Shown: one piece after another, positions 1 to 64,000 of the stretch
Layout of the letters: each line of letters starts with the position of its first letter
Numbering within the stretch: position 1 is the first letter of the stretch
Assembly (NCBI GenBank): GCA_944350425.1
Contig: CALVOX010000004.1
Span: forward strand, 1-64,000
Direction: 5' to 3'
From: an uncultured Bacilli bacterium
GTDB taxonomy: Bacteria > Bacillota_I > Bacilli_A > RFN20 > CAG-826
DNA: 64,000 nucleotides
Made by a program: the position numbers and the translations under genes
The notes under the pieces: generated by a model
Told to the model about the DNA's origin: nothing
The model's input: only the letters and a program-made list of their open reading frames with translations
The model's database searches: none

Positions 1-226
1 TCGAATTTTATCGAGAATTTTTGTAATATCTATTGTTCAAAGTCTAAATTTTAAGGTGTTCAAAATCTAAAAACGGGTATATGATTTTTCTTTAAATCTT
101 GAATCAAATTATAAGTTACAAAACCCTTTAGATTTAATTATTGCGTTATATAATTTTTACGTTTATGCTAAGAAAGATTATTTGATCTCTTATTATCAAA
201 ATTAGCGATTTTATTGCTATTTTTTC
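1..226. other. Intergenic, no gene seen
   Basis: Very AT-rich stretch upstream of the rpmE promoter. I see no open frame of useful length, no tRNA-like fold and no strong terminator hairpin. The gene to the left lies outside the window. Confidence 0.5.
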
Positions 227-256
227 TTGCTTTTAAACTTTCCTTTGTTATATAAT
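227..256 (+). promoter_or_regulatory. Promoter of rpmE (TTGCTT - 18 bp - TATAAT)
   Basis: A -35 box TTGCTT (227-232) and a perfect -10 TATAAT (251-256) are 18 bp apart. Transcription would start near 263 and leave a leader of about 60 nt. The leader holds a CTTTCT...AGAAAG inverted repeat (near 270-296) and the SD GGAAGGAG. A leader of this size before rpmE could be an autoregulatory L31 leader, but I cannot assign it to a known class. Confidence 0.6.
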
Positions 257-322
257 TCCTGCACATGCTTTCTTTGAGTGAAAATTAAATAGAAAGTAAT
301 TCAAGGCGGAAGGAGTAAGATT

Positions 323-538
323 ATGAAAGAAGGAATTCATCCAAAGTATAAAAAATGTACTGTAACTTGTGTATCTTGTGGAGCAACATTTGAAACTGAA
401 TCAACATTATCGGAAATTAAAGTTGATGTTTGTTCAAATTGCCATCCATTTTATACAGGTAAACAAAGATTTACACAAGCTGATGGTAGAGTTGATAAAT
501 TCAATAGAAAATACGGTCTTAAAAAAGACAATAAATAA
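323..538 (+). CDS. rpmE: 50S ribosomal protein L31 (zinc-binding form)
   Basis: Ribosomal protein L31 of the large subunit, 71 aa, the usual length. It opens with the family start MKEGIHPKY and carries the four cysteines of the zinc-binding (C+) form at residues 16, 19, 37 and 40 (CVSC...CSNC). The [10 protein letters not shown] segment is also diagnostic. The ATG at 323 follows a strong SD (GGAAGGAG) at good spacing. It is monocistronic, with its own promoter and a terminator right after it. Because it is the zinc form, a paralogue without cysteines may exist elsewhere for zinc-poor conditions; none is in this window. Confidence 0.97.
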
Positions 539-557
539 TAGAAAATTAAATTTAAAT

Positions 558-594
558 AAGAGTTACCTCTAATAAAAAGATGTAACTCTTTTTT
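558..594 (+). terminator. Rho-independent terminator of rpmE
   Basis: Perfect 9-bp stem AAGAGTTAC (558-566) / GTAACTCTT (582-590) followed by a T run. Confidence 0.9.
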
Positions 595-662
595 ATAATT
601 TAATATAAATAAAGACGATAAAATGGTATTATATTTTAAGTTTTAAAATGAAAGAGGGTATT

Positions 663-2261
663 ATGGCAAGTACAAAGAAAAGATTTTATATTACAACACC
701 AATTTATTATCCAAGTGGTAATGCTCATATCGGACATGCATATTGTACAACTTTATGCGATGTTTTTGCGCGCTATAAACGAATGAGACATTTTGAAACT
801 TATTTTTTAACTGGAACAGATGAACACGGATTAAAAATTGAAAAGAATGCTAAAGCAGCTAATCTTACTCCAAAAGAATATGTTGATGGAATAGTTGCTA
901 AATTCAAAGATCTATGGAAAGTAATGGAAATTTCTAATGATGGTTTTATTAGAACAACTGATCCAAAACATATAAATGTAGTTCAACATGTTTTTTCTCA
1001 TATGATTAAAAATGATGATTTATATTTAGGCTCATATGAAGGATGGTATTGTGTTCCTTGTGAATCTTTCTGGAGTGATGCTCAAGTAGGAGAAGAACAT
1101 CTTTGTCCGGATTGTGGAAGACCAGTAGAAAAACAAGAAGAAACTTGTTTATTTTTCAAAACACAAAAATATCTCCCAGATTTAATGGAAAAGTTCTTTG
1201 ATAAAGATAAAACTATAACACCTGAAGGTAGAAAAACTGAGATGTTGAATAACTTTATTAATCCAGGACTTAGTGATTTATGCGTTTCTAGAAGTTCTTT
1301 TAAATGGGGAATACCAATTAAAGAATATGAAAACCATGTTTCTTATGTTTGGGTTGATGCTTTATTTAATTATGTTAGTGCTTTAGGTTATTTAAGCGAA
1401 GATGATTCCTTATTTAAAAAGTTTTGGGAAGATGAAGATAGTGAAATAATTCATGTAATTGGCGCAGACATTACAAGATTCCATACTATTTATTGGCCAG
1501 AATTTTTATTATCCATGGGTCTTAGACTTCCTGATAGAGTATTTGTTCACGGCTTACTTATGATGAAAGATGGCAAGATGTCTAAATCAAAAGGAAATGT
1601 CGTTTCACCTTATCCATTAATAGAAAAATATGGTGTCGATGCACTTCGTTATTATTTGGTAAGAGAAATTATTTTTGGTAGTAACGGACAATTTACACCT
1701 GAACAATTTATCGATCGTATTAATATGGATTTAGTTAATTCATATGGAAATTTAGTTTCTAGGTCTATTTCAATGGTTGTTAAATATTTTGGTGGAGTTA
1801 TCCCAAGTTATAAAAAGAATATTAATAAAGAAGATAATGAAATTGATTCTTTAATTGATTTAACTATAAAGAAATTTATTGATGAATTAGATGATTTGAA
1901 AATTACTGAAGGATACATCGATGTAATGAATCTAATTTATAGAGCAAATAAATATATAGAAGAAACGCTTCCTTGGGCATTAGCAAAAGATGAGACTAAA
2001 AAAGAAAATCTAGAATCAGTAATGGTTCATTTATGCCGTGTAATTTTCGTTTCAACTAAACTTCTTGAACCTGTTTTAGTAAATAAATCAAAAGAAGTTT
2101 ATAAACAACTCGGATTACTTTTAGAAGAAGCTGATTTTGATAATATTTATAATGAACATCTTTTAGATAACAAAAAGGTTAATAAAGGTGAGATTTTATT
2201 CCCTAGACTTGATGTAAATAAAGAAGTTGAATACGTCAAATCATTAATGAGTTCTAAATAA
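663..2261 (+). CDS. metG: Methionine-tRNA ligase
   Basis: Class I aminoacyl-tRNA synthetase that charges tRNA-Met in the cytoplasm. The signature HIGHAY lies near residue 22 and KMSKSKG near residue 305. A two-knuckle cysteine insert (CVPC...CPDC, about residues 125-148) gives the zinc-binding connective domain. At 532 aa it lacks the C-terminal EMAP-like tRNA-binding domain found in longer forms. An upstream in-frame ATG exists at 648, but the sequence AAAGAGGG (651-658) sits just before the ATG at 663 and reads as its ribosome site, so I choose 663. The next gene overlaps its stop codon by one base. I saw no T-box leader in the short upstream gap. Confidence 0.95.
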   Translation: MASTKKRFYITTPIYYPSGNAHIGHAYCTTLCDVFARYKRMRHFETYFLTGTDEHGLKIEKNAKAANLTPKEYVDGIVAKFKDLWKVMEISNDGFIRTTDPKHINVVQHVFSHMIKNDDLYLGSYEGWYCVPCESFWSDAQVGEEHLCPDCGRPVEKQEETCLFFKTQKYLPDLMEKFFDKDKTITPEGRKTEMLNNFINPGLSDLCVSRSSFKWGIPIKEYENHVSYVWVDALFNYVSALGYLSEDDSLFKKFWEDEDSEIIHVIGADITRFHTIYWPEFLLSMGLRLPDRVFVHGLLMMKDGKMSKSKGNVVSPYPLIEKYGVDALRYYLVREIIFGSNGQFTPEQFIDRINMDLVNSYGNLVSRSISMVVKYFGGVIPSYKKNINKEDNEIDSLIDLTIKKFIDELDDLKITEGYIDVMNLIYRANKYIEETLPWALAKDETKKENLESVMVHLCRVIFVSTKLLEPVLVNKSKEVYKQLGLLLEEADFDNIYNEHLLDNKKVNKGEILFPRLDVNKEVEYVKSLMSSK

Positions 2262-3637
2262 TGAAAAATAATTTAAAAGAATTAAGTTTTAAACGAGGAG
2301 ATGTAGTAAGAGTAAAATGTGTTGATTTTACTTTTGACGGACAAGGTTTGGCAAAACATTTAAATCGCGTAATATTTGTCCCATCTCTTTTAATTGGTGA
2401 AGAAGCAGAAGTTGAAATTTTATATCGTAAAAAAGATTATGATATTGGGAAAATAACTAAAATTATTACTTTTTCACCTTTTAGAATTAATCCTCTTTGT
2501 AAATGCGCAACCGCATGTGGAGGATGTTCTTTTCAAAACTTAGATTATCAAAAAGAATTAGAAATCAAGAAAAATCTTGCAATCAACACCTTAAAAACTG
2601 TTGGAAAAATTAGTTTTAAATTTTTTAGCCCTAAAATAATTGGAATGGATGATCCTATATATTATCGAAACAAAATGCAAATACCTTTTGGATATGATAA
2701 ACAACATCGATTAGTTTATGGATTATATAAATATAAATCTCATGATATTGTTCCAATTAATGAATGTATTATTTCTTCAAAAGAACATGTCTCAATATTA
2801 GCTAATATTAAAAAACTAATGCTTGAAATGAAAATTAAAGCTTATGATGAAGACCTCGAAAAAGGTGTTTTAAGACATGTCTTGATTCGTGTTGGGAAAG
2901 CATCAAAAGAGGTAATGGTTGTTTTAATAGTTAATGAGGTTAACTTTAAAAATAAGAAAAATTTCGTTAATGAACTTGTTAAACTTAATCCCGAAATAAC
3001 TACTGTTATATATAATTATAATTTAAGAAAAACAAATGTTATTTTGGGAGAAAAAGAGGAAGTTGCATATGGCAACGGCTATATTTATGATTACCTTTTG
3101 GGCGTTAAATTTAAGATTTCTTCAAAATCTTTCTATCAAGTTAATCATGATCAATGCGAAAAACTTTATTCTTTAGCGATTCAAAAAGCAATGCTTACGA
3201 AAGAAGATGATGTTCTTGATTTATATTGTGGAATAGGAACTATTGGCTTAATCGCGGCAAAATATGCAAAAAAAGTTCAAGGAATTGAGATAGTAAAAGA
3301 AGCAATTATTGATGCTAAAGAAAATGCAAAAATAAACAACATCAACAACATTAACTTCTTGGTTGGTGATGCAAAAGATGTTTTATTAAAAAAATCATAT
3401 GATGTAATATTCTTAGATCCTCCAAGAAAAGGTTTAGATTTAAGTTTAATCAAACAAATAATGAATTCACACCCTAAAAAGATAGTGTATGTTTCATGTG
3501 ACGTCGGAACCCTTGCTAGAGATTTAACCTATCTTACAAAAAACTATAATATAGATTCTATTGATTTCGTAGATATGTTTCCTAGAACATTCCACGTGGA
3601 AACTGTAGTTCTTTTGTCAAACCGCACCGCTAAATAA
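2261..3637 (+). CDS. rlmD: 23S rRNA (uracil-5-)-methyltransferase, RlmD/RumA family
   Basis: SAM-dependent m5U methyltransferase acting on 23S rRNA (U1939 and/or U747 in relatives). An N-terminal TRAM-like RNA-binding domain (about residues 8-65) is followed by a cysteine cluster CKCATACGGC (residues 79-88) for a [4Fe-4S] centre. Then come a SAM-binding LDLYCGIGTIGL motif, FLDPPRKG, and the catalytic cysteine in YVSCDVGTLARDL near residue 413. Length 458 aa is normal. The ATG overlaps the metG stop by one base (TAATG), so the two genes are translationally coupled. Family-level assignment is firm; which uridine it modifies cannot be read from the sequence. Confidence 0.92.
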   Translation: MKNNLKELSFKRGDVVRVKCVDFTFDGQGLAKHLNRVIFVPSLLIGEEAEVEILYRKKDYDIGKITKIITFSPFRINPLCKCATACGGCSFQNLDYQKELEIKKNLAINTLKTVGKISFKFFSPKIIGMDDPIYYRNKMQIPFGYDKQHRLVYGLYKYKSHDIVPINECIISSKEHVSILANIKKLMLEMKIKAYDEDLEKGVLRHVLIRVGKASKEVMVVLIVNEVNFKNKKNFVNELVKLNPEITTVIYNYNLRKTNVILGEKEEVAYGNGYIYDYLLGVKFKISSKSFYQVNHDQCEKLYSLAIQKAMLTKEDDVLDLYCGIGTIGLIAAKYAKKVQGIEIVKEAIIDAKENAKINNINNINFLVGDAKDVLLKKSYDVIFLDPPRKGLDLSLIKQIMNSHPKKIVYVSCDVGTLARDLTYLTKNYNIDSIDFVDMFPRTFHVETVVLLSNRTAK

Positions 3638-3816
3638 CATATCAAATAGTTAAATAGCAACGCTAACACAAGTAAACAAAAAAACGTTTTAATGTTAGAC
3701 AATTGTTACTCTTTATATGGCGATATAAAAATAAGATAAATATACCATAAATCTGCACTTTAAAAATTAATTTGTATAAACTTTTATTATATTTTTCTTT
3801 TTATCAAAAATATTAG

Positions 3817-3845
3817 TTGAAATGTTTGTTAGCCTATGCTAACAT
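3817..3845 (+). promoter_or_regulatory. Promoter with overlapping palindromic operator
   Basis: TTGAAA (3817-3822), a 17-bp spacer and TAACAT (3840-3845) form a promoter for the operon that begins at 3995. The perfect inverted repeat TGTTAGC-N4-GCTAACA (3827-3844) fills most of the spacer and the -10 box, the expected place for a repressor operator. Extra half-sites GCTAACA (about 3664) and TGTTAGA (about 3693) lie upstream. The rest of 3638-3816 holds no gene. No regulator gene is adjacent. Confidence 0.6.
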
Positions 3846-3898
3846 AATTACATAATAATTAAGCTTTAAAAAATACTGCTTGATTTTCTCCTTTATTT

Positions 3899-3932
3899 AC
3901 TGAGTGGAAATGGTGAGTTCACTCAGTTTTTC
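3899..3932 (+). terminator. Intrinsic terminator or leader attenuator
   Basis: Perfect 8-bp stem ACTGAGTG (3899-3906) / CACTCAGT (3920-3927) with a 13-nt loop and a T run. It lies downstream of the predicted start (about 3852) and 62 nt before the reductase gene. It could terminate read-through from metG-rlmD or act as an attenuator in the leader. Confidence 0.75.
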
Positions 3933-3994
3933 TTTTAGTATTTATTTAGGAAGTTTATAATTATTTATATAAGTTATTTAAAGGAGATAAAATC

Positions 3995-6064
3995 ATGAAG
4001 GAAGAGTATAAATCCCTCTTTACACCTTGGAAAATCGGTGATGTTGAAATAAAAAACCGTATTGTTCTTTGCCCTATGGGAGGAACCTCGCTTTTTGGCT
4101 GGATGAAACCATCATCTTTCAATAAAATTAATGCCGATTTCTTTTTAGAAGTTGCAAAAAATAATGTCGGTTTAGTAATTCCAGGAATTGCTCCAATTAG
4201 AGATATGATTGGAAGAAGATGGCTTTACAAAAACGAGAAGATGTATGAAGACTTAAAAAAATATATGGAAGAATTCCACAAAACGGGCGCAAAATTATTT
4301 GTTCAGTTGACAGCTGGTTTTGGAAGATCTTTTTCAATAACTAAGGCTCTTGAACTTTTGCATGAAAATAAATTTTTAGGAACACTTGCTAAACCTATTA
4401 TCGATGCAAAATATTTGACTGCTTCACCAAGCGAACTTCCTTGTAGATGGGATGATAAAGTTAAATGTAGACCATTAACTATCAAAGAAATTCATGAAAT
4501 GATTGAAGCTTTTGGTCTTACGGCAAAAAAATTAAAAGATGCTGGTGTTGATGGTGTTGAAGTCCACGCTGTTCATGAAGGTTATTTATTGGATCAATTT
4601 GCTACAAAATATACAAACTTTAGAAAAGATGAATATGGCGGTTCGTTAGAAAATAGATTAAGATTTGCTGTTGAAATCTGTAAATCCATAAAAAAGGCTT
4701 GTGGTGATGATTATCCTGTATCAGTTAGATATAGTATAGTTTCGAAAACAAAAGGATTTGATTCTGGCGCTTTACCTGAAGAAAGAGATTCTTACACTGA
4801 AGTAGGAAGAGACTTCGAAGAATCCATTCAAGTTGTAAAAATCTTAGAAGAAGCAGGATATGATATGCTTAACTGCGATAATGGTACGTATGATGCTTGG
4901 TATTGGGCACATCCACCTGTATATATGCCAAACAATTGTAATTTAAAAGATGTCGAAGCTATTAAAAAATATACAAAATTACCAGTTGTATGTGCTGGAA
5001 AGATGGAATTAAGTGCTGGTAGTGAATCTATTAAAGAAAACAAAATTGATGCTATCGGTATAGCTAGACAATTCTTAGCTGATCCAGATTGGGTAACGAA
5101 AGTTATTGAAGGAAAAGAAGAAGACATTTTACCTTGCATAAGATGCCATAATTATTGTTTTGCAATGGCACATTATAAAGGTGTACCAAATGATGAATCG
5201 ATGGCAGATTTGAACCATATGTCTAGATGTGCTCTTAATCCTTCTACTAGAACTGGAGAATCTTATAAAATTAAATCAACCGAAACTCCTAAATCTATTG
5301 CAATTATAGGCGGGGGAATTGGCGGAATGGAAGTTGCAAGAGTAGCAAGTTTAAGAGGCCATAAATGCACTATTTTCGAAAAAACTAATCGTTTAGGCGG
5401 TGTTTTTAATGAAGCTGCTAATTTTGATTTCAAAGAGGCCGATAAATTATTACTTAAATGGTACGAGCATCAAATGAAAACACTTGATGTAGAAATTAAA
5501 TTCAATCAAGAAATCAAAGATATTAGAGATTTAGTACAATACGACAAAATTGTAGTTGCTAGTGGTGCAGTTGCTAAGATTTTACCTGTTAAAGGTAGTG
5601 AAAGATGTCTCGAAGCTGTTGCTTATTTAAAGAATAAAGACTCTTTGAAAGATAAGAAAAAAGTTGTTGTTATCGGTGGGGGACTAACCGGGTGTGAAAT
5701 TGCTTATGATTTATCTTTGAAAGGAAAAGAAGTTGTTATTATCGAAACTTTACAAGATTTAATGGTTGGAAGAGGTTTACCTTTCCCTAATACTTCATAT
5801 TTAAGAGATTACTTTAAATTACATAAAACAGAAGTTCATTTAAATGCTAAAGTAGTTGAAATTACCGATAAGGAAGTTATTTTCATTGATGAAAAACAAA
5901 ATAGAGTTTCTGTTTCTTATGACTGTGTAATTTCTTCAATTGGCTATAAACCAGCTCCTACATTTGAAAGAGGTAATAATATCTCTGTTATTGGCGATGC
6001 TAATAAAGTAGGTAATCTTAGAAATGTAATTTGGGGAGCTTATGAATTAGGCTTAAGATTGTAG
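3995..6064 (+). CDS. NADH:flavin oxidoreductase (old yellow enzyme / 2-enoate reductase type)
   Basis: Three-domain flavo-iron-sulfur reductase of the 2,4-dienoyl-CoA reductase / 2-enoate reductase / BaiCD family, 689 aa, which reduces activated C=C bonds with NAD(P)H. It starts with an FMN-binding TIM barrel (residues 1-370) with VEVHAVHEGYLLDQF and GGSLENRLRF. The cysteine series CIRCHNYC plus a later C (about 380-412) serves a [4Fe-4S] cluster. Two Rossmann motifs follow: AIIGGGIGGMEVA (FAD) and VVIGGGLTGCEIAYDL (NAD(P)). The ATG follows AAAGGAG. It is first in an operon with the two aconitase-X subunits, so it probably reduces an alkene made by that dehydratase; the substrate is unknown. 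Confidence 0.9.
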   Translation: MKEEYKSLFTPWKIGDVEIKNRIVLCPMGGTSLFGWMKPSSFNKINADFFLEVAKNNVGLVIPGIAPIRDMIGRRWLYKNEKMYEDLKKYMEEFHKTGAKLFVQLTAGFGRSFSITKALELLHENKFLGTLAKPIIDAKYLTASPSELPCRWDDKVKCRPLTIKEIHEMIEAFGLTAKKLKDAGVDGVEVHAVHEGYLLDQFATKYTNFRKDEYGGSLENRLRFAVEICKSIKKACGDDYPVSVRYSIVSKTKGFDSGALPEERDSYTEVGRDFEESIQVVKILEEAGYDMLNCDNGTYDAWYWAHPPVYMPNNCNLKDVEAIKKYTKLPVVCAGKMELSAGSESIKENKIDAIGIARQFLADPDWVTKVIEGKEEDILPCIRCHNYCFAMAHYKGVPNDESMADLNHMSRCALNPSTRTGESYKIKSTETPKSIAIIGGGIGGMEVARVASLRGHKCTIFEKTNRLGGVFNEAANFDFKEADKLLLKWYEHQMKTLDVEIKFNQEIKDIRDLVQYDKIVVASGAVAKILPVKGSERCLEAVAYLKNKDSLKDKKKVVVIGGGLTGCEIAYDLSLKGKEVVIIETLQDLMVGRGLPFPNTSYLRDYFKLHKTEVHLNAKVVEITDKEVIFIDEKQNRVSVSYDCVISSIGYKPAPTFERGNNISVIGDANKVGNLRNVIWGAYELGLRL

Positions 6065-6074
6065 GTGAAAAAGT

Positions 6075-7364
6075 ATGATTGACTATAAAATGACTTTAAC
6101 CGATGAACAAAAAGAAATTTTAGAAGGTAAAAAAGGTGAAACTCTAAAGAAAATAATGGAAACTGTTGTTTTGTTTGGAGATATTTTCGATGCTAAAAGA
6201 TTAGTTCCTGTTACCCATTTAGAGGGGCATTTAGTTACTTCTTTTGGTATTCCCTTACTTCATCCATTGTTTGATACAATGAAAGAACTTAATGATCAAA
6301 ACATTAAGGCTAAAGGTGGATTCACTATGGATCCAAGGCCTTTAGATTATCAAAACGTTAAATGTAATTTTCTAGAAAAAATTGTTTTTAATAAAATTTT
6401 ATACGGCAAACAAAAAGACTATGAAGAACAACTTTTAAAAGCCGGGTTAACAGATAAAGATTCTTTTTCTTGTACTTGTTATTTAAAAGAATGTGGAAAT
6501 AGACCTAAAAAAGGAGATATTTTATCTTGGGCAGAATCAAGTGCAGTTGTTTTTGCTAACTCTGTTTTAGGAGCTAGATGTAATAGAAATTCAGGTATGC
6601 TTGATTTATTTGGCTCTATACTAGGTTTAGTTCCTGAATTTGGATTGCTTTTAGATGAAAATAGAAAAGCTAGTTGGGTGATTGAAGTAAAAACTTCAAA
6701 AATTCCTGAAGCACAAATTTTAGGTTCAGCTATTGGATTAAAAGTAATGGAAGATGTTCCTTATATAAAAGGTTTAGATAAGTTTTTAGGTACAGAAATT
6801 AATGACGAAACAGAAAGTTATCTAAAGGATATGGGTGCAGCCAGTGCTTCAAATGGTGCTGTTGGTTTATTCCATGTTGAAAATTTAACTCCTGAAGCAA
6901 AAGAACAAGGAGAAAAATTAATTAAAGAAGGCGCAAAAACTTACGTTATTGATGATGCTGAACTTGAAAGAGTTTATAAATCATATCCAAATATGTGGAA
7001 GGTAAAAGACGCTGATCCAGAACTTTGCTTAATTGGTTGCCCTCATTTATCTTTATATCAACTAAAAAAATGGCATGATGATATTATTTCTTCTTTAAGA
7101 GCAAATAATAAGAAAAAGGTCAATTGTAGAGTAGTTTTAACAAGTGCTCCAAAAGTAGTTAATGAATTTAAAAAGCACTATGAAGATATGTATAATGAGC
7201 TTTATAGAGTAGGTGTTACTATTTCTTCTATTTGTCCTTTAATGTATACTAACAATCCATTAGTACATTCAAAAGCTATTATGACTAATTCTAATAAACT
7301 TAGAACCTATTCAATGGCTAGATACTTTAAAGACGAAGAAATCTTAAGATTAATTACAAAGTAG
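6075..7364 (+). CDS. Aconitase X, large catalytic subunit
   Basis: Large subunit (DUF521) of an aconitase-X family iron-sulfur dehydratase, 429 aa. Diagnostic stretches are HLEGHLVTSFG near the N-terminus, the cysteine-rich CTCYLKECGNRP (about 134-145), FANSVLGARCNRNSG (about 160-174) and IGCPHLSLYQ in the C-terminal third, which together supply likely cluster ligands and active-site residues. Characterised relatives dehydrate cis-3-hydroxy-L-proline (bacteria) or mevalonate 5-phosphate (archaea); I cannot tell which substrate applies here. The SD AGGTGA overlaps the TAG stop of the reductase gene. The small subunit is encoded immediately downstream. Confidence 0.9.
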   Translation: MIDYKMTLTDEQKEILEGKKGETLKKIMETVVLFGDIFDAKRLVPVTHLEGHLVTSFGIPLLHPLFDTMKELNDQNIKAKGGFTMDPRPLDYQNVKCNFLEKIVFNKILYGKQKDYEEQLLKAGLTDKDSFSCTCYLKECGNRPKKGDILSWAESSAVVFANSVLGARCNRNSGMLDLFGSILGLVPEFGLLLDENRKASWVIEVKTSKIPEAQILGSAIGLKVMEDVPYIKGLDKFLGTEINDETESYLKDMGAASASNGAVGLFHVENLTPEAKEQGEKLIKEGAKTYVIDDAELERVYKSYPNMWKVKDADPELCLIGCPHLSLYQLKKWHDDIISSLRANNKKKVNCRVVLTSAPKVVNEFKKHYEDMYNELYRVGVTISSICPLMYTNNPLVHSKAIMTNSNKLRTYSMARYFKDEEILRLITK

Positions 7365-7373
7365 GTGAAGAAT

Positions 7374-7823
7374 ATGAGTGAAAGTAAAGTTTTTAAAGGC
7401 AGAGTAATTGCTAAAGGTAATTTTAAAGGAGAAGCAGTAGTATCTCATGAAGGTTTTAATACTTTAGCGTCGTTTCAAAAAAGTGCTTTATTAAATAAAA
7501 AGAATGTTATTGTTTCTGATCAAAACAATAAAGATTTATATGGTAAAGATATTACAAATAAGATTTTATGTTTGCCTATAACTATTGGTTCAACTACAGG
7601 TGGATTAGTAATTCAAACAGTTTGCAATATGAAGATTAATCCTAGAGTATTCTTATTCTCTATGCCAATTGACTCTTTAGCTGCAAGCGGTATTGTTTTA
7701 GCAAAAGTCTGGCAAAATTCTGATGTTATTTGTGTTGATAATTTAGGAGAAGAATTTTTAAATACTGTTAAAACAGGTGATACTTTAGAAGTTAAAGAAG
7801 ATGGAACGGTAACGATTCTTTAA
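7374..7823 (+). CDS. Aconitase X, small swivelling subunit
   Basis: Small swivelling-domain subunit (DUF126) that closes over the active site of the large subunit, 149 aa from the ATG at 7374. The motif LPITIGSTTGGLVIQTV is the family hallmark, its serine lying at the substrate-binding loop in relatives; SMPIDSLAASGIVLAKVW is also typical. An in-frame GTG at 7365 would add three residues, but it lies inside the SD TAGGTGAAG (7362-7370) that overlaps the stop of the large subunit, so I use 7374. A terminator follows and closes the operon. The split two-subunit form is as in archaeal and some bacterial type II AcnX enzymes. Confidence 0.88.
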   Translation: MSESKVFKGRVIAKGNFKGEAVVSHEGFNTLASFQKSALLNKKNVIVSDQNNKDLYGKDITNKILCLPITIGSTTGGLVIQTVCNMKINPRVFLFSMPIDSLAASGIVLAKVWQNSDVICVDNLGEEFLNTVKTGDTLEVKEDGTVTIL

Positions 7824-7845
7824 TTAATCTTATTTATAAAAAATG

Positions 7846-7880
7846 AGAGTTATCTTGCTTTTAGAAAGGTAACTCTTTTT
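7846..7880 (+). terminator. Rho-independent terminator of the aconitase-X operon
   Basis: Stem GAGTTATC (7847-7854) / GGTAACTC (7868-7875), one G-T wobble, then a T run. Confidence 0.85.
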
Positions 7881-7915
7881 ATTTGATAATTATCGATTAA
7901 ATTTATTTTCACGTG

Positions 7916-8596
7916 CTAATTATTCAGTATTTCTTCAAGATTATTTATATTTTTAATTAAATTATTAAAAGCATCAGTCAACGGAAAGCCATCGACTAAA
8001 GTGTGAGAGACAGTAATATTTAATGTAACATAATAATTATTATCTAATTCATTGTAATAATATTTATCCCAGAAAACTCTAGGGACACTATTTGAAACAT
8101 AATTATAAGCTGGTGTTGGGTGTTTCATACTCTCCATAGATAAAGATGTAATACATGAAATATAGTAAACTGCTAAATCATCCGAATTATAATCAAGTAC
8201 GATATCTTCTTTATTTTTAAAGTAGTCTATAGTGTTTCGACAGTTAGTATAAAACTCTTTAAATGAAGCAGTTAAATCAGTTCTAGCATTATAAAAGACA
8301 CCATTTTTGTTGGATAAAACAGTATAAGTAGGATTAATTTTAGGAAAATAAGCAATTGTCTTTTCATTATCAATTTCTCTTAGATGCATTTCATAAACTT
8401 CATTCATTGAAATGGTGACTAAATATATGAATGTAATAAAGAACGAGTAGTGATGTTTTTTATTAAATTCAATTAATTTAGTTACATTAATTTTCACATT
8501 AAATCCATAGGTTGGATCAGGAAAGGTTCTAAACCAATTATATTGACTAATTTTTTTGAATTTTGACTTATCAATAATTTCGTAATGCTTATTCAT
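7916..8596 (-). CDS. Chloramphenicol acetyltransferase-like protein (CatA fold)
   Basis: 226 aa, the normal size for a type A chloramphenicol acetyltransferase subunit (trimeric, acetyl-CoA dependent). The catalytic HxxxDG motif is present near the C-terminus (SHTLVDGFPL), as are the CAT-like RTFPDPTYGF start and the FFITFIYLV strand. Homologues outside resistance elements are often chromosomal acyltransferases of unknown substrate, and nothing mobile flanks this gene, so resistance should not be assumed. The start is supported by AAGGAAA upstream on the minus strand. It diverges from the GH3 gene and is convergent with the aconitase-X operon. Confidence 0.8.
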   Translation of the reverse strand: MNKHYEIIDKSKFKKISQYNWFRTFPDPTYGFNVKINVTKLIEFNKKHHYSFFITFIYLVTISMNEVYEMHLREIDNEKTIAYFPKINPTYTVLSNKNGVFYNARTDLTASFKEFYTNCRNTIDYFKNKEDIVLDYNSDDLAVYYISCITSLSMESMKHPTPAYNYVSNSVPRVFWDKYYYNELDNNYYVTLNITVSHTLVDGFPLTDAFNNLIKNINNLEEILNN

Positions 8597-8687
8597 AATT
8601 ATTTCCTTAAACGTGGTTTATTTTATCATATTTATAATGATACTTGTATTTTCTTTATGGTAAAATTAAGTTGTTTGAGGTAGCTTT

Positions 8688-11135
8688 ATGAATAATGAAT
8701 TTGCAGTAAATGAGATTGAACTTAAAGAGAAAATTAAATCTTTACCTATAGAAGAAAAAATCGCATTTCTTCGTGGAAAAGATTTCTGGGCAACTTATCC
8801 TTTACCTACTTTGAATATTAAATCTATTTGGCTTAGTGATGGGCCTCATGGAATTAGAAAAGAAAGTTTAACCGAAAAGGATGAAAGTGGTCTTAAAGCT
8901 AAAGTTTTTCCTTCAACATGTTTTCCAACAGCTTGTTTGACTTCCTGCTCATTTGATGAAGACCTCCTTTATAAACTAGGAGAAACAATTGGCAAAGAAT
9001 GTTTAGACCAAGATGTACAAATTATTTTAGGGCCTGGAATTAACATTAAAAGAAATCCACTTTGCGGTAGAAATTTTGAATATTTTAGTGAAGATCCATT
9101 TTTAGCGGGAAAACTAGCTACAAGTTTTGTCAAAGGCGTACAATCAAATAATGTTGGTGTTTGCTTAAAACATTTTGCTGTAAATAGCGAAGAAAACGAA
9201 AGATGTAGCATAAACGAAGTAGTTGATGAAAGAAGTTTAAGAGAAATTTATTTAAAAGCTTTTGAAATGGTTGTAAAAGAAGCAAAACCTGTTTCAATTA
9301 TGGCATCTTATAATCGAGTAAATGGATATTATGCTTGTGAAAATGCACATTTATTAACAGATATTTTAAGAAAAGAATGGGGATTTGACGGATTTGTTGT
9401 TTCTGATTGGGCAGCAGTAAATAATCCATTAGATTCAATAAATGCCGGATTAAACTTAGAAATGCCTAATTCATTTAATGTTAACTATTTCAAATTATTG
9501 AATGAGTATAGAAAAGGAAATGTTAGTGTTGATGTAATAAATCAAAGAGTCTTTGAAATTGCAAAACACGTTTTATATCTTCAAAATAATAAAAAAACTA
9601 GAGTGAATTATGAATTAGATCACAAAATTTCTAAAGAAATTGCAGAAAATTCAATCGTATTACTTAAAAACAGTAATAATATATTGCCTATTAGAAAAAG
9701 TGACTCGATATTGGTGTTAGGAGAATTTGTTAAAAGGCCAAGATATCAAGGAAGCGGTTCTTCAAAAATTGAGCCATTAAATTTAACCCCACTATTAAAA
9801 GAATTAGGAAAATATTCATCTCATTATACATATTTAAGAGGATATGATTCAAATTCTGTATTAAAATCAAGATCCCTAATTAACGAAGCAGTCAAAAATG
9901 CAAAAGATAAAGATGTTATTATTGTATTTTTAGGTTTGCCAAATGAGATTGAAAGCGAAGGTTTTGATAGGAAAAATGCTTCTTTACCTGCCCCTCAAAT
10001 AGAACTTATCAATAAATTATATGAAGTTAATAAAAATATTGTAGTTGTCTTAGAAAATGGTGGTGTTATTGAACTTCCTTTTGTTGACAAAGTAAGTGCA
10101 ATTTTAGAAACTTATCTTGGTGGTGAAGCAATTAATGAAGCTATTTTATCTACTATTTATGGAGAAAATAATCCAAGTGGAAGACTTTCAGATACTTTCT
10201 TCAAATCTTTAAAAGATTCCTATATAAATAATTATTTAGAAAATAATTCAATCGATAATGTCCATAAAGAAGGAATTTTTGTTGGATATCGTTATTATCT
10301 TTCACATCCTTCAACAATTCTTTATCCTTTCGGCTATGGATTATCATATTCTAATTTCCTTTATAAAAATATAAGTATCGATAAATCATCATTAGAAGAA
10401 AACGAAGATATTAAGATATCTTTAGATGTTTATAATGACTCTGATTTTGATGGAAAAGAAGTTGTACAAGTTTATATTGCTAAACCAACTAAAAATATCT
10501 TTAATCCAAAAAGAGAGTTAAAGGGATTTAAAAAAGTCTTTATTAAGGCTCATACAAGTTCCCACGTGGAAATTTCTATACCTTATTCTGAGTTTGCTTA
10601 CTTTGATAAAGGACTAAATAAGTGGGTAGTTGAAAAAGGAGTTTACCAAATTGAAGTTGGTAAAAATTCCTATGAAATTGTAGAGTCTTATAATCTTTTA
10701 GTAGAAGGTATTAATATTGAAAATAATCCTCCTTATATAAGAAGTAGTGTTCAAAAATATTTTAAAGTTGATGTTGATTTAATAAGCGATGAAGAATATT
10801 TGAAAATGAATCCTGAAGCTAAATTGTTTGATGAAAAAACTGATAAAGTTGTTTTCGATGAAAATTTCTCAATTAATAAAGCAATAAAATTTAAATCAAA
10901 AGGGGCAAAATTATTAGGTTTCTTAATAAAACGCATTCCAATGCTTAAAAAAGATTCATTTATTTATTCTTTAGCATTTGATGCACCAGTTAGACAGATG
11001 AGATATTTTGCTGGAAATTTTTTAGGAAACGAAGAAGTAGAATTACTAGTCAAAATAATGAGTGACGATCACTATATTTCTAATACATTTAAACTATTCA
11101 AGCGCATAATTAAAAGCGCCAAAGCAATACAATAA
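8688..11135 (+). CDS. Glycoside hydrolase family 3 beta-glucosidase-like enzyme
   Basis: Retaining GH3 glycosidase of 815 aa. The (alpha/beta)8 domain carries SDGPHGIR, KHFAVNSEENER and the nucleophile Asp240 in GFVVSDWAAV. The (alpha/beta)6 sandwich has IVLLKNSNNILPI and a GGEAINEAI stretch, and a fibronectin-III-like domain follows (EVVQVYIAKP, RELKGFKKV). About 140 further residues make a C-terminal extension common in cytoplasmic Firmicutes GH3 enzymes. There is no signal peptide, so it should act on imported beta-linked glucosides or xylosides. SD GAGGTAG precedes the ATG. The terminal sugar it removes cannot be told from the sequence. Confidence 0.9.
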   Translation: MNNEFAVNEIELKEKIKSLPIEEKIAFLRGKDFWATYPLPTLNIKSIWLSDGPHGIRKESLTEKDESGLKAKVFPSTCFPTACLTSCSFDEDLLYKLGETIGKECLDQDVQIILGPGINIKRNPLCGRNFEYFSEDPFLAGKLATSFVKGVQSNNVGVCLKHFAVNSEENERCSINEVVDERSLREIYLKAFEMVVKEAKPVSIMASYNRVNGYYACENAHLLTDILRKEWGFDGFVVSDWAAVNNPLDSINAGLNLEMPNSFNVNYFKLLNEYRKGNVSVDVINQRVFEIAKHVLYLQNNKKTRVNYELDHKISKEIAENSIVLLKNSNNILPIRKSDSILVLGEFVKRPRYQGSGSSKIEPLNLTPLLKELGKYSSHYTYLRGYDSNSVLKSRSLINEAVKNAKDKDVIIVFLGLPNEIESEGFDRKNASLPAPQIELINKLYEVNKNIVVVLENGGVIELPFVDKVSAILETYLGGEAINEAILSTIYGENNPSGRLSDTFFKSLKDSYINNYLENNSIDNVHKEGIFVGYRYYLSHPSTILYPFGYGLSYSNFLYKNISIDKSSLEENEDIKISLDVYNDSDFDGKEVVQVYIAKPTKNIFNPKRELKGFKKVFIKAHTSSHVEISIPYSEFAYFDKGLNKWVVEKGVYQIEVGKNSYEIVESYNLLVEGINIENNPPYIRSSVQKYFKVDVDLISDEEYLKMNPEAKLFDEKTDKVVFDENFSINKAIKFKSKGAKLLGFLIKRIPMLKKDSFIYSLAFDAPVRQMRYFAGNFLGNEEVELLVKIMSDDHYISNTFKLFKRIIKSAKAIQ

Positions 11136-11142
11136 GTTAGTT

Positions 11143-11171
11143 TTGAATTTTATAACTATATTTAATATAAT
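11143..11171 (+). promoter_or_regulatory. Strong promoter 12 nt before an ATG (leaderless candidate)
   Basis: TTGAAT (11143-11148), a 17-bp spacer and TATAAT (11166-11171). The EamA gene starts at 11184, so the transcript would begin only a few bases before the ATG and there is no SD. Confidence 0.7.
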
Positions 11172-11183
11172 TTTTATTCGTGT

Positions 11184-12161
11184 ATGAATGAAAGCCTTTT
11201 AAAAACGAAAAAAGAAGAAATTGGAGGAAGTTTAATACTTATATTAGTTGCCTTTATTTGGGGTGTTTCTTTTGTTTTCCAATCAAATGTAACTAAATAT
11301 ATGGATTCTTATTCCATATTATATTTACGTAGTTTTATTGGAATAATTGCCTTATCTCCATTTCTTATTTTTACTTTATTAAAAGATAGAAAAAATAATA
11401 TTAAAAGAAATAAAAAAGATTTAATTTTAGGACCTCTTTGCTGTGGAATTTGTCTATTTTTAGCATCTTTATTTCAACAAATAGGTTTAGAAACAACGAG
11501 CGCAGCCAAAACTGGTTTCATTACTTCATTATATATAATTTTAGTTCCAATCTTTTCTTTGTTTTTAAAGAAAAGATGCGGAATTAATGTTTACATAAGT
11601 GTAGTAATTGCAGTTATTGGATTACTTTTTCTTTCTTTAGATTTTAGTCAAGGGTTTAGCTTTACTCTTGGTGATTTATTTGTTTTTATAGGTGCAATAT
11701 TTTTTGCCTTACAAATTTTATCAGTTGATTATTTTTCTAAAAGACTAAATATTTATTATTTATCTAGTTTTCAACTTTTAACTCAAGGAATAATTGCTTT
11801 GATTATCGCCTTAATTAAAGGAATAACTATAACGTCTTTTACTTCGATGTTTACTCTTGAATCTACTATATCAATATTATTTATGGGAATAATTTCTAGT
11901 GCTGTTGCTTATACTTTACAAATGGTCGGGCAAAAATATGTAAATCCTACAGTTTCTTCTCTTATTTTATCTTTAGAAAGTGTTTTTAGTGCTTTATCTG
12001 CAGTTATAATTTATCAATTTTATAAATTTAGTGATGTAAATCAAAATATGACTACAGAAGAAATAATAGGATCAATTATTGTATTTTTAGCAGTTATTTT
12101 ATCTCAACTTCCAATATCGATATTTAAACGTAAGAAAAAGGATGATTTGAAAGAAAATTAG
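11184..12161 (+). CDS. EamA/DMT-family membrane transporter
   Basis: Drug/metabolite transporter superfamily protein of 325 aa with ten predicted hydrophobic segments in two EamA repeats. The start of the first repeat (ILVAFIWGVSFVFQSN) and the end of the second (MGIISSAVAYTLQMVGQKY, LESVFSALSAVI) are typical. Members export amino acids, metabolites or drugs; the substrate is unknown. It has its own consensus promoter and no SD, so it is probably translated from a leaderless mRNA. The upstream GH3 gene ends 48 bp away on the same strand, but the promoter implies independent transcription. Confidence 0.85.
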   Translation: MNESLLKTKKEEIGGSLILILVAFIWGVSFVFQSNVTKYMDSYSILYLRSFIGIIALSPFLIFTLLKDRKNNIKRNKKDLILGPLCCGICLFLASLFQQIGLETTSAAKTGFITSLYIILVPIFSLFLKKRCGINVYISVVIAVIGLLFLSLDFSQGFSFTLGDLFVFIGAIFFALQILSVDYFSKRLNIYYLSSFQLLTQGIIALIIALIKGITITSFTSMFTLESTISILFMGIISSAVAYTLQMVGQKYVNPTVSSLILSLESVFSALSAVIIYQFYKFSDVNQNMTTEEIIGSIIVFLAVILSQLPISIFKRKKKDDLKEN

Positions 12162-12287
12162 TAAATATAAAATAAAAAGATTTCGAGCGTAAGTTATTCA
12201 TTTATTTTGGCTTTGAAAAGATAATTTATATTTGTTTATCACATATGTTCTAGTTAATAATATAAAAGTGAAATTTAGGAGTTTTTT

Positions 12288-12911
12288 ATGAATAAAGTTG
12301 CAAGACAAATTAATAAGATCTGTTTGGCCGCAATGTTTTTAGCTCTTTGTTGGCTAATGCCTTTTTTAACAGCATCTAATCCTGAGCTTGGTAATATGTT
12401 TTTACCAATGCATATCCCAGTATTTATTGCCGGATTTGTTTTAGGGCCATTTTATGGCGGATTAATTGGTTTACTTGGTCCAATTACTAGAACATTAATT
12501 TTTGGAGCCCCACCTATTTTTAATTCTATTCCAATGTGTTTTGAACTTGCTACTTATGGATTTATAAGTGGATTATTATTCTCTTTATTAGTTAAGAAAT
12601 TAAATAAAGTTGATAGTTTACTTGCTATTTATATCGCTTTAATTTCTGCTATGGTAATAGGAAGAATTGTTGGTGGTTTTGTTTCTTATATTGTTACTTT
12701 CTTTAATGCAAATAGTAACGGTTATACATGGAGCGCTTATTGGACAAGTTACTTTGTTATGGCTTGGCCAGGAATGATCTTACAACTCGTTGTTGTTCCT
12801 GCTCTTATTAGATTACTTTATGGACTTAATTTGCTTAAAAATACCAATACTTTTAATCAAATTAAAGAAAAAAATAATAATACTGATAATATTAAGAACA
12901 ATAATAAATAA
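12288..12911 (+). CDS. ECF transporter S component (PF12822-type, substrate unknown)
   Basis: Substrate-binding membrane subunit of an energy-coupling-factor vitamin importer, 207 aa, six hydrophobic segments. The order of motifs MHIPVFIAGFVLGPFYGGLIG, LGPITRTLIFGAPP and CFELATYGFISGLLF matches the family that contains pantothenate-type (PanT) S components. No EcfA or EcfT gene is in the window, so it presumably shares the common module encoded elsewhere. SD TTAGGAG precedes the ATG. The gene is followed after 3 nt by a P-loop kinase, suggesting uptake coupled to phosphorylation. Pantothenate or another small vitamin or nucleoside is possible; I cannot decide. Confidence 0.82.
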   Translation: MNKVARQINKICLAAMFLALCWLMPFLTASNPELGNMFLPMHIPVFIAGFVLGPFYGGLIGLLGPITRTLIFGAPPIFNSIPMCFELATYGFISGLLFSLLVKKLNKVDSLLAIYIALISAMVIGRIVGGFVSYIVTFFNANSNGYTWSAYWTSYFVMAWPGMILQLVVVPALIRLLYGLNLLKNTNTFNQIKEKNNNTDNIKNNNK

Positions 12912-12914
12912 AAC

Positions 12915-13601
12915 ATGGATTTATCGATTTATTACATAAATAAAGATATAAAAATTATATATAAATATATTGATGAATTATTAGAAAAGAATAATTACGT
13001 GACAATATTTATAGATGGTTTTGCTACAAGTGGCAAAACCTCTTTGGCATTAAATGAGTTGAAAGAAAAATATAACTTAGTTGATAAAATCGATATTATT
13101 CATATAGATGATTTTTATTTGCCTAAGTCAAATAAAGATAATATTTTTAATAACTTAGATAAAATTGATACTTATTTAAATGGGAATATAGATTACTTTA
13201 GATTTAATAATGAAGTTAGTAATAATTTAAATAAGTTATTAAAATCTAAAACTATATCTTCATTTAAATATGGTATTTTTTCTTGTAAAGAACAAAAAAT
13301 AAGCGAAGAAATAATAGTCGATATTAAAAATAAATCTAGATTAACAATTATTGAAGGAACGTATTCTTTCTCTAGAAATATTAATTTAAATAGCGATTTA
13401 GATATATTTTTAATATTAACTAAAGAAGAAGAACTAGAAAGATTAAAGATTCGTGAAAATGAATCTAATTATAATAATTTTTTAAATATCTGGATGAAGC
13501 TCGAAAGAAATTATTTTTCATCTTTGAAACCTAAAAATAACGATTTGATTCTTTTTAAATACTCTAAAGAAGATGTAAGTATTTCAAACGAAAGTAAATA
13601 A
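12915..13601 (+). CDS. Uridine kinase-like P-loop kinase
   Basis: 228 aa protein with a Walker A motif IDGFATSGKTS (about residues 34-44) and an IIHIDDFYLPK stretch (about 56-66) like the substrate-binding region of uridine kinase, phosphoribulokinase and type I pantothenate kinase. A third motif LTIIEGTYSF matches the Walker-B-like strand of the same group. It begins 3 nt after the S-component stop without a clear SD, so it is likely translationally coupled to it. By context it should phosphorylate the imported vitamin or nucleoside and trap it in the cell. Its last codons contain the first AAACGAAA repeat of the downstream operator. Confidence 0.72.
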   Translation: MDLSIYYINKDIKIIYKYIDELLEKNNYVTIFIDGFATSGKTSLALNELKEKYNLVDKIDIIHIDDFYLPKSNKDNIFNNLDKIDTYLNGNIDYFRFNNEVSNNLNKLLKSKTISSFKYGIFSCKEQKISEEIIVDIKNKSRLTIIEGTYSFSRNINLNSDLDIFLILTKEEELERLKIRENESNYNNFLNIWMKLERNYFSSLKPKNNDLILFKYSKEDVSISNESK

Positions 13602-13634
13602 CATTTAAACGAAAGTAAACGAATAAAAAACGAA
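13586..13634 (+). promoter_or_regulatory. Four helically phased AAACGAA repeats (putative DeoR-type operator)
   Basis: AAACGAA occurs at 13586, 13607, 13617 and 13628, spaced 21, 10 and 11 bp, all on the same face of the helix. The first two share AAACGAAAGTAAA. The same motif occurs around deoR, nagA and the ROK gene. Direct repeats phased at one helical turn fit a DeoR-family repressor. Confidence 0.6.
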
Positions 13635-13652
13635 CCTAAATTCAATATTCTG

Positions 13653-13681
13653 TTGTTTTTATGAAAGAACATCGTTAAACT
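13653..13681 (+). promoter_or_regulatory. Likely promoter of the TIM-like/LarA-like/NagB-like/ABC operon
   Basis: TTGTTT (13653-13658), 17-bp spacer, TAAACT (13676-13681), directly downstream of the AAACGAA repeats and 29 bp before the first gene. Boxes are imperfect. Confidence 0.4.
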
Positions 13682-13710
13682 TAAAATAACAATGTAAGGG
13701 CTTTCATGTT

Positions 13711-14520
13711 ATGAAAAATATATATCTCAACCTCAAAAGATTTGATATTCCTACGAGTTTAGATGGAATTAACAACGGTTTTAGAAATGAAACTTATGGT
13801 GAAGAAATAACTAAAGGAATTGAAGACATGCATTTAGATATTCCTATTACCATATTTTTTCAAGAATCTAATTTAATTAGTGCAAGAAAAGTTGCAAAAG
13901 AGATTAGAATTGGCTGCCAAGGAGTACATTATGCTGATGTTTCTAAAGGTGGCAATTTTGGTGCGTTTACAACTTCTAGAACTGCAAAATCAATGGTAGC
14001 AATTGGAGTAAACGATGCTTTAATCGGCCACTGCGAGGAAAGAAATCACCTTAACTATTTAACTTCCTTAGGCGGAAATAAGGTTGATATAAACGAAATA
14101 TTAAATAAAGAAATTAAATGTGCAATTGATGCTAATATGAATGTTCTTTATTGTATTGGTGAAAAATTAGAAGAACAAAGCGATAAATATAACGTTTTAA
14201 GAAATCAATTAGAAGTTGGATTAAAAGATATTGATTTATCTAAAGTTACAATTGCTTACGAACCTGTTTGGGCAATCGGCCCTGGAAGAACTCCACCTGA
14301 TAAAGAATACATTGAAGATATTGTTAAATTTGTTAAATCTGTTAAAGACGTTAAAGTCGTCTATGGTGGTGGATTAAAAATAGATAATGCTAAAATGTTA
14401 GCTTCAATAGATGAACTTGATGGCGGGCTTATCGCTTTAACAAGATTTGGCGCTGATTTTGGTTTTTATCTCGATGATTTCAAAAAAATCGTCGAAACAT
14501 ATAAAGAGGGGTTAAAATAA
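13711..14520 (+). CDS. Triose-phosphate isomerase paralogue (TIM-family isomerase)
   Basis: 269 aa TIM-barrel isomerase. The full catalytic set of triose-phosphate isomerase is present: Asn7 and Lys9 (LNLKRF), His107 (GHCEERN, for GHSERR) and Glu184 (YEPVWAIGPGRTPP). Surrounding segments are atypical: GAFTTSRTAK replaces GAFTGEISA, and YGGGLKIDNA replaces the usual YGGSV. The enzyme therefore should interconvert an aldose and ketose phosphate, possibly not glyceraldehyde-3-P/DHAP; TIM paralogues such as EryH act on tetrulose phosphates. It heads an operon with LarA-like and NagB-like proteins and an ABC importer. It could also be the main TIM of the cell, as no other one is in the window. Confidence 0.78.
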   Translation: MKNIYLNLKRFDIPTSLDGINNGFRNETYGEEITKGIEDMHLDIPITIFFQESNLISARKVAKEIRIGCQGVHYADVSKGGNFGAFTTSRTAKSMVAIGVNDALIGHCEERNHLNYLTSLGGNKVDINEILNKEIKCAIDANMNVLYCIGEKLEEQSDKYNVLRNQLEVGLKDIDLSKVTIAYEPVWAIGPGRTPPDKEYIEDIVKFVKSVKDVKVVYGGGLKIDNAKMLASIDELDGGLIALTRFGADFGFYLDDFKKIVETYKEGLK

Positions 14521-15953
14521 TGAAAGTAAAATTAGAGTATGGTGATGGCCAAGTAGAAGTAAATGTACCTGATAACAGTGACATATTCGAAACTGGCGTA
14601 ACCGTTAAAGACCCTAAAGGTCTAGATGATGTTAAACAAGCTACACTAGACGCACTTCATCATCCATTAAATATGAAAACAATTCCTGAACTTGTTCATG
14701 AAGGAAGCAAAATTACAATTGTTTTCCCAGACAAGGTTAAAGGCGGTTTTCAAGATGATTCTCATAGAAAAACATCTATCCCATTAATTATTGATGAATG
14801 CTTAAAAGCTGGAGCAAAAGAAGAAGACATCATGCTTATTTGTTCTAATGGTCTACATAGAAAAAATAAGCCAGAAGAAATCAAAAAGATCTTAGGTGAT
14901 GAATTATTCAATAGATTCTGGGATAAAGGCCAAATCGTAAACCATGATAGTGAAGATCCAGAACATATCGTTGATTTAGGCTATGAACCAAAATTCCATG
15001 CAAAAGTTGTTATTAATAAATATGTTTTTGATTCTGATGTATGTTTCTTAATTGGACATGCTCAAGGAAATCCTTATGGTGGATATAGTGGTGGTTATAA
15101 ACACTGCGCAACAGGTATTTCTAACTGGGAATCAATTTCCTCACACCATTGTCCAGAAGTAATGCATAGAAAAGACTTCGTTCCTGTTACTTCACATTCA
15201 CTCATGAGACAAAAATTTGATGCTATTGGTGAGTGGATGGAACACGGAATGGGCAAAAGTTTCTTCTGTGTTGATGCAGTACTTGATTCATTCTCACATC
15301 AAATCGCTGTATTTGCCGGTGAAGCTCATGCAGTTGAAAAAGCTTCGTGGGAAATTGCAGATAAACGTACCTATGTACATTGGGCTAAGAAAAAATATGA
15401 TGTAATTATTATGGGTCTTCCAAATGATTTCCAATATGGAACAAGACAAGGAAGAAATCCTATCTTAATCGAACAAGCTATTGCTGCTCAAATCGTAAGA
15501 TTAAAGAGAGTTATGGTCGAAAACCCTGTAATTATTGCTCTTGCTCAATGTGATGACTTCGGTGATGAAGAATTCCCAGCAATGAAAGATGTCTATGATT
15601 ATTATGTAGCTCATGGCAATACATTACCTGATATTGAACATTACTATGATGTGATGGATCAAAAGAAATATATTGATGCTTATAGATTCAATTATGCTTT
15701 CCATCCATTCCATGCATTCTCAATGATTTCTTGCGCACATATTGCTGAAAGAGATTGCAAAGCTGTCTATATCGTTGGTGCTAAAGTACCAGGATATGCA
15801 AGAGAAATGGGAATGAAAACAAGAAATACAGTAATGGAAGCATATGAAGACGCTAAAAAATATGTCGGAGACAATCCTAATGTATTAGTTCTTCCAATGA
15901 CATTTAAACGTCCATCAGTACACTTATGTATGGAGGATGATAAAAATGAATAA
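14520..15953 (+). CDS. LarA-like protein (nickel-pincer racemase/epimerase family, DUF2088)
   Basis: 477 aa relative of lactate racemase LarA, whose family racemises or epimerises 2-hydroxy acids, including sugar acids, by hydride transfer to a nickel-pincer nucleotide. The GLHRKNKPEEI segment (His113) corresponds to the GTHR motif, and GGYSGGYKH (Lys194) to the GFSGGRK motif whose lysine tethers the cofactor. The preceding histidine (His180 in IGHAQGNPYGG) lies 14 residues before this lysine instead of about 10, and the DxTR-like motif reads PDKVKGG, so this is a divergent subgroup. The ATG overlaps the preceding stop (TAATG) behind SD GAGGGG. larB, larC and larE are not in the window. Confidence 0.8.
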   Translation: MKVKLEYGDGQVEVNVPDNSDIFETGVTVKDPKGLDDVKQATLDALHHPLNMKTIPELVHEGSKITIVFPDKVKGGFQDDSHRKTSIPLIIDECLKAGAKEEDIMLICSNGLHRKNKPEEIKKILGDELFNRFWDKGQIVNHDSEDPEHIVDLGYEPKFHAKVVINKYVFDSDVCFLIGHAQGNPYGGYSGGYKHCATGISNWESISSHHCPEVMHRKDFVPVTSHSLMRQKFDAIGEWMEHGMGKSFFCVDAVLDSFSHQIAVFAGEAHAVEKASWEIADKRTYVHWAKKKYDVIIMGLPNDFQYGTRQGRNPILIEQAIAAQIVRLKRVMVENPVIIALAQCDDFGDEEFPAMKDVYDYYVAHGNTLPDIEHYYDVMDQKKYIDAYRFNYAFHPFHAFSMISCAHIAERDCKAVYIVGAKVPGYAREMGMKTRNTVMEAYEDAKKYVGDNPNVLVLPMTFKRPSVHLCMEDDKNE

Positions 15954-16767
15954 TAAAGAATGGTTATCTTTAAAAGGAGAAGCACTTACAAAAGGTAAAA
16001 TCCCTATTGATATTTATAAAGATAAAGAAACAACTTTTAAAGAAATGGCACTCTTAATGGCTAATACCATTAAAGAAAATAACGAAAAAGGAAAGAAAAC
16101 ATTATTCATTGTCCCGCTTGGACCAGTTGGTCAATATAAATACTTTGTAGAAATCGTGAATAAAGAAAGAATCCCCCTCAAGAAGGTTACCTTCATCAAC
16201 ATGGATGAATACATGGTTGATGAAGATACACTTCTTAGTGAAGAAGATACTCTTTCATTTAAAAACACAATGTATAGATTGTGCTATAATCAAATCGATA
16301 AAGACTTATTGATGGATGAAAGCCGAAGAATATTCCCAAATCCTAATAATATAGACTTAATTGATAAGATTATAGATGAGCATGGTGGAGTTGATATTTG
16401 CTTCGGTGGTATAGGTATTACCGGACACGTTGCTTTCAATGAACCACCTCATGTTAATGAAACGATTGATGGTGCTGCTTATAAAAATTTAGGAACTAGA
16501 GTTGTAAAAATCTCTGAAGAAACTAGAGTAGTTAATTCAATGGATGATTATGATGGTGCTTATTATTTAGTTCCAAAATATGCAATTACAATTGGTTTCA
16601 AAGAAATCTTAAAAGCAAAGAAAATTAGATTATATTGCTTTAGAAACTGGCATAAATCAGTTGTTAGAAGAGCTAGTTTCTTAGATAAATCAGTATTCTT
16701 CCCTGTAAGCTTACTCCAAGATCATTCTGATACTAGAATTGGAATAAGTGAAGAAGTTGCTGAGTAA
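15946..16767 (+). CDS. NagB-like sugar-phosphate isomerase/deaminase
   Basis: 273 aa protein of the glucosamine-6-phosphate deaminase / 6-phosphogluconolactonase family. FINMDEYM (Asp87) matches the base Asp72 of E. coli NagB, and GIGITGHVAFNE matches the GVDGHIAFNE active-site loop with His161 and Glu166. Thr159 stands where E. coli NagB has Asp141 (other NagB proteins have Asn). The substrate may thus differ from glucosamine-6-P, for example a galactosamine-6-P deaminase (AgaI-like) or a plain aldose-ketose isomerase. An upstream ATG at 15937 abuts the SD GGAGG, so the ATG at 15946 is preferred; it overlaps the LarA-like gene by 8 bp. Confidence 0.8.
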   Translation: MNNKEWLSLKGEALTKGKIPIDIYKDKETTFKEMALLMANTIKENNEKGKKTLFIVPLGPVGQYKYFVEIVNKERIPLKKVTFINMDEYMVDEDTLLSEEDTLSFKNTMYRLCYNQIDKDLLMDESRRIFPNPNNIDLIDKIIDEHGGVDICFGGIGITGHVAFNEPPHVNETIDGAAYKNLGTRVVKISEETRVVNSMDDYDGAYYLVPKYAITIGFKEILKAKKIRLYCFRNWHKSVVRRASFLDKSVFFPVSLLQDHSDTRIGISEEVAE

Positions 16768-16777
16768 GGAGAAAATT

Positions 16778-17734
16778 ATGGCGGAAAAGAAAGTAAAAAC
16801 TCCAAAAGAGAAAAAGCCTCATGGTTGGCTAAAAGAAAAATTAACTCCTCGTTTTGTTAAAAATCATACAGCAAAAAGAAACGCTGCTATTGCTGCTGTT
16901 GATTTGACTAGATTGTCAAAACCTGTTAATGATGTTGCAACTAGTGGCCCTAAAAAAATGAAAGACTTTAGCTTGTGGGCTGGTTGGAAAACTGCACTCG
17001 TTGGTTTAGTTGGTGTTATTTGCGTTATAGCAATATGGTGGCTTTATTCTTATATTGCTGTTGATGTAATGGGAGAAAAAAGTTGGTTGTCATCCCCTCC
17101 AGAAGTAGTTGCAAAATTTATTGAAATGGCTAGCAACGGAAGATTGTGGCAACACTTAGGTTACTCTGTTCAACGTGTTCTCGTTGGTTTCTTAATTGCT
17201 TGCGTAACTTCGATTCCTGTAGCATTCTTAATGGCTTGGTATAAACCAGTTAGAGCATTCTTGGATCCGTTCGTTCAATTTATGAGATGTATTCCACCAT
17301 TAGCTTATGTTCCAATCGTTGTTGCAGCATTTGCTGGTGGCGAAGGTGCTAAATATTTCATTATTTGGTTAGCCGTTTTCTTAACAATGACTGTTACAAT
17401 TTATCAAGGTGTTAGAAATGTTGATTTAACTCTTGTTAAAGCCGCATATACATTTGGCGCTAAAGATAGAAATTTATTCTTAGGTGTTATTGTTCCAAGT
17501 GCATTCCCATTTATTCTTACAGCTATGAGACTTGGTGTTGGTGCTGCTATGACTACATTAGTCGCAGCTGAAATGAGTGGTACTCAATTTGGTTTAGGCT
17601 TCTTCATTAATTCACAAGGTAACCAATTAAGACTAGATTATTGTATCATGGGCATCATTGTACTTGGCTTATTTGGAATTTTATTAGATAAGATATTATT
17701 AGTAATCGAGAAAAGATTAACCAGATGGAAATAA
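16778..17734 (+). CDS. ABC transporter permease, TauC/SsuC/NrtB type
   Basis: 318 aa inner-membrane subunit of an NMT1-class importer (nitrate/sulfonate/taurine/pyrimidine-precursor family). A positively charged N-terminal tail of about 65 residues precedes six hydrophobic segments. The EAA-like coupling loop reads KAAYTFGAKDRNLFLGVIVPSA, and GLGFFINSQGNQLRLD near the end is characteristic. The ATG at 16778 has SD AAGGAG overlapping the NagB-like stop; an upstream in-frame ATG at 16748 lies inside the previous gene and lacks an SD. Genes for ATPase and binding protein follow directly. Family members seldom carry neutral sugars, so the ligand may be an acid or sulfonate. Confidence 0.88.
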   Translation: MAEKKVKTPKEKKPHGWLKEKLTPRFVKNHTAKRNAAIAAVDLTRLSKPVNDVATSGPKKMKDFSLWAGWKTALVGLVGVICVIAIWWLYSYIAVDVMGEKSWLSSPPEVVAKFIEMASNGRLWQHLGYSVQRVLVGFLIACVTSIPVAFLMAWYKPVRAFLDPFVQFMRCIPPLAYVPIVVAAFAGGEGAKYFIIWLAVFLTMTVTIYQGVRNVDLTLVKAAYTFGAKDRNLFLGVIVPSAFPFILTAMRLGVGAAMTTLVAAEMSGTQFGLGFFINSQGNQLRLDYCIMGIIVLGLFGILLDKILLVIEKRLTRWK

Positions 17735-17746
17735 TAGGAGAATTTT

Positions 17747-18646
17747 ATGAGTAACGAAGGAAAAGTTGTTATAAAGATTGATAACGTTAAAAAGATTTAT
17801 CCTGTTGAAAACGGCGAAGATGTTGTTGCTTTAAATGGTGTTAATCTAGAAATTAGAGAAAACGAGTTTATATGTGTTGTTGGCCCATCTGGCTGTGGCA
17901 AAACTACATTATTAAATATAATTGGTGGTCTCGAACAGCCAACAAGCGGAGAAGCGACAATTCATGGGAGACCAATTCTTGGACCTGGGCCAGATAGAGG
18001 AATTATTTTCCAACAATATGCTTTATTCCCTTGGTCAACAGTTAAAAAGAATGTTATGTATGGTACAAAATTTATTAAGCATGAAGTACCAGTAATGAAA
18101 AAAAATAAAAAAACCGGCAAGATGGAACAAGTTTACACTACCGATAAAGATGGCAATAGTGTTCCACTAATGAAGAGAGTTAACTACTCTAAATTGGAAA
18201 GGGAAGCAATTGCTCAAAAATATATCGATATGGTTCAACTTAATGGATTTGAAAATAAATATCCAAAAGAACTATCTGGTGGTATGAAACAAAGAGTTGC
18301 TATTGCTAGAGGATATGCTTTAAATTCAGAAGTTTTGTTACTTGATGAACCATTTGGTGCATTAGATGCTCAAACAAGATCTCAACTACAGGAAGATTTG
18401 CTAAGAACTTGGGAAAAAGAAAGAAAAACTTGTTTCTTTATTACCCATGATGTTGATGAATGTGTTCTTCTTGCGTCAAGAGTTATTATAATGAGTGCAA
18501 GACCTGGACAAGTTAAAGAAATTATTAATATTGATTTACCTTATCCACGTACTCAAGCTACAAAACTTGAGCCAAAATTCCAAGAATATAGAAATCATAT
18601 TTGGGATGTTGTTTATAAGATGTACGTTGATAGTACAAAACATTAA
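17747..18646 (+). CDS. ABC transporter ATPase, TauB/SsuB type
   Basis: 299 aa nucleotide-binding subunit. Walker A GPSGCGKTT (46-54), Q-loop FQQYALFPW (88-96), signature LSGGMKQR (176-183), Walker B VLLLDEPFGALD (196-207) and H-loop FITHD are all intact. Between the Q-loop and the signature there is an extra segment of roughly 35 residues rich in Lys and Asp (about 112-146), absent from usual TauB/SsuB proteins. It falls in the helical subdomain that contacts the permease. The gene starts 12 nt after the permease stop with SD AGGAG. A short gap with a small inverted repeat separates it from the binding-protein gene. Confidence 0.9.
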   Translation: MSNEGKVVIKIDNVKKIYPVENGEDVVALNGVNLEIRENEFICVVGPSGCGKTTLLNIIGGLEQPTSGEATIHGRPILGPGPDRGIIFQQYALFPWSTVKKNVMYGTKFIKHEVPVMKKNKKTGKMEQVYTTDKDGNSVPLMKRVNYSKLEREAIAQKYIDMVQLNGFENKYPKELSGGMKQRVAIARGYALNSEVLLLDEPFGALDAQTRSQLQEDLLRTWEKERKTCFFITHDVDECVLLASRVIIMSARPGQVKEIINIDLPYPRTQATKLEPKFQEYRNHIWDVVYKMYVDSTKH

Positions 18647-18696
18647 TTAGGTTACACAAAATTTTTGTGAAAATAAGTATTTTATAAGGAGAATTT

Positions 18697-19848
18697 ATGA
18701 AAAAAACAAAATTTTTATCTTTATTAACTATAGGTTTACTAGGATTAGGTACCATTGTTGCTTGTGGTCCAAAAGATAATCCTACACCAAATCCAAATCC
18801 TAATCCAGAACCAACACCTGAGGTTGAAAAAATCAAAATTGGGTTACATAGCAATTTAGGTGCTGGCGCTGGCTACAGTGCTATCAATCAAGGATTCTTT
18901 AAGGAAGAGGGAATTGAAGCAGAACCAGTTGTTGGTGCTGGTCCAGCTTTAGCTACTCAAGTTATGAACGGCGACATTCAACTTTCTTTCATGGGTGGTG
19001 GTGTTGCTTATAATTATTGGGCAGAAGATCCTCAAATTAAATTAGTAGCACTTGATAATTTAACTGATGATGATAGATTATTTGCAAATCCAGCAGGACC
19101 TGGCAAAAATTTAACACTCGACTCATCTTTAGAGGAAATCGGAAACGCTTTAAAAGGAGCATCAATCGGTTTAGATTTAACTCAAACTCCTGGTACTTTC
19201 CTTACAACACTTATTAATGGCGTTAATGGAGTCATGGATGAAGGAGAAGCTATTTGGTATACAGATTCAACAGGTAAAAAAGTCCCAAACAATCTTACAA
19301 CTTATAATCCTGATAACGAATTAATTGTTTCACAAGTTGATTCTGCTTCAACTGCTGTTCAAGCAACTAACTATGATTTCGTTATTGCATTTGCACCTTC
19401 TGCAACATTACTCGAAGAATTAGGAACAATGAAAGTTGTTTGTAAAACATCAACTCACTTTGCTGATCAATATAAACCATCAACATGGGCAGTCAATGCT
19501 GATTGGTTAGAAAACAACGAAGAAACTTTCAAAAAAGTTATGAGAGGTCTTGTTAAAGGCATGAATTTCCGTAGAGATAACCCAGAAGAAACATGCAAAG
19601 ATATTGAAGAAATCACCGCTGGTTCTGTTGCTGCAGATTCTTTATCAACCGACATTGCTATTTGGTTAGGGGATCAAGAACAAATTGATTTATATGATGA
19701 AGGAAAGATGGTTCAATATGCCCAAAATATTTTAGATGCTGATAGAACTGGCGCAAATGCTGATAAAGTTTCGGCTGATGCATCTGTTGAAAAAAATGCT
19801 GACTTCTCATATATCTATGAAGCTGCAAAAGAAGTTTTAGGCGAATAA
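18697..19848 (+). CDS. ABC transporter substrate-binding lipoprotein, NMT1/TauA type
   Basis: 383 aa secreted lipoprotein. A signal sequence ends in the lipobox TIVAC (Cys23), followed by a Pro/Asn/Glu-rich linker (about 24-45). The mature domain starts KIKIGLHSNLGAGAGYSAINQGFFKEEG, which is typical of NMT1/SsuA-like binding proteins. The sequence ALATQVMNGDIQLSFMGGG matches the part of the fold that lines the ligand cleft. SD AAGGAG precedes the ATG. It completes the importer and is followed by a strong terminator. The ligand is not evident: relatives bind sulfonates, pyrimidines, nitrate or aromatic acids. Confidence 0.88.
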   Translation: MKKTKFLSLLTIGLLGLGTIVACGPKDNPTPNPNPNPEPTPEVEKIKIGLHSNLGAGAGYSAINQGFFKEEGIEAEPVVGAGPALATQVMNGDIQLSFMGGGVAYNYWAEDPQIKLVALDNLTDDDRLFANPAGPGKNLTLDSSLEEIGNALKGASIGLDLTQTPGTFLTTLINGVNGVMDEGEAIWYTDSTGKKVPNNLTTYNPDNELIVSQVDSASTAVQATNYDFVIAFAPSATLLEELGTMKVVCKTSTHFADQYKPSTWAVNADWLENNEETFKKVMRGLVKGMNFRRDNPEETCKDIEEITAGSVAADSLSTDIAIWLGDQEQIDLYDEGKMVQYAQNILDADRTGANADKVSADASVEKNADFSYIYEAAKEVLGE

Positions 19849-19868
19849 TTCTTAATTAAAAATCAATC

Positions 19869-19896
19869 AAAAAAGAGGAGTTAATCCTCTTTTTTT
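19869..19896 (+). terminator. Rho-independent terminator of the ABC operon
   Basis: Perfect stem AAAAAAGAGGA (19869-19879) / TCCTCTTTTTT (19885-19895) with a 5-nt loop and a T run. Confidence 0.93.
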
Positions 19897-20370
19897 AGAT
19901 CTGCAAACGGATTGGTGTGTTTGAGTGTGTTTCACGAATGTAAATTCGTTGGCGGCTGTGTGTATTAATCGACTAATTTGTTTAAAGAGTTCAAAAAATC
20001 AATGGTAATTGAGTATTAAACAGTTCTTTTATTAAAAGTTTTCTATTTATGATTTAAAATCTTCTGATAAATAGTTGTAAAAAAAGAAAATAGGGAAATC
20101 TCAAATGATTTTAAATGCGAACAGGAAAGTAAATTAAATTAGATTCTACCCTGAAATTATTTCGATTTGCCTATACAAAATTTGGCTTTGTAAATTTATA
20201 TTAAACGGTGCATTAAATGTTGTTGATGATATTTAGTCTATTTTACTTGAATCAAATGCTAAAAAATATTCTTCTTACTTAGGAATAAAAAATAAATGTA
20301 AAGAGTATAGTTACGAATATAAATTTCAACGTTGAAAGAGTGATTAATCACTGCTTAATTTTTTTAGTTT
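19897..20370 (+). pseudogene. Non-coding stretch, possible decayed gene
   Basis: About 470 bp without an intact gene. A small hairpin ACGAAT-N4-ATTCGT lies near 19936-19951. Near 20195-20335 one plus-strand frame reads protein-like text (SILLESNAKKYSSYLGIKNK and on to a stop), but the same frame is broken just upstream. It may be the tail of a lost gene. I do not recognise the family. Confidence 0.25.
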
Positions 20371-20418
20371 TTGAATAGCCTCTTTTATAAGCCGATAATA
20401 ATTGATAAACTATTTTCT

Positions 20419-20952
20419 ATGAAAAAGATTGTAATATTACCTTTAATTTTGTTTTCTTTTATTCTTTCTTCATGTCTATTTCAAACTCCAACATATGAAG
20501 CCATTTTTAATGAAATAATTGAAGAAAATAACTTTGATAAAATATATTGTTTCACTGAAGATTCAGCTATTACAAATACATTAATACCAGAAGAAGAACA
20601 AAATTACCCTTATAGTGTGATCTATACTATTTATGGAGAAATTGATAAAGAAGACGTAATTCTTACCTATGGTTATGCAGAATGGGGAAGAATTTTTGGT
20701 CCTTTAGAATCTTCGCGGCCTATGGCTCATAGTTACGATGAATGTTTAAACCTGTATAGCGAAAATTTAAACGGTAGATTATTTAATAAAGATATATCTG
20801 ACGGAATTACTTTTTTAACTAGAACAGATAACATAGAAGAATTATTTGATGGGAATGATTTACCAGATAATAATTTTATGCTTAGGTACAACCAAAATTA
20901 TTATATATACGAAATGGATGGCGAATTATTGTTTGATTATATTGAGCTATAA
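20419..20952 (+). CDS. Putative small lipoprotein, unknown function
   Basis: 177 aa from the ATG at 20419. The start MKKIVILPLILFSFILSSC is a clean lipoprotein signal with lipobox LSSC (Cys19), so I prefer it to the ATG at 20371, which would put 16 residues before the signal. The mature part is acidic (pI low by inspection) with EIIEENNFDKIYC and YGYAEWGRIF stretches and no motif that I recognise. There is no convincing SD. It lies between the ABC operon and the convergent TauE/SafE gene (17 bp apart). Function unknown. Confidence 0.7.
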   Translation: MKKIVILPLILFSFILSSCLFQTPTYEAIFNEIIEENNFDKIYCFTEDSAITNTLIPEEEQNYPYSVIYTIYGEIDKEDVILTYGYAEWGRIFGPLESSRPMAHSYDECLNLYSENLNGRLFNKDISDGITFLTRTDNIEELFDGNDLPDNNFMLRYNQNYYIYEMDGELLFDYIEL

Positions 20953-20969
20953 TAAAAGAGATGATAATT

Positions 20970-21824
20970 TTAACTAATTAAAGCTAACGAACTATTAACA
21001 ATAATATAAATATTAATCAAAATGATTGCGACAGTAGTTGCTGTATAAACAATAGAAACACCTTTATTGGTCATTTTCTTATTAAACCATGTACCAAGAA
21101 GTGAACCAATAATTGAAACTGGAACAAGAATAACTAAGAATAACCACCATACTTGGTCAGGACTACCGTTTGCTAAATCGGTTGTACATTGTGAGAAAAT
21201 TGTTACAAAAGTTCCATCAATTCCAGCCATTACAATCTTTGAAAGTTGAGAGAATATAATTGTAATAAGTGAGTTAATGGCAGCTTGCTTCATATCCATT
21301 CCAAAGAATAAAAGTAAAACAGCAACATTGATTGGACCACCACCAATTCCTAAGAATGTTGAACAAATTCCTAAGAAGATGCCAATAATTATTGTAACAA
21401 TGAAGTTTTTAATATGCATGACTTTACCTTTTGGCAAAAATATTTGCATATAAACAATAACAAATAAGAGTAAAACGATAAGAATAACTGATTGAGTTAT
21501 TTTCAAAATATCATCATTCGATGCATTTTTAACAAAACCAAATAAAAATTGTCCAATAACTCCACCAATTACTGCACCTACTCCAAGGAAAACAGCTGTC
21601 TTCCAGTTTTCAATCTTCGATTTTGAAGCGATATGTCTAATAATCGAAGTAGATGTACCAAATACGACACAGAAAGTTGATATCATATTGGTGATTTCGG
21701 CAGTTTCAAAATAGTTAAAAGCATCCAGTACTGGTCTAATAATAACACCGCCACCAATACCAGCTATTGCTCCAACAATTGAAGCAATAATTACAACTAA
21801 TGGAAAAATAAAATAATAAATCAT
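20970..21824 (-). CDS. TauE/SafE-family anion (sulfite/sulfonate) exporter
   Basis: 284 aa polytopic protein with about eight hydrophobic segments. The two repeated motifs of the family are present: GAIAGIGGGVIIRPVLD near the N-terminus and FLGICSTFLGIGGGPINVAVL in the second half. Characterised members export sulfite, sulfoacetate or related anions during sulfonate or sulfolactate metabolism. It is transcribed away from deoR, and the 14-bp inverted repeat lies in the shared intergenic region, so it is probably in the same regulon. There is no SD; a TATTAT box ends 8 nt before the ATG, which suggests a leaderless mRNA. The actual anion is unknown. Confidence 0.85.
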   Translation of the reverse strand: MIYYFIFPLVVIIASIVGAIAGIGGGVIIRPVLDAFNYFETAEITNMISTFCVVFGTSTSIIRHIASKSKIENWKTAVFLGVGAVIGGVIGQFLFGFVKNASNDDILKITQSVILIVLLLFVIVYMQIFLPKGKVMHIKNFIVTIIIGIFLGICSTFLGIGGGPINVAVLLLFFGMDMKQAAINSLITIIFSQLSKIVMAGIDGTFVTIFSQCTTDLANGSPDQVWWLFLVILVPVSIIGSLLGTWFNKKMTNKGVSIVYTATTVAIILINIYIIVNSSLALIS

Positions 21825-21832
21825 ACATGGTT

Positions 21833-21861
21833 ATAATACTCTTATAAATATCTAATTTAAA
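21833..21861 (-). promoter_or_regulatory. Promoter of the TauE/SafE gene (leaderless candidate)
   Basis: On the minus strand, TTTAAA (21861-21856), 17-bp spacer, TATTAT (21838-21833), then 8 nt to the ATG. Confidence 0.5.
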
Positions 21862-21905
21862 GACTATTATTATTAATACTTATATTAATAATAATAAAAT
21901 GAAAA

Positions 21906-21942
21906 TATTTCTTTCGTTTATGTAGAAGAAACGAAAGAAATA
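21906..21942. promoter_or_regulatory. Perfect 14-bp inverted repeat, putative DeoR operator
   Basis: TATTTCTTTCGTTT (21906-21919), 9-bp spacer, AAACGAAAGAAATA (21929-21942). It abuts the deoR -10 box TATAAT (21946-21951) and lies between divergent tauE and deoR, so it could control both. ACGAAAC just downstream may be a further half-site. Confidence 0.7.
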
Positions 21943-21988
21943 TAGTATAATACGAAACATAGTTCGAAATAAAAAAGGAAATTTAATA

Positions 21989-22753
21989 ATGAAAATAAAT
22001 AAAAGACAAGCCAAGATCGTCGAAATGGTCGATATCGAAAAGAAAATTAGTGTTAAAGACTTATCTACTAGATTAGAAGTAAGTGAAGTAACAATTAGAA
22101 AAGATTTAGATATATTAAATGATTATGGGGTTTTAATAAGACATCATGGTTATGCATTAAAAAAGAATACAGCTGATATTGTAAATAGATTATCAATTAA
22201 CTATGAAATTAAAAGAAAAGTAGCCGTAAAAGCCGCTTCTTTAATCGATATGAATGAGTCTGTTTTAATTGGCAGTGGCTCAACTTGTGCTCTACTTGCT
22301 GAAGAAATAGCTAAAACTAAGCCTGGAGTTACCATCATTACTCATTCTATTTATATCGCTGAACACGCATCAAAATTAGGAAATAATCATATTATTTTGC
22401 TTGGTGGGGAACTTCAAAAAGACGCACAAGTCTTAGTTGGGCCTCTTGTAAGAAGTAGTTCGAGACAATTTTTTGTTGATAAAATATTTATTGGAACAGA
22501 TGGTTTTGTCAAAAATGCTGGTTTTATGGGTAGTGATTCTTTAAGAACAGATGCTATTAGAAATATGGCCGAATCAGCAAGAAAAATCATTATTATTACT
22601 GATTCTTCAAAGTTTGACAAAAGAGGTTTACTAGTTCAATTCCCAGTAAACCAAGTAAGTGAATTAGTTACAGATTCTAATTTATCTAAAGAATATATAG
22701 ATTATTTTAATTTATATAAATTAAAATTAGATTTAGTTGATATTAATCATTAA
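21989..22753 (+). CDS. DeoR/AgaR-family transcriptional repressor
   Basis: 254 aa regulator. The N-terminal winged helix reads RQAKIVEMVDIEKKISVKDL followed by LEVSEVTIRKDLDILNDYG, the standard DeoR DNA-binding signature. The C-terminal sugar-phosphate sensing domain carries GSGSTCALLAEEI and IGTDGFVKNAGFMGSD. Such repressors release DNA on binding a phosphorylated sugar intermediate. The inverted repeat directly in front of it points to autoregulation, and matching AAACGAAA sites occur before the ABC operon, nagA and the ROK gene. The effector is presumably a pathway sugar phosphate. Its 3' end overlaps the convergent mutarotase gene by 11 bp. Confidence 0.92.
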   Translation: MKINKRQAKIVEMVDIEKKISVKDLSTRLEVSEVTIRKDLDILNDYGVLIRHHGYALKKNTADIVNRLSINYEIKRKVAVKAASLIDMNESVLIGSGSTCALLAEEIAKTKPGVTIITHSIYIAEHASKLGNNHIILLGGELQKDAQVLVGPLVRSSSRQFFVDKIFIGTDGFVKNAGFMGSDSLRTDAIRNMAESARKIIIITDSSKFDKRGLLVQFPVNQVSELVTDSNLSKEYIDYFNLYKLKLDLVDINH

Positions 22754-23618
22754 AAACAAATTCTAAAGAATAACAATATTCATTAGTATTAAAAGTTTTA
22801 TTTATAAAAAGTCTATCTGTAATTGAACTAGATTCATTTACATAATTAGAAATACCCCACCAAGGTTCAATACAGACGAATTCCCCTTTATCTTTATTGG
22901 ACCATATTGCATATAAAGGAGCATTAAAAGAGTATTTAACTTTGTAATTAAATCCACTATCTAAAATAACTTCATCAGAATTATTTTTGAATACTAGAGT
23001 GTCATATTTCTTAAATAGTTCTTTATTTAAGGAAATATTAGGATTATTATCATTTAATTCTAAAAAGTTTACTGAACGATCAAAATCTATTAAGCCATTC
23101 TTATCTAATGGATAAAAAACGATCTCCTTGTTTTCTGTATTTGAAAGCAAAATACTTCCTAAAGATGAAGATGCTTTTAAGCCAGTATGGGATCCGTAAG
23201 AATAATAAAGAGGATTTTCTTGAACATCATCATTATCATTATAAATTTTAGTTCTAACCACAATTTTATTTTTTAATAACATGTAAGTTATATCAAAGGT
23301 AAACTTGAATGGATAGAAGGCTAAGTCCTCTGTTACTGATTCATATCTTAAAGTTACTACTATTGAAGATTTATCGATAACTCTAAACTTTTTATCTCTT
23401 ACTAAACCATGTCTTAAAGGAAAAGAGTAGTAAGTATTATTAAATTCATACTCTCCTTTACCAATTAAAGGGAATAAGACTACATCTTGGAAAGCCCAAG
23501 AACCTTCCTCAATTTGATAAAGCAATTCTTTATTACGTTTTAAAGAAAGAATTGAAGTTAAGGATGCACCAACTTCATTTATTGATATTTTAAGATATTC
23601 GTTGCTAATTTCTTCCAT
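22743..23618 (-). CDS. Aldose 1-epimerase-like protein (LacX type)
   Basis: 291 aa galactose-mutarotase-fold protein of the LacX group, which interconverts anomers of a sugar or sugar phosphate. Markers are LRHGLVRDKKFRV, YSYGSHTGLKAS and FVCIEPWWGISNYV, the latter with the likely catalytic Glu. SD AAGGAG lies before the ATG on the minus strand and next to an AAACGAAAA site shared with the divergent nagA. Mutarotases of this type often accompany amino-sugar or tagatose pathways. The exact sugar is not known. The 3' end runs 11 bp into deoR from the other strand. Confidence 0.85.
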   Translation of the reverse strand: MEEISNEYLKISINEVGASLTSILSLKRNKELLYQIEEGSWAFQDVVLFPLIGKGEYEFNNTYYSFPLRHGLVRDKKFRVIDKSSIVVTLRYESVTEDLAFYPFKFTFDITYMLLKNKIVVRTKIYNDNDDVQENPLYYSYGSHTGLKASSSLGSILLSNTENKEIVFYPLDKNGLIDFDRSVNFLELNDNNPNISLNKELFKKYDTLVFKNNSDEVILDSGFNYKVKYSFNAPLYAIWSNKDKGEFVCIEPWWGISNYVNESSSITDRLFINKTFNTNEYCYSLEFVFND

Positions 23619-23638
23619 TTGAAACTCCTTTTTCTTTT

Positions 23639-23647
23639 AAACGAAAA
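23639..23647. promoter_or_regulatory. AAACGAAAA site between mutarotase and nagA genes
   Basis: A single copy of the motif lies in the divergent intergenic region, flanked by TTTCTTTT. Alone it would be weak evidence in AT-rich DNA; the company of the other sites supports it. Confidence 0.4.
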
Positions 23648-23671
23648 GTTTAAATATTTTTCATTAAATAA

Positions 23672-23700
23672 GTCAAAAACTATGATAATTATGCTATAAT
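23672..23700 (+). promoter_or_regulatory. Promoter of nagA-pfk (extended -10)
   Basis: GTCAAA (23672-23677), 17-bp spacer, TGCTATAAT (-10 at 23695-23700). Confidence 0.5.
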
Positions 23701-23762
23701 TTGATTGATTTTAAAAGCAGTATTTAGTGCTTATTATTAGATAAAAAAGGATAGAAAGTACT

Positions 23763-24908
23763 ATGAAAAAAATAAAGAAATTTAAAAATATTTTAGTGGT
23801 AAAAGAAGACCGCGAAGAATTCGATGATATTTGCTTTAATGAGAAGTTTCTTTCAAATGAAGCAAACCAAGATCTAGAAATAGAAGAAGTAGATTATAGT
23901 GGGAAAATCATGGTTCCAGGATTTATCGATGTTCATACACACGGTGGAAATAACTATGACTTTACAACTGTTAAAAGTGTTGATGAAATTAAAGAAGTTT
24001 TAAAATTTTATCATTCTCATGGTGTTACTGCATTGCTTCCAACTTTATTAACAGAACATGATGAAGTAATATTTAGACAAGAAGCTTTAATTAGCGAAGC
24101 AAGTAAGAGTGAGCCATCAATAATCGGAATTCATCTTGAAGGGCCTTTTGTTTCAAAAGAATACAAAGGAGCGCAACTTGAAGAATGCTTGCAAAATCCT
24201 TCAATTGAAAAGTGCAAAGAATTTATTGAACATTCTAATGGCTTGTTTAAATATATGACAATTGCTCCAGAGCTTCCTGGAAGTGTTGAAACAATTAAAT
24301 TTTTAGTTTCTAAAGGAATTAAAGTTTCAATGGGACATAGCGCTGCAACTTTCGATGATTGTAAAAAGGCAATCGAAGCTGGTGCAACTAATATTACTCA
24401 TTGTATGAATGCAATGAAAGGTCTTCACCAACATTTCCCATCAATTACTACCGCTGCTTTCTATTTTGAAGATTTATATAACGAATTAATACTCGATGGT
24501 ATACACGTGGTACCTGAAATGGTCGAATTTGTTCGTAAAATTAAAGGAAATGATAAAGTTGTAGGTATTACAGATTCTTTAAGTGCTGCAGGCTTACCAG
24601 ATGGCGATTATATGCTTGGTAATACACCAATTTATGTACTCAATCATGATTGTAAGATTAAAGGAAGCGATGTTAGAGCTGGCTCAACATTAACTATGGA
24701 AAGAGCATTTTCTAATGTAAAGAACTTCACTCATATTGATGATGTTAAGGCTTCTCATATCACATCTTTAAATGCTGCAAGAATGCTTGGTATAGATGAT
24801 TTATATGGTTCGATTAAAGTAGGAAAATTTGCTGATTTTGTTATTATGAATCGTAATTACGAAATAGAAGAAGTTTACGTTCATGGAAGTTTAGTATATA
24901 AAAATTAA
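23763..24908 (+). CDS. nagA: N-acetylglucosamine-6-phosphate deacetylase
   Basis: 381 aa amidohydrolase-superfamily enzyme that removes acetate from GlcNAc-6-P, or from GalNAc-6-P in AgaA relatives. Metal and catalytic residues are in place: VPGFIDVHTHGG, HLEGPFVS, MGHSAATFDDC, THCMNAM and the catalytic Asp in GITDSLSAAG. It is divergent from the mutarotase gene, has its own promoter with a leader of about 55 nt, and is followed 13 nt later by the phosphofructokinase gene. Together with the ROK kinase, NagB-like protein, PFK and aldolase it sketches an amino-sugar route. GlcNAc and GalNAc versions cannot be separated by motif alone. Confidence 0.93.
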   Translation: MKKIKKFKNILVVKEDREEFDDICFNEKFLSNEANQDLEIEEVDYSGKIMVPGFIDVHTHGGNNYDFTTVKSVDEIKEVLKFYHSHGVTALLPTLLTEHDEVIFRQEALISEASKSEPSIIGIHLEGPFVSKEYKGAQLEECLQNPSIEKCKEFIEHSNGLFKYMTIAPELPGSVETIKFLVSKGIKVSMGHSAATFDDCKKAIEAGATNITHCMNAMKGLHQHFPSITTAAFYFEDLYNELILDGIHVVPEMVEFVRKIKGNDKVVGITDSLSAAGLPDGDYMLGNTPIYVLNHDCKIKGSDVRAGSTLTMERAFSNVKNFTHIDDVKASHITSLNAARMLGIDDLYGSIKVGKFADFVIMNRNYEIEEVYVHGSLVYKN

Positions 24909-24921
24909 AAGGGGAATATTT

Positions 24922-26091
24922 ATGTCAAAAAATTTACTTATTGCTCATGGCGGCGGACCAACTGCTGTAATTAATGCTTCACTTTATGGTGCATTAAAAG
25001 AGTTAAAAGATTCTAAATTTGGTGGGAAAATTTATGCTCCAAGATTTGGAAGTGATGGATTAGTTAATGAAGATTTTGTCGATTTAACTAATATTTCTGA
25101 AGAGGATTTAGAACTTTTAAAAACCACACCAGGAAGTGCAATTGGTTCATCAAGATTCCCTTTATATGATAAAGAATATGAACAAATCATCGATGTTTTA
25201 ATTAAATATAATATAGGTTATGTTCTTTTTACTGGTGGAAATGGCTCAATGGACACAATCGGTAATATATATAAACACGCTTTAAAGAGAAATTATGATG
25301 TAACTTGTGTTGGAATTCCAAAAACTGTTGATAACGATCTTGGTATTACTGATCATGCTCCAGGATATGCTTCTTGTGCAAACTACATTATTCAATCAGT
25401 AAAAGACGTTTGTAACGATGTAAAAGGATTCCCAATCCATGTATGTGTTATCGAACTTATGGGTAGAAATGCTGGTTGGCTTACTGCTGCTAGTGCTCTA
25501 GCTAGAGATAAAAAAGGCGCTGCACCACATTTAATTTATTTACCAGAAGTACCATTTGATGAAGATAAATTTATTGAAGATGTTAAAAGAGAGTGGGATA
25601 AAAATCATGGTGGAGTAGTTGTTTGTTGTAGCGAAGGTTTAAAAGATAAAGATGGAAAGCCAATTGTAAAACCTATATATAAAACAGAAAGAGCAACATA
25701 TTTTGGAGATGTTTCAACCCATTTAGCCACATTAGTTATTCAAAAACTTGGTATTAAAGCTAGAAGTGAAAAACCAGGTCTTTTACAAAGATGTTCTTCA
25801 ACTTTAACTTCAAAAGTAGATGTTGATGAAGCTGTTTTATGTGGAAAAGAAGCAATTAAAGCGGCTTTAGCACATAAAAATGGCGTAATGGTTGGTATAA
25901 AAAGAGTCTCATCAAATCCATATAAAATTGAAACTATCTTAATTCCAATTGATGAAGTTATGATGAAAGAAAGAACATTCCCTTTATCTTATATTAAAAA
26001 TGGTAACGATGTTAGTGATGAGTTTGTTGAATGGTTAAGACCTCTTGTAAATGAACCTCAAAAAACTATTTCTTTTGTTGATAAAGATTAA
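24922..26091 (+). CDS. 6-phosphofructokinase, possibly PPi-dependent
   Basis: 389 aa phosphofructokinase-family enzyme producing fructose-1,6-bisphosphate (or tagatose-1,6-bisphosphate). The N-terminal loop is GGGPTAVINAS; GGNGSMDT (105-112) and PKTVDNDL (133-140) line the active site, and ELMGRNAGWLTA follows. The lysine in PKTVDND is the mark of pyrophosphate-using enzymes, while Gly108 at the E. coli Gly104 position is the mark of ATP users, so the phosphoryl donor is open. SD AAGGGGAA lies before the ATG. It is cotranscribed with nagA and ends at a two-way terminator shared with the convergent aldolase gene. Confidence 0.9.
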   Translation: MSKNLLIAHGGGPTAVINASLYGALKELKDSKFGGKIYAPRFGSDGLVNEDFVDLTNISEEDLELLKTTPGSAIGSSRFPLYDKEYEQIIDVLIKYNIGYVLFTGGNGSMDTIGNIYKHALKRNYDVTCVGIPKTVDNDLGITDHAPGYASCANYIIQSVKDVCNDVKGFPIHVCVIELMGRNAGWLTAASALARDKKGAAPHLIYLPEVPFDEDKFIEDVKREWDKNHGGVVVCCSEGLKDKDGKPIVKPIYKTERATYFGDVSTHLATLVIQKLGIKARSEKPGLLQRCSSTLTSKVDVDEAVLCGKEAIKAALAHKNGVMVGIKRVSSNPYKIETILIPIDEVMMKERTFPLSYIKNGNDVSDEFVEWLRPLVNEPQKTISFVDKD

Positions 26092-26114
26092 AATATAAAA
26101 AATAATGTAAACAA

Positions 26115-26149
26115 AAAAAGGAACTGATTACAATTACCAGTTCCTTTTT
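26115..26149. terminator. Bidirectional terminator between pfk and fba
   Basis: Stem AAAAAGGAACTG (26115-26126) / CAGTTCCTTTTT (26138-26149), 12 bp, with A and T runs on both sides. Confidence 0.93.
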
Positions 26150-26166
26150 AATATGTTTTTATTAAA

Positions 26167-27276
26167 TTATTTAACTGTTTTCATAATTTCAACAGCATCA
26201 CCGACGCTACCGAAATATGAAGAAGCACTTAAGACAATTTCTTTTACCGCTAAAACAAGTAAAGGAGCAATTTCGTTTAATTCTTCGTTCCAACCTTTGT
26301 TTGTTTCGAGTTCATTAATGTATTCTCTTAAGTATTTTCTATATTCGAAAGACTTTCTATCAGCAACTAAAAGTGGATAAATCTTGGATGTTTCTCTTTT
26401 TTCTTTGTGTTGATCAAAATATTCAAGTAAGTTTCTAGTTGTTGCAAGTCTAATGTCTGTATCCATATTAATTTTGGAGATACCTGAAGGAATGACTTCC
26501 ATTAATTGATCTAATGGAATTCCGTGACCGCCAACTTCTCCACCTAATGCATTGATTTCGTTTAAGATATATTGAGGAACTAAGCTTGAACCATGGGAAA
26601 CAAGAGTTGCATCAATTTTTTCATGCATCATATTTTCCATTGTTGCAATAACGATTTCTTTTCTTAATTTAACATTATCGCCTTTTACTGCACCGTGTTT
26701 TGTTCCATAAGAAATAGCTAACGAATCAACGCCAGTTCTTTTTAAGAAATCAACTGCTGTAATTGGATTAGTATAAGTGGAAGATGCAGCAAATACATGG
26801 TCTTCTACGCCAGCTAAAACACCGAGTTCAGCTTCAACAACTGCACCATGTTTATGAGCATAGGTTGCAACTTTTTTAGCTAATTTAACATTTTCTTCAT
26901 AAGGAAGCGAACTTCCATCAATCATGACGCTATTAAAGCCAGCATCAACGCACATTTTTGCGGATTCATAACTTCTACCATGATCTAAGTGTAATGAAAT
27001 TGGAACAGGAGATTTTTCTGCTAATTTTTTAACATATTTAGCAATTCTTTTAGCACCTAATTTTTTTTCTTCCATTGTTCCGTTTAAGAAGTCAGGATTT
27101 CCACCAATATAAGCTAATCCTGGTTCAGCAACTTGAATAATTGCACCACATCTTAATTCTTCGCAAGCTTCGATGATAGCTTTAGCTTGGATTAATGTGT
27201 TGACGTTAAAAGCACCGTGAGCAATTTTGTGGTCTCTAGCGTACTTTAAGATGTAATTTGATGATACATATGGCAT
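26167..27276 (-). CDS. fba: Class II fructose-bisphosphate aldolase
   Basis: 369 aa zinc-dependent aldolase that splits fructose-1,6-bisphosphate (or tagatose-1,6-bisphosphate) into DHAP and glyceraldehyde-3-P. HGAFNVNTL lies near the N-terminus, SLHLDHGRSYE carries the catalytic Asp and a zinc His, then come ISYGTKHG and LVSHGSS, and NMDTDIRLA for phosphate binding. It is one of the longer class II forms; GatY/AgaY types are shorter, which favours the fructose role. SD GAGAGGT precedes the ATG on the minus strand. It diverges from the ROK gene across an intergenic region with a TTTCGTTTA...TAAACGAAA pair. Confidence 0.92.
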   Translation of the reverse strand: MPYVSSNYILKYARDHKIAHGAFNVNTLIQAKAIIEACEELRCGAIIQVAEPGLAYIGGNPDFLNGTMEEKKLGAKRIAKYVKKLAEKSPVPISLHLDHGRSYESAKMCVDAGFNSVMIDGSSLPYEENVKLAKKVATYAHKHGAVVEAELGVLAGVEDHVFAASSTYTNPITAVDFLKRTGVDSLAISYGTKHGAVKGDNVKLRKEIVIATMENMMHEKIDATLVSHGSSLVPQYILNEINALGGEVGGHGIPLDQLMEVIPSGISKINMDTDIRLATTRNLLEYFDQHKEKRETSKIYPLLVADRKSFEYRKYLREYINELETNKGWNEELNEIAPLLVLAVKEIVLSASSYFGSVGDAVEIMKTVK

Positions 27277-27376
27277 ATTTTTTACCTCTCTTTTAATATA
27301 AGTAATTATATTATCGATTATTATTTGATTATATTCTAAACAAATAGTTTAATAATTTTACTTTTTTTAAATATAT

Positions 27377-27410
27377 TTTCGTTTATAAATACATATGGTT
27401 TTAAACGAAA
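27377..27410. promoter_or_regulatory. Inverted TTTCGTTTA / TAAACGAAA pair between fba and ROK gene
   Basis: TTTCGTTTA (27377-27385), 16-bp spacer, TAAACGAAA (27402-27410). Same core as the deoR inverted repeat, with a longer spacer. It could serve both divergent genes. Confidence 0.55.
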
Positions 27411-27524
27411 GATAAATCGTCAGAATTGATAAATGACTTTAATATGAATATCATTAAATTTTAGTTTAATCCAACTTATTTTTTATATAAAATATATTTA
27501 AATTAATTAAAAGAAGGATTTATT

Positions 27525-28475
27525 ATGGAAAAAGTAAATATAGGTGTAGATGTCGGTGGAATGTCTATTAAAGCCGGTTTAGTAAATCATAATGGCGATA
27601 TTTTATTTAAAAAATCTTGTGTTACTGATGGTAAAAATGTTCCAAAGTTTTTGGAAGATATGAAGAATCTTTTAAAAGAAATTATTAAAGAAGGAAATAA
27701 ACTCAATTTAGAGATTGGTGGTATTGGTTTTGGTGTTCCTGGAATGGTCAATAATAAACTAGGAACTATTGATAAAATGGCCAATATTAGCGGAAGAAAT
27801 ATCCCATTAAGAGAATATCTAGCTGATTTAAACTTGCCTATTTATATTTCTAATGATGCAAATGTTGCTGCTCTTGCTGAACAAAAATTTGGCGCTGCTA
27901 AAGGTTATCAAGATGTTATTTTATTAACTCTTGGTACCGGAGTAGGTGGAGGAGTCATCTGCGATGGAAGGCTTTATGAAGGAAATGAAGGAAAAGGAGC
28001 AGAACTAGGACATGTTTGCTTAATACTAAATGGTAGACAATGTGGTTGTGGAAGAAAAGGCTGCTTAGAAACTTATGCTTCTGCTAGTGCTCTTTTAAGA
28101 GATACAAAAGAAATGATGGAAGAACATAAAGATTCGATTATGTGGGAATATGCAAACAATGATATAAATAATGTCTCTGGTTTAACCTCATTTGAATGTG
28201 CAAAAAAAGGAGATAAATGGGCTAACGAAGTTATCGATAATTATGTAATGTATCTTGGCGAAGGTATGCTTGATTTTTGTAATATTTTTAGACCAGAAGT
28301 ATTTGTTATTGGTGGAGGGATTTCTAACCAAGGCAAATATCTAACTGATAAGTTACAAAAATATCTTGAAGACCATAATTATGGTTATGAAAGTGCTCCA
28401 AAAAGTGAAGTAGTTGTTGCAAAACTTAAAAATGATGCTGGAATTATAGGGGCAGCTTCATTACTTATTGATTAG
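27525..28475 (+). CDS. ROK-family sugar kinase
   Basis: 316 aa hexose kinase of the ROK family. The ATP-binding start is GVDVGGMSIKAGLV, the catalytic region holds ISNDANVAALAE, a glycine-rich LGTGVGGGVI follows, and the zinc-binding CGCGRKGCLETYAS signature is intact, with GGGISNQG near the end. Relatives phosphorylate glucose, GlcNAc or other amino sugars at C6. SD AAGAAGG precedes the ATG. By location and the shared operator motif it likely feeds NagA with an N-acetylhexosamine-6-phosphate, but glucose is equally possible by sequence. A strong terminator follows. Confidence 0.9.
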   Translation: MEKVNIGVDVGGMSIKAGLVNHNGDILFKKSCVTDGKNVPKFLEDMKNLLKEIIKEGNKLNLEIGGIGFGVPGMVNNKLGTIDKMANISGRNIPLREYLADLNLPIYISNDANVAALAEQKFGAAKGYQDVILLTLGTGVGGGVICDGRLYEGNEGKGAELGHVCLILNGRQCGCGRKGCLETYASASALLRDTKEMMEEHKDSIMWEYANNDINNVSGLTSFECAKKGDKWANEVIDNYVMYLGEGMLDFCNIFRPEVFVIGGGISNQGKYLTDKLQKYLEDHNYGYESAPKSEVVVAKLKNDAGIIGAASLLID

Positions 28476-28500
28476 TTTAATAATTAAAATAATTTAGAAT

Positions 28501-28545
28501 AATAAAGACCATTAAATCGTTTTTCTAGATTTAATGGTCTTTATT
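28501..28545 (+). terminator. Rho-independent terminator after the ROK gene
   Basis: 18-bp perfect stem: AATAAAGACCATTAAATC (28501-28518) and its complement (28528-28545), 9-nt loop. Confidence 0.9.
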
Positions 28546-28665
28546 TATTTATATTAGTTTATTACATTTAATTGAATGCTTATTTTATATATAGCTTTTA
28601 TATTTCTTAGGTTTTAAAACGATGTGAAATTTTTCAATTTATGCTTTTTTATATTATCTAATTTT

Positions 28666-28717
28666 TATAAAATATTAGAGGGCTACTCCTAAATAATAAA
28701 AGAAGGGAGTCTTTTTT
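28666..28717 (+). promoter_or_regulatory. Candidate pyrG leader with CTP-sensing attenuator
   Basis: A -10 TATAAA (28666-28671) would start RNA at GGGCT (28680). The RNA then has ACTCCT (28685-28690), which pairs with GGGAGT (28705-28710), followed by six T. B. subtilis pyrG has the same plan: pppGGGC start, C/U-rich strand, terminator, and anti-termination by added G residues when CTP is low. The stem is short and the -35 weak. Confidence 0.45.
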
Positions 28718-28722
28718 ATTTT

Positions 28723-30345
28723 ATGAATAAAAATATGAAATTTATATTTGTTACAGGCGGAGTCGTTTCTTCTTTAGGCAAAGGAATTAGTGCTGCTTGT
28801 ATAGGGAGATTACTTAAAAGACGTGGACTTAATATATTTTCTATTAAATTAGATCCTTACTTAAATGTTGACCCAGGAACTATGTCACCATATCAACATG
28901 GTGAAGTTTTTGTTACTAAAGATGGTGCCGAAACTGATTTAGATTTAGGTCACTACGAAAGAATCATCAATTCATCTTTAACCAAAGAAAGTAGCGTTTC
29001 TAGCGGACAAATTTATTCAACCGTTATCGAAAAAGAAAGAAAAGGTGAATATTTAGGGGCAACAATTCAAATTATTCCTCATATTACTAATGAGATTATT
29101 TATCGATTAGAAAAAGGGTTTAATGCAAAAGGTGATACTGATGTTTGCATTGTTGAAATAGGTGGAACTGTAGGTGATATCGAATCGCAACCATTTATAG
29201 AAGCTATTAGGCAAATTAGAAGAGAGTTAGGTTATAAAAATACATTTTTTATTCATGCAACTTTAGTCCCTTATCTTAAAACCAGTGGAGAAATTAAGAC
29301 AAAACCTACCCAACACTCAGTAAAAGAATTACTGGGTTTAGGAATTCAGCCAGATGCCTTACTTTTAAGATGCGAAAAAGAAATTGATAAAATTAGTAAA
29401 GACAAAGTCGCATTATTCTGCAATTTACCTAAAGAAAATGTTATTTCTGTTAAAGATGTCCCAATCGTTTATCAAGTAGCTTTAGAGCTTCAAAAGCAAC
29501 ATTTAGACGATATCATTTTAGAACATTTTGGTTATAGTAACCTTCCTCAAGCAAATATGGATGATTGGAAAGGATTAATTAAAAAGATTTCTGATTTAAA
29601 AGAAAGTGTCAATATTGCTTTAGTTGGAAAATATGTTGAACTTCATGATGCTTATATTTCTGTTGTTGAATCACTTAAATATGCCGGGTATGAAGTAAAT
29701 AAAAAAGTTAAAATTACCTGGGTAAATTCTGAGCATTTAGATGAAACTAATATAGAAGAGACATTTAATGGCGTTAATGGCGTTGTTGTTCCGGGAGGCT
29801 TTGGAAATAGAGGAATTGAAGGTAAAATACTCGCAATTAAGTTTGCACGTGAAAACAAAATACCATTCCTAGGCTTATGTCTTGGTATGCAACTCTCATT
29901 AATTGAAATTGCTAGAGATGTTTTGAACTTAAAAGACGCTAATTCAACTGAATTCGATTCAAAAACTCTATATAAGATTATAGATTATCTACCAGATCAA
30001 TATGAAGGAATTAAACTTGGTGGTACTATGAGACTTGGAGAATATGATTGTAAAGTTTTAAAAGATACTTTAGCATATTCTTTATATAATAAAGATTTAA
30101 TTAAAGAAAGACATAGACATAGATATGAATTTAATAACGATTTTAAGAAAGAATTTGAACAAAATGGTGTAGTTTTCTCTGGTATTAATCCTCAAACTAA
30201 TCTTTGTGAAATGATTGAACTTAAAAATCATCCTTACTTCATAGCTTGTCAATTCCATCCAGAATTTTTATCTAGACCTTTACAACCACACCCTTTATTT
30301 TTAGGTTTAGTTAAAACCGCTATTAAAAGAGAAGAACATGAATAA
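28723..30345 (+). CDS. pyrG: CTP synthase (glutamine-hydrolysing)
   Basis: 540 aa enzyme making CTP from UTP, ATP and glutamine. The synthetase domain starts FIFVTGGVVSSLGKG and has SIKLDPYLNVDPGTMSP and GGTVGDIE. The glutamine amidotransferase domain has GGFGNRG, the nucleophile elbow FLGLCLGMQ, and the closing CQFHPEF. Two starts are possible: ATG 28723 or ATG 28735, which gives the more usual N-terminus MKFIFVTGG. The likely SD (GAAGGGAG, 28702-28709) overlaps the terminator strand of the proposed leader. The pseudouridine synthase gene overlaps its end by 8 bp. Confidence 0.97.
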   Translation: MNKNMKFIFVTGGVVSSLGKGISAACIGRLLKRRGLNIFSIKLDPYLNVDPGTMSPYQHGEVFVTKDGAETDLDLGHYERIINSSLTKESSVSSGQIYSTVIEKERKGEYLGATIQIIPHITNEIIYRLEKGFNAKGDTDVCIVEIGGTVGDIESQPFIEAIRQIRRELGYKNTFFIHATLVPYLKTSGEIKTKPTQHSVKELLGLGIQPDALLLRCEKEIDKISKDKVALFCNLPKENVISVKDVPIVYQVALELQKQHLDDIILEHFGYSNLPQANMDDWKGLIKKISDLKESVNIALVGKYVELHDAYISVVESLKYAGYEVNKKVKITWVNSEHLDETNIEETFNGVNGVVVPGGFGNRGIEGKILAIKFARENKIPFLGLCLGMQLSLIEIARDVLNLKDANSTEFDSKTLYKIIDYLPDQYEGIKLGGTMRLGEYDCKVLKDTLAYSLYNKDLIKERHRHRYEFNNDFKKEFEQNGVVFSGINPQTNLCEMIELKNHPYFIACQFHPEFLSRPLQPHPLFLGLVKTAIKREEHE

Positions 30346-31261
30346 AAACTATAAAGAAAATTTAAAAACAAGAAATATTAAAGAAACTAAAAAAAGATTA
30401 GATATTAAAGAATATAAAGTTAAAGAATCAAAAGAATTGCTTGAATACTTGATTATTAACTTAGGTTTTTCAAGAAATAATGCTAAGTCTTTATTATCGC
30501 ATCATTTAGTAGCAATTAATGGTGCGCCTATTTCACAATTTAATTTTATGTTAAGTAAAGATGATGATCTGATTATTTCGAAAAAACCTATCAAAAGAAA
30601 AGAAAGAAGTAATTTGCCTATTATCTTTGAAAATGATGATATTATCGTTATCAATAAGCCTTATGGATTGCTCTCAGTAGCTAGCGATAAAGAAAAATCT
30701 TCAACCGCTTATAGAATGGTGATGGATTATCTTCAAGAAAAAGACCGTAAAGCTAGAATTTATGTTGTTCATCGTTTAGATAAAGAAACTAGCGGTGTTT
30801 TAATGTTTGCGAAAAACGAAAAAGTAAAAGAAGCTTTACAAGAAAAATGGAATGATATCGTTTTAAAAAGAGGATATTATGCCGCCGTAGAAGGAGTTAT
30901 GGCAAAAAAAGAAGATCATATTGTGAACTATTTAAATATGAATTCTTTAAATCTTATGTATATATCCTCTAAATTTGATAAAAAAGCTCAGAAATGTATT
31001 ACAAATTACAAAGTTATAAAAGAAAATAAAAAATATTCTTTGCTTGATGTTAATATTGAAACAGGAAGAAAAAACCAAATTAGAGTAACTCTTGGCTCTT
31101 TAAATCATTATGTTTTAGGCGATGATAAATATGGAAATCCTGAAAATCCATTAAACAGATTATGTTTACATGCTTATAACCTTACTTTTATAAATCCTTT
31201 AGATAATAAAAAATACGATTTTACTGCACCAATGCCTAAAGAATTTTCAAATTTATTTTAA
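30338..31261 (+). CDS. RluA-family pseudouridine synthase
   Basis: 307 aa RNA pseudouridine synthase. An S4-like RNA-binding region (about residues 30-80; LGFSRNNAKSLLSHHLVAIN) precedes the catalytic domain. That domain has VVHRLDKETSGVLMFAKN, with the catalytic Asp, and GRKNQIRVTLGSLNHYVLGDDKYG, the usual RluA third motif. The target could be 23S rRNA (RluD-like) or tRNA; sequence alone does not decide. The ATG lies 8 bp inside pyrG, so the genes are translationally coupled. The first 30 residues are very Lys-rich. Confidence 0.9.
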   Translation: MNKNYKENLKTRNIKETKKRLDIKEYKVKESKELLEYLIINLGFSRNNAKSLLSHHLVAINGAPISQFNFMLSKDDDLIISKKPIKRKERSNLPIIFENDDIIVINKPYGLLSVASDKEKSSTAYRMVMDYLQEKDRKARIYVVHRLDKETSGVLMFAKNEKVKEALQEKWNDIVLKRGYYAAVEGVMAKKEDHIVNYLNMNSLNLMYISSKFDKKAQKCITNYKVIKENKKYSLLDVNIETGRKNQIRVTLGSLNHYVLGDDKYGNPENPLNRLCLHAYNLTFINPLDNKKYDFTAPMPKEFSNLF

Positions 31262-31269
31262 TTATCAAT

Positions 31270-31298
31270 TTTACTTTCAAAAAAACTTAAAGTATTAT
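31270..31298 (+). promoter_or_regulatory. Promoter of the DUF1538/PII operon (leaderless candidate)
   Basis: TTTACT (31270-31275), 17-bp spacer, TATTAT (31293-31298), then 12 nt to the ATG with no SD. Confidence 0.45.
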
Positions 31299-31310
31299 AA
31301 ATTATAACTA

Positions 31311-32873
31311 ATGAACAAAGTGTTGAATTTTCAAAATTTTAGATCTATTTTCAAAGAGATTTTTACTAAATTTCTCGAATCTTTTATGAGCGTTCTACCT
31401 ATTTTAGTAGTAGTAGCTGTAGTTTATGGTTTTCAATTTTTATTACTCGACTTAAATTATATTAATAAAGAAGTTATCAGTTTATCTTTGCTTATAACTT
31501 TTATTATTTCTGGCTTAGTTTTATCAATAGGGATGGGAATATTTTCTTTAGGTGCTGATATGTCAATGACTTCAATTGGACGATATGTCGGTGAAGATTT
31601 GACTAAAAGAAAAAGCATTCTTTTAATGGTAATAGTTGGGTTTTTACTAGGAACTTTAGCTACAATTGCTGAGCCTGATTTAACTGTTTTAGCTGAGTAT
31701 ATTCCTTCAGAACAACTAAATCCTTTAGTTTTTAAGGTAGTTGTAGGAATTGGAATAGGATTATTTTTAGTTTTCGGAATTTTAAGAATTTTGTTTAGTC
31801 AATCAATTAAATTATGGGTAATCTTGCTATATGGAATAGTATTTATGATCGCTTGTTTATATGGCGATGGAAACGAAGCGTTTTTAGAGCTTTCTTTTGA
31901 TGCTTCTGGGGTTACTACAGGGCAAATCACTGTACCGTTTTTGATTTCTTTTGGCGTAGGAATTGCTGGAGTTAGAGGCGGAGCACATGATAAAGATAAC
32001 TCTTTCGGTATGAGCGGAATTGCTTCGGTTGGGCCTATTATTTTAGTTTTAATATTTGGACTTATTCTTGGGCCTGTTAATTTAGAATCTCAAACTAACG
32101 ACACATATACCTTATTTGAAGCCTTTATGGTTAGTTTAGAAGACGTTGGTTTAGCAATTGCACCTATTTTAGGTTTCTTTATTTTGTATGACATTATCTT
32201 TTTAAGATTACATAAAGAAGAGTTATTTAGAATTTTAGTTGGCTTTGTCTATACTTTTGTTGGTTTAGTTATATTTTTAACAGCTGCTAACTATGGATTT
32301 ATTCCTGTTGGGAAAGCTTTAGGAGTAGGATTTATCGAGGCTAAATTTATGTATATTATTCTAGCAATCTTCTTTGGTGCTTTAGTAGTCCTTGCTGAAC
32401 CTGGTGTACATATTTTAAATGAACAAGTTGAAGATGTTTCTAATGGTAGAATTAAGAAAAAAACATTACTTTTAGGACTTTCAATAGGTGTTGCTTTATC
32501 AGTTTTAATCTCGGTTTTGAAAGCTTTATACTTTCCTCATTTATCTTTATTATATATTCTTGCTCCTGGTTATATTGTTGGATTTATTTTATCTTTATTT
32601 ATTGATGATATGTTTATAGCGGTAGCTTTTGATGGTGGCGGAATTGCTGCTGGATCAATGTCATCTGCCTTTATAATGCCATTTATTATAGGAATTGCTT
32701 CAGTTGCACCTATAAAATCTAACGGATTTGGTGTAATCGGTACAATGGTTATGTTCCCTTTTGTTACTATTGAACTTATTGGTGTTATCTCTAAAATTGA
32801 TGCTGTTATTTCTAATAAAAAAGCAAGGGATAAGATTAGAAGCGAATACGATGCTCAAATTATTACTTTTTAG
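31311..32873 (+). CDS. DUF1538 membrane protein with internal duplication
   Basis: 520 aa polytopic protein of the DUF1538 family, function unproven, probably a transporter or channel. It consists of two related halves: IAEPDLTVLAEYI (about 119-131) and LAEPGVHILNEQV (361-373), and again FDASGVTTGQITVPF (196-210) and FDGGGIAAGSMSSAF (440-454), the latter each followed by a G.GIA segment. Such inverted or tandem repeats are common in carriers. There is no SD, and a -10 box lies 12 nt before ATG. Two small PII-like genes follow at once, so it is probably gated by them, in the way AmtB is by GlnK. The ligand is unknown. Confidence 0.85.
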   Translation: MNKVLNFQNFRSIFKEIFTKFLESFMSVLPILVVVAVVYGFQFLLLDLNYINKEVISLSLLITFIISGLVLSIGMGIFSLGADMSMTSIGRYVGEDLTKRKSILLMVIVGFLLGTLATIAEPDLTVLAEYIPSEQLNPLVFKVVVGIGIGLFLVFGILRILFSQSIKLWVILLYGIVFMIACLYGDGNEAFLELSFDASGVTTGQITVPFLISFGVGIAGVRGGAHDKDNSFGMSGIASVGPIILVLIFGLILGPVNLESQTNDTYTLFEAFMVSLEDVGLAIAPILGFFILYDIIFLRLHKEELFRILVGFVYTFVGLVIFLTAANYGFIPVGKALGVGFIEAKFMYIILAIFFGALVVLAEPGVHILNEQVEDVSNGRIKKKTLLLGLSIGVALSVLISVLKALYFPHLSLLYILAPGYIVGFILSLFIDDMFIAVAFDGGGIAAGSMSSAFIMPFIIGIASVAPIKSNGFGVIGTMVMFPFVTIELIGVISKIDAVISNKKARDKIRSEYDAQIITF

Positions 32874-32882
32874 GAGTTAATT

Positions 32883-33350
32883 ATGCTTGAATTTAACATT
32901 AGAAATAAATTTTTTAAAAGGAAAACGGTAGAGAAGAAGGATTCTAAAAGTATTAATAAAGAAAAGAGATCTTATCAAGAACTTTATAAAACTGAAAAAT
33001 TATATCTTTCTATAATTATTGTTAATCGTTATCAAGGTGAATATTATGTTGAACGATTTATCAAAGAAGGTTGTTCTTTATCTTTTGTCATTTATGGAAA
33101 AGGAACTGCACCTAGTGAACTCTTATATGTTCTAGGAACTCCTCAATCAAAAAAAGATGTTGTAATTAGTGTTATCAAAGAGTCTTTAAAAGATAAAGTT
33201 AATTCAATTATTGATGAACGATTTAATTTTTCTAAAAGTGCTAAAGGCATAGCATTTATGATTGATTTTGATTCGGTCATGGGTGTTTTATCTTATAGAT
33301 ATTTAAGTGATACAAGAGTTAATGAAAGGAGAGATGGAAGTGGAAAATAA
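32883..33350 (+). CDS. PII-like signalling protein (first copy)
   Basis: 155 aa. After a basic, probably unstructured N-terminus of about 38 residues, the sequence folds as a PII-like ferredoxin domain: LYLSIIIVNRYQGEYYVERFI as first strand and helix, then a T-loop-like region (FVIYGKGTAPSELLYVLG) and VVISVIKESLKDKVNSII. It lacks the classical tyrosine-51 uridylylation site and PROSITE PII signatures, so it belongs to the divergent set found beside DUF1538 genes. SD TTAGGAG precedes the ATG, 9 nt after the membrane gene. It presumably binds a nucleotide or small ligand and docks on the DUF1538 protein. Confidence 0.7.
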   Translation: MLEFNIRNKFFKRKTVEKKDSKSINKEKRSYQELYKTEKLYLSIIIVNRYQGEYYVERFIKEGCSLSFVIYGKGTAPSELLYVLGTPQSKKDVVISVIKESLKDKVNSIIDERFNFSKSAKGIAFMIDFDSVMGVLSYRYLSDTRVNERRDGSGK

Positions 33351-33699
33351 TGAAAATATGCTTCAAAATGGTAATAACTTCTTCCTAATTATTGTAATTG
33401 TTAATAAAGGTTTCTCTGATTTAGTAATGGAAGCTGCAAGAAAAGTTGGAGCTAGAGGTGGAACAATTTTAAATGCAAGAGGAACTGGAAAGAAAGAAAT
33501 TGAAAAACACTATGGAATTGTTATCCATCCGGATAAAGAATTAGTTTTAATTGTTTCTAAAGAAGATACTAAAAATAATATTATGAAAGAAATTTATAAT
33601 GAATGCGGATTAGATTCTAAAGCCCAAGGAATTATTTTTTCTCTTAAAGTAGACAACGTTAAAGGAATGAGCGACGAACTTAGAAACATCGTTGATTAA
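33340..33699 (+). CDS. PII-like signalling protein (second copy)
   Basis: 119 aa from a GTG at 33340. The SD AAAGGAG (33325-33331) is spaced correctly for this GTG and too close to the ATG at 33334, so I prefer GTG; the gene then overlaps the first PII-like gene by 11 bp. FFLIIVIVNKGFSDLVMEAARKVGARGGTIL... is a better PII match than the first copy, with a GARGGTI/ARGTG region where canonical PII has its T-loop base, and ELVLIVSKEDTKNNIMKEI as second beta-alpha unit. Two different PII proteins in one operon could form heterotrimers. The end overlaps convergent rsmI by 4 bp. Confidence 0.8.
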   Translation: MENNENMLQNGNNFFLIIVIVNKGFSDLVMEAARKVGARGGTILNARGTGKKEIEKHYGIVIHPDKELVLIVSKEDTKNNIMKEIYNECGLDSKAQGIIFSLKVDNVKGMSDELRNIVD

Positions 33700-34517
33700 T
33701 AAACTATCTTTTTTATTGAGTTTTTGTTGATTTTATAGATTATTGAAAGAATATTAATTGCATCTTTTGAACTAAAATTAGATTTAAGAAGCTCATCATA
33801 TTTATCTTTGATGAATTCATGGTCTAATTTTGGTTCGTTTTTATTTATTTTGCCTTCAATTACTAAGACAAGTTCACCTTTGTATTCTCTTTGATTAGTA
33901 ACGAGATTTTCCAAGGTAGAATAAATAAATTCTTCGTTTAATTTCGTTAACTCTCTTGCAATAGTGATATTTCGATTACCAAAGATTTCGTATATATCTT
34001 TTAAGGAATCATTTATTCTATGAGGCGCTTCATAAAAAATAATAGTAAAACTATAATTTTTTAAGGACTCTAGTTCTTTTTTTCGTTCGCTTGATTTTGA
34101 GTTTAAAAAGCCATAGAAAATAAAATGTGATGTATCTTGATTAGAACCTACAAGAGCATTGATAAAAGCGTTAGGGCCGCTTAAAGGTGTGACTTTTATA
34201 TCATTTTTAATACATTCTTTAACTAAGATTGAACCTGGGTCTGAAATTGCTGGATATCCAGCATCTGACATATAAGCTATATTTTCGCCATTTTCTAATA
34301 ATTCAATGACTTTAGAAGACATTATTTTTTCATTATGTTCATGACAAGAAATAGTTTTTTTGTTTTTACCTAATAAATTTAGCAGTTTTTGTGTATTTCT
34401 TGTGTCTTCACAAAAAATACAAGAAACTTCATCAATTGTTGATAAAATACGAGGACTAACCTCTTTAAGGTTACCAATAGGAGTTGGAATAAGATATAAA
34501 ATGCCTTTATTTTGCAT
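33696..34517 (-). CDS. rsmI: 16S rRNA (cytidine-1402-2'-O)-methyltransferase
   Basis: 273 aa tetrapyrrole-methylase-fold enzyme that 2'-O-methylates C1402 in the decoding centre of 16S rRNA. LYLIPTPIGNLKEVSPR opens the protein; CEDTRNTQKLL, YMSDAGYPAISDPG, PLSGPNAFINAL and FIFYGFLN follow in the usual order. The start lies 11 bp inside ricT. The linkage ricT-rsmI is also found downstream of holB in Bacillus, which supports the call. Confidence 0.95.
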   Translation of the reverse strand: MQNKGILYLIPTPIGNLKEVSPRILSTIDEVSCIFCEDTRNTQKLLNLLGKNKKTISCHEHNEKIMSSKVIELLENGENIAYMSDAGYPAISDPGSILVKECIKNDIKVTPLSGPNAFINALVGSNQDTSHFIFYGFLNSKSSERKKELESLKNYSFTIIFYEAPHRINDSLKDIYEIFGNRNITIARELTKLNEEFIYSTLENLVTNQREYKGELVLVIEGKINKNEPKLDHEFIKDKYDELLKSNFSSKDAINILSIIYKINKNSIKKIVY

Positions 34518-35358
34518 TTTTAGGTCCTTTTTTTACATTTCCTTTGTTTGCGGAGGCTTTAATCAATTTCATTGCTTCATCGTATTCAAGAAATTGAGTA
34601 TCATCGCTTGATTGGAATTTCATAACTTTACTTAAAATATTGTAGGAAGTAAGTTTATACTCACTATCGTTTAAATTAATTTTAGTTCCTATAGCTGGAA
34701 ATTTTTTCTTTTCTTCTGTATAAGCATCATCTTCAAATTTCAAACAGCACATGAGTTTGCCACAAACGCCTGAAAGTTTAGGAATATTTATAGATAACAT
34801 TTGATTTTTTGCTCTATTTAAAGATATAGACTCAAATTTATTGATAAAAGTAGTACAACATAAAGGTCTTCCACATTGGCCATATCCTCCAATGAGTTGA
34901 GCCCTTTCTCTAGAATTTACTTGTCTTAATTCAATACGGCAATGTAGTTCATTGGCAAGTTCTTTCAATAATTCTCTAAAATCAACTCTTTCTTCGCTAA
35001 CATAAGTGAACAAAACTTTACTTCTATCTAAAGTATACATCGCGTCGATTAAGTTCATATTTAAATTAAGTTTTGCAGTATAGTTAGTAAATATTTTTTT
35101 GATTTTTTGGGAATCTAAATAATTAATTTTATATTGTTTTATATCTTCTTTAGTTGCTCTACGAATTATAGGCTTAACTTCTAAAGCAAAATCTAAAGAT
35201 GATAAGTCGCCTTTATCTCCGATAACTATTCCCATTTCTTGACCAACAATAGTTTCTACAACAACTAAATCGCCATCCTGAAGTGTTTTATCGTCACTAG
35301 CAAAATAATAAGTTTTATTGCTGTTATGGAATTTTATATTTAAATAATATTTCATCAT
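34507..35358 (-). CDS. ricT: PSP1-domain protein RicT (YaaT)
   Basis: 283 aa PSP1/YaaT protein. The C-terminal part holds the conserved cysteine block GYGQCGRPLCCTTF and GVCGKLMCCLKFE, which in Bacillus RicT helps bind [4Fe-4S] clusters of the RicA/F/T complex, involved in mRNA maturation with RNase Y and in competence and sporulation. The N-terminal half has DGDLVVVETIVGQEMGIV. RicA and RicF partners (YmcA/YlbF types) are not in the window. It is separated from holB, its usual neighbour, by the plus-strand glyA and acetyltransferase genes. Confidence 0.92.
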   Translation of the reverse strand: MMKYYLNIKFHNSNKTYYFASDDKTLQDGDLVVVETIVGQEMGIVIGDKGDLSSLDFALEVKPIIRRATKEDIKQYKINYLDSQKIKKIFTNYTAKLNLNMNLIDAMYTLDRSKVLFTYVSEERVDFRELLKELANELHCRIELRQVNSRERAQLIGGYGQCGRPLCCTTFINKFESISLNRAKNQMLSINIPKLSGVCGKLMCCLKFEDDAYTEEKKKFPAIGTKINLNDSEYKLTSYNILSKVMKFQSSDDTQFLEYDEAMKLIKASANKGNVKKGPKNAK

Positions 35359-35493
35359 AATTTTAACCTTGCGTTAATAAAAATAGTTTACTCTAAACTT
35401 GTGTAAATCTCAACGAAAGTTAGGTTTACTTTTACTATTATTTTTAACTATTACGATATAAAATTAATAAATAAACTTTTTAGGAGAATAATA

Positions 35494-36741
35494 ATGACTT
35501 ATTTAGAGAAAGAAGATTTAGAACTATATAATTTAATAAAAAAAGAGGAAATAAGACAAGAGGAACATATCGAGCTTATAGCTAGTGAAAACTTTGTTTC
35601 TAAAGCTGTTTTAGAAGCACAAGGATCGATTTTAACAAACAAATATGCAGAAGGCTATCCTGGCAAAAGATATTATGGTGGATGTGAATTTATTGATAAA
35701 ATCGAGGATTTAGCTAGAGAAAGATTAAAAAAATTATTTAATGTTAACTATGTAAATGTCCAACCTCATTCGGGTTCACAAGCTAATATGGCAGCAATAA
35801 GAAGTTTAATCCAACATGGTGATAAAATTCTTGGAATGTCTTTAGATGCTGGTGGACATTTAACCCATGGGTATAAACTATCATTTTCTGGTCAAGATTA
35901 TCAGTCTTTTACTTATGGAGTAAATCCTGAAACTGGTTGTATCGATTATGAAGAAGTACTTCGTATTGCAAAAGAGGTAAAACCGAACTTAATTATTTGT
36001 GGGGCAAGCGCTTATCCTAGAGAAATAGACTTTAAAAAGTTTAAAGAAATCGCTGACGAAGTAGGGGCTTACTTGATGGCTGATATTGCGCATATTGCCG
36101 GACTTATTGCAACAAATTATCATAATTCACCTATTCCATATGCAGATGTAATTACTTCAACTACTCATAAAACTTTAAGAGGGCCAAGAGGGGGAATAAT
36201 TATGACTAATAATGAGGAAATAGCTAAAAGAATTGATAAAACATTATTCCCTGGTTGCCAAGGCGGACCTTTAGAACATATTATTGCGGCAAAAGCAGTT
36301 GCTTTTAAAGAAGATTTAGAACCTTCTTATAAAGAATATATTGGTCAAGTTATTAAAAATGCTAAAGCAATGGCTAATGAATTTATTAAACTTGGATATA
36401 AAGTTATTTCTAATGGTACAGACAATCATTTATTTTTAGTAGATGTTAAAACGTCAAAAGGACTTACAGGGAAAGAAGTAGAAGACTTACTTGGCAAAAT
36501 TAGTATTACTTTAAATAAAAATTCGATTCCAAACGATCAAGAAAAACCAATGTATACTTCCGGAATAAGAATTGGTACACCTGCTATGACTACTAAAGGA
36601 TATAAAGAAGAGGATTTTATAAAAGTTGCTGATATTATTGATAAAGCGATAACAAATAAAGATAACGAAGAAGTTTTAACTTTATTAAAAAAAGAAGTTA
36701 TAGAATTAAACAAAACAAAAGAATCTTTATGGATGAAATAG
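35494..36741 (+). CDS. glyA: Serine hydroxymethyltransferase
   Basis: 415 aa PLP enzyme converting serine and tetrahydrofolate to glycine and 5,10-methylene-THF. [11 protein letters not shown] near the N-terminus, [23 protein letters not shown] and the PLP lysine in [14 protein letters not shown] (about residue 226) are all present. SD TTAGGAG precedes the ATG. The acetyltransferase gene overlaps its end by 13 bp. The gene stands on the opposite strand inside an otherwise minus-strand replication cluster, so it was probably inserted or inverted there. Confidence 0.97.
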
Positions 36742-37238
36742 AAATAGTTAAATGTGATTTATCTTATTTAGATGAATTAATAAAAATATATGAAAACGCA
36801 AGATTAATGATGAGAAATAGTGGAAATCCCAACCAACGGAAAACCACTGATCCAAGTGTAGAAACTATTAAAAATCGTATTATTTCTAATCATTTTTATA
36901 TTGGAAGATATAAAAAAGATATTTCATCCCCAATATTATTTGCGTTTGCTTTAATTGATGGGATTGATCCTACTTATACAAATATTTATGATGGTAAGCG
37001 GCTAAATAATGAACCTTATATGACTATTCATTCTTTGGTTTCGTCTTTTATTATTAAAAATACTTTTTCATATATTTTAAATTATGCTTTAAAATTTACG
37101 AAAAATATTCGAATCGATACTCACCAAGATAATAAGATAATGCAACATATTTTAATGAAAAATGGGTTTAAACATTGTGGAACTATTATTTTAGCTAATG
37201 GTGAAACACGTCTTGCTTTTCAACTTTCAGTTAAATAA
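36729..37238 (+). CDS. GNAT-family N-acetyltransferase
   Basis: 169 aa acetyltransferase-like protein. The C-terminal half, [21 protein letters not shown] followed by KHCGTIIL, matches the GNAT pattern in which one helix carries the coenzyme A pyrophosphate site and the next strands close the fold. An N-terminal helix with [16 protein letters not shown] is typical of a common Firmicutes subgroup of unknown substrate. The start lies 13 bp inside glyA, so the two are translationally coupled. No specific acceptor can be named. Confidence 0.8.
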
Positions 37239-37264
37239 TTTCGTTTTACTTATTATAAATGTAA

Positions 37265-37295
37265 AAATATCCCTCTATATGTTAGGGGGATATTT
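37265..37295. terminator. Hairpin terminator between the acetyltransferase gene and a minus-strand relic
   Basis: 11-bp stem AAATATCCCTC (37265-37275) / GGGGGATATTT (37285-37295), one wobble. On the minus strand it is followed by a T run, so it terminates best in that direction; on the plus strand it is weaker. Confidence 0.65.
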
Positions 37296-37329
37296 CAGTA
37301 ATTTTGTCAAAATTAAAAGAGCTCAGACA

Positions 37330-37660
37330 ACTTTATTTCCTTTTTTGCTTTAATCAAGTCTTATTTAACCCGGCAACTTAATTAAACCTTAATTGGATTA
37401 TTCTTCATTCGGGATTTCTACTTTCACTTCCAATAACTAGTACTTTTACTTTTCCTTCTTTAAGGGATTCGTTTAAGACTTACGTTATATTTTCCACAAT
37501 TTACCCTTATCCATACCTATTTCATCAAGAATCTCGTTTAATTGTTTAATTATTATACCTCTATCCTTGTTTAATTTTTTAATATTATATTTTCACTAGA
37601 GGTGAGATTCTATTCAATAGGTTGAAGAATCTTTAAGTTCTTTCTGAACTCTTTTATTGT
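37330..37660 (-). pseudogene. Probable gene relic, winged-helix-like fragments
   Basis: No intact frame, but minus-strand fragments read protein-like text in order: KEFRKNLKILQPIE, NLTSSENIILK, NKDRGIIIKQLNEILDEIG and LKEGKVKVLVIGSESRNP, with stops and frame changes between them. The last parts resemble the C-terminal winged helix of AlbA_2/Fic-type regulators. A minus-strand terminator lies just after the end. The call is tentative; the remainder of 37239-37775 shows nothing more. Confidence 0.35.
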
Positions 37661-37775
37661 CTATATGTTAGAATCTTTTTTAATTTTTGACAAGACTTTT
37701 ATAAAATAAAAACTTGACAATTGTAAAAATTTAATTGTCAATTAAAAAATTTCGTTTTATATTCTTAAACAAAAC

Positions 37776-38747
37776 TTATGAAATAATAGCTTCAAAAGTA
37801 TGTAATATAAGTAAGTTTAGATTGATATTGTTTTTAATTTGGTATTCATCTTGTAGGATAGTTAGTATAGTTTTATTTAAATCATTTATTCTTGATTTTA
37901 AAATATTAACAAGTGGTTCAATTGATGAAAAAACTATTTGATTAACATATGTTTTATTCAAAGCTTGATTTAATAATGAAATCAATAAATCATATAAATA
38001 GTAAGCCATTTCCTTGGTGTTAATAAATTTTAAAACATTAGATTCTAGATAAAATCTAGCACTATATTTATCTATAAGTCGATTAATTAACTCTTTTAAG
38101 CAATCTACTACCAAGGTGAAATTTTCGTTTTTGCATAATTCAATTATCTCTTCATAATCATTAGAAATTAAAGCAGCATATTGAAAATAAGGAGATTCAA
38201 AGTTTTGTTTTTTAGCCATTTCTAAAAAATTATGTTTATCTATATTTTTGAATCTAATAATTTCACATCTTGATAAAATTGTTGGTAAAACTCCGCTTTC
38301 ATTTTCACTTGTAAAAATAGCGTAAGTATCACTTGGTGGTTCTTCTAAAAATTTAAGTAAGACATTTAAACCTTGAGTAGATAAATATTCAATATTATTA
38401 ATTATATAAATCTTAATTCCTCTTTTTTCGCTTGCACTTTGAGAAAAAAGACCTTCAATTTTATCTCTAATGGCATCAACTTTAATTGAATCTTTTTTTG
38501 CATCAAAGACTAATAAATCACCATAAGTTAAATCATTAACTCTATTACAAATTGGACAGTTATCGCAGGCAAATATTGAGCTATTGCAAAGTAAAGACTT
38601 GGCTAAGAATAGTGCAATGTTATGTAAAGAAGATCCTTTTGGTCCACTTAATAAATATGCGTGAAAAAAAGTATTCTTTGAAAGAACGTTTTTAAATAGT
38701 TGATAAGTATTTGGCTGATATTTAGCTAAATATTCTTCAGTGTTCAT
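37776..38747 (-). CDS. holB: DNA polymerase III delta-prime subunit
   Basis: 323 aa clamp-loader subunit. The N-terminal region has LSGPKGSSLHNIALFLAKSL, a degenerate Walker A with no GKT as expected for delta-prime, then a zinc knuckle (CDNCPIC), NNIEYLSTQGLNVLLKFLEEPP and the SRC sensor-1 motif (LSRCEIIRF). The start lies 11 bp inside tmk. In Bacillus the order tmk-yaaQ-yaaR-holB-yaaT is usual; here yaaQ and yaaR are absent. Confidence 0.92.
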   Translation of the reverse strand: MNTEEYLAKYQPNTYQLFKNVLSKNTFFHAYLLSGPKGSSLHNIALFLAKSLLCNSSIFACDNCPICNRVNDLTYGDLLVFDAKKDSIKVDAIRDKIEGLFSQSASEKRGIKIYIINNIEYLSTQGLNVLLKFLEEPPSDTYAIFTSENESGVLPTILSRCEIIRFKNIDKHNFLEMAKKQNFESPYFQYAALISNDYEEIIELCKNENFTLVVDCLKELINRLIDKYSARFYLESNVLKFINTKEMAYYLYDLLISLLNQALNKTYVNQIVFSSIEPLVNILKSRINDLNKTILTILQDEYQIKNNINLNLLILHTFEAIIS

Positions 38748-39366
38748 TAGTTTTTAAAGTTTCCTCAATAATATTGTAAGTTTCTTCAATAACTTCCTCT
38801 AAAGGTTTTGATGCATTGATTACTCGATACCTATTAGTATATTTTTTTGATAGTTCAAGATAAGTAGTTCGGCAGTCTCTATAAAAATTTATTTTTTCTA
38901 AATCTAATCGATTAACTTCTCTATTTTTATTTTTGTTAATTCTTTCTAAAGCTAATTCAGGGGTAAGATCATAAAGTAGAGTTAAGTCAGGAAGAAGATT
39001 TTCGGTTGCAAATAAGTTAATATTTAATATATTTTCAACACCTATTTTTCTAGCTCCTCCTTGATAAGCTAAAGAAGAGTCTATAAATCTATCACATAAA
39101 ACAAGTTTATTTTCTTTTAAAGCAGGAATAACTTTTTCGACTAAATGTTGTCTTCTAGAGGCTGCAAAAAGAAGGGCCTCGGTTCTTTCGTCTAAATTAG
39201 TATTATTTTTATTAACTAAAATGTTTCGAATGTCTTCGGCAATTCTAACCCCACCAGGTTCTCTCGTTAGAATAACGTTATAGCCTTCTTTTTCTAATTT
39301 TTCATATATTGACTCAGCAACAGTTGATTTTCCTGAACCATCAATTCCTTCAAATGTTATAAACAT
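38737..39366 (-). CDS. tmk: Thymidylate kinase
   Basis: 209 aa kinase converting dTMP to dTDP. Walker A GIDGSGKST (7-15), the DR(E)-type substrate motif LTREPGGVRIAEDIR and the lid region DRFIDSSLAYQGGARKIG are intact. Length is normal. It is transcribed with recR upstream (9 bp gap) and overlaps holB by 11 bp, the standard Firmicutes arrangement. Confidence 0.96.
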   Translation of the reverse strand: MFITFEGIDGSGKSTVAESIYEKLEKEGYNVILTREPGGVRIAEDIRNILVNKNNTNLDERTEALLFAASRRQHLVEKVIPALKENKLVLCDRFIDSSLAYQGGARKIGVENILNINLFATENLLPDLTLLYDLTPELALERINKNKNREVNRLDLEKINFYRDCRTTYLELSKKYTNRYRVINASKPLEEVIEETYNIIEETLKTNEH

Positions 39367-39375
39367 AAAATATCC

Positions 39376-39972
39376 TTATTTAATCTTTGTTCTATTTTCA
39401 ATTGCTTTTAAAAGAGTTAATTTATCGCTATATTCAATGTTGCTTCCGATTGGAATTCCATGAGCAAGTCTAGTTATATTTATATTTTCGTTTTCAAATA
39501 ATTTTGCAATGTAAAGGGCGGTAGTTTCGCCTTCTACCGTTGGATTTGTAGCTAAAATTAACTCTTTTATATGTTCTTTTTTTATTCTTCCCTTAAGTTC
39601 ATTAATGCGTAAGTCATTTATTGATATTCCTTTAATCGAAGAAAGTTCACCATTTAATGAATGATAAATACCATGAAAATTATCCATTTTTTCAAAAATC
39701 ATAATATCTTTAGGATAAGGGACGACTATACATGTATTATGATCTCTTTCTTCGTTGCAATATGGGCAATTAGGAGTATCGATTAAAGCTCCACAATTTG
39801 GACAATGTCTTATATTTTCTTTTACATCAATAATTGAAGACATAAGAAACTGGATTTGTTCTTGATCCATTTCAAGTAGAGCATAAGCCATTCTTTCTGC
39901 AGTTTTTTCTCCTATGGAGGGAAACTGAGAAAAAGCCTTAGTGAGATTTACTATTGAAAGAAGTTCTCGCAT
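39376..39972 (-). CDS. recR: Recombination mediator RecR
   Basis: 198 aa RecFOR-pathway protein. The N-terminal helix-hairpin-helix (FSQFPSIGEKTAERMAY) is followed by a C4 zinc finger (Cys57, 60, 69, 72) and a TOPRIM domain that starts CIVVPYPKDIMIFEK and contains LILATNPTVEGETTA. ATG follows the ybaB stop directly. The expected order dnaX-ybaB-recR is preserved. Confidence 0.96.
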   Translation of the reverse strand: MRELLSIVNLTKAFSQFPSIGEKTAERMAYALLEMDQEQIQFLMSSIIDVKENIRHCPNCGALIDTPNCPYCNEERDHNTCIVVPYPKDIMIFEKMDNFHGIYHSLNGELSSIKGISINDLRINELKGRIKKEHIKELILATNPTVEGETTALYIAKLFENENINITRLAHGIPIGSNIEYSDKLTLLKAIENRTKIK

Positions 39973-40278
39973 TTAAAACAACATCCCTCCAGGTTGTTTT
40001 TGGAATTTTGCTGTTAATTCATCTTCTTTTGACATGATTTGATCTTTAGCAGATTGATAAGCAAGTTTAATTGATTCTTCTAAAGTGTCTTTATCATCTT
40101 TATTTAATATATCATCGTCTAAAATTTCAATTCTATAGATGGTGAAATCACCTTTTAAATATACTTTAACAACACCATTAGCAGAACCTTCAAATACGGT
40201 TTCTTCTAGTATTTTATGTTGTTTTTCGTATTCTCTTTGCATTTTTTTGACTTGTTGTAACATTTGTTGCATGTTCAT
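39973..40278 (-). CDS. ybaB: YbaB/EbfC nucleoid-associated protein
   Basis: 101 aa DNA-binding protein of the YbaB/EbfC family, a dimeric tweezer-shaped nucleoid protein. The sequence MQQMLQQVKKMQREYEKQHK opens a long helix and VKVYLKGDFTIYRIEI forms the central sheet; the C-terminus ends PGGMLF, as usual. It sits between dnaX and recR. SD AAGGAG lies before the ATG. Confidence 0.94.
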   Translation of the reverse strand: MNMQQMLQQVKKMQREYEKQHKILEETVFEGSANGVVKVYLKGDFTIYRIEILDDDILNKDDKDTLEESIKLAYQSAKDQIMSKEDELTAKFQKQPGGMLF

Positions 40279-40293
40279 AAATAAATTTTCTCC

Positions 40294-42069
40294 TTAAAAT
40301 TTAATTTCGTCTAGATTAACTTCCCTAGCTTTTGGAAGTTTTCTTACCTCGTCTAAGTTACGATATTTGGTTATTAATTCTGTGCCTTCAATTCGGTCTA
40401 AAGCGTAAATTTGTACACGTTTTAGTAATATTTTTTCAACACAGTCGGCTAATTTTGATTGATTAGCTTTGATGTTAGCAATATTAGAATCTTTAGAATA
40501 ATTAAACATCAATACTAAAATTGTATCACACAGAAGATATGGTATGCCCTTTAAAAGTAGTTCAACATATGGTTTTAATTTAGCATCTTTTTTATATGCT
40601 TCTAAATATTTCCATCTTTTTAGTAATTCTTTTTTAGCTTCTTTGTTAGAAATAACGGTAAGTTTAATTAAAGAATCAATATCTAAAGAATTCTTTTCGC
40701 CAGTTATTTCTAAAGATGGTTCGTTTTTTATTGATGGAGTGTCTTCAAAAATAGGTTTTAAATTATCTATAGCATCCATCATTTGGGTTGGAGTTTCATC
40801 TTTTTTGATTGGCTCTTTAGTTTGCCTAACTTTAGTCACATCAACATTGTGTTTTGGCAAAGAAGTAGCTAAAGATTCAAATTGTTGAGATTTTTCAGCT
40901 TCTTTGTTGACAACTGGCGCGCTAACTTCTTTGACAGCTGTATTTTCTTGTTGAATAATAGGTTTAGTTTGAACAACTTTAGTTTCAACGACTACATCTT
41001 TAGTTTTATTAATTGATTCAATCATTTTAATTAAATAAATTTCAGCAACTAAAGAAGGATTATTTGAAATTTTAATTTCTTTTAATAAATCTAGTAAAAC
41101 ATTAATAAGATTTTCTTCTTGGTTTTCATCAAAATATTTGGAAACAAGAGAAACATACATATCATTACTATCTCGTTTTGTCTTTTTTGAGATTAATGAT
41201 TCTTTTAATAAAGTTAAAATTTCGTTGATAAATCTTATTAAATCAATATTTTTTTCAGTAAGTTGAGAAAAAGTTTTAAGTAGAGATTGATAATCTTGTT
41301 TTTTTATAGATTCAAGTAATACAATTTTTTCTTTTTTAGAAGTTAGACCAAAAAGAGATTCGATATCACTTAATTTGATTGAATTACCAGAAAAAGATAT
41401 GGCTTGATCTAGAATTGATAAAGCATCTCTTGCACCTCCATTAGCTAATTCTACAATTTCTTTTATAGCTTCTTCTTCATATGTTACGTGTTCGTTTAAC
41501 AAAACTTTTTTAATTAAAGAAGTCAATTCGTCATCAGTTAATTTTTGGAATTCGTATCTTTGACATCTTGATACAATTGTAGGTAAAACCTTATATAATT
41601 CAGTAGTACAAAGAATAAAAACTACATAGGAAGGTGGCTCTTCAAGCGTTTTAAGAAGTGCATTGAATGCACTATTAGACATCATATGTACCTCGTCTAT
41701 GATATAAACTTTATATCTAGATTTAGTAGGGGCATATTTTACTTTTTCAATTAAATTTCTAACTTCATCAACCCCGCTATTGCTGGCAGCATCAATTTCA
41801 ATAACATCTGGTGAAATACCTAATGCAATTTCCTTACAATTAGAACATTTATCGCAAATTGTTCCTAAGCCTTCTTCACAATTTAAAGCTTTTGCAAATA
41901 GTCTTGCGATTGATGTTTTTCCTGTTCCTCTTGGACCAGAAAAAAGATAAGCGTGAGCTATTTTGTTAGATTTTAGTGCGTTTTGTAATGTTTTTACTAC
42001 GGCTTCTTGACCATAAATTTGTTCAAAATTCGTTGAACGATATTTTCTATAAAGTGCTTGATATGACAT
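40294..42069 (-). CDS. dnaX: DNA polymerase III subunits gamma/tau
   Basis: 591 aa clamp-loader ATPase. YRKYRSTNFEQIYGQ, Walker A GPRGTGKTSIA, a zinc knuckle (CDKCSNC), the DEVHMM box and SRCQRYEF sensor 1 are all present in the first 220 residues. A variable Lys/Thr/Pro-rich linker (about 360-450) leads to the tau C-terminal domain that binds polymerase. I did not find a clear A-rich slippery site for a gamma product. It is first in the minus-strand replication cluster; no 4.5S RNA gene was seen upstream, where Bacillus has one. Confidence 0.95.
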   Translation of the reverse strand: MSYQALYRKYRSTNFEQIYGQEAVVKTLQNALKSNKIAHAYLFSGPRGTGKTSIARLFAKALNCEEGLGTICDKCSNCKEIALGISPDVIEIDAASNSGVDEVRNLIEKVKYAPTKSRYKVYIIDEVHMMSNSAFNALLKTLEEPPSYVVFILCTTELYKVLPTIVSRCQRYEFQKLTDDELTSLIKKVLLNEHVTYEEEAIKEIVELANGGARDALSILDQAISFSGNSIKLSDIESLFGLTSKKEKIVLLESIKKQDYQSLLKTFSQLTEKNIDLIRFINEILTLLKESLISKKTKRDSNDMYVSLVSKYFDENQEENLINVLLDLLKEIKISNNPSLVAEIYLIKMIESINKTKDVVVETKVVQTKPIIQQENTAVKEVSAPVVNKEAEKSQQFESLATSLPKHNVDVTKVRQTKEPIKKDETPTQMMDAIDNLKPIFEDTPSIKNEPSLEITGEKNSLDIDSLIKLTVISNKEAKKELLKRWKYLEAYKKDAKLKPYVELLLKGIPYLLCDTILVLMFNYSKDSNIANIKANQSKLADCVEKILLKRVQIYALDRIEGTELITKYRNLDEVRKLPKAREVNLDEIKF

Positions 42070-42258
42070 AATTTTTAATAAGAATATTTTATATAAAAAT
42101 AGTACAATAAAAAAGTATAATTAAGAATTTTATTAAATAATATTATTATTTAAAAAGAACTCACTTTTTAATATAATATCTTCGTTTATGAGATATTAAA
42201 TTTATTTTTATAGATTTTATATTGGATTATAGATAGTTTTTGTTGTGGGAGGAAGAAT

Positions 42259-43338
42259 ATGGAAAAAAACATGGAAGATAGACTTATAGCTAGTAAAAAT
42301 AGACTTTCAGAAATAGATGATTTATTACTTAAAGAAGAAACAGCTAAAGATATGAAATTATTTAAATCACTAAATAAAGAAAGAAGTGATTTAGAACCTG
42401 TTGTAGAAAAATATAATGAATATAAATTAGCTGAGAAAAATAAAGAAGATGCTTTAATAATGGCAAATGATTCTGATCCTGAAATTTCTGCTATGGGCAA
42501 AGAAGAAATTAAAAATAATGATTCTTTAATGGAAAAAATTATTGAAGAACTTCGAATTTTGTTAATTCCTAAAGACCCTAATGATGGCAAAGATATTATT
42601 TTTGAAATAAAAGGAGCCGTTGGTGGTGACGAAGCTAATATCTTTGCTGGTGATTTATTCAGAATGTATATTAGATATTGCGATAAAGAAGGCTATAAGG
42701 TAAAGATTTTAGATGAAACTCCTTGTGGCGTGGGCGGCTATTCATATGTTTCTTTTATCGTTAGTGGTTCTGATGCATATTCTCATTTAAAATATGAAAG
42801 CGGTGTTCATAGAGTCCAAAGAGTTCCAAAGACAGAAGCTAGCGGTAGAATTCATACTTCTACAGCAACAGTTGTTGTCATGCCTCAAGTAGAAACAGAT
42901 GAAGTTCATATTAGAACAGAAGATTTAAGAGTTGATAGATATCGTTCTCAAGGTGCTGGCGGACAAAATGTTAACAAAACTGAATCTGCTGTAAGAATTA
43001 CACATATTCCTACTGGGATTGTTGTTTCTTGTCAAACTGAAAAATCTCAAATTCAAAATCATGAAATCTGTATGCAAATGTTAGCATCTAAATTAGCTCA
43101 ACTTGAAGAAGAAAAGAAGCAAGCAAAAGAAGCTTCTTTTAGATCGAAAGTAGGTTCTGGTGATAGAAACGAAAAGATTAGAACCTATAACTATCCTCAA
43201 AATAGGGTAACCGACCATAGAATTGGTTTTACTGTTCAAAAACTCGATAGAGTTATGGAAGGTGAATTAGACGATATTATTGAGGCATTGACTAACTACG
43301 AGCAAGAACAATTGATTAAGGGTAATAAAATTGACTAA
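42259..43338 (+). CDS. prfA: Peptide chain release factor 1
   Basis: 359 aa release factor for UAA and UAG. GGQ motif at 234-236 (GAGGQNVNKTES), an RF1-type recognition region with HRVQRVPKTEASGR, and an N-terminal helical domain. SD GGGAGGA precedes the ATG at good spacing. prmC, which methylates the GGQ glutamine, overlaps the end by 8 bp, and tsaC and rpiB follow in the same direction. This is the common prfA-prmC-tsaC arrangement of Firmicutes. Confidence 0.96.
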   Translation: MEKNMEDRLIASKNRLSEIDDLLLKEETAKDMKLFKSLNKERSDLEPVVEKYNEYKLAEKNKEDALIMANDSDPEISAMGKEEIKNNDSLMEKIIEELRILLIPKDPNDGKDIIFEIKGAVGGDEANIFAGDLFRMYIRYCDKEGYKVKILDETPCGVGGYSYVSFIVSGSDAYSHLKYESGVHRVQRVPKTEASGRIHTSTATVVVMPQVETDEVHIRTEDLRVDRYRSQGAGGQNVNKTESAVRITHIPTGIVVSCQTEKSQIQNHEICMQMLASKLAQLEEEKKQAKEASFRSKVGSGDRNEKIRTYNYPQNRVTDHRIGFTVQKLDRVMEGELDDIIEALTNYEQEQLIKGNKID

Positions 43339-44194
43339 TAGAGAATTATTTTTTGATATGAGAAAACATAGAGTTAGTGAATATTTGACTGACTCTATGC
43401 TTTATGAAATATTAATTCATGTAAACGAATTAAATTCATTTACTGATTTAATCATTAATTTTGACAAAGAGTGTAAAGATGAAAATATGGCTCAAAATTT
43501 ATTTTCACGTGCAAATAACGACGAACCATTAGAATATCTTTTTAATAAACACGAATATAATGGAATGAAGTTTTATGTTGATAAAAATGTTTTAATTCCT
43601 CGACCAGAAACAGAAGAACTAATTCAAGAAACTATCGGAGTTGTTCGTGCTAATAAATTACCACGTGAAAATATTATTGATGTTTGCACTGGATCTGGAA
43701 TCATTGCTATTTCTTTAAAGAAAGAATTTAGCGAGAGCAATGTGTATGGTAGCGATATTTCTTCGCAAGCGATTAATATTGCTATAAAAAATGCTGAAGA
43801 TAATGGTTTAAATGTAAACTTTTTAACTGGAAATATTTTAGAATCAGTAAAATCCTTAAATAAAAAATTTGATATATTAATTTCAAATCCGCCTTATGTT
43901 GAAAAAATCGAAGATATTGCTGAAAACGTCAAAAAATTCGAACCATTAAACGCAATATATGTTGAGAATGGAACATACTTTTACGAAGAAATTTTTAAAA
44001 ACTATAAAGATATAATGAAAGATAAATTTTTGATAGCTTTTGAAATTAATTATGATCAAGAGGATAAACTCACTGATTTAATTTACAAATATTTTGATGA
44101 GAATAATTCAATGTATCGCTTCCAAAAAGATAGTTTTGGTCGCACAAGATTCTTATTTATTTTAGGAGGCTATGAAAGTGATGATATTTCTTAA
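43331..44194 (+). CDS. prmC: Release factor glutamine methyltransferase
   Basis: 287 aa SAM-dependent enzyme that methylates the glutamine of the GGQ motif in RF1 and RF2. The catalytic NPPYVE motif, IDVCTGSGIIAISLKKEF (SAM site) and IPRPETEELIQE (typical of PrmC) are present. The probable start is TTG at 43331, eight bases inside prfA and in the expected position; no better ATG is near. The stop lies inside tsaC. Confidence 0.93.
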   Translation: MTNRELFFDMRKHRVSEYLTDSMLYEILIHVNELNSFTDLIINFDKECKDENMAQNLFSRANNDEPLEYLFNKHEYNGMKFYVDKNVLIPRPETEELIQETIGVVRANKLPRENIIDVCTGSGIIAISLKKEFSESNVYGSDISSQAINIAIKNAEDNGLNVNFLTGNILESVKSLNKKFDILISNPPYVEKIEDIAENVKKFEPLNAIYVENGTYFYEEIFKNYKDIMKDKFLIAFEINYDQEDKLTDLIYKYFDENNSMYRFQKDSFGRTRFLFILGGYESDDIS

Positions 44195-44786
44195 TGAAAA
44201 TCAAATTGTAGAAGCTTGCGAATGCTTAGAAAAAGGAGAAATTATTGCTTTTCCTACAGAAACCGTCTATGGTTTGGCTGTTTTATCAACTTCAAAAGAA
44301 AATTTCGATAAATTAGTAAAAATCAAACATCGTCATCCAGACAAACCATTCACTTTGATGATTTCAAATATAGAACAAGTAACAGATTTTGTTGAATTGA
44401 ATGATTTAGCAAAAAAAATTATTGATAAATTTACTCCTGGAGAAATCACAGTTATTGTTAAATCAAAGCCAAATATACCTGAATATTTGGATTTAGGAAC
44501 TGGATTTGTTGGAATAAGAATTCCAAATTCTCCATATGTTTTAAATCTTATTAATACTTTAAACAAACCTCTTTTAGTACCTTCAGCAAATCCAAGTGAT
44601 TTGCCACCAGCAAAAAATTCAAAAGAAGTCTATGACTATTTTAGGGAAGGCTTAGGAGCTATTGTTGAAGGAGAAACAAAATCTAATGTTCCTTCGACTG
44701 TAATTAAAATTGATGGAAATAATGTTATACTTTTAAGACAAGGAAATGTCAAATTAGACGATATTTTAAAGGAGATTAATGGATAA
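44178..44786 (+). CDS. tsaC: L-threonylcarbamoyladenylate synthase (Sua5/YrdC/YwlC)
   Basis: Enzyme of t6A tRNA modification; it joins threonine, bicarbonate and ATP. The N-terminal KGEIIAFPTETVYGLAV, KIKHRHPDKPFTLM, GFVGIRIPN and LVPSANPS motifs match the YrdC fold. Three starts are possible: ATG 44172, GTG 44178 and ATG 44181. The SD AGGAGG (44164-44169) is too close to the first and best spaced for the GTG, so I list that (203 aa). It overlaps prmC and is followed after two bases by rpiB. Confidence 0.92.
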   Translation: MMIFLNENQIVEACECLEKGEIIAFPTETVYGLAVLSTSKENFDKLVKIKHRHPDKPFTLMISNIEQVTDFVELNDLAKKIIDKFTPGEITVIVKSKPNIPEYLDLGTGFVGIRIPNSPYVLNLINTLNKPLLVPSANPSDLPPAKNSKEVYDYFREGLGAIVEGETKSNVPSTVIKIDGNNVILLRQGNVKLDDILKEING

Positions 44787-44788
44787 TT

Positions 44789-45229
44789 ATGAGAATTTCT
44801 ATTGGATCTGATCATGGTGGATTTGATTATAAAAAAAGATTAATTCAAGATTTAGAAAAAGAAGGTCACACTTTAATTGATAATGGCACATTTTCTAAAG
44901 AAAGTTGTAATTATGCAGAGTTTGCATTAAATACAGCATTAAAAGTCGCTAATAATCAAGCAGATTTTGCTATTTTAATTTGTAATAGCGGAGAGGGTGT
45001 TTCCATTGCTGCCAATAAAGTTAAAGGCGTTAGATGCGCAATTTTATATAATGATGAAGTTGCTCATCTTGCAAAAGAACATAATAATGCAAACGCCATT
45101 GCTTTTGGTGCTAATTTTATGACTTATGAAGAAGTTTTGAAAAGAATACATATTTATATGAATTCAAAATTTGAAGGCGGAAGGCATGAAAAAAGAGTTC
45201 AAACTATAATCGATTTCGAAAATAAATAA
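44789..45229 (+). CDS. rpiB: Ribose-5-phosphate isomerase B family protein
   Basis: 146 aa RpiB/LacAB-type isomerase that interconverts ribose-5-P and ribulose-5-P. IGSDHGGFDYKKRL opens the protein. The active-site loop reads CNSGEGVSIAANKVKGVRCA; the catalytic Cys is kept, though relatives have CGTG at this loop. EHNNANAIAFGAN carries the phosphate-binding His. SD AAGGAG lies before the ATG, and the gene begins two bases after tsaC. Allose-6-P or galactose-6-P activity is possible in this family. Confidence 0.9.
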   Translation: MRISIGSDHGGFDYKKRLIQDLEKEGHTLIDNGTFSKESCNYAEFALNTALKVANNQADFAILICNSGEGVSIAANKVKGVRCAILYNDEVAHLAKEHNNANAIAFGANFMTYEEVLKRIHIYMNSKFEGGRHEKRVQTIIDFENK

Positions 45230-45297
45230 TTTTTAAATTTATAGGGATAAAATATCTTCTTCCATACATTCTTGTATAGTATAGGGGGGGTGATTTT

Positions 45298-46446
45298 ATT
45301 AACTATGTTTGCCCGCTTTGCGGTAATAAAGACGAAAAATATTTAGGAATTAGAAATGGTAAAACTTATTGTAGAAGATGTATATCTTTTCAAGGTGAAG
45401 TAGTTGACGAAAATATATATAACAAAACCAAATATGATAATGATTTACTAACAATAAATTATACACTCTCACCTGAGCAAGATAACATTTCCAAACAAGT
45501 TCTAGAAAACTATAAAAATAAGGTTAACACGCTTATTTATGCAGTTTGTGGAGCGGGCAAAACAGAATTAGTGTTTAGATTAATAGAATATGCGCTAAGT
45601 TTATCTCAACATGTTGGTTTTGCAATTCCAAGAAGAGATGTTGTTATTGAATTAAGAAATAGACTTGCGAATTCATTTTCTAAAAATAAAGTTATCGCCC
45701 TTTATGGAGGTAACACCAAAGAAAAGGAAGGAGATATTATTGTTTTAACGACTCATCAACTTTATCGTTATGAGCATTATTTTGATCTTCTAATTTTAGA
45801 TGAAATCGATGCTTTTCCATATCGAGATAATGAGGTTTTACATGCCTTGTTTTTAAGATCAATGAAAGGTAATTATTGTCTTATGTCAGCCACTCCAAGC
45901 GACAAAGTAATTGAAGAATTCAAAAAAGAAAATCACGAAATGTTAACGTTATTTCATCGCTATCACCATCATCCTTTGCCAGTTCCACAGATTAAAATAA
46001 GATATTTTATATTTAAGGAATTATTTGTAATCAAAAAATTAAAAGAATATGAAAAAGAGAATAAACCTGTACTAGTGTTTTGCGCAACAATTAGAGAATG
46101 CGAATCGCTTTATGAGATTGTAAAACTCTTTATAAAGAGAGGAAATTATGTGCATTCAAAAAGAAAAGAAAGAGCGATATTAATCGAAGATTTTAGAAAT
46201 AATAAATATTCTTATTTAATAACAACATCAGTTCTAGAAAGAGGTGTTACTTTAAAAAATTTACAGGTAATAATTTTTAATAGCGATAACGAATTATATA
46301 ATTCGGCAGCTTTAATTCAGATTGCAGGAAGAGTAGGAAGAGTAAAAGATTTTCCTAGTGGAGATATATATTATGTTTCTAAAAAAAGAACCAAAGAAAT
46401 GGATAAATCAATTAGAACAATTGAAGACTACAACAAGGATTTGTAA
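45298..46446 (+). CDS. comFA: Competence helicase ComFA, with unusual start
   Basis: DEAD-type ATPase for DNA uptake, about 382 aa and shorter than Bacillus ComFA (463 aa). A four-cysteine zinc region (VCPLCGNK, then YCRRC) precedes Walker A (AVCGAGKTE), DEIDAF (motif II), MSATPS (III) and a helicase C domain with ITTSVLERGVTLKNLQVIIF and IAGRVGR. The frame of the zinc region runs back to a TAG at 45277 without an ATG, GTG or TTG; the only plausible start is ATT at 45298, with the SD inside AGGGGGGG. Alternatives are a frameshift, or a sequence error at the G7 or T4 run. Confidence 0.82.
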   Translation: MNYVCPLCGNKDEKYLGIRNGKTYCRRCISFQGEVVDENIYNKTKYDNDLLTINYTLSPEQDNISKQVLENYKNKVNTLIYAVCGAGKTELVFRLIEYALSLSQHVGFAIPRRDVVIELRNRLANSFSKNKVIALYGGNTKEKEGDIIVLTTHQLYRYEHYFDLLILDEIDAFPYRDNEVLHALFLRSMKGNYCLMSATPSDKVIEEFKKENHEMLTLFHRYHHHPLPVPQIKIRYFIFKELFVIKKLKEYEKENKPVLVFCATIRECESLYEIVKLFIKRGNYVHSKRKERAILIEDFRNNKYSYLITTSVLERGVTLKNLQVIIFNSDNELYNSAALIQIAGRVGRVKDFPSGDIYYVSKKRTKEMDKSIRTIEDYNKDL

Positions 46447-47086
46447 AATTTGTTTTAATCGAATATATACAAATAATATTCATTCATTTCTTTATAATGA
46501 ACCAATATGTAGTAAGTGTTTAAAAGAGTTAAATCCAGTATTTAAGAAATTTAAAATCGAAGGAATAGAATCTATTGCTATTTTTGAATATAACGAAACT
46601 TTGAAAAAATTAATTTATCAATTTAAAGGCTGTTTAGATTATGAATTAAAAGATATATTTCTAGCCTATTTTGTTAAAGAATTAAAAGAAAAATATAAAA
46701 AATACTATATTCTTCCGATTCCATCTTATAAACAAAAAGACCTAAATAGAGGTTTTAATCAAGTTGAAGAAATATTTTCATGTTTAAACCTTCCGATTTT
46801 AAAAGATGTCTTAATAAAGAAACGTGACGATGATCAACATTTAAAAAGTTATGTTGAAAGAACAAAAGTAAAAGATAACTTTTTATTATTAAATAAAGAA
46901 ATATTAAGAGATAAAAACATATTGATTTGCGATGATATTTGTACCACTGGAAGCTCTTTAAAAGCAACTATTGAACTAACTAAAAATTATATAAATAAAG
47001 ATGTAAAAATACTAGTAGTTGCTAAAAGAGAATTCTCGAAAGATGAACTAGAAAAAATAAAGGATAAAAGGTTTGTTTTATCGTGA
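46373..47086 (+). CDS. comFC: ComFC-like phosphoribosyltransferase-fold protein
   Basis: ComFC/GntX-type protein of 237 aa from ATG 46373. The N-terminal zinc finger has CKICFNR and CSKCLKEL; PIPSYKQKDLNRGFNQVEEI and the PRPP-binding loop LICDDICTTGSSLKA are diagnostic. It supports DNA uptake with ComFA. The start lies inside comFA (74 bp overlap) behind GGAG; a GTG at 46358 is possible. It ends with TGA, which confirms the standard code. No other competence genes occur in the window. Confidence 0.9.
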   Translation: MFLKKEPKKWINQLEQLKTTTRICKICFNRIYTNNIHSFLYNEPICSKCLKELNPVFKKFKIEGIESIAIFEYNETLKKLIYQFKGCLDYELKDIFLAYFVKELKEKYKKYYILPIPSYKQKDLNRGFNQVEEIFSCLNLPILKDVLIKKRDDDQHLKSYVERTKVKDNFLLLNKEILRDKNILICDDICTTGSSLKATIELTKNYINKDVKILVVAKREFSKDELEKIKDKRFVLS

Positions 47087-47096
47087 TTATTATGAT

Positions 47097-47125
47097 TTGC
47101 CCAAGTTTGTTTATAATGGTAAAAT
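47097..47125 (+). promoter_or_regulatory. Promoter of secA
   Basis: TTGCCC (47097-47102), 17-bp spacer, TAAAAT (47120-47125), with the SD AAGGAAAAG before the ATG at 47158. Confidence 0.55.
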
Positions 47126-47157
47126 ATTTAAGATTTTTATATATTTAAGGAAAAGAT

Positions 47158-50100
47158 ATGAGCGATATTATTAATAAAATATTTAGAGTAGATCAAAGAT
47201 TATTAAAAAAATACAGAAAACAAGCACAAAAAGTCGAAGCACTTGAAGATACTATGAAGGCTTTAAGTGATGATGAACTCAAACATAAAACAGTTGAATT
47301 TAAAGAGAGACTAAAAAATGGTCAAACTCTTGAAGATATCAAGATTGAAGCTTTTGCTGTATGTAGAGAAGCAGCAAGACGTGTTCTAGGAATGTTCCCT
47401 TTTGAGGTACAAATTATAGGTGGTTTAGTTTTAAATGATGGTGAAATTGCCGAAATGAAAACTGGCGAAGGTAAAACTTTAACCGAAACTATGCCAACTT
47501 ATCTAAACGCACTTGAAGGAAAAGGGGTTCACATTGTTACAGTTAACGAATACTTAGCCCAAAGAGATGCTAATGAAATGGGTCAAATTTATCGTTGGTT
47601 AGGTTTAACTACTGGCGTTAACTTACATTCTTTAACAAATCCTGAAAAGAAAGCTGCACATGCGTGTGATGTCACATACACAATTAACTCTGAACTTGGC
47701 TTCGATTATCTTCGTGATAATATGGCTCCAACGGCTGAAAAACGCGTTTTAAGAGGATTGAATTACTGCATTGTTGACGAAGCCGACTCTGTTTTAATCG
47801 ATGAATCTAGAACCCCACTCATTATTTCTGGTGGTTCAAAGGTTGCTGCTAGCGCTTACCAAGTTGCTGATAGATTCTGTAAAATGCTTAAAGCTTCCAC
47901 ACAAGTAGATGAAGAATATAAGAGAAAACATCCAGAATATGAACCTGATGGAGATTATGAAATCGATGTTAAATCAAAAACTGTAAATTTAACAAATTCT
48001 GGCGTATCTAAAGCTGAAAGAATGTTCGGCATTCAAAACTTATATGCACCTCAATATCAAGAATTAGTTCATAGAATTCACCAAGCTTTAAAAGCAAACT
48101 TTATTATGGGTAGAGATGTTGAATACCTTGTTGATGAAAACCGTGAAATTCAACTTATTGACCAATTTACCGGACGTGTTTTAAAAGGTAGAGAATACTC
48201 CGATGGTTTGCAACAAGCGATCCAGGCTAAAGAAGGCGTTGAAATTAAAGAAGAAACAGTTACAATGGCTACTATTACTTATCAAAACTTCTTTAGATTA
48301 TTTAAAAAATTATCAGGTATGACTGGTACTGCAAAAACTGAAGAAGAAGAATTTAATAAAATTTATTCTATGAAAGTTATTTGTATTCCAACTAATAGAC
48401 CAGTTATTAGAAAAGATTTAAACGATTTGGTTTTTGCTAATAAAGCTGCAAAAATGAAGGCTTTAATTAAAGAAGTTCAAAGAGTACATTCAACTGGTCA
48501 ACCAATATTAATTGGTACACCTTCTGTTGAAGCTTCTGAAGAAGTAGCTCGTGAACTTGATAAAGCTGGACTTCGTTATGAAATGATTAATGCTAAAAAC
48601 CACTCTCGTGAAGCTGAAATTGTTGCTCAAGCCGGCCAAAAGGGAAGAATTACTCTTGCCACTAATATGGCTGGTAGAGGTACTGATATTAAACTTACTG
48701 ATGAAACAAGAGCCTTAGGTGGCTTATACGTTTTTGGTTTTGAAAGACATGAATCAAGAAGAATTGATAACCAACTTAGAGGTAGAAGTGGTAGACAAGG
48801 AGATCCTGGTATTAGCCAATTTTTTGTGTCTTTAGATGATGAGTTAATGGTTAGATTTGCAAGCGATAGTCTAAGAAAAACTTTTGCCTCATTCGGCGAT
48901 GAGCCACTTGATATGAGAATCATGACTAATGCCATCACATCTGCTCAAAAACGTATTGAAGGACAAAACTTTGATGTTCGTAAAACATTACTTGATTACG
49001 ATGATGTTTTAAGTAAACAAAGACATATTATGTATGCACAAAGAGACCAAATTTTGTTTGCAACAGATATCAATTCCTTATTAATCGAAATGTTCGATAA
49101 ATGCGGCGTTGCTATTGCGAAACGTTCAACAAAAGAAGACTCAAAGAATTCTACTATCGATGGCAATAAACTTTTAAGCATTGTTACACCTCGTTTCCTT
49201 GCTGAAGGAATTATTAAACCTCAAGTTTGGGATGATGCTAGTGTCGAAGATGCAGCAAGTGATTTAACAGAACTTTTATTACAAGCTTATGAAGATAAGA
49301 AGAAAACTTGGGGAAATCCTGAAGAAGCTGAAAAAATTCAAAGACAAATCACTTTAAGAGTTATTGATAGAAACTGGACTCAACAAATTGATAATATGAC
49401 AAGATTTAGAGAGTCAGTCACTTTAAGAAGTTATGCTCAAACAAATCCACTTCAAGATTATGTTAATGAAGGTTGGGGATTATTTAGAGAAATGCAAGAA
49501 ACTATCGCTTTAGAAGTTGTTTTAAACCTCTTAAACCTTAGAATTGCCAAAAAAGAGGAATTCACAACTGAAATTAAACCAGGAACAGGAAACACTCCTC
49601 AAAAAGAAGGAAATGCCGAAGGATTAAAAGTTAATGTTGATGAGAAAACAGCTACAACTACTGCAACTTCAACAAGAACAAGACGTTTAAGTGAAGAAGA
49701 ATTAAGAAAAGAAAAAATCAAGGAATACATTATGAATAGACAAGCTCAAATGGATGCTCAAAGAAAGGCACTTCAAGAGAGAAAAGCAAGTCAACCTGTT
49801 GTAGAAATTCAATCAACATTAGATGGTTCAGCTAGACCAGTTGTTACAGCAACTCAAAGTTCTACTATTACTGAAAGTGTAGCTCCTCAAAGCGCTATTA
49901 AACCTGAAACTCCTGAAATTGTCGGAGATGAAACTAAAGATACTACTGAAGTAGAAGAAAAAGTTACAATTCAAGATAAGCCAAAAGAAAATATTGTAAC
50001 TAATACTGATGAAGTTAAGGCTAATTTAAATATAAGCGAAATTGATAAAGATAAAGAAGCAGCCGAAGATACAGATTTTGACTCAATTCACACTAATTAA
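47158..50100 (+). CDS. secA: Preprotein translocase ATPase SecA (long C-terminal tail)
   Basis: Motor ATPase of the Sec pathway, 980 aa, about 140 longer than Bacillus SecA. Walker A MKTGEGKT, VNEYLAQRDANEMG, the VDEADSVLIDESRTPL box, NMAGRGTDI and QLRGRSGRQGDPG show an intact motor. The helical wing and scaffold domains follow, to about residue 800. The last ~180 residues are low complexity (Thr, Glu, Lys, Gln), include an Arg/Glu-rich helix near 845-880, and lack the usual C-terminal CxCxSGxxxxxCC zinc motif. prfB follows after 2 bp, as in many Firmicutes. Confidence 0.96.
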   Translation: MSDIINKIFRVDQRLLKKYRKQAQKVEALEDTMKALSDDELKHKTVEFKERLKNGQTLEDIKIEAFAVCREAARRVLGMFPFEVQIIGGLVLNDGEIAEMKTGEGKTLTETMPTYLNALEGKGVHIVTVNEYLAQRDANEMGQIYRWLGLTTGVNLHSLTNPEKKAAHACDVTYTINSELGFDYLRDNMAPTAEKRVLRGLNYCIVDEADSVLIDESRTPLIISGGSKVAASAYQVADRFCKMLKASTQVDEEYKRKHPEYEPDGDYEIDVKSKTVNLTNSGVSKAERMFGIQNLYAPQYQELVHRIHQALKANFIMGRDVEYLVDENREIQLIDQFTGRVLKGREYSDGLQQAIQAKEGVEIKEETVTMATITYQNFFRLFKKLSGMTGTAKTEEEEFNKIYSMKVICIPTNRPVIRKDLNDLVFANKAAKMKALIKEVQRVHSTGQPILIGTPSVEASEEVARELDKAGLRYEMINAKNHSREAEIVAQAGQKGRITLATNMAGRGTDIKLTDETRALGGLYVFGFERHESRRIDNQLRGRSGRQGDPGISQFFVSLDDELMVRFASDSLRKTFASFGDEPLDMRIMTNAITSAQKRIEGQNFDVRKTLLDYDDVLSKQRHIMYAQRDQILFATDINSLLIEMFDKCGVAIAKRSTKEDSKNSTIDGNKLLSIVTPRFLAEGIIKPQVWDDASVEDAASDLTELLLQAYEDKKKTWGNPEEAEKIQRQITLRVIDRNWTQQIDNMTRFRESVTLRSYAQTNPLQDYVNEGWGLFREMQETIALEVVLNLLNLRIAKKEEFTTEIKPGTGNTPQKEGNAEGLKVNVDEKTATTTATSTRTRRLSEEELRKEKIKEYIMNRQAQMDAQRKALQERKASQPVVEIQSTLDGSARPVVTATQSSTITESVAPQSAIKPETPEIVGDETKDTTEVEEKVTIQDKPKENIVTNTDEVKANLNISEIDKDKEAAEDTDFDSIHTN

Positions 50101-50102
50101 TT

Positions 50103-51216
50103 ATGGATTTATTAAAACTTAGAAACGAAATAAAAGAAAAGGAAGAACTTTTAGAAGCTCTTGGTGACTCACTTTGACAACTCTACAATTAATCAAAGAA
50201 TAGAAGAAATAGATAAATTAATTTTAGACGTAAATTTTTATTCAAACCAAAGAGAGGCTAAAAAATTAATTGATGAGAGAAATTCCTTAGTTGAAAACAA
50301 GGAAAAGTTTATTTTTTGTAAAAAAAGAATAAAAGAAGTTTCTGATTTTGCTTCATCTTTAGATATAGATGATAATGAAATGATAGATTTACTTGAAACT
50401 GAAGCTGATAGTTTATTTAAAGATATTCAAGATTTAAGAATTCAAGTATTGTTTTTCGGGGAATATGATCATTCAAACTGTATTTTAGAAATTCATCCTG
50501 GCGCTGGTGGTACTGAAGCTTGTGATTGGGCTGATATGCTCCTTAGAATGTATGAGCGTTTTTGTGAAAGAGAAAAACTAAAATTTTCTATAATCGATTT
50601 TCTTCCAGGAGAAGAAGTTGGTATAAAATCAGTCACAATGTTAGTTGAAGGCAAAAATGCCTATGGTTTGTTAGAGTCAGAAAAAGGTGTTCATAGATTA
50701 GTAAGAATTTCCCCTTTTGATTCGAATAAAAGAAGACATACTTCCTTTGCAAGTGTATCGGTTACTCCACAATTTGACGATTCAATTAATATAGATATAA
50801 ATCCAGATGATTTAAAAATTGACTTATATAGAAGTGGTGGCGCTGGCGGGCAAAACGTTAATAAGGTTTCAACAGCAGTAAGAATAACACACATTCCAAC
50901 AGGTATAGTCGTTTCTTCTCAAGTTGAAAGAACTCAGCTTAGAAATAAAGAATTAGCAATGAATATGCTAAAATCTAAACTTTTTGAAAGAGAAGAGTTG
51001 ATTAAAAAACAAAAATTAAAGAATATTATAGGTGAGCAGAAAAATATTGAATGGGGTTCTCAAATCAGATCATATGTTTTTTGCCCATACACTTTAGTCA
51101 AAGATAATCGTACTAATTATGAGATGACTCAAATTGATAAGGTTATGGATGGCGAGATAGAAGGATTTATTTACGCTTATTTAGAAATGAGGAAAATGAA
51201 TGAAAGTAAAAATTAA
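50103..51216 (+). CDS. prfB: Peptide chain release factor 2 (programmed +1 frameshift)
   Basis: Release factor for UAA and UGA. Translation starts at ATG 50103 (MDLLKLRNEIKEKEELLEAL), reads 24 codons to CTT TGA C at 50172-50178, and must shift +1 at CTT so that GAC becomes the next codon. The 3' frame then continues DNSTINQRIEEIDKL to 51216. This is the classic RF2 autoregulatory frameshift; the upstream SD-like element is a weak GGTGA six bases before CTT. GGQ is present (GAGGQNVNKVST). The next gene overlaps its end by 17 bp. Confidence 0.95.
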
Positions 51217-52270
51217 CGAAAAGTTAACAAGAAAAGCAATATTTAAACATATTCTAAAAGCATTTTTAGTTATTTTTGGAACTTTTATTGTAGCCTTTGG
51301 AGCTGCGGTGTTTTTAGTACCTTTTAATATTGTTTCCGGAGGATTATCTGGCTTAGGAATTGTTTTATCAAAATATATTCCAATCGATGTTGATATTATT
51401 GTAACTATTTTTACTTGGGCTCTTTTTTTTCTTGGTTTAATTTTCTTAGGACTAAAGTTTTCTGTAAATACTTTAATTTCTTCTATTGTCTATCCAATTA
51501 TATTCTCTATTATTTTAAGAACAGGAATAAGCGAATATATTCTTAATTTATTAATTAATGACGGAATGTCTGTTACAAATAGCGGTGGCGTCGTTGAAAT
51601 TATTAACCTTGAGTTATTACAACCAGGAAGACTTATAATTATCGGCCTTGTTGGAGGGGCTTTAACGGGAATCGGCTGCGGAATTACTTTTATTGGTGGT
51701 GGTTCTACAGGAGGCCTAGATATTTTAGCCTTTATCTTAAATAAATTTACAGGTATAAAAACCTCAAATTGTGCCCTTATATTTGATGTTTCTATTGTCT
51801 TAACTGGGATAATTATTCAATTAGTTGAAAACTCATCCTATGGTTTCTTAGCATCTTTAATAGGTATATTTTCAGCGGTGCTCTGTTCATTGATGATTGA
51901 ATTTGTTTACGTTAGACAAAGTGGAGCATATTTTGCGGACGTTATTACAGATAAGCCAAAAGTTCTTAGAGATAGAGTCATAAAAGATTTAGATAGAAGT
52001 GTGACAGTATATAATGTTAAGGGTGGTTATTCTGATGAGGATAGAATCTGTGTAAGAATTATTTTTGCAAGAAACGAACTTATTAATGTAAAAGATTTAG
52101 TTGCGGAAGTTGATAGTAAAGCATTTATGATTATTGGCGAATGTTCAACTGTAGCAGGCGAAGGCTTCTCAAAATTACATTCTAGTAAAGATAACTCAAT
52201 AAAAAAGATTAAAAAATTTGCAGAAGATAAAAAAGAAAATGAAGAAGGTAAAAATGATGAACCAAAATAA
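51200..52270 (+). CDS. YitT-family membrane protein (DUF161 / DUF2179)
   Basis: 356 aa protein of unknown function. About six hydrophobic segments (residues 10-230) belong to the YitT (DUF161) family, with FLVPFNIVSGGLSGLGIVLS and GIGCGITFIGGGSTGGLDIL. A soluble C-terminal DUF2179 domain follows (VYNVKGGYSDEDRICVRIIF). The ATG lies 17 bp inside prfB, and uvrB in turn starts 17 bp before its stop, so the three are translationally linked. Confidence 0.85.
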   Translation: MKVKINEKLTRKAIFKHILKAFLVIFGTFIVAFGAAVFLVPFNIVSGGLSGLGIVLSKYIPIDVDIIVTIFTWALFFLGLIFLGLKFSVNTLISSIVYPIIFSIILRTGISEYILNLLINDGMSVTNSGGVVEIINLELLQPGRLIIIGLVGGALTGIGCGITFIGGGSTGGLDILAFILNKFTGIKTSNCALIFDVSIVLTGIIIQLVENSSYGFLASLIGIFSAVLCSLMIEFVYVRQSGAYFADVITDKPKVLRDRVIKDLDRSVTVYNVKGGYSDEDRICVRIIFARNELINVKDLVAEVDSKAFMIIGECSTVAGEGFSKLHSSKDNSIKKIKKFAEDKKENEEGKNDEPK

Positions 52271-54239
52271 TTTTGAATTAGTTTCAAAATTTAAACCAAC
52301 AGGAGATCAGCCTAAAGCCATTAAAGAATTGGTCGAAGGAATTAACGAAGGTAAAAAGTTCCAAGTATTACTTGGTGCAACTGGTACCGGTAAAACTTTT
52401 ACTATGGCAAATGTTATAACGGCTGTTCAAAAACCTACTTTAATATTAGTTCATAACAAAACTCTTGCTGGTCAATTATATCAAGAAATGAAAGAACTTT
52501 TTCCACATAATAGAGTTGAATATTTTGTTTCAAATTTTGATTTTTACCAACCTGAAGCTTATGTTGTATCTAGTGATACATATATTGAAAAAAATGCTGT
52601 AATGAATGAAGAAATTGAAATGATGAGAGTTGCTGCTGTTAACTCTATTGTTTCAAGAAGAGATACAATTGTTGTAGCTTCAGTTGCCTCGATTTATGGT
52701 TTGACTGACCCTGAAGAATATAAAAAATTGGCTTTTGAAGTGCGAGTCGATGAAGAACTAGACTTAAAAGATTTTACTACTAAATTAATTAATTCTGCTT
52801 ATACAAGAAATGAAATAGATCTTGCACCTGGTAGATTTAGGATACATGGAGATACTATATCCATTATGAGAGCGGGCGATAAAGATGAGTATATTCGTAT
52901 AGAACTCTTTGGTGACACAGTTGATGGTATTTATAAATGTAATTATTTGACAGGAGAAATTTTAGAAAGTTATCAAGTTTTATCCTTTTTCCCTGCTTAT
53001 GACCACGCTTCTACAAGAGACAGAATTACTAAAGCTTGTGAAAGAATAAAAGAAGAATTAAAAGAAAGAATTGAATATTTTAAAAGCGAAGGAAAATTAT
53101 TAGAAGCCGAAAGAATTGAGCAAAGAACTAATCACGACATCGAATCGCTTCTTGAATTTGGAATGTGTCCAGGAATAGAAAACTATTCTCGCCATATAGA
53201 TGGAAGAAAAGAAGGAGAAAAACCATTTTGTTTAATGGATTATTTTCCTAAAGATTATTTAATGATAATCGATGAAAGTCACGCTACCATCCCTCAAGTT
53301 AGAGGAATGTTTAATGGTGATAAATCAAGAAAGCAAAATTTAGTTGATTATGGTTTTAGATTACCTTCTGCCCTTGATAATAGACCACTTAATTTTGATG
53401 AATTTGTCGAAGAATTTAACCAAGTAATCTTTACTAGCGCAACTCCAGGACCTTTCGAATTAGAAAAGACTAATGGAAAATTTGCTGAACAAATCATTAG
53501 ACCAACCGGACTCCTTGATCCGAAAATTGTAGTTAGACCAACTTTGGGTCAAATTGACGACTTATTATTGGAAATTAAAGAACGTGTAGCTAGAAAAGAA
53601 AGAGTTATGGTTGTTACTTTAACTATTCGAATGGCTGAAGATTTAACAGAATATCTTAAAGGTAAAGAAATTAAAACTGTTTATTTACATAATGAGTGTA
53701 AAACTTTAGAAAGAGGCGAAATTATTTATCAATTAAGAAAAGGTAAGTATGATGTTTTAGTTGGAATCAACCTTTTAAGAGAAGGCTTAGATATTCCTGA
53801 AGTTTCTTTAGTTGCTATTTTAGATGCTGATAAAGAAGGTTTCTTAAGAAGTGAAAGGAGTTTAATTCAAGTAGTTGGTAGAGCTGCAAGAAATGCTAAT
53901 GGTGAAGCAATAATGTATGCTGATAAGATTACAGAATCAATGGAAAAATGTATTAAAGAAACAAATAGAAGAAGAAAGGTTCAAGAAAAATATAACGAAG
54001 AATATGGCATTATTCCTACAACCATTATTAAAGAAATTGTCGATCCAATTCATGCAATTACATTTGAAGATAATAAACTTACTAAAATTAAAAATGAAGA
54101 AGTTAAATTGTCTAAAAAAGAAATTGAAGAAAGAATTAAATTTGTTGAATCTGAGATGAGAAAAGCAGCTAAGGTTTTTGATTTTGAAAAAGCTATAGAG
54201 CTAAGAGAGCTTCTTTTTGAATTAAAGCAAATGAAATAA
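52254..54239 (+). CDS. uvrB: UvrABC excinuclease subunit B
   Basis: 661 aa DNA-damage recognition helicase. PTGDQPKAIKELVEG, Walker A LGATGTGKTFT, the beta-hairpin region VSNFDFYQPEAYV, DESHATIPQVRGM, GINLLREGLDIPEVSL and GRAARN motifs are all intact, as is the C-terminal UVR domain for UvrC or UvrA (FVESEMRKAAKVFDFEKAIE). The upstream ATG at 52218 would add a lysine-rich extension; SD AAGAAGG (52242-52248) supports ATG 52254 (or 52257). uvrA and uvrC are not in the window. Confidence 0.96.
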   Translation: MMNQNNFELVSKFKPTGDQPKAIKELVEGINEGKKFQVLLGATGTGKTFTMANVITAVQKPTLILVHNKTLAGQLYQEMKELFPHNRVEYFVSNFDFYQPEAYVVSSDTYIEKNAVMNEEIEMMRVAAVNSIVSRRDTIVVASVASIYGLTDPEEYKKLAFEVRVDEELDLKDFTTKLINSAYTRNEIDLAPGRFRIHGDTISIMRAGDKDEYIRIELFGDTVDGIYKCNYLTGEILESYQVLSFFPAYDHASTRDRITKACERIKEELKERIEYFKSEGKLLEAERIEQRTNHDIESLLEFGMCPGIENYSRHIDGRKEGEKPFCLMDYFPKDYLMIIDESHATIPQVRGMFNGDKSRKQNLVDYGFRLPSALDNRPLNFDEFVEEFNQVIFTSATPGPFELEKTNGKFAEQIIRPTGLLDPKIVVRPTLGQIDDLLLEIKERVARKERVMVVTLTIRMAEDLTEYLKGKEIKTVYLHNECKTLERGEIIYQLRKGKYDVLVGINLLREGLDIPEVSLVAILDADKEGFLRSERSLIQVVGRAARNANGEAIMYADKITESMEKCIKETNRRRKVQEKYNEEYGIIPTTIIKEIVDPIHAITFEDNKLTKIKNEEVKLSKKEIEERIKFVESEMRKAAKVFDFEKAIELRELLFELKQMK

Positions 54240-54261
54240 TTCGCAAAACTAAAACTTATGT

Positions 54262-54267
54262 TATAAT
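54262..54267 (+). promoter_or_regulatory. Extended -10 box nine bases before an ATG
   Basis: TGTTATAAT with -10 at 54262-54267; the glycosyltransferase ATG is at 54277. No SD, so the mRNA is probably leaderless. The -35 region is poor. Confidence 0.5.
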
Positions 54268-54276
54268 ATCTAAACT

Positions 54277-55554
54277 ATGTGGTACGATACACTTTATGAA
54301 GTATTAACTGCCATTAATAATGTTATTTTATATTTTATTGGTGTGCCTTTTTTATTACAACTCATTTACATGTGTCTTTTTTGGGTTAAAAAAAAGACAT
54401 ATAAAAAGAGCGATAAGAAACATCGCTGCGCAATTCTTATTGCTGCTAGAAATGAAGAAAGTGTTATATATAATACCATTAAAGATTTACTAGATAATCA
54501 AGATTATCCAAAAGATTTATTCGATGTATATGTAGTTGCACATAATTGTACTGATGGTACAGCCTTAAAAGCTAAAGAAGCTGGGGCAAAGGTTTTCGCT
54601 TTAAACGATCCAGATAAAAGTCATCATATAGTTTGCTATGCATTAAAAGCAGGAGTACAAGAGATATTAGATAGTAATATAAATTATGATTTTATTATTA
54701 GATTAGATGCTGACAATCATGTAAATAAAGAATTTATTTCTTTAATGAATGATGCTTTTTCTAGTGGTGTAAAATTAGCTAGGCCTTATGAATCAGCTAT
54801 AAATATAAATCAAAGTGGTTATACTAAAGCTTGCGGATTATATTATGTTTTCGATTCTCGCTTTTCTTCTAGAGTTAGAGAAAGACTTCATATTGATGCT
54901 CATTGTCAAGGTCCTGGATTAATGTTTTCTATGGAAATTGCTAGAAAATATGGCTTTGATGCAGTAACAATTTGTGAAGACACAGAATTTAACTTTGAAA
55001 GAATCCTTCAAGGTTATCGTGCTCATTATGTTGAAGATGCTGTCGTTTATGAGGATTTACCATCGACTTTTAAAGATACTTACGCTCGTAATATTCGTTT
55101 AGGCTCAGGTAATATCTTGTTGTTAAAAAGATACTTCTTTAAACTTTTTGGCAAGTTCTTCACTACATTACATTTCTCGTATATTGAACAAATTTTAACT
55201 TTCTTATTTATCCCAATTTGTCCAATACTATGTATTTGGCTACCTCTTTATTATATTTATGCAATAATTTTTCTAACTATAACTGGCCAAATGCAAGCCC
55301 TTTATACGATGTTGATAATTATTGGAATAGTTTTATTGATATTATTCTTATTTATGGGAATTTTACAATCTTCTTTGTTAGTTATTTTAGATTATAAAAA
55401 GATGGGCGCAAAAAGAAGAAGAGATTTAATCCCAGGCATAATACTTTTCCCCGTTTTTACTATAATCTATTGTATTACAATAACTATTGGTGTTTTCTCA
55501 AAACCAAAATGGATTCCCGTTAGAAGAAATCCTCAAGAAACAAATAAAAAGTAG
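54277..55554 (+). CDS. Membrane glycosyltransferase, family 2
   Basis: 425 aa GT-A-fold glycosyltransferase with membrane anchors. One N-terminal hydrophobic helix (about 14-36) precedes the catalytic domain, with ILIAARNEESVIYNTI, the metal-binding IRLDADNHV and a CEDTEFNFERILQGYR region that contains the base. Three or four hydrophobic segments follow (about 300-410). It lacks the QxxRW motif of processive synthases; RNIRLGSGN stands in that place. It should add a sugar to a lipid, wall or capsule precursor. There is no SD, and the -10 box is 9 nt from ATG. The donor is unknown. Confidence 0.85.
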   Translation: MWYDTLYEVLTAINNVILYFIGVPFLLQLIYMCLFWVKKKTYKKSDKKHRCAILIAARNEESVIYNTIKDLLDNQDYPKDLFDVYVVAHNCTDGTALKAKEAGAKVFALNDPDKSHHIVCYALKAGVQEILDSNINYDFIIRLDADNHVNKEFISLMNDAFSSGVKLARPYESAININQSGYTKACGLYYVFDSRFSSRVRERLHIDAHCQGPGLMFSMEIARKYGFDAVTICEDTEFNFERILQGYRAHYVEDAVVYEDLPSTFKDTYARNIRLGSGNILLLKRYFFKLFGKFFTTLHFSYIEQILTFLFIPICPILCIWLPLYYIYAIIFLTITGQMQALYTMLIIIGIVLLILFLFMGILQSSLLVILDYKKMGAKRRRDLIPGIILFPVFTIIYCITITIGVFSKPKWIPVRRNPQETNKK

Positions 55555-55643
55555 GTTAGCAAGGTCTATTTAATTTATAAATAAAAGTAGACTTAATTAA
55601 ATTTAAAAGATAAAATATTTAAGCGTTCAAGGAGATTTAAAAT

Positions 55644-55934
55644 ATGCAATGGTATGATTGGATATTCTGGATAATTTGCTTAGTAATCATTGTCTTGGGG
55701 TTACTTCAAGGTGGTAAAAGTGAAGGCGCTTCTGGTGCTATTACTGGTGGCGGATTAAACGTCTTTGTTAAAACTAAAGAAAGAGGTTCTGAATTAATTG
55801 TTTCTTATCTTACACTTGGATTTGGAATTGTATTCTTGTTCTTAGCTTTACTTTCTACTGTTCTTACTAATGTAAGTACAAGTGAAGAAACAGCTACAAC
55901 AGCAATTCATTTTGTTCAAAACTTTTTGCTCTAA
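55644..55934 (+). CDS. secG: Preprotein translocase subunit SecG
   Basis: 96 aa SecG, a small two-helix membrane component of SecYEG. The first helix lies at 5-23 and the second at 60-80. The linker GGKSEGASGAITGGG and the second helix are typical. The sequence RGSELIVSYLTLGFGIVFLFLALL fits the family. SD CAAGGAG precedes the ATG. In many Firmicutes secG is followed by rnr, smpB and ssrA; here rnr and smpB are absent but ssrA lies about 1.6 kb downstream. Confidence 0.88.
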   Translation: MQWYDWIFWIICLVIIVLGLLQGGKSEGASGAITGGGLNVFVKTKERGSELIVSYLTLGFGIVFLFLALLSTVLTNVSTSEETATTAIHFVQNFLL

Positions 55935-55952
55935 TTATCTGATATGAATGTT

Positions 55953-55983
55953 AAAACTTAGTCGAATAGACTAAGTTTTTTTA
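55953..55983 (+). terminator. Rho-independent terminator of secG
   Basis: AAAACTTAGTC (55953-55963) / GACTAAGTTTT (55969-55979), 5-nt loop, T run. Confidence 0.92.
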
Positions 55984-55985
55984 AT

Positions 55986-56018
55986 AAAAAAAGAGAATTC
56001 ATATAAACATGAATTCTC
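55986..56018 (-). terminator. Terminator of the convergent membrane-protein gene
   Basis: GAGAATTC (55993-56000) / GAATTCTC (56011-56018); on the minus strand the stem runs into seven T. Confidence 0.85.
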
Positions 56019-56039
56019 AAGATTTAACTATAATTTATT

Positions 56040-57026
56040 TTATTGAATTGGAGTTCTTAGATATTTCATTGTTAGCCACATAGCTCTAAATCCATAACAC
56101 ATTACATAAATCATGGACATAATTTGTAAAGAAGAACCCATAATATAACCTAAAATCATAGTAATAATTGCAGGGGTTAATGTAGCATGGAACGTAATAC
56201 CCATTACTTGATAGAATTTTAATATTCTATTAGGGTTATTTTTACCTCTAGACATCAAGAATAAGATAGGAAGAATAAGAAGAGTAATACCACCATTGAT
56301 ACCAAGAATAATTCCGACCATCATACCAACTTGTTGGCCTCTGATATCAAGATAACCTTGGTCTGCAAAGGTAAAGAAGTTAGTCATATAAGCTTGTTTG
56401 ATTTCATTAATATCTTCAAGCGAAGTTGCGTTTTGCTTTAAATAACTTTTGAAGGAGGCAATATCTTCGATATGCCCATATCTACCAGCTGTGTTGCCAA
56501 CCATTTGAGTGGAACCTTGTTGATAAATGGAAATAGAATATTGATCACTTCCTAAGAACATAGCATTAGAGACATTAGGATTATTCTCTAAAACAGAGTT
56601 AATTTGATCGGTGAATGATACGCCTGTATCGGTATCAAAATAATAAATATCGAATCTTAAATTACTTCTTTGGTAATTATAAATTAATGAATTTGATACT
56701 GGTTCAACTGTTGATAACTTATGGTCAACAATTTTTAAATCAGGGGCAGTTTCATCCTCAACATAGTTATAAATTGCTTCAACTAAAACATCATTGTATT
56801 GGTTGTTTATGCTCGAAGAACCATTTCTAGTAGCTTCAGTAGTTAATGTAGGCATAACACTAATAAATAGTGAGAGTAACATAACGAATATAGAACTAAT
56901 CCAATGTTTTATACCTATTTCTTTAACAACGCCGTTATTAATTAATGATTTTAAGTAGAAGAATACTTTATTAAAATTAAACTTTTTCTTTTTTGGTTTT
57001 AATACTTTCGCGTTTTTACTTGCCAT
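56040..57026 (-). CDS. Membrane protein of unknown function (YIP1/DUF1189-like layout)
   Basis: 328 aa. The N-terminal 40 residues are Lys/Phe-rich and cytoplasmic; the first helix is at about 44-63. An extracellular domain of about 160 residues follows (64-225), rich in Asn, Ser, Tyr and Asp. Three C-terminal hydrophobic segments lie at about 231-257, 272-294 and 297-318. The order of elements resembles DUF1189/YIP1 proteins, but I see no diagnostic motif. SD GAGGTGAT precedes the ATG. A 22-bp perfect palindrome lies just upstream, between it and the divergent Nudix gene. Confidence 0.7.
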   Translation of the reverse strand: MASKNAKVLKPKKKKFNFNKVFFYLKSLINNGVVKEIGIKHWISSIFVMLLSLFISVMPTLTTEATRNGSSSINNQYNDVLVEAIYNYVEDETAPDLKIVDHKLSTVEPVSNSLIYNYQRSNLRFDIYYFDTDTGVSFTDQINSVLENNPNVSNAMFLGSDQYSISIYQQGSTQMVGNTAGRYGHIEDIASFKSYLKQNATSLEDINEIKQAYMTNFFTFADQGYLDIRGQQVGMMVGIILGINGGITLLILPILFLMSRGKNNPNRILKFYQVMGITFHATLTPAIITMILGYIMGSSLQIMSMIYVMCYGFRAMWLTMKYLRTPIQ

Positions 57027-57045
57027 TTAATAATCACCTCAACGT

Positions 57046-57067
57046 TTAAATAGTATATACTATTTAA
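57046..57067. promoter_or_regulatory. Perfect 22-bp palindrome, putative operator
   Basis: TTAAATAGTAT (57046-57056) followed with no spacer by its exact complement (57057-57067). It lies in the 94-bp divergent region between the membrane-protein gene and the Nudix gene, next to a TATAAT (57070-57075) for the plus strand. Shape and place suit a dimeric repressor. No regulator gene is adjacent. Confidence 0.55.
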
Positions 57068-57120
57068 GGTATAATAACAAAAATTAATTCGAGATTTTTT
57101 AAATTTTATAGGTAATCAAA

Positions 57121-57519
57121 ATGGATAAGAAATATCAAAAATGCATCTTAACTAATATGATTCTCATTTATAAGGAAGACGAGATATTAGTAGTGGATAG
57201 AAAGAAGGAAGATTGGCCAGGATTAACATTCCCTGGTGGGCATGTTGAAAACGGCGAAACAATTATCGAAAGTGTTTTTAGAGAAGCAAAAGAAGAGACT
57301 GGTTTAGAACTTCTTGAAGTTAAACCTTGTGGAGTTTTTGAACGGCCTTGGGAAGCAGGTAGTAGGTACATCGCCTTTCTATATAAAAGCAATAAATTTA
57401 GAGGTGCTATTAAATCTAGCAAAGAAGGAGAAGTTTTGTTCCTAAATAGGAACGATATAAACAAATTTGATTTATCGCAAGATTTTGTTGAGTTACTAAA
57501 TATAATGATTGAAAACTAA
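57121..57519 (+). CDS. Nudix hydrolase (MutT-like)
   Basis: 132 aa hydrolase of nucleoside diphosphate derivatives. The Nudix box is intact: GGHVENGETIIESVFREAKEETGLEL carries the G-x5-E-x7-REUxEExGU residues. A leading segment YKEDEILVVDRKKEDWPGLTFP is typical of 8-oxo-dGTPase-like members. Real substrate unknown. SD TAGGT is weak. It is divergent from the membrane-protein gene across the palindrome, and its end overlaps the ssrA promoter. Confidence 0.88.
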   Translation: MDKKYQKCILTNMILIYKEDEILVVDRKKEDWPGLTFPGGHVENGETIIESVFREAKEETGLELLEVKPCGVFERPWEAGSRYIAFLYKSNKFRGAIKSSKEGEVLFLNRNDINKFDLSQDFVELLNIMIEN

Positions 57520-57538
57520 GTTTTTTGACACTTATAAT
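57509..57538 (+). promoter_or_regulatory. Promoter of ssrA
   Basis: TTGAAA (57509-57514), 18-bp spacer, TATAAT (57533-57538); the mature tmRNA 5' end follows after 9 nt. Confidence 0.6.
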
Positions 57539-57547
57539 TAAATTACT

Positions 57548-57907
57548 GGGGATGTCTTGGTTTCGACATATCTTGACTTGGCATTATGTGCAGCGGAGTT
57601 GTGACCTAATCACTATAAAAATATCTGGCAACAGAACACAAAATTTAGCATTCGCTGCTTAATTGCAGAATTAATTTAGTTTAAAGGAATGTGCAAACAT
57701 TAAACGTTCAATTTCTTAAGTTTATTGTTTGAATTAGTTAAGAAGTCTAGTTAGACGATGATTATAAGTTTAACTTAGTATTCATAATCTCGTTTCTTAA
57801 ATGTTTGTAAGAATAACTTTAGGAAATTAAATCTTCTTTCTTACTAAGCTGTAGAAGTAATGTAGGGTTATTTATGGACCGGAGTTCAATTCTCCGCATC
57901 TCCACCA
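57548..57907 (+). ncRNA. ssrA: Transfer-messenger RNA (tmRNA), one-piece form
   Basis: 360 nt RNA that rescues stalled ribosomes with SmpB. The 5' end GGGGATGTCTTGGTTTCGACA and the 3' end with GGAGTTCAATTCTCC, then CATCTCC and an encoded ACCA, form the tRNA-like acceptor domain (GGGGATG pairs CATCTCC). The tag frame is GGC at 57627 to TAA at 57660-57662 and reads GNRTQNLAFAA after the charged alanine. The sequence between the tag and the T arm folds as several pseudoknots in relatives; I did not model it. The tag end AFAA differs from the common ALAA. Confidence 0.95.
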
Positions 57908-58002
57908 CTTTCTAAAAAACGTTTAAATATTTATTTTATTAATTATTAAAAACACATTAAACAGTTCTTTTTAACAATTTGAATTGATAATAGGGTAAAC
58001 TT

Positions 58003-58905
58003 ATGATTCAAACTCAAGATTTAATCAATTGCATGAATATTCTTGAATACTTGCAAACACATTCTCCTGAAATTATTTCACGCGATGAAATAGCAAGTAT
58101 ATTTAATATTGACATTAGAACTGTCTCAAGATATGCAAAACGTCTTCAACCTTTAGGTGTCGTATCTAGAAAAGGGAAAAAAGGCGGTTATTCCTATGAA
58201 GGAAAAAAATTATTTAATTCAGCTTTTGACTCTATAGATGATTTATACGCAGTTAATTTAACATTAAATTCACCAAGAGTTTTAAAAATGTTTAATAACA
58301 AGAAAATCGGTGGAATAATTCTTTCTGAAGATGTTATTTTCCATAATGATACTATTCCTGATAAGGCATTAGATAAAATGATTAAAATTCTTGATGCTAT
58401 AAGAACTAAAGAAGCGATTAGAATTAAATATATTAAAGAAGGAAAACCATTTGAATGTACAATAGAACCACTATGTTTTAAAAATTATGATGGTTTTGTT
58501 TATTTGTTCGCATATTATAGAAATTCATTAAGAATATATTCGGTTAATAAACTTGAGTTTGTTGATTATATTCCAGAACAAAAGTTTGAAAGAAACGAAC
58601 AAGATGTTGAATTAATTAAGAGTTTACCAAATCACGAAATTTACGGAAAAGATCCTCTATGTTCTTTTTCAATTGAAGCTTCAAAAGAAATATATAATAG
58701 ATTAAAAAAATCTTTTAAAAATACGATTAAAATCGATTATACTAAACCTTCCCAAATCGTTAATATTGTCACTAGATCTTATAAAGAAGTTGTTTCAATT
58801 CTTTTGTCTTGTGGTATTTATGTAAGATTTTTAGATAAAAATAACCCTGTTTATACTCTTTATAAAGATACAATTAACCTAATGCGAAAAACTTTAACAG
58901 ATTAA
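58003..58905 (+). CDS. HTH-WYL domain transcriptional regulator
   Basis: 300 aa. The N-terminal winged helix reads ISRDEIASIFNIDIRTVSRY, then KRLQPLGVVSRKGKKGGYSY. The middle section has an IKYIKEGKPFECTIEPLCF segment like the WYL sensor domain that binds ligands or nucleic acid ends. The C-terminal WCX-like extension follows. WYL proteins regulate defence, DNA damage or metabolism; the target is unknown. It stands alone between ssrA and eno, with a weak AGGG ribosome site. Confidence 0.78.
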   Translation: MIQTQDLINCMNILEYLQTHSPEIISRDEIASIFNIDIRTVSRYAKRLQPLGVVSRKGKKGGYSYEGKKLFNSAFDSIDDLYAVNLTLNSPRVLKMFNNKKIGGIILSEDVIFHNDTIPDKALDKMIKILDAIRTKEAIRIKYIKEGKPFECTIEPLCFKNYDGFVYLFAYYRNSLRIYSVNKLEFVDYIPEQKFERNEQDVELIKSLPNHEIYGKDPLCSFSIEASKEIYNRLKKSFKNTIKIDYTKPSQIVNIVTRSYKEVVSILLSCGIYVRFLDKNNPVYTLYKDTINLMRKTLTD

Positions 58906-58984
58906 TAACTTTCGTATCAATTTCATTTTAAATTTATTTATATTTTTACTATAATTAATATGACTTTAAAAAGGAGATACTTAA

Positions 58985-60283
<1,299 letters not shown>

Positions 60284-60312
60284 TAAATTTATATTTCAAA
60301 TTAATCAATAAT

Positions 60313-60343
60313 GAGCCGGTCGGATGATCGGCTCTCTTTTTTT
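60313..60343 (+). terminator. Rho-independent terminator of eno
   Basis: GAGCCGGTC (60313-60321) / GATCGGCTC (60326-60334), GGAT loop, then a T run. Confidence 0.93.
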
Positions 60344-60359
60344 ATAATTGCTTTTAATG

Positions 60360-60365
60360 TATAAT
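60360..60365 (+). promoter_or_regulatory. -10 box eight bases before an ATG
   Basis: TATAAT at 60360-60365; the next gene starts at 60374 without an SD. No good -35 is visible. Confidence 0.45.
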
Positions 60366-60373
60366 GTTTAATC

Positions 60374-61000
60374 ATGAAAAAGAGATTGAATTTTAATAAC
60401 GGATTTTTAAATTTTGCCACGATTGTTTGCTTAATGTATGTTTTGTTTATGATATTGAACTTAGCAGTAGGCGCAATTGTTAGTTACAACTTCGATACAT
60501 CAGCTTTAAACATACTTTCTTTAGTTGTTGATATACTTTTTTATTGTTTAGTAGCCTTTTATTTTTATAGAGCTAAAGGAGGAGCGAGTGGAAGTGCACT
60601 TTATGCGATGCTTTCTCTTGCTATTTGTACCTATCTTCTTCCAACTATTTTGACTCTTATAGAAGGTATTGCTCATGGTGATTTGTATAGAATTATTCCT
60701 ATTTTCTCATCGTTAGGTGTGGGTATTGCTTATTCGATTATTTTAATTATTAATTCTCGAAATCCTAAAAAAGGATTAACGATTGCTATGTTTGTATTAG
60801 GAATTATTCTTTTTGGCTTAGCTTTTTATCAATTTTTTGTAGAAAACGGAAGTGTTGTTGAAGCTATTGGAAATGTTTTATTAAACTCAAGAATAGATTT
60901 ATTTTTCCAATATCTAATTACATTTATTTATAATTTCTTTTCGTTTGGTTTTGCTATTATATTTATGCTTTATCCTGTTTATGCAATGAAAAGTTATTAA
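60374..61000 (+). CDS. Six-helix membrane protein of unknown function
   Basis: 208 aa, almost entirely hydrophobic, with six segments near residues 13-35, 43-68, 75-95, 107-127, 135-155 and 172-200. No motif or family that I recognise. Likely translated from a leaderless mRNA, since TATAAT lies 8 nt before the ATG and there is no SD. It ends 4 bp past the end of the convergent YolD-like gene. Function unknown; the layout is like small predicted transporters or YIP-type proteins. Confidence 0.7.
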   Translation: MKKRLNFNNGFLNFATIVCLMYVLFMILNLAVGAIVSYNFDTSALNILSLVVDILFYCLVAFYFYRAKGGASGSALYAMLSLAICTYLLPTILTLIEGIAHGDLYRIIPIFSSLGVGIAYSIILIINSRNPKKGLTIAMFVLGIILFGLAFYQFFVENGSVVEAIGNVLLNSRIDLFFQYLITFIYNFFSFGFAIIFMLYPVYAMKSY

Positions 61001-61413
61001 CAAATAACATCAAAAGGGCTTGATTGGTCTTCAATATCAATTATGTTTTTTAATGGAAGGTAGAAATTATCAAAATATGCTACCTTCTTTTTTATATCAA
61101 TATAAATAATCGTATCTTGTATTTGATAGATATAACCATCGTAATATATTTTTAAGTTTAAAGGGGTTTTATAATCATAATTGAGTAAAATATTATTGAT
61201 TTTGCGGCATTGTTCATTAAAAACTAAAGGTTTTTCAACCTTATATTTCTGATAAATCATTTGTTCTAAGAACTTGCCTTGCTCAACAAGTGAAGCAAAA
61301 GGTAGCCACTTTTTCATCCCTCTATCCATACCACTTAATTTTACAAACAATCTAATTAATTTTAAATAAAAATATGTCTCTTCCCTAAGAGACATATTTT
61401 GAATAGATTTCAT
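60997..61413 (-). CDS. YolD-like protein
   Basis: 138 aa. The stretch MDRGMKKWLPFASLVEQGKF is the hallmark RG-x2-KW-x-PFA-x-L-x-EQ of the YolD-like family. C-terminal beta-strands (IYQIQDTIIYIDIKKKVAYF and LPLKNIIDIE) are also like YolD. YolD proteins are usually encoded next to a Y-family DNA polymerase (UvrX/DinB) in Firmicutes; none is here. The N-terminal 28 residues before MDRG are not typical, so the true start may be the later Met. DegV precedes it by 6 bp. Confidence 0.72.
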   Translation of the reverse strand: MKSIQNMSLREETYFYLKLIRLFVKLSGMDRGMKKWLPFASLVEQGKFLEQMIYQKYKVEKPLVFNEQCRKINNILLNYDYKTPLNLKIYYDGYIYQIQDTIIYIDIKKKVAYFDNFYLPLKNIIDIEDQSSPFDVIC

Positions 61414-61419
61414 TAGATA

Positions 61420-62286
61420 TTAGTTTGATTTTTTAGTAACGGTACAAGCAAGAACACCTGGACCAGTATGGGTTACTATTAAGCAAGAAAGAGTGCTTAA
61501 TTCGACGTTTTCAATACCAATAGTTTCCTTAAATTCTTTTTCAAATTGCTTGGCTTCATCAAGATTTTTAGAATAAGCGATTGAAAAATAAAGTTCGGAT
61601 TTTGGTACATCCTTGAATTTAGTTTCTAAATCCTTTTTAACAGCATCGATCATTACTTGCTTTGCTTTTTTAACCCCGATTGCTTTAGCATAAGCATCAA
61701 GTTTACCGCCAAAAATTGATAAGACTGGTTTTAAATGAAGTGCTCCGCCTAATAAAGCAGCAGCAGGAGTGATTCTTCCGCCTTTTTTAAGGTATTTTAG
61801 GGTGTTAACCATGATATAAATTGATGAATTTGGTCCATCTGTATTTAAAATTTGTTGAATTTCTTCAGCACTTCTGCCACTTTGAACTAGGCTAACAGCG
61901 TCTCTAACACTTTCTTTCAATGTTGGCTCAATTCTATGGTTATCAATAATAAATACTTTGCCTTTAAATTCCTCGTCTTGAGCAAGTTGAGAAGCGGTAG
62001 CACAAGTTGCGCTCAATCCTGAAGACATTGGGATATGCACGATTTGATCATGGTCTTTTAAAAGCTTTCTCCAAAGATCCATTACTTCACCAGGTGATGG
62101 TTGGCTTGTTGAACAGTCTTCGCCGCTTTCTAATTTTTTAATAAATGTATCTTCGTCAATGTTTTCGTCTTGGAAATAAACTTCCCCATTGATAATTAAT
62201 GGCATTCTTAGAATTGTGATTCCTAGTTTAGAAGCTTCCTCTTTAGTGAATGAAGCTGCATCGTCAGTAATAATTGCAATTTTCAT
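61420..62286 (-). CDS. DegV family fatty-acid-binding protein
   Basis: 288 aa fatty-acid-binding protein, FakB-like, that presents acyl chains to the kinase FakA for phospholipid synthesis. IAIITDDAASFTKEEA opens it; DCSTSQPSPGEVMDLW and HIPMSSGLSATCATASQLA shape the lipid pocket, and LKKGGRITPAAALLG and VTHTGPGVLAC follow, all diagnostic of DegV. SD GAGGAAA lies on the minus strand. fakA is not in the window. Confidence 0.93.
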   Translation of the reverse strand: MKIAIITDDAASFTKEEASKLGITILRMPLIINGEVYFQDENIDEDTFIKKLESGEDCSTSQPSPGEVMDLWRKLLKDHDQIVHIPMSSGLSATCATASQLAQDEEFKGKVFIIDNHRIEPTLKESVRDAVSLVQSGRSAEEIQQILNTDGPNSSIYIMVNTLKYLKKGGRITPAAALLGGALHLKPVLSIFGGKLDAYAKAIGVKKAKQVMIDAVKKDLETKFKDVPKSELYFSIAYSKNLDEAKQFEKEFKETIGIENVELSTLSCLIVTHTGPGVLACTVTKKSN

Positions 62287-62489
62287 AAAAAAAGTTTCCT
62301 CATTTTTAACGAAAAAAAGTATAACATTTATCGTGTTTTTTTAAAATGTAGTAATATTTACGCTAAAATCTAGCCCCGATTCAAGTATTTCTAGTATTCA
62401 ATATTACTTAGTTTTTTTAGAAATTTTAAACTAATTAGATAATGATAAAATCTATTTATTTTCATTTAATGTCAAAATATCACAATAGT

Positions 62490-62518
62490 TTGAAATCCGC
62501 CTAAAAAATTATTATACT
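62490..62518 (+). promoter_or_regulatory. Promoter of the macro-domain gene
   Basis: TTGAAA (62490-62495), 17-bp spacer, TATACT (62513-62518); SD AAGAAGAG before ATG 62546. Confidence 0.7.
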
Positions 62519-62545
62519 ATTAACTCAAAAAGAAGAGATTTTTAT

Positions 62546-63457
62546 ATGGCAATTTATTTAATTCGTGGCGATTTAGTAAATATGTACGTTGATGCAATCG
62601 TAGCAAATGCAAACGTAAACTTAAGAATGGTAGAAGGTGTAAGTAGAGCTATTTTTCACAAAGCTGGAGATTTAGAATTACAAGGAGCACTTAGAAAAAT
62701 TGGTCACTGCGATGTTGGCCACGCTGTTATGACTGAATCTTTTGGAATTGATAATACAAAAGCAATTATTCATGCAGTAGCACCTAATTATATAAACGGA
62801 AAACATAGAGAAGAAAAATTATTGCGCTCAACATACGAAAACGTTTTTAAATTAATCGGAAAAAACGAGTTTAAATCTGCTGCTTTTCCTATTTTATCAA
62901 GCGATTTTAACTATCCTTTAGAAGAGTGTTATGATATTGAAAAAAATGAATTGAAAAAATATTTTTCAAAACATTTAGATACTGATTTATATGTTGTTTT
63001 ATTTAAACAACAATTGAATATTTTTGATGATGAATTCAAAGCAACTCTTTCTAAATATTTGAACTCAAGATATGATGGAAAATCTAGTGCTAATAATTTA
63101 AAAGATAATAACGTTGAAACCTTAAAATTAATTGAAAAATATCAAAAAGAAAAAGGCATTAGTGATGAGGAAATTATTATCGAAGGTAACATTGACAAGG
63201 ACATGCTAAAAAAGATTAGAGATGACCAAACTTACATAATTCCTAAAAGCGTTCTTCTTTCTATTGGTATTGCTTTGAAATTACCTCTTGAAGAGATTAC
63301 TAAAATTGTCTGTAGCATGGGCTATCATTTCGGAAAAAGTTCGATTTTTGACTTAATTGTTGAATATTATATTAAAAACGGAATATATGATGTCTTAAAA
63401 ATAAATGACTGTTTATTCTATTATAATCTTGATTTATTATCTAAGAAGACTATCTAA
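62546..63457 (+). CDS. Macro-domain protein with C-terminal HTH-like domain
   Basis: 303 aa in two parts. Residues 1-165 form a macro domain (ADP-ribose or nucleotide binding): LIRGDLVNMYVDAIVANAN, then VEGVSRAIFHKAGDLELQ and HAVAPNY. The glycine-rich GGGV loop of active hydrolases is replaced by MVEGV, so ADP-ribosyl hydrolysis is doubtful. Residues 205-303 form a helical module: MLKKIRDDQTYIIPKSVLLS, IALKLPLEEITKIVCSMGY and FGKSSIFDLIVEYYI. I recall the same module at the C-terminus of other Firmicutes macro proteins. Monocistronic with its own promoter and terminator. Role unknown. Confidence 0.8.
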   Translation: MAIYLIRGDLVNMYVDAIVANANVNLRMVEGVSRAIFHKAGDLELQGALRKIGHCDVGHAVMTESFGIDNTKAIIHAVAPNYINGKHREEKLLRSTYENVFKLIGKNEFKSAAFPILSSDFNYPLEECYDIEKNELKKYFSKHLDTDLYVVLFKQQLNIFDDEFKATLSKYLNSRYDGKSSANNLKDNNVETLKLIEKYQKEKGISDEEIIIEGNIDKDMLKKIRDDQTYIIPKSVLLSIGIALKLPLEEITKIVCSMGYHFGKSSIFDLIVEYYIKNGIYDVLKINDCLFYYNLDLLSKKTI

Positions 63458-63460
63458 TAA

Positions 63461-63490
63461 AGCCTCCTATTCTCGTGTTAGGAGGTTTTT
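63461..63490 (+). terminator. Rho-independent terminator of the macro-domain gene
   Basis: CCTCCTA (63463-63469) / TAGGAGG (63479-63485) followed by a T run. Confidence 0.85.
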
Positions 63491-63574
63491 AAAAAAAGAA
63501 AGATTTTTATTTAATATTTAAACTTAAGAGTATAAAATATTGATATAGAATTTTTGACAAATAGGAGGAATTAT

Positions 63575-64000
63575 ATGTCAAGATTTACATTACCTAGAGA
63601 TGTATACTATGGAAGTGGCTCTTTAGCTGAATTAAAAAATTTAAGAGGCAAAAGAGCTATCGTTGTCACAGGCGGACACGCTATGCAAGCTAGTGGCTTC
63701 TTAGACAAAACTGTTAACTATTTAAAAGAAGGTGGCTTTGAAGTTGAAGTATTTTCAGGCGTTGAACCAGATCCATCTATCGAAACAGTTATGAGAGGTG
63801 CTGAAGCAATGAGAAAATTCCAACCAGATTGGATCGTTTCAATCGGTGGCGGTTCTCCAATTGATGCTGCAAAAGCTATGTGGGCATTCTATGAACACCC
63901 AGAAACAACTTTTGAAACATTATGCACACCATTCTCATTCCCACACTTAAGAGAAAAAGCAAGATTCTGTGCTATTCCTTCAACTAGTGGTACAGCTACT
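63575..64000 (+). CDS. Iron-containing alcohol dehydrogenase (partial, runs off the window)
   Basis: First 142 codons of a group III (iron-type) alcohol dehydrogenase, related to butanol, lactaldehyde or 1,3-propanediol dehydrogenases. RDVYYGSGSLAELKNLRGKRAIVVTGGHAM opens the NAD(P)-binding domain, and SIGGGSPIDAAKAMW is the family motif; AIPSTSGTAT is the start of the PTT(A/S)GT-like segment. The gene was not listed as an open frame because its stop lies past 64000. SD AGGAGG (63563-63568) supports ATG 63575. It points to fermentative reduction of an aldehyde. Confidence 0.93.
   Translation, partial: MSRFTLPRDVYYGSGSLAELKNLRGKRAIVVTGGHAMQASGFLDKTVNYLKEGGFEVEVFSGVEPDPSIETVMRGAEAMRKFQPDWIVSIGGGSPIDAAKAMWAFYEHPETTFETLCTPFSFPHLREKARFCAIPSTSGTAT

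Follow-up and report, generated by a model that had tools for sequence, protein, structure and literature searches.

A conserved LarA-containing gene cluster with altered phosphate sites in a CAG-826 genome: a candidate pathway for C6-substituted hexoses

Introduction

Which compound is handled by an operon that joins a TIM paralogue and a LarA-like protein to a NagB-like protein and an NMT1-type importer? Such an operon lies in the window analysed here, a stretch of 64,000 nucleotides that is contig 4 of a 1.15 Mb genome (95% complete) from an uncultured Bacilli bacterium of genus CAG-826. The original prediction saw in it a possible new pathway for sugars that are acidic or sulfonated, running through import, C2 inversion by LarA, phosphorylation by a ROK kinase and isomerisation; and it held this set of genes to be undescribed. 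The latter claim does not stand, as a 2025 report already places LarA beside TIM, PFK, GlcN6P isomerase, aldolase, aldose epimerase and ABC transporters (PMC12611868), and the association of LarA with glycolysis-like genes and ABC importers is not new.

That report concerns a LarA subfamily, represented by LarA_Sp (9q2u) and LarA_Bw (9q3j), in which Asn stands in for the second catalytic His. According to that report these proteins are octamers with a covalent NPN cofactor and without lactate racemase activity, and LarA_Sp was seen with a ligand of 316.5 Da whose identity was not assigned (PMC12611868). LarA substrates on record are alpha-hydroxy acids, including the epimers of gluconate and arabinarate (PMC11770544). 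Neither of the two single-His structures comes with a known reaction or substrate.

Results

Gene content and extent of the cluster

Six ORFs on the forward strand, with spacings of -1, -17, -20, +12 and +50 bp in gene order, make up the operon at 13711-19848; the ORFs, their spacings and domain scans confirm the overlapping arrangement that had been predicted. The leading gene (13711..14520) encodes the TIM paralogue (PF00121, 6e-34), with a TIM fold in its AF2 model (pLDDT 93.5), and is followed by the genes for the LarA-like protein (14520..15953; Lar_N, PF09861, 4e-36) and for a NagB-like deaminase/isomerase (15937..16767) whose phosphate loop reads LGPVGQ in a PDB alignment. The NagB-like protein matches TIGR00502 at 6e-28, which at 97.8 bits is far below the cut-off of 236.9, and has no Pfam match. 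The importer comprises a permease of the TauC/SsuC type (16748..17734; PF00528; PRK10160 at 1e-47, below cut-off), an ATPase of the TauB/NtrCD type (17747..18646; TIGR01184 at 1e-75 and the TauB model at 3e-67, both below cut-off) and a lipoprotein-type binding protein with the NMT1/TauA-SsuA fold (18697..19848; PF09084, 6e-9; AF2 model and Foldseek). A terminator-like palindrome lies 3' of the binding protein gene (19869..19895).

The functional unit exceeds this operon, with further genes recurring to about position 27276. They encode a TauE/SafE anion exporter (20970..21824, reverse strand; PF01925, 2e-35); a DeoR-family regulator (21989..22753, forward; PF00455, 7e-40) that is conserved beside the cluster in the genus; an aldose 1-epimerase (22743..23618, reverse; PF01263, 9e-17) with homologues at 15 of 63 non-genus loci; a NagA-like deacetylase (23763..24908, forward; TIGR00221, 7e-82, cut-off passed); a PPi-PFK-like kinase with a rearranged anion site (24922..26091, forward; PRK14072, 6e-125; nearest structures 3k2q and 3hno); and a class II aldolase (FBA) paralogue (26167..27276, reverse; PF01116, 4.5e-74). 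The ROK gene (27525-28475), previously cast as the pathway kinase, lies beyond the recurrent unit.

Conservation of the cluster

Across about 85,000 scanned genomes, 80 loci were found. In 18 of the 26 genus genomes LarA is accompanied by both the TIM paralogue and the NagB-like protein; the other eight lack all three, which are never found apart. Gene order is kept both within the genus and in distant phyla, and the association is therefore beyond chance. The original prediction had left this gene order to be sought in other genomes, and conservation proved not to be limited to the ABC part: TIM, LarA, the NagB-like protein, PFK, FBA and NagA are kept as well.

Neighbours were counted by clustering all ORFs in the 63 non-genus loci (Clostridia, Spirochaetes and others). 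The enzymes found beside LarA were TIM (54 loci), PPi-PFK (36), FBA (30), NagA (27), NagB-like (24) and PGI (13), and importer genes were represented by the ATPase (29), the permease (23) and two subfamilies of NMT1 binding protein (16 plus 5). LacI regulators were present at 33 loci and a histidine kinase/response regulator pair at 13. TIM-LarA is the core of the cluster and the upstream sugar module is variable; one locus (L123) carries, by sequence, ribulose-phosphate epimerase-like and RpiB-like genes in this module, and another (L119) a xylose-isomerase-like barrel.

The LarA-like protein and its cofactor

The LarA-like protein is 55% identical to the 9q2u and 9q3j sequences (E 1e-176 and 7e-174), its nearest solved proteins; its Lar_N domain and full-length homology to LarA_Bw and LarA_Sp place it in the single-His subfamily. 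All 77 sequences compared keep His113 and have Asn184 at the position of the second catalytic His, and in all of them the NPN-binding residues D71, K74, K194 (the covalent Lys) and H210 (the Ni-ligand His) are conserved. LarA_Sp itself is loaded with NPN in L. lactis. Ordinary two-way C2 inversion is unlikely to be catalysed by such a protein because Asn replaces the second catalytic His, a residue that two-His lactate racemases have, and an ordinary lactate or malate racemase was ruled out on this ground. The predicted C2 inversion by LarA as a first step finds no support. LarA-like proteins are 70-98% identical across the genus, and the position of LarA_Sp His306 is Gln (Q305) in 18 of 18 genus sequences and His in all 59 others. 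A named sugar acid for the 316.5-Da LarA_Sp ligand was considered and dropped as numerology. A plasmid search with LarA returned distant LarA homologues only, at <60% identity.

The nickel-pincer genes, whose absence from the genome the original prediction had named as evidence against itself, are missing: larB, larC and larE were found in none of the 26 genus genomes, the host included, with larE matches far below cut-off, and by this measure the host has no capacity for NPN synthesis. Many cluster-bearing relatives do have such genes. larC was found in 31 of 50 non-genus relatives with the same cluster, and ORF clustering placed LarC at 4 of the 63 non-genus loci; at L081 and L082, by sequence, larE-larB-larC follow directly downstream of PFK-TIM-LarA, and at L110 larC was confirmed by model. 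The genus must therefore acquire the cofactor by uptake, unless its LarA-like enzyme has changed, and the missing genes raise the question of whether NPN can be shared between cells.

Altered phosphate sites

Canonical TIM, PFK and FBA copies are present elsewhere in the host genome, so the clustered set is not the housekeeping one; no canonical NagB was found in that genome. In alignments of six clustered families (TIM, NagB, NagA, PFK, FBA and PGI), phosphate-site residues are changed and catalytic residues are kept. The phosphate-side roles are those of the E. coli and Bacillus enzymes, which we take to apply to the clustered paralogues; residue numbering and roles follow the E. coli enzymes and not ligand-bound structures of the clustered proteins.

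The TIM paralogue, 19-28% identical to solved TIMs, has invariant catalytic K9, H107 and E184 and departs from canonical TIM in phosphate loops 7 and 8, where YGGS has become YGGG (71/71) and GGAS has become ALT[RK]F (69/71); the canonical TIM copy of the host retains GGAS. In the NagA-like protein the HHREP phosphate motif is of the HQHFP type, with His for Arg (His in 38/41). The GGTP loop of the NagB-like protein reads GP[VIA]G in 40 of 42 sequences and K208 is variable, and by this loop and its TIGR00502 score the protein falls outside canonical GlcN6P deaminases. The PFK paralogue has His at the R162 position in 47 of 49 sequences (Lys in the related PPi-PFK 3k2q) and Arg, instead of His, at the R243 position. 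Ser is replaced by Ala in the 6-phosphate loop of the FBA paralogue, and SKSGTT by AK[DN]F.T in the PGI of relatives. Loss does not extend to FBA R331 and PFK R243/R252, which are retained or rearranged. Most of these substitutions reduce positive charge, which suits a group with a single charge, such as a sulfonate or sulfate, better than phosphate. Classical GlcNAc catabolism was rejected, as the NagB-like protein is far from canonical and the genome lacks a canonical NagB.

A link to sulfur

TauE/SafE is single-copy in the host genome. In 16 of the 18 LarA-positive genus genomes no more than about 7 kb separate it from LarA; in the other two it is on fragmented contigs. Outside the genus it occurs at 14 of 63 loci, as two subfamilies (9 plus 5) and often in the same operon as LarA; among complete non-genus loci it is present at 8 of 34 and missing from most. 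The best Foldseek match of the binding-protein AF2 model (mean pLDDT 89) is TauA 6ssy; thiamin-binding 4nmy and SsuA-type 3uif are further top matches, with nitrate- and bicarbonate-binding relatives close behind. On its fold, this protein with its matching permease and ATPase would form an importer of the TauABC type, a broad family. Both TauE/SafE and NMT1 proteins belong to broad families, and the fold match may be taken as weak support for a sulfur substrate.

Sulfatases are present in the same gene run as the cluster at L111 and L133. At L077, the sole such locus, a PF07221 gene lies between those for the binding protein and PGI; PF07221 includes the SQ isomerase YihS (PMC9594981). Sulfo-EMP2 recruits a PF00365 kinase and a PF01116 aldolase, and sulfo-EMP a PF01263 mutarotase (PMC9594981); here PFK-type kinase and aldolase paralogues share one cluster with TauE/SafE, as would be looked for in sulfoglycolysis of the sulfo-EMP type. 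Among conserved cluster members there was neither a sulfoquinovosidase nor an SLA reductase or dehydrogenase; neither SqvD nor YihS was found as SQ isomerase among recurrent neighbours of the 63 non-genus loci; and no GH31 enzyme was obvious by eye in unlabelled ORFs of 560-780 aa near clusters. GH3 enzymes, which are not diagnostic of sulfoquinovosidase, occur at 8688-11135 of the window and in L133. Membership of the known sulfo-EMP2 pathway was rejected, with no SqvD or SqvB among recurrent neighbours.

Discussion

By its gene set, co-conservation and altered residues the cluster is a real conserved pathway; its substrates and reactions, all of which we infer, are put forward as follows. 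The reading that we favour, tentatively and a little short of calling it probable, is an additional EMP-like pathway whose starting hexose or N-acetylhexosamine bears a non-phosphate anion on C6. A sulfonate or sulfate is the likeliest such anion, the sulfur group being our working hypothesis. The sugar would be imported by the TauABC-like transporter and mutarotated by the aldose epimerase; NagA-like deacetylation and NagB-like deamination/isomerisation (PGI-like in some relatives) would then lead to a 6-substituted ketose. Phosphorylation of this ketose at C1 by the PPi-PFK-like enzyme and cleavage by the class II aldolase would give DHAP and a 3-substituted lactaldehyde, which the TIM-like/LarA-like pair would process, and TauE would export the released or modified sulfur anion. 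If correct, this would give anaerobes of gut and sediment another means of using sugars that are sulfated or sulfonated.

For the TIM/LarA step, our guess would be a TIM-like enediol reaction and then a one-His hydride shift on NPN. Two observations count against this step and against the favoured reading as a whole: the 316.5-Da ligand of LarA_Sp (PMC12611868) exceeds the size of any C3 substrate, and the host genome is without NPN synthesis genes. The favoured reading is further weakened by conserved members that include neither a sulfoquinovosidase nor an SLA reductase or dehydrogenase, by the lack of TauE at most non-genus loci, by the breadth of the TauE/SafE and NMT1 families and by residue roles carried over from E. 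coli enzymes, with FBA R331 and PFK R243/R252 retained or rearranged. A more specific version, which we regard as quite improbable, would be a new sulfoglycolysis branch in which 3-sulfo-lactaldehyde loses sulfite or sulfate on the TIM-fold enzyme via an enediol(ate), the single-His LarA converts the resulting methylglyoxal hydrate to lactate by an NPN hydride shift and TauE exports the anion. Methylglyoxal is a known TIM side product (PMC12965863); the genus would in this case take NPN up from neighbours.

The changed phosphate sites would suit any non-phosphate group, and the C6 group could instead be a carboxylate on a uronic or aminouronic acid. Aldol cleavage would then release DHAP together with tartronate semialdehyde, which the TIM-like enzyme would interconvert with hydroxypyruvate, and LarA would act on an alpha-hydroxy acid, for example at C5 of the uronate, in keeping with the known LarA substrates (PMC11770544). 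We consider this rather unlikely: no uronate isomerase or dehydratase was seen among conserved neighbours, NagA would be expected for an N-acetylhexosamine more than for a plain uronate, and TauE, the TauABC-like importer and the sulfatases indicate sulfur. Distinctly unlikely in our judgement is the scheme of the original prediction, in which an imported sugar acid is inverted at C2 by LarA, phosphorylated by ROK and isomerised. A shared operon, LarA family chemistry and an acid-type importer argue for it, and its broader idea, that an acidic or sulfonated sugar has a conserved pathway of its own here, is plausible; however, Asn replaces the second catalytic His in 77 of 77 sequences, ROK is absent from the recurrent neighbours and is no conserved member of the cluster, and TIM and aldolase imply cleavage beyond isomerisation.

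Ordinary duplication, giving extra glycolytic or GlcNAc enzymes with the standard phosphorylated intermediates as substrates, would account for the shared families and catalytic residues and for a NagA that passes the TIGR00221 cut-off. It is nonetheless unlikely, given that six families have systematically lost or changed their 6-phosphate residues in a genome whose canonical TIM, PFK and FBA are intact, and that the NagB-like protein falls far under its cut-off in a genome without canonical NagB. That the genus LarA-like protein has abandoned NPN for a structural or other role agrees with the absence of larB, larC and larE from 26 of 26 genus genomes and with the genus-specific Gln at the His306 position; but every cofactor-binding residue is conserved, the covalent Lys included, and so is the protein itself across the genus, which makes this very improbable.

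Returning to a C6-substituted hexose as the preferred substrate, the closest known systems are LarA_Bw and LarA_Sp, which share with the genus protein its single catalytic His, the Asn and the NPN Lys and His, as well as the published neighbours (PMC12611868). The genus protein differs in its Gln for His306 and in the lack of NPN synthesis genes, and neither a TauE link nor altered phosphate sites are mentioned in the available part of that report. Measured against this source and the open-access literature searched, the present analysis adds the changes in the phosphate sites, the connection to TauE and the absence of larB, larC and larE despite intact cofactor residues; no description of a LarA/sulfosugar or GlcNAc-6-sulfate route was found in the open-access literature searched. 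The conserved pathway, the lost phosphate sites and the TauE link narrow the LarA candidates to sugars substituted at C6 and the C3 products derived from them.

The cluster resembles sulfo-EMP2 (SqvD, SqvB, SqiK, SqiA) in its PF00365 kinase and PF01116 aldolase, which there serve a 6-sulfo ketose; unlike that pathway it has NagB-like or PGI-like isomerases in place of SqvD/SqvB, adds NagA, a TIM paralogue and LarA, and is without an SLA reductase or dehydrogenase. The classical GlcNAc route with glycolysis offers the same families (NagA, NagB, PFK, FBA and TIM) and the same order of chemistry, but residues on the C6-phosphate side are altered in each cluster enzyme and canonical TIM, PFK and FBA lie elsewhere. 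Recruitment of a TIM-fold paralogue to a side pathway has a parallel in L-erythrulose-1-phosphate isomerase (11ef), although that enzyme is 19% identical to the cluster TIM and lies outside any LarA cluster.

Sensory genes and neighbours of the LarA clusters

In four of the LarA-cluster loci (L091, L092, L106 and L117) the gene for the NMT1 binding protein is followed by genes encoding a histidine kinase, a response regulator and a chemotaxis-receptor-like protein. The receptor-like protein of L092 itself carries an NMT1-like domain; together with the position of the sensory genes after the binding protein gene, this suggests chemotaxis toward the same ligand as that of the NMT1 binding protein.

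Directly upstream of the TIM paralogue in the window, a gene for the S component of an ECF transporter precedes a P-loop kinase-like gene (12288–13601), and this pair is kept there in most of the source organism's genus. A GH3 glycosidase is encoded near the cluster (8688–11135) and has homologues in several genus members; in a further LarA-cluster locus, L133, another GH3 gene lies between larA and tauE. The interval between the binding protein and TauE holds a lipoprotein-like ORF of 193 amino acids (20371–20952) that had no match in a Pfam search, and several genus members have an ORF of similar length in this position.

The genes larB, larC and larE were absent from all 26 genomes of the genus. 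The residues of the LarA-like protein (14520–15953) that bind the nickel-pincer nucleotide are intact; at position 305, histidine is replaced by glutamine, a change specific to the genus.

Elsewhere in the window are genes for an Old-yellow-enzyme-type oxidoreductase and then the two subunits of aconitase X (AcnX), the large one and the swivel-domain one (3995–7823), a CAT-family acetyltransferase on the minus strand (7916–8596; PF00302) and a tmRNA (57548–57907; RF00023, 94 bits).
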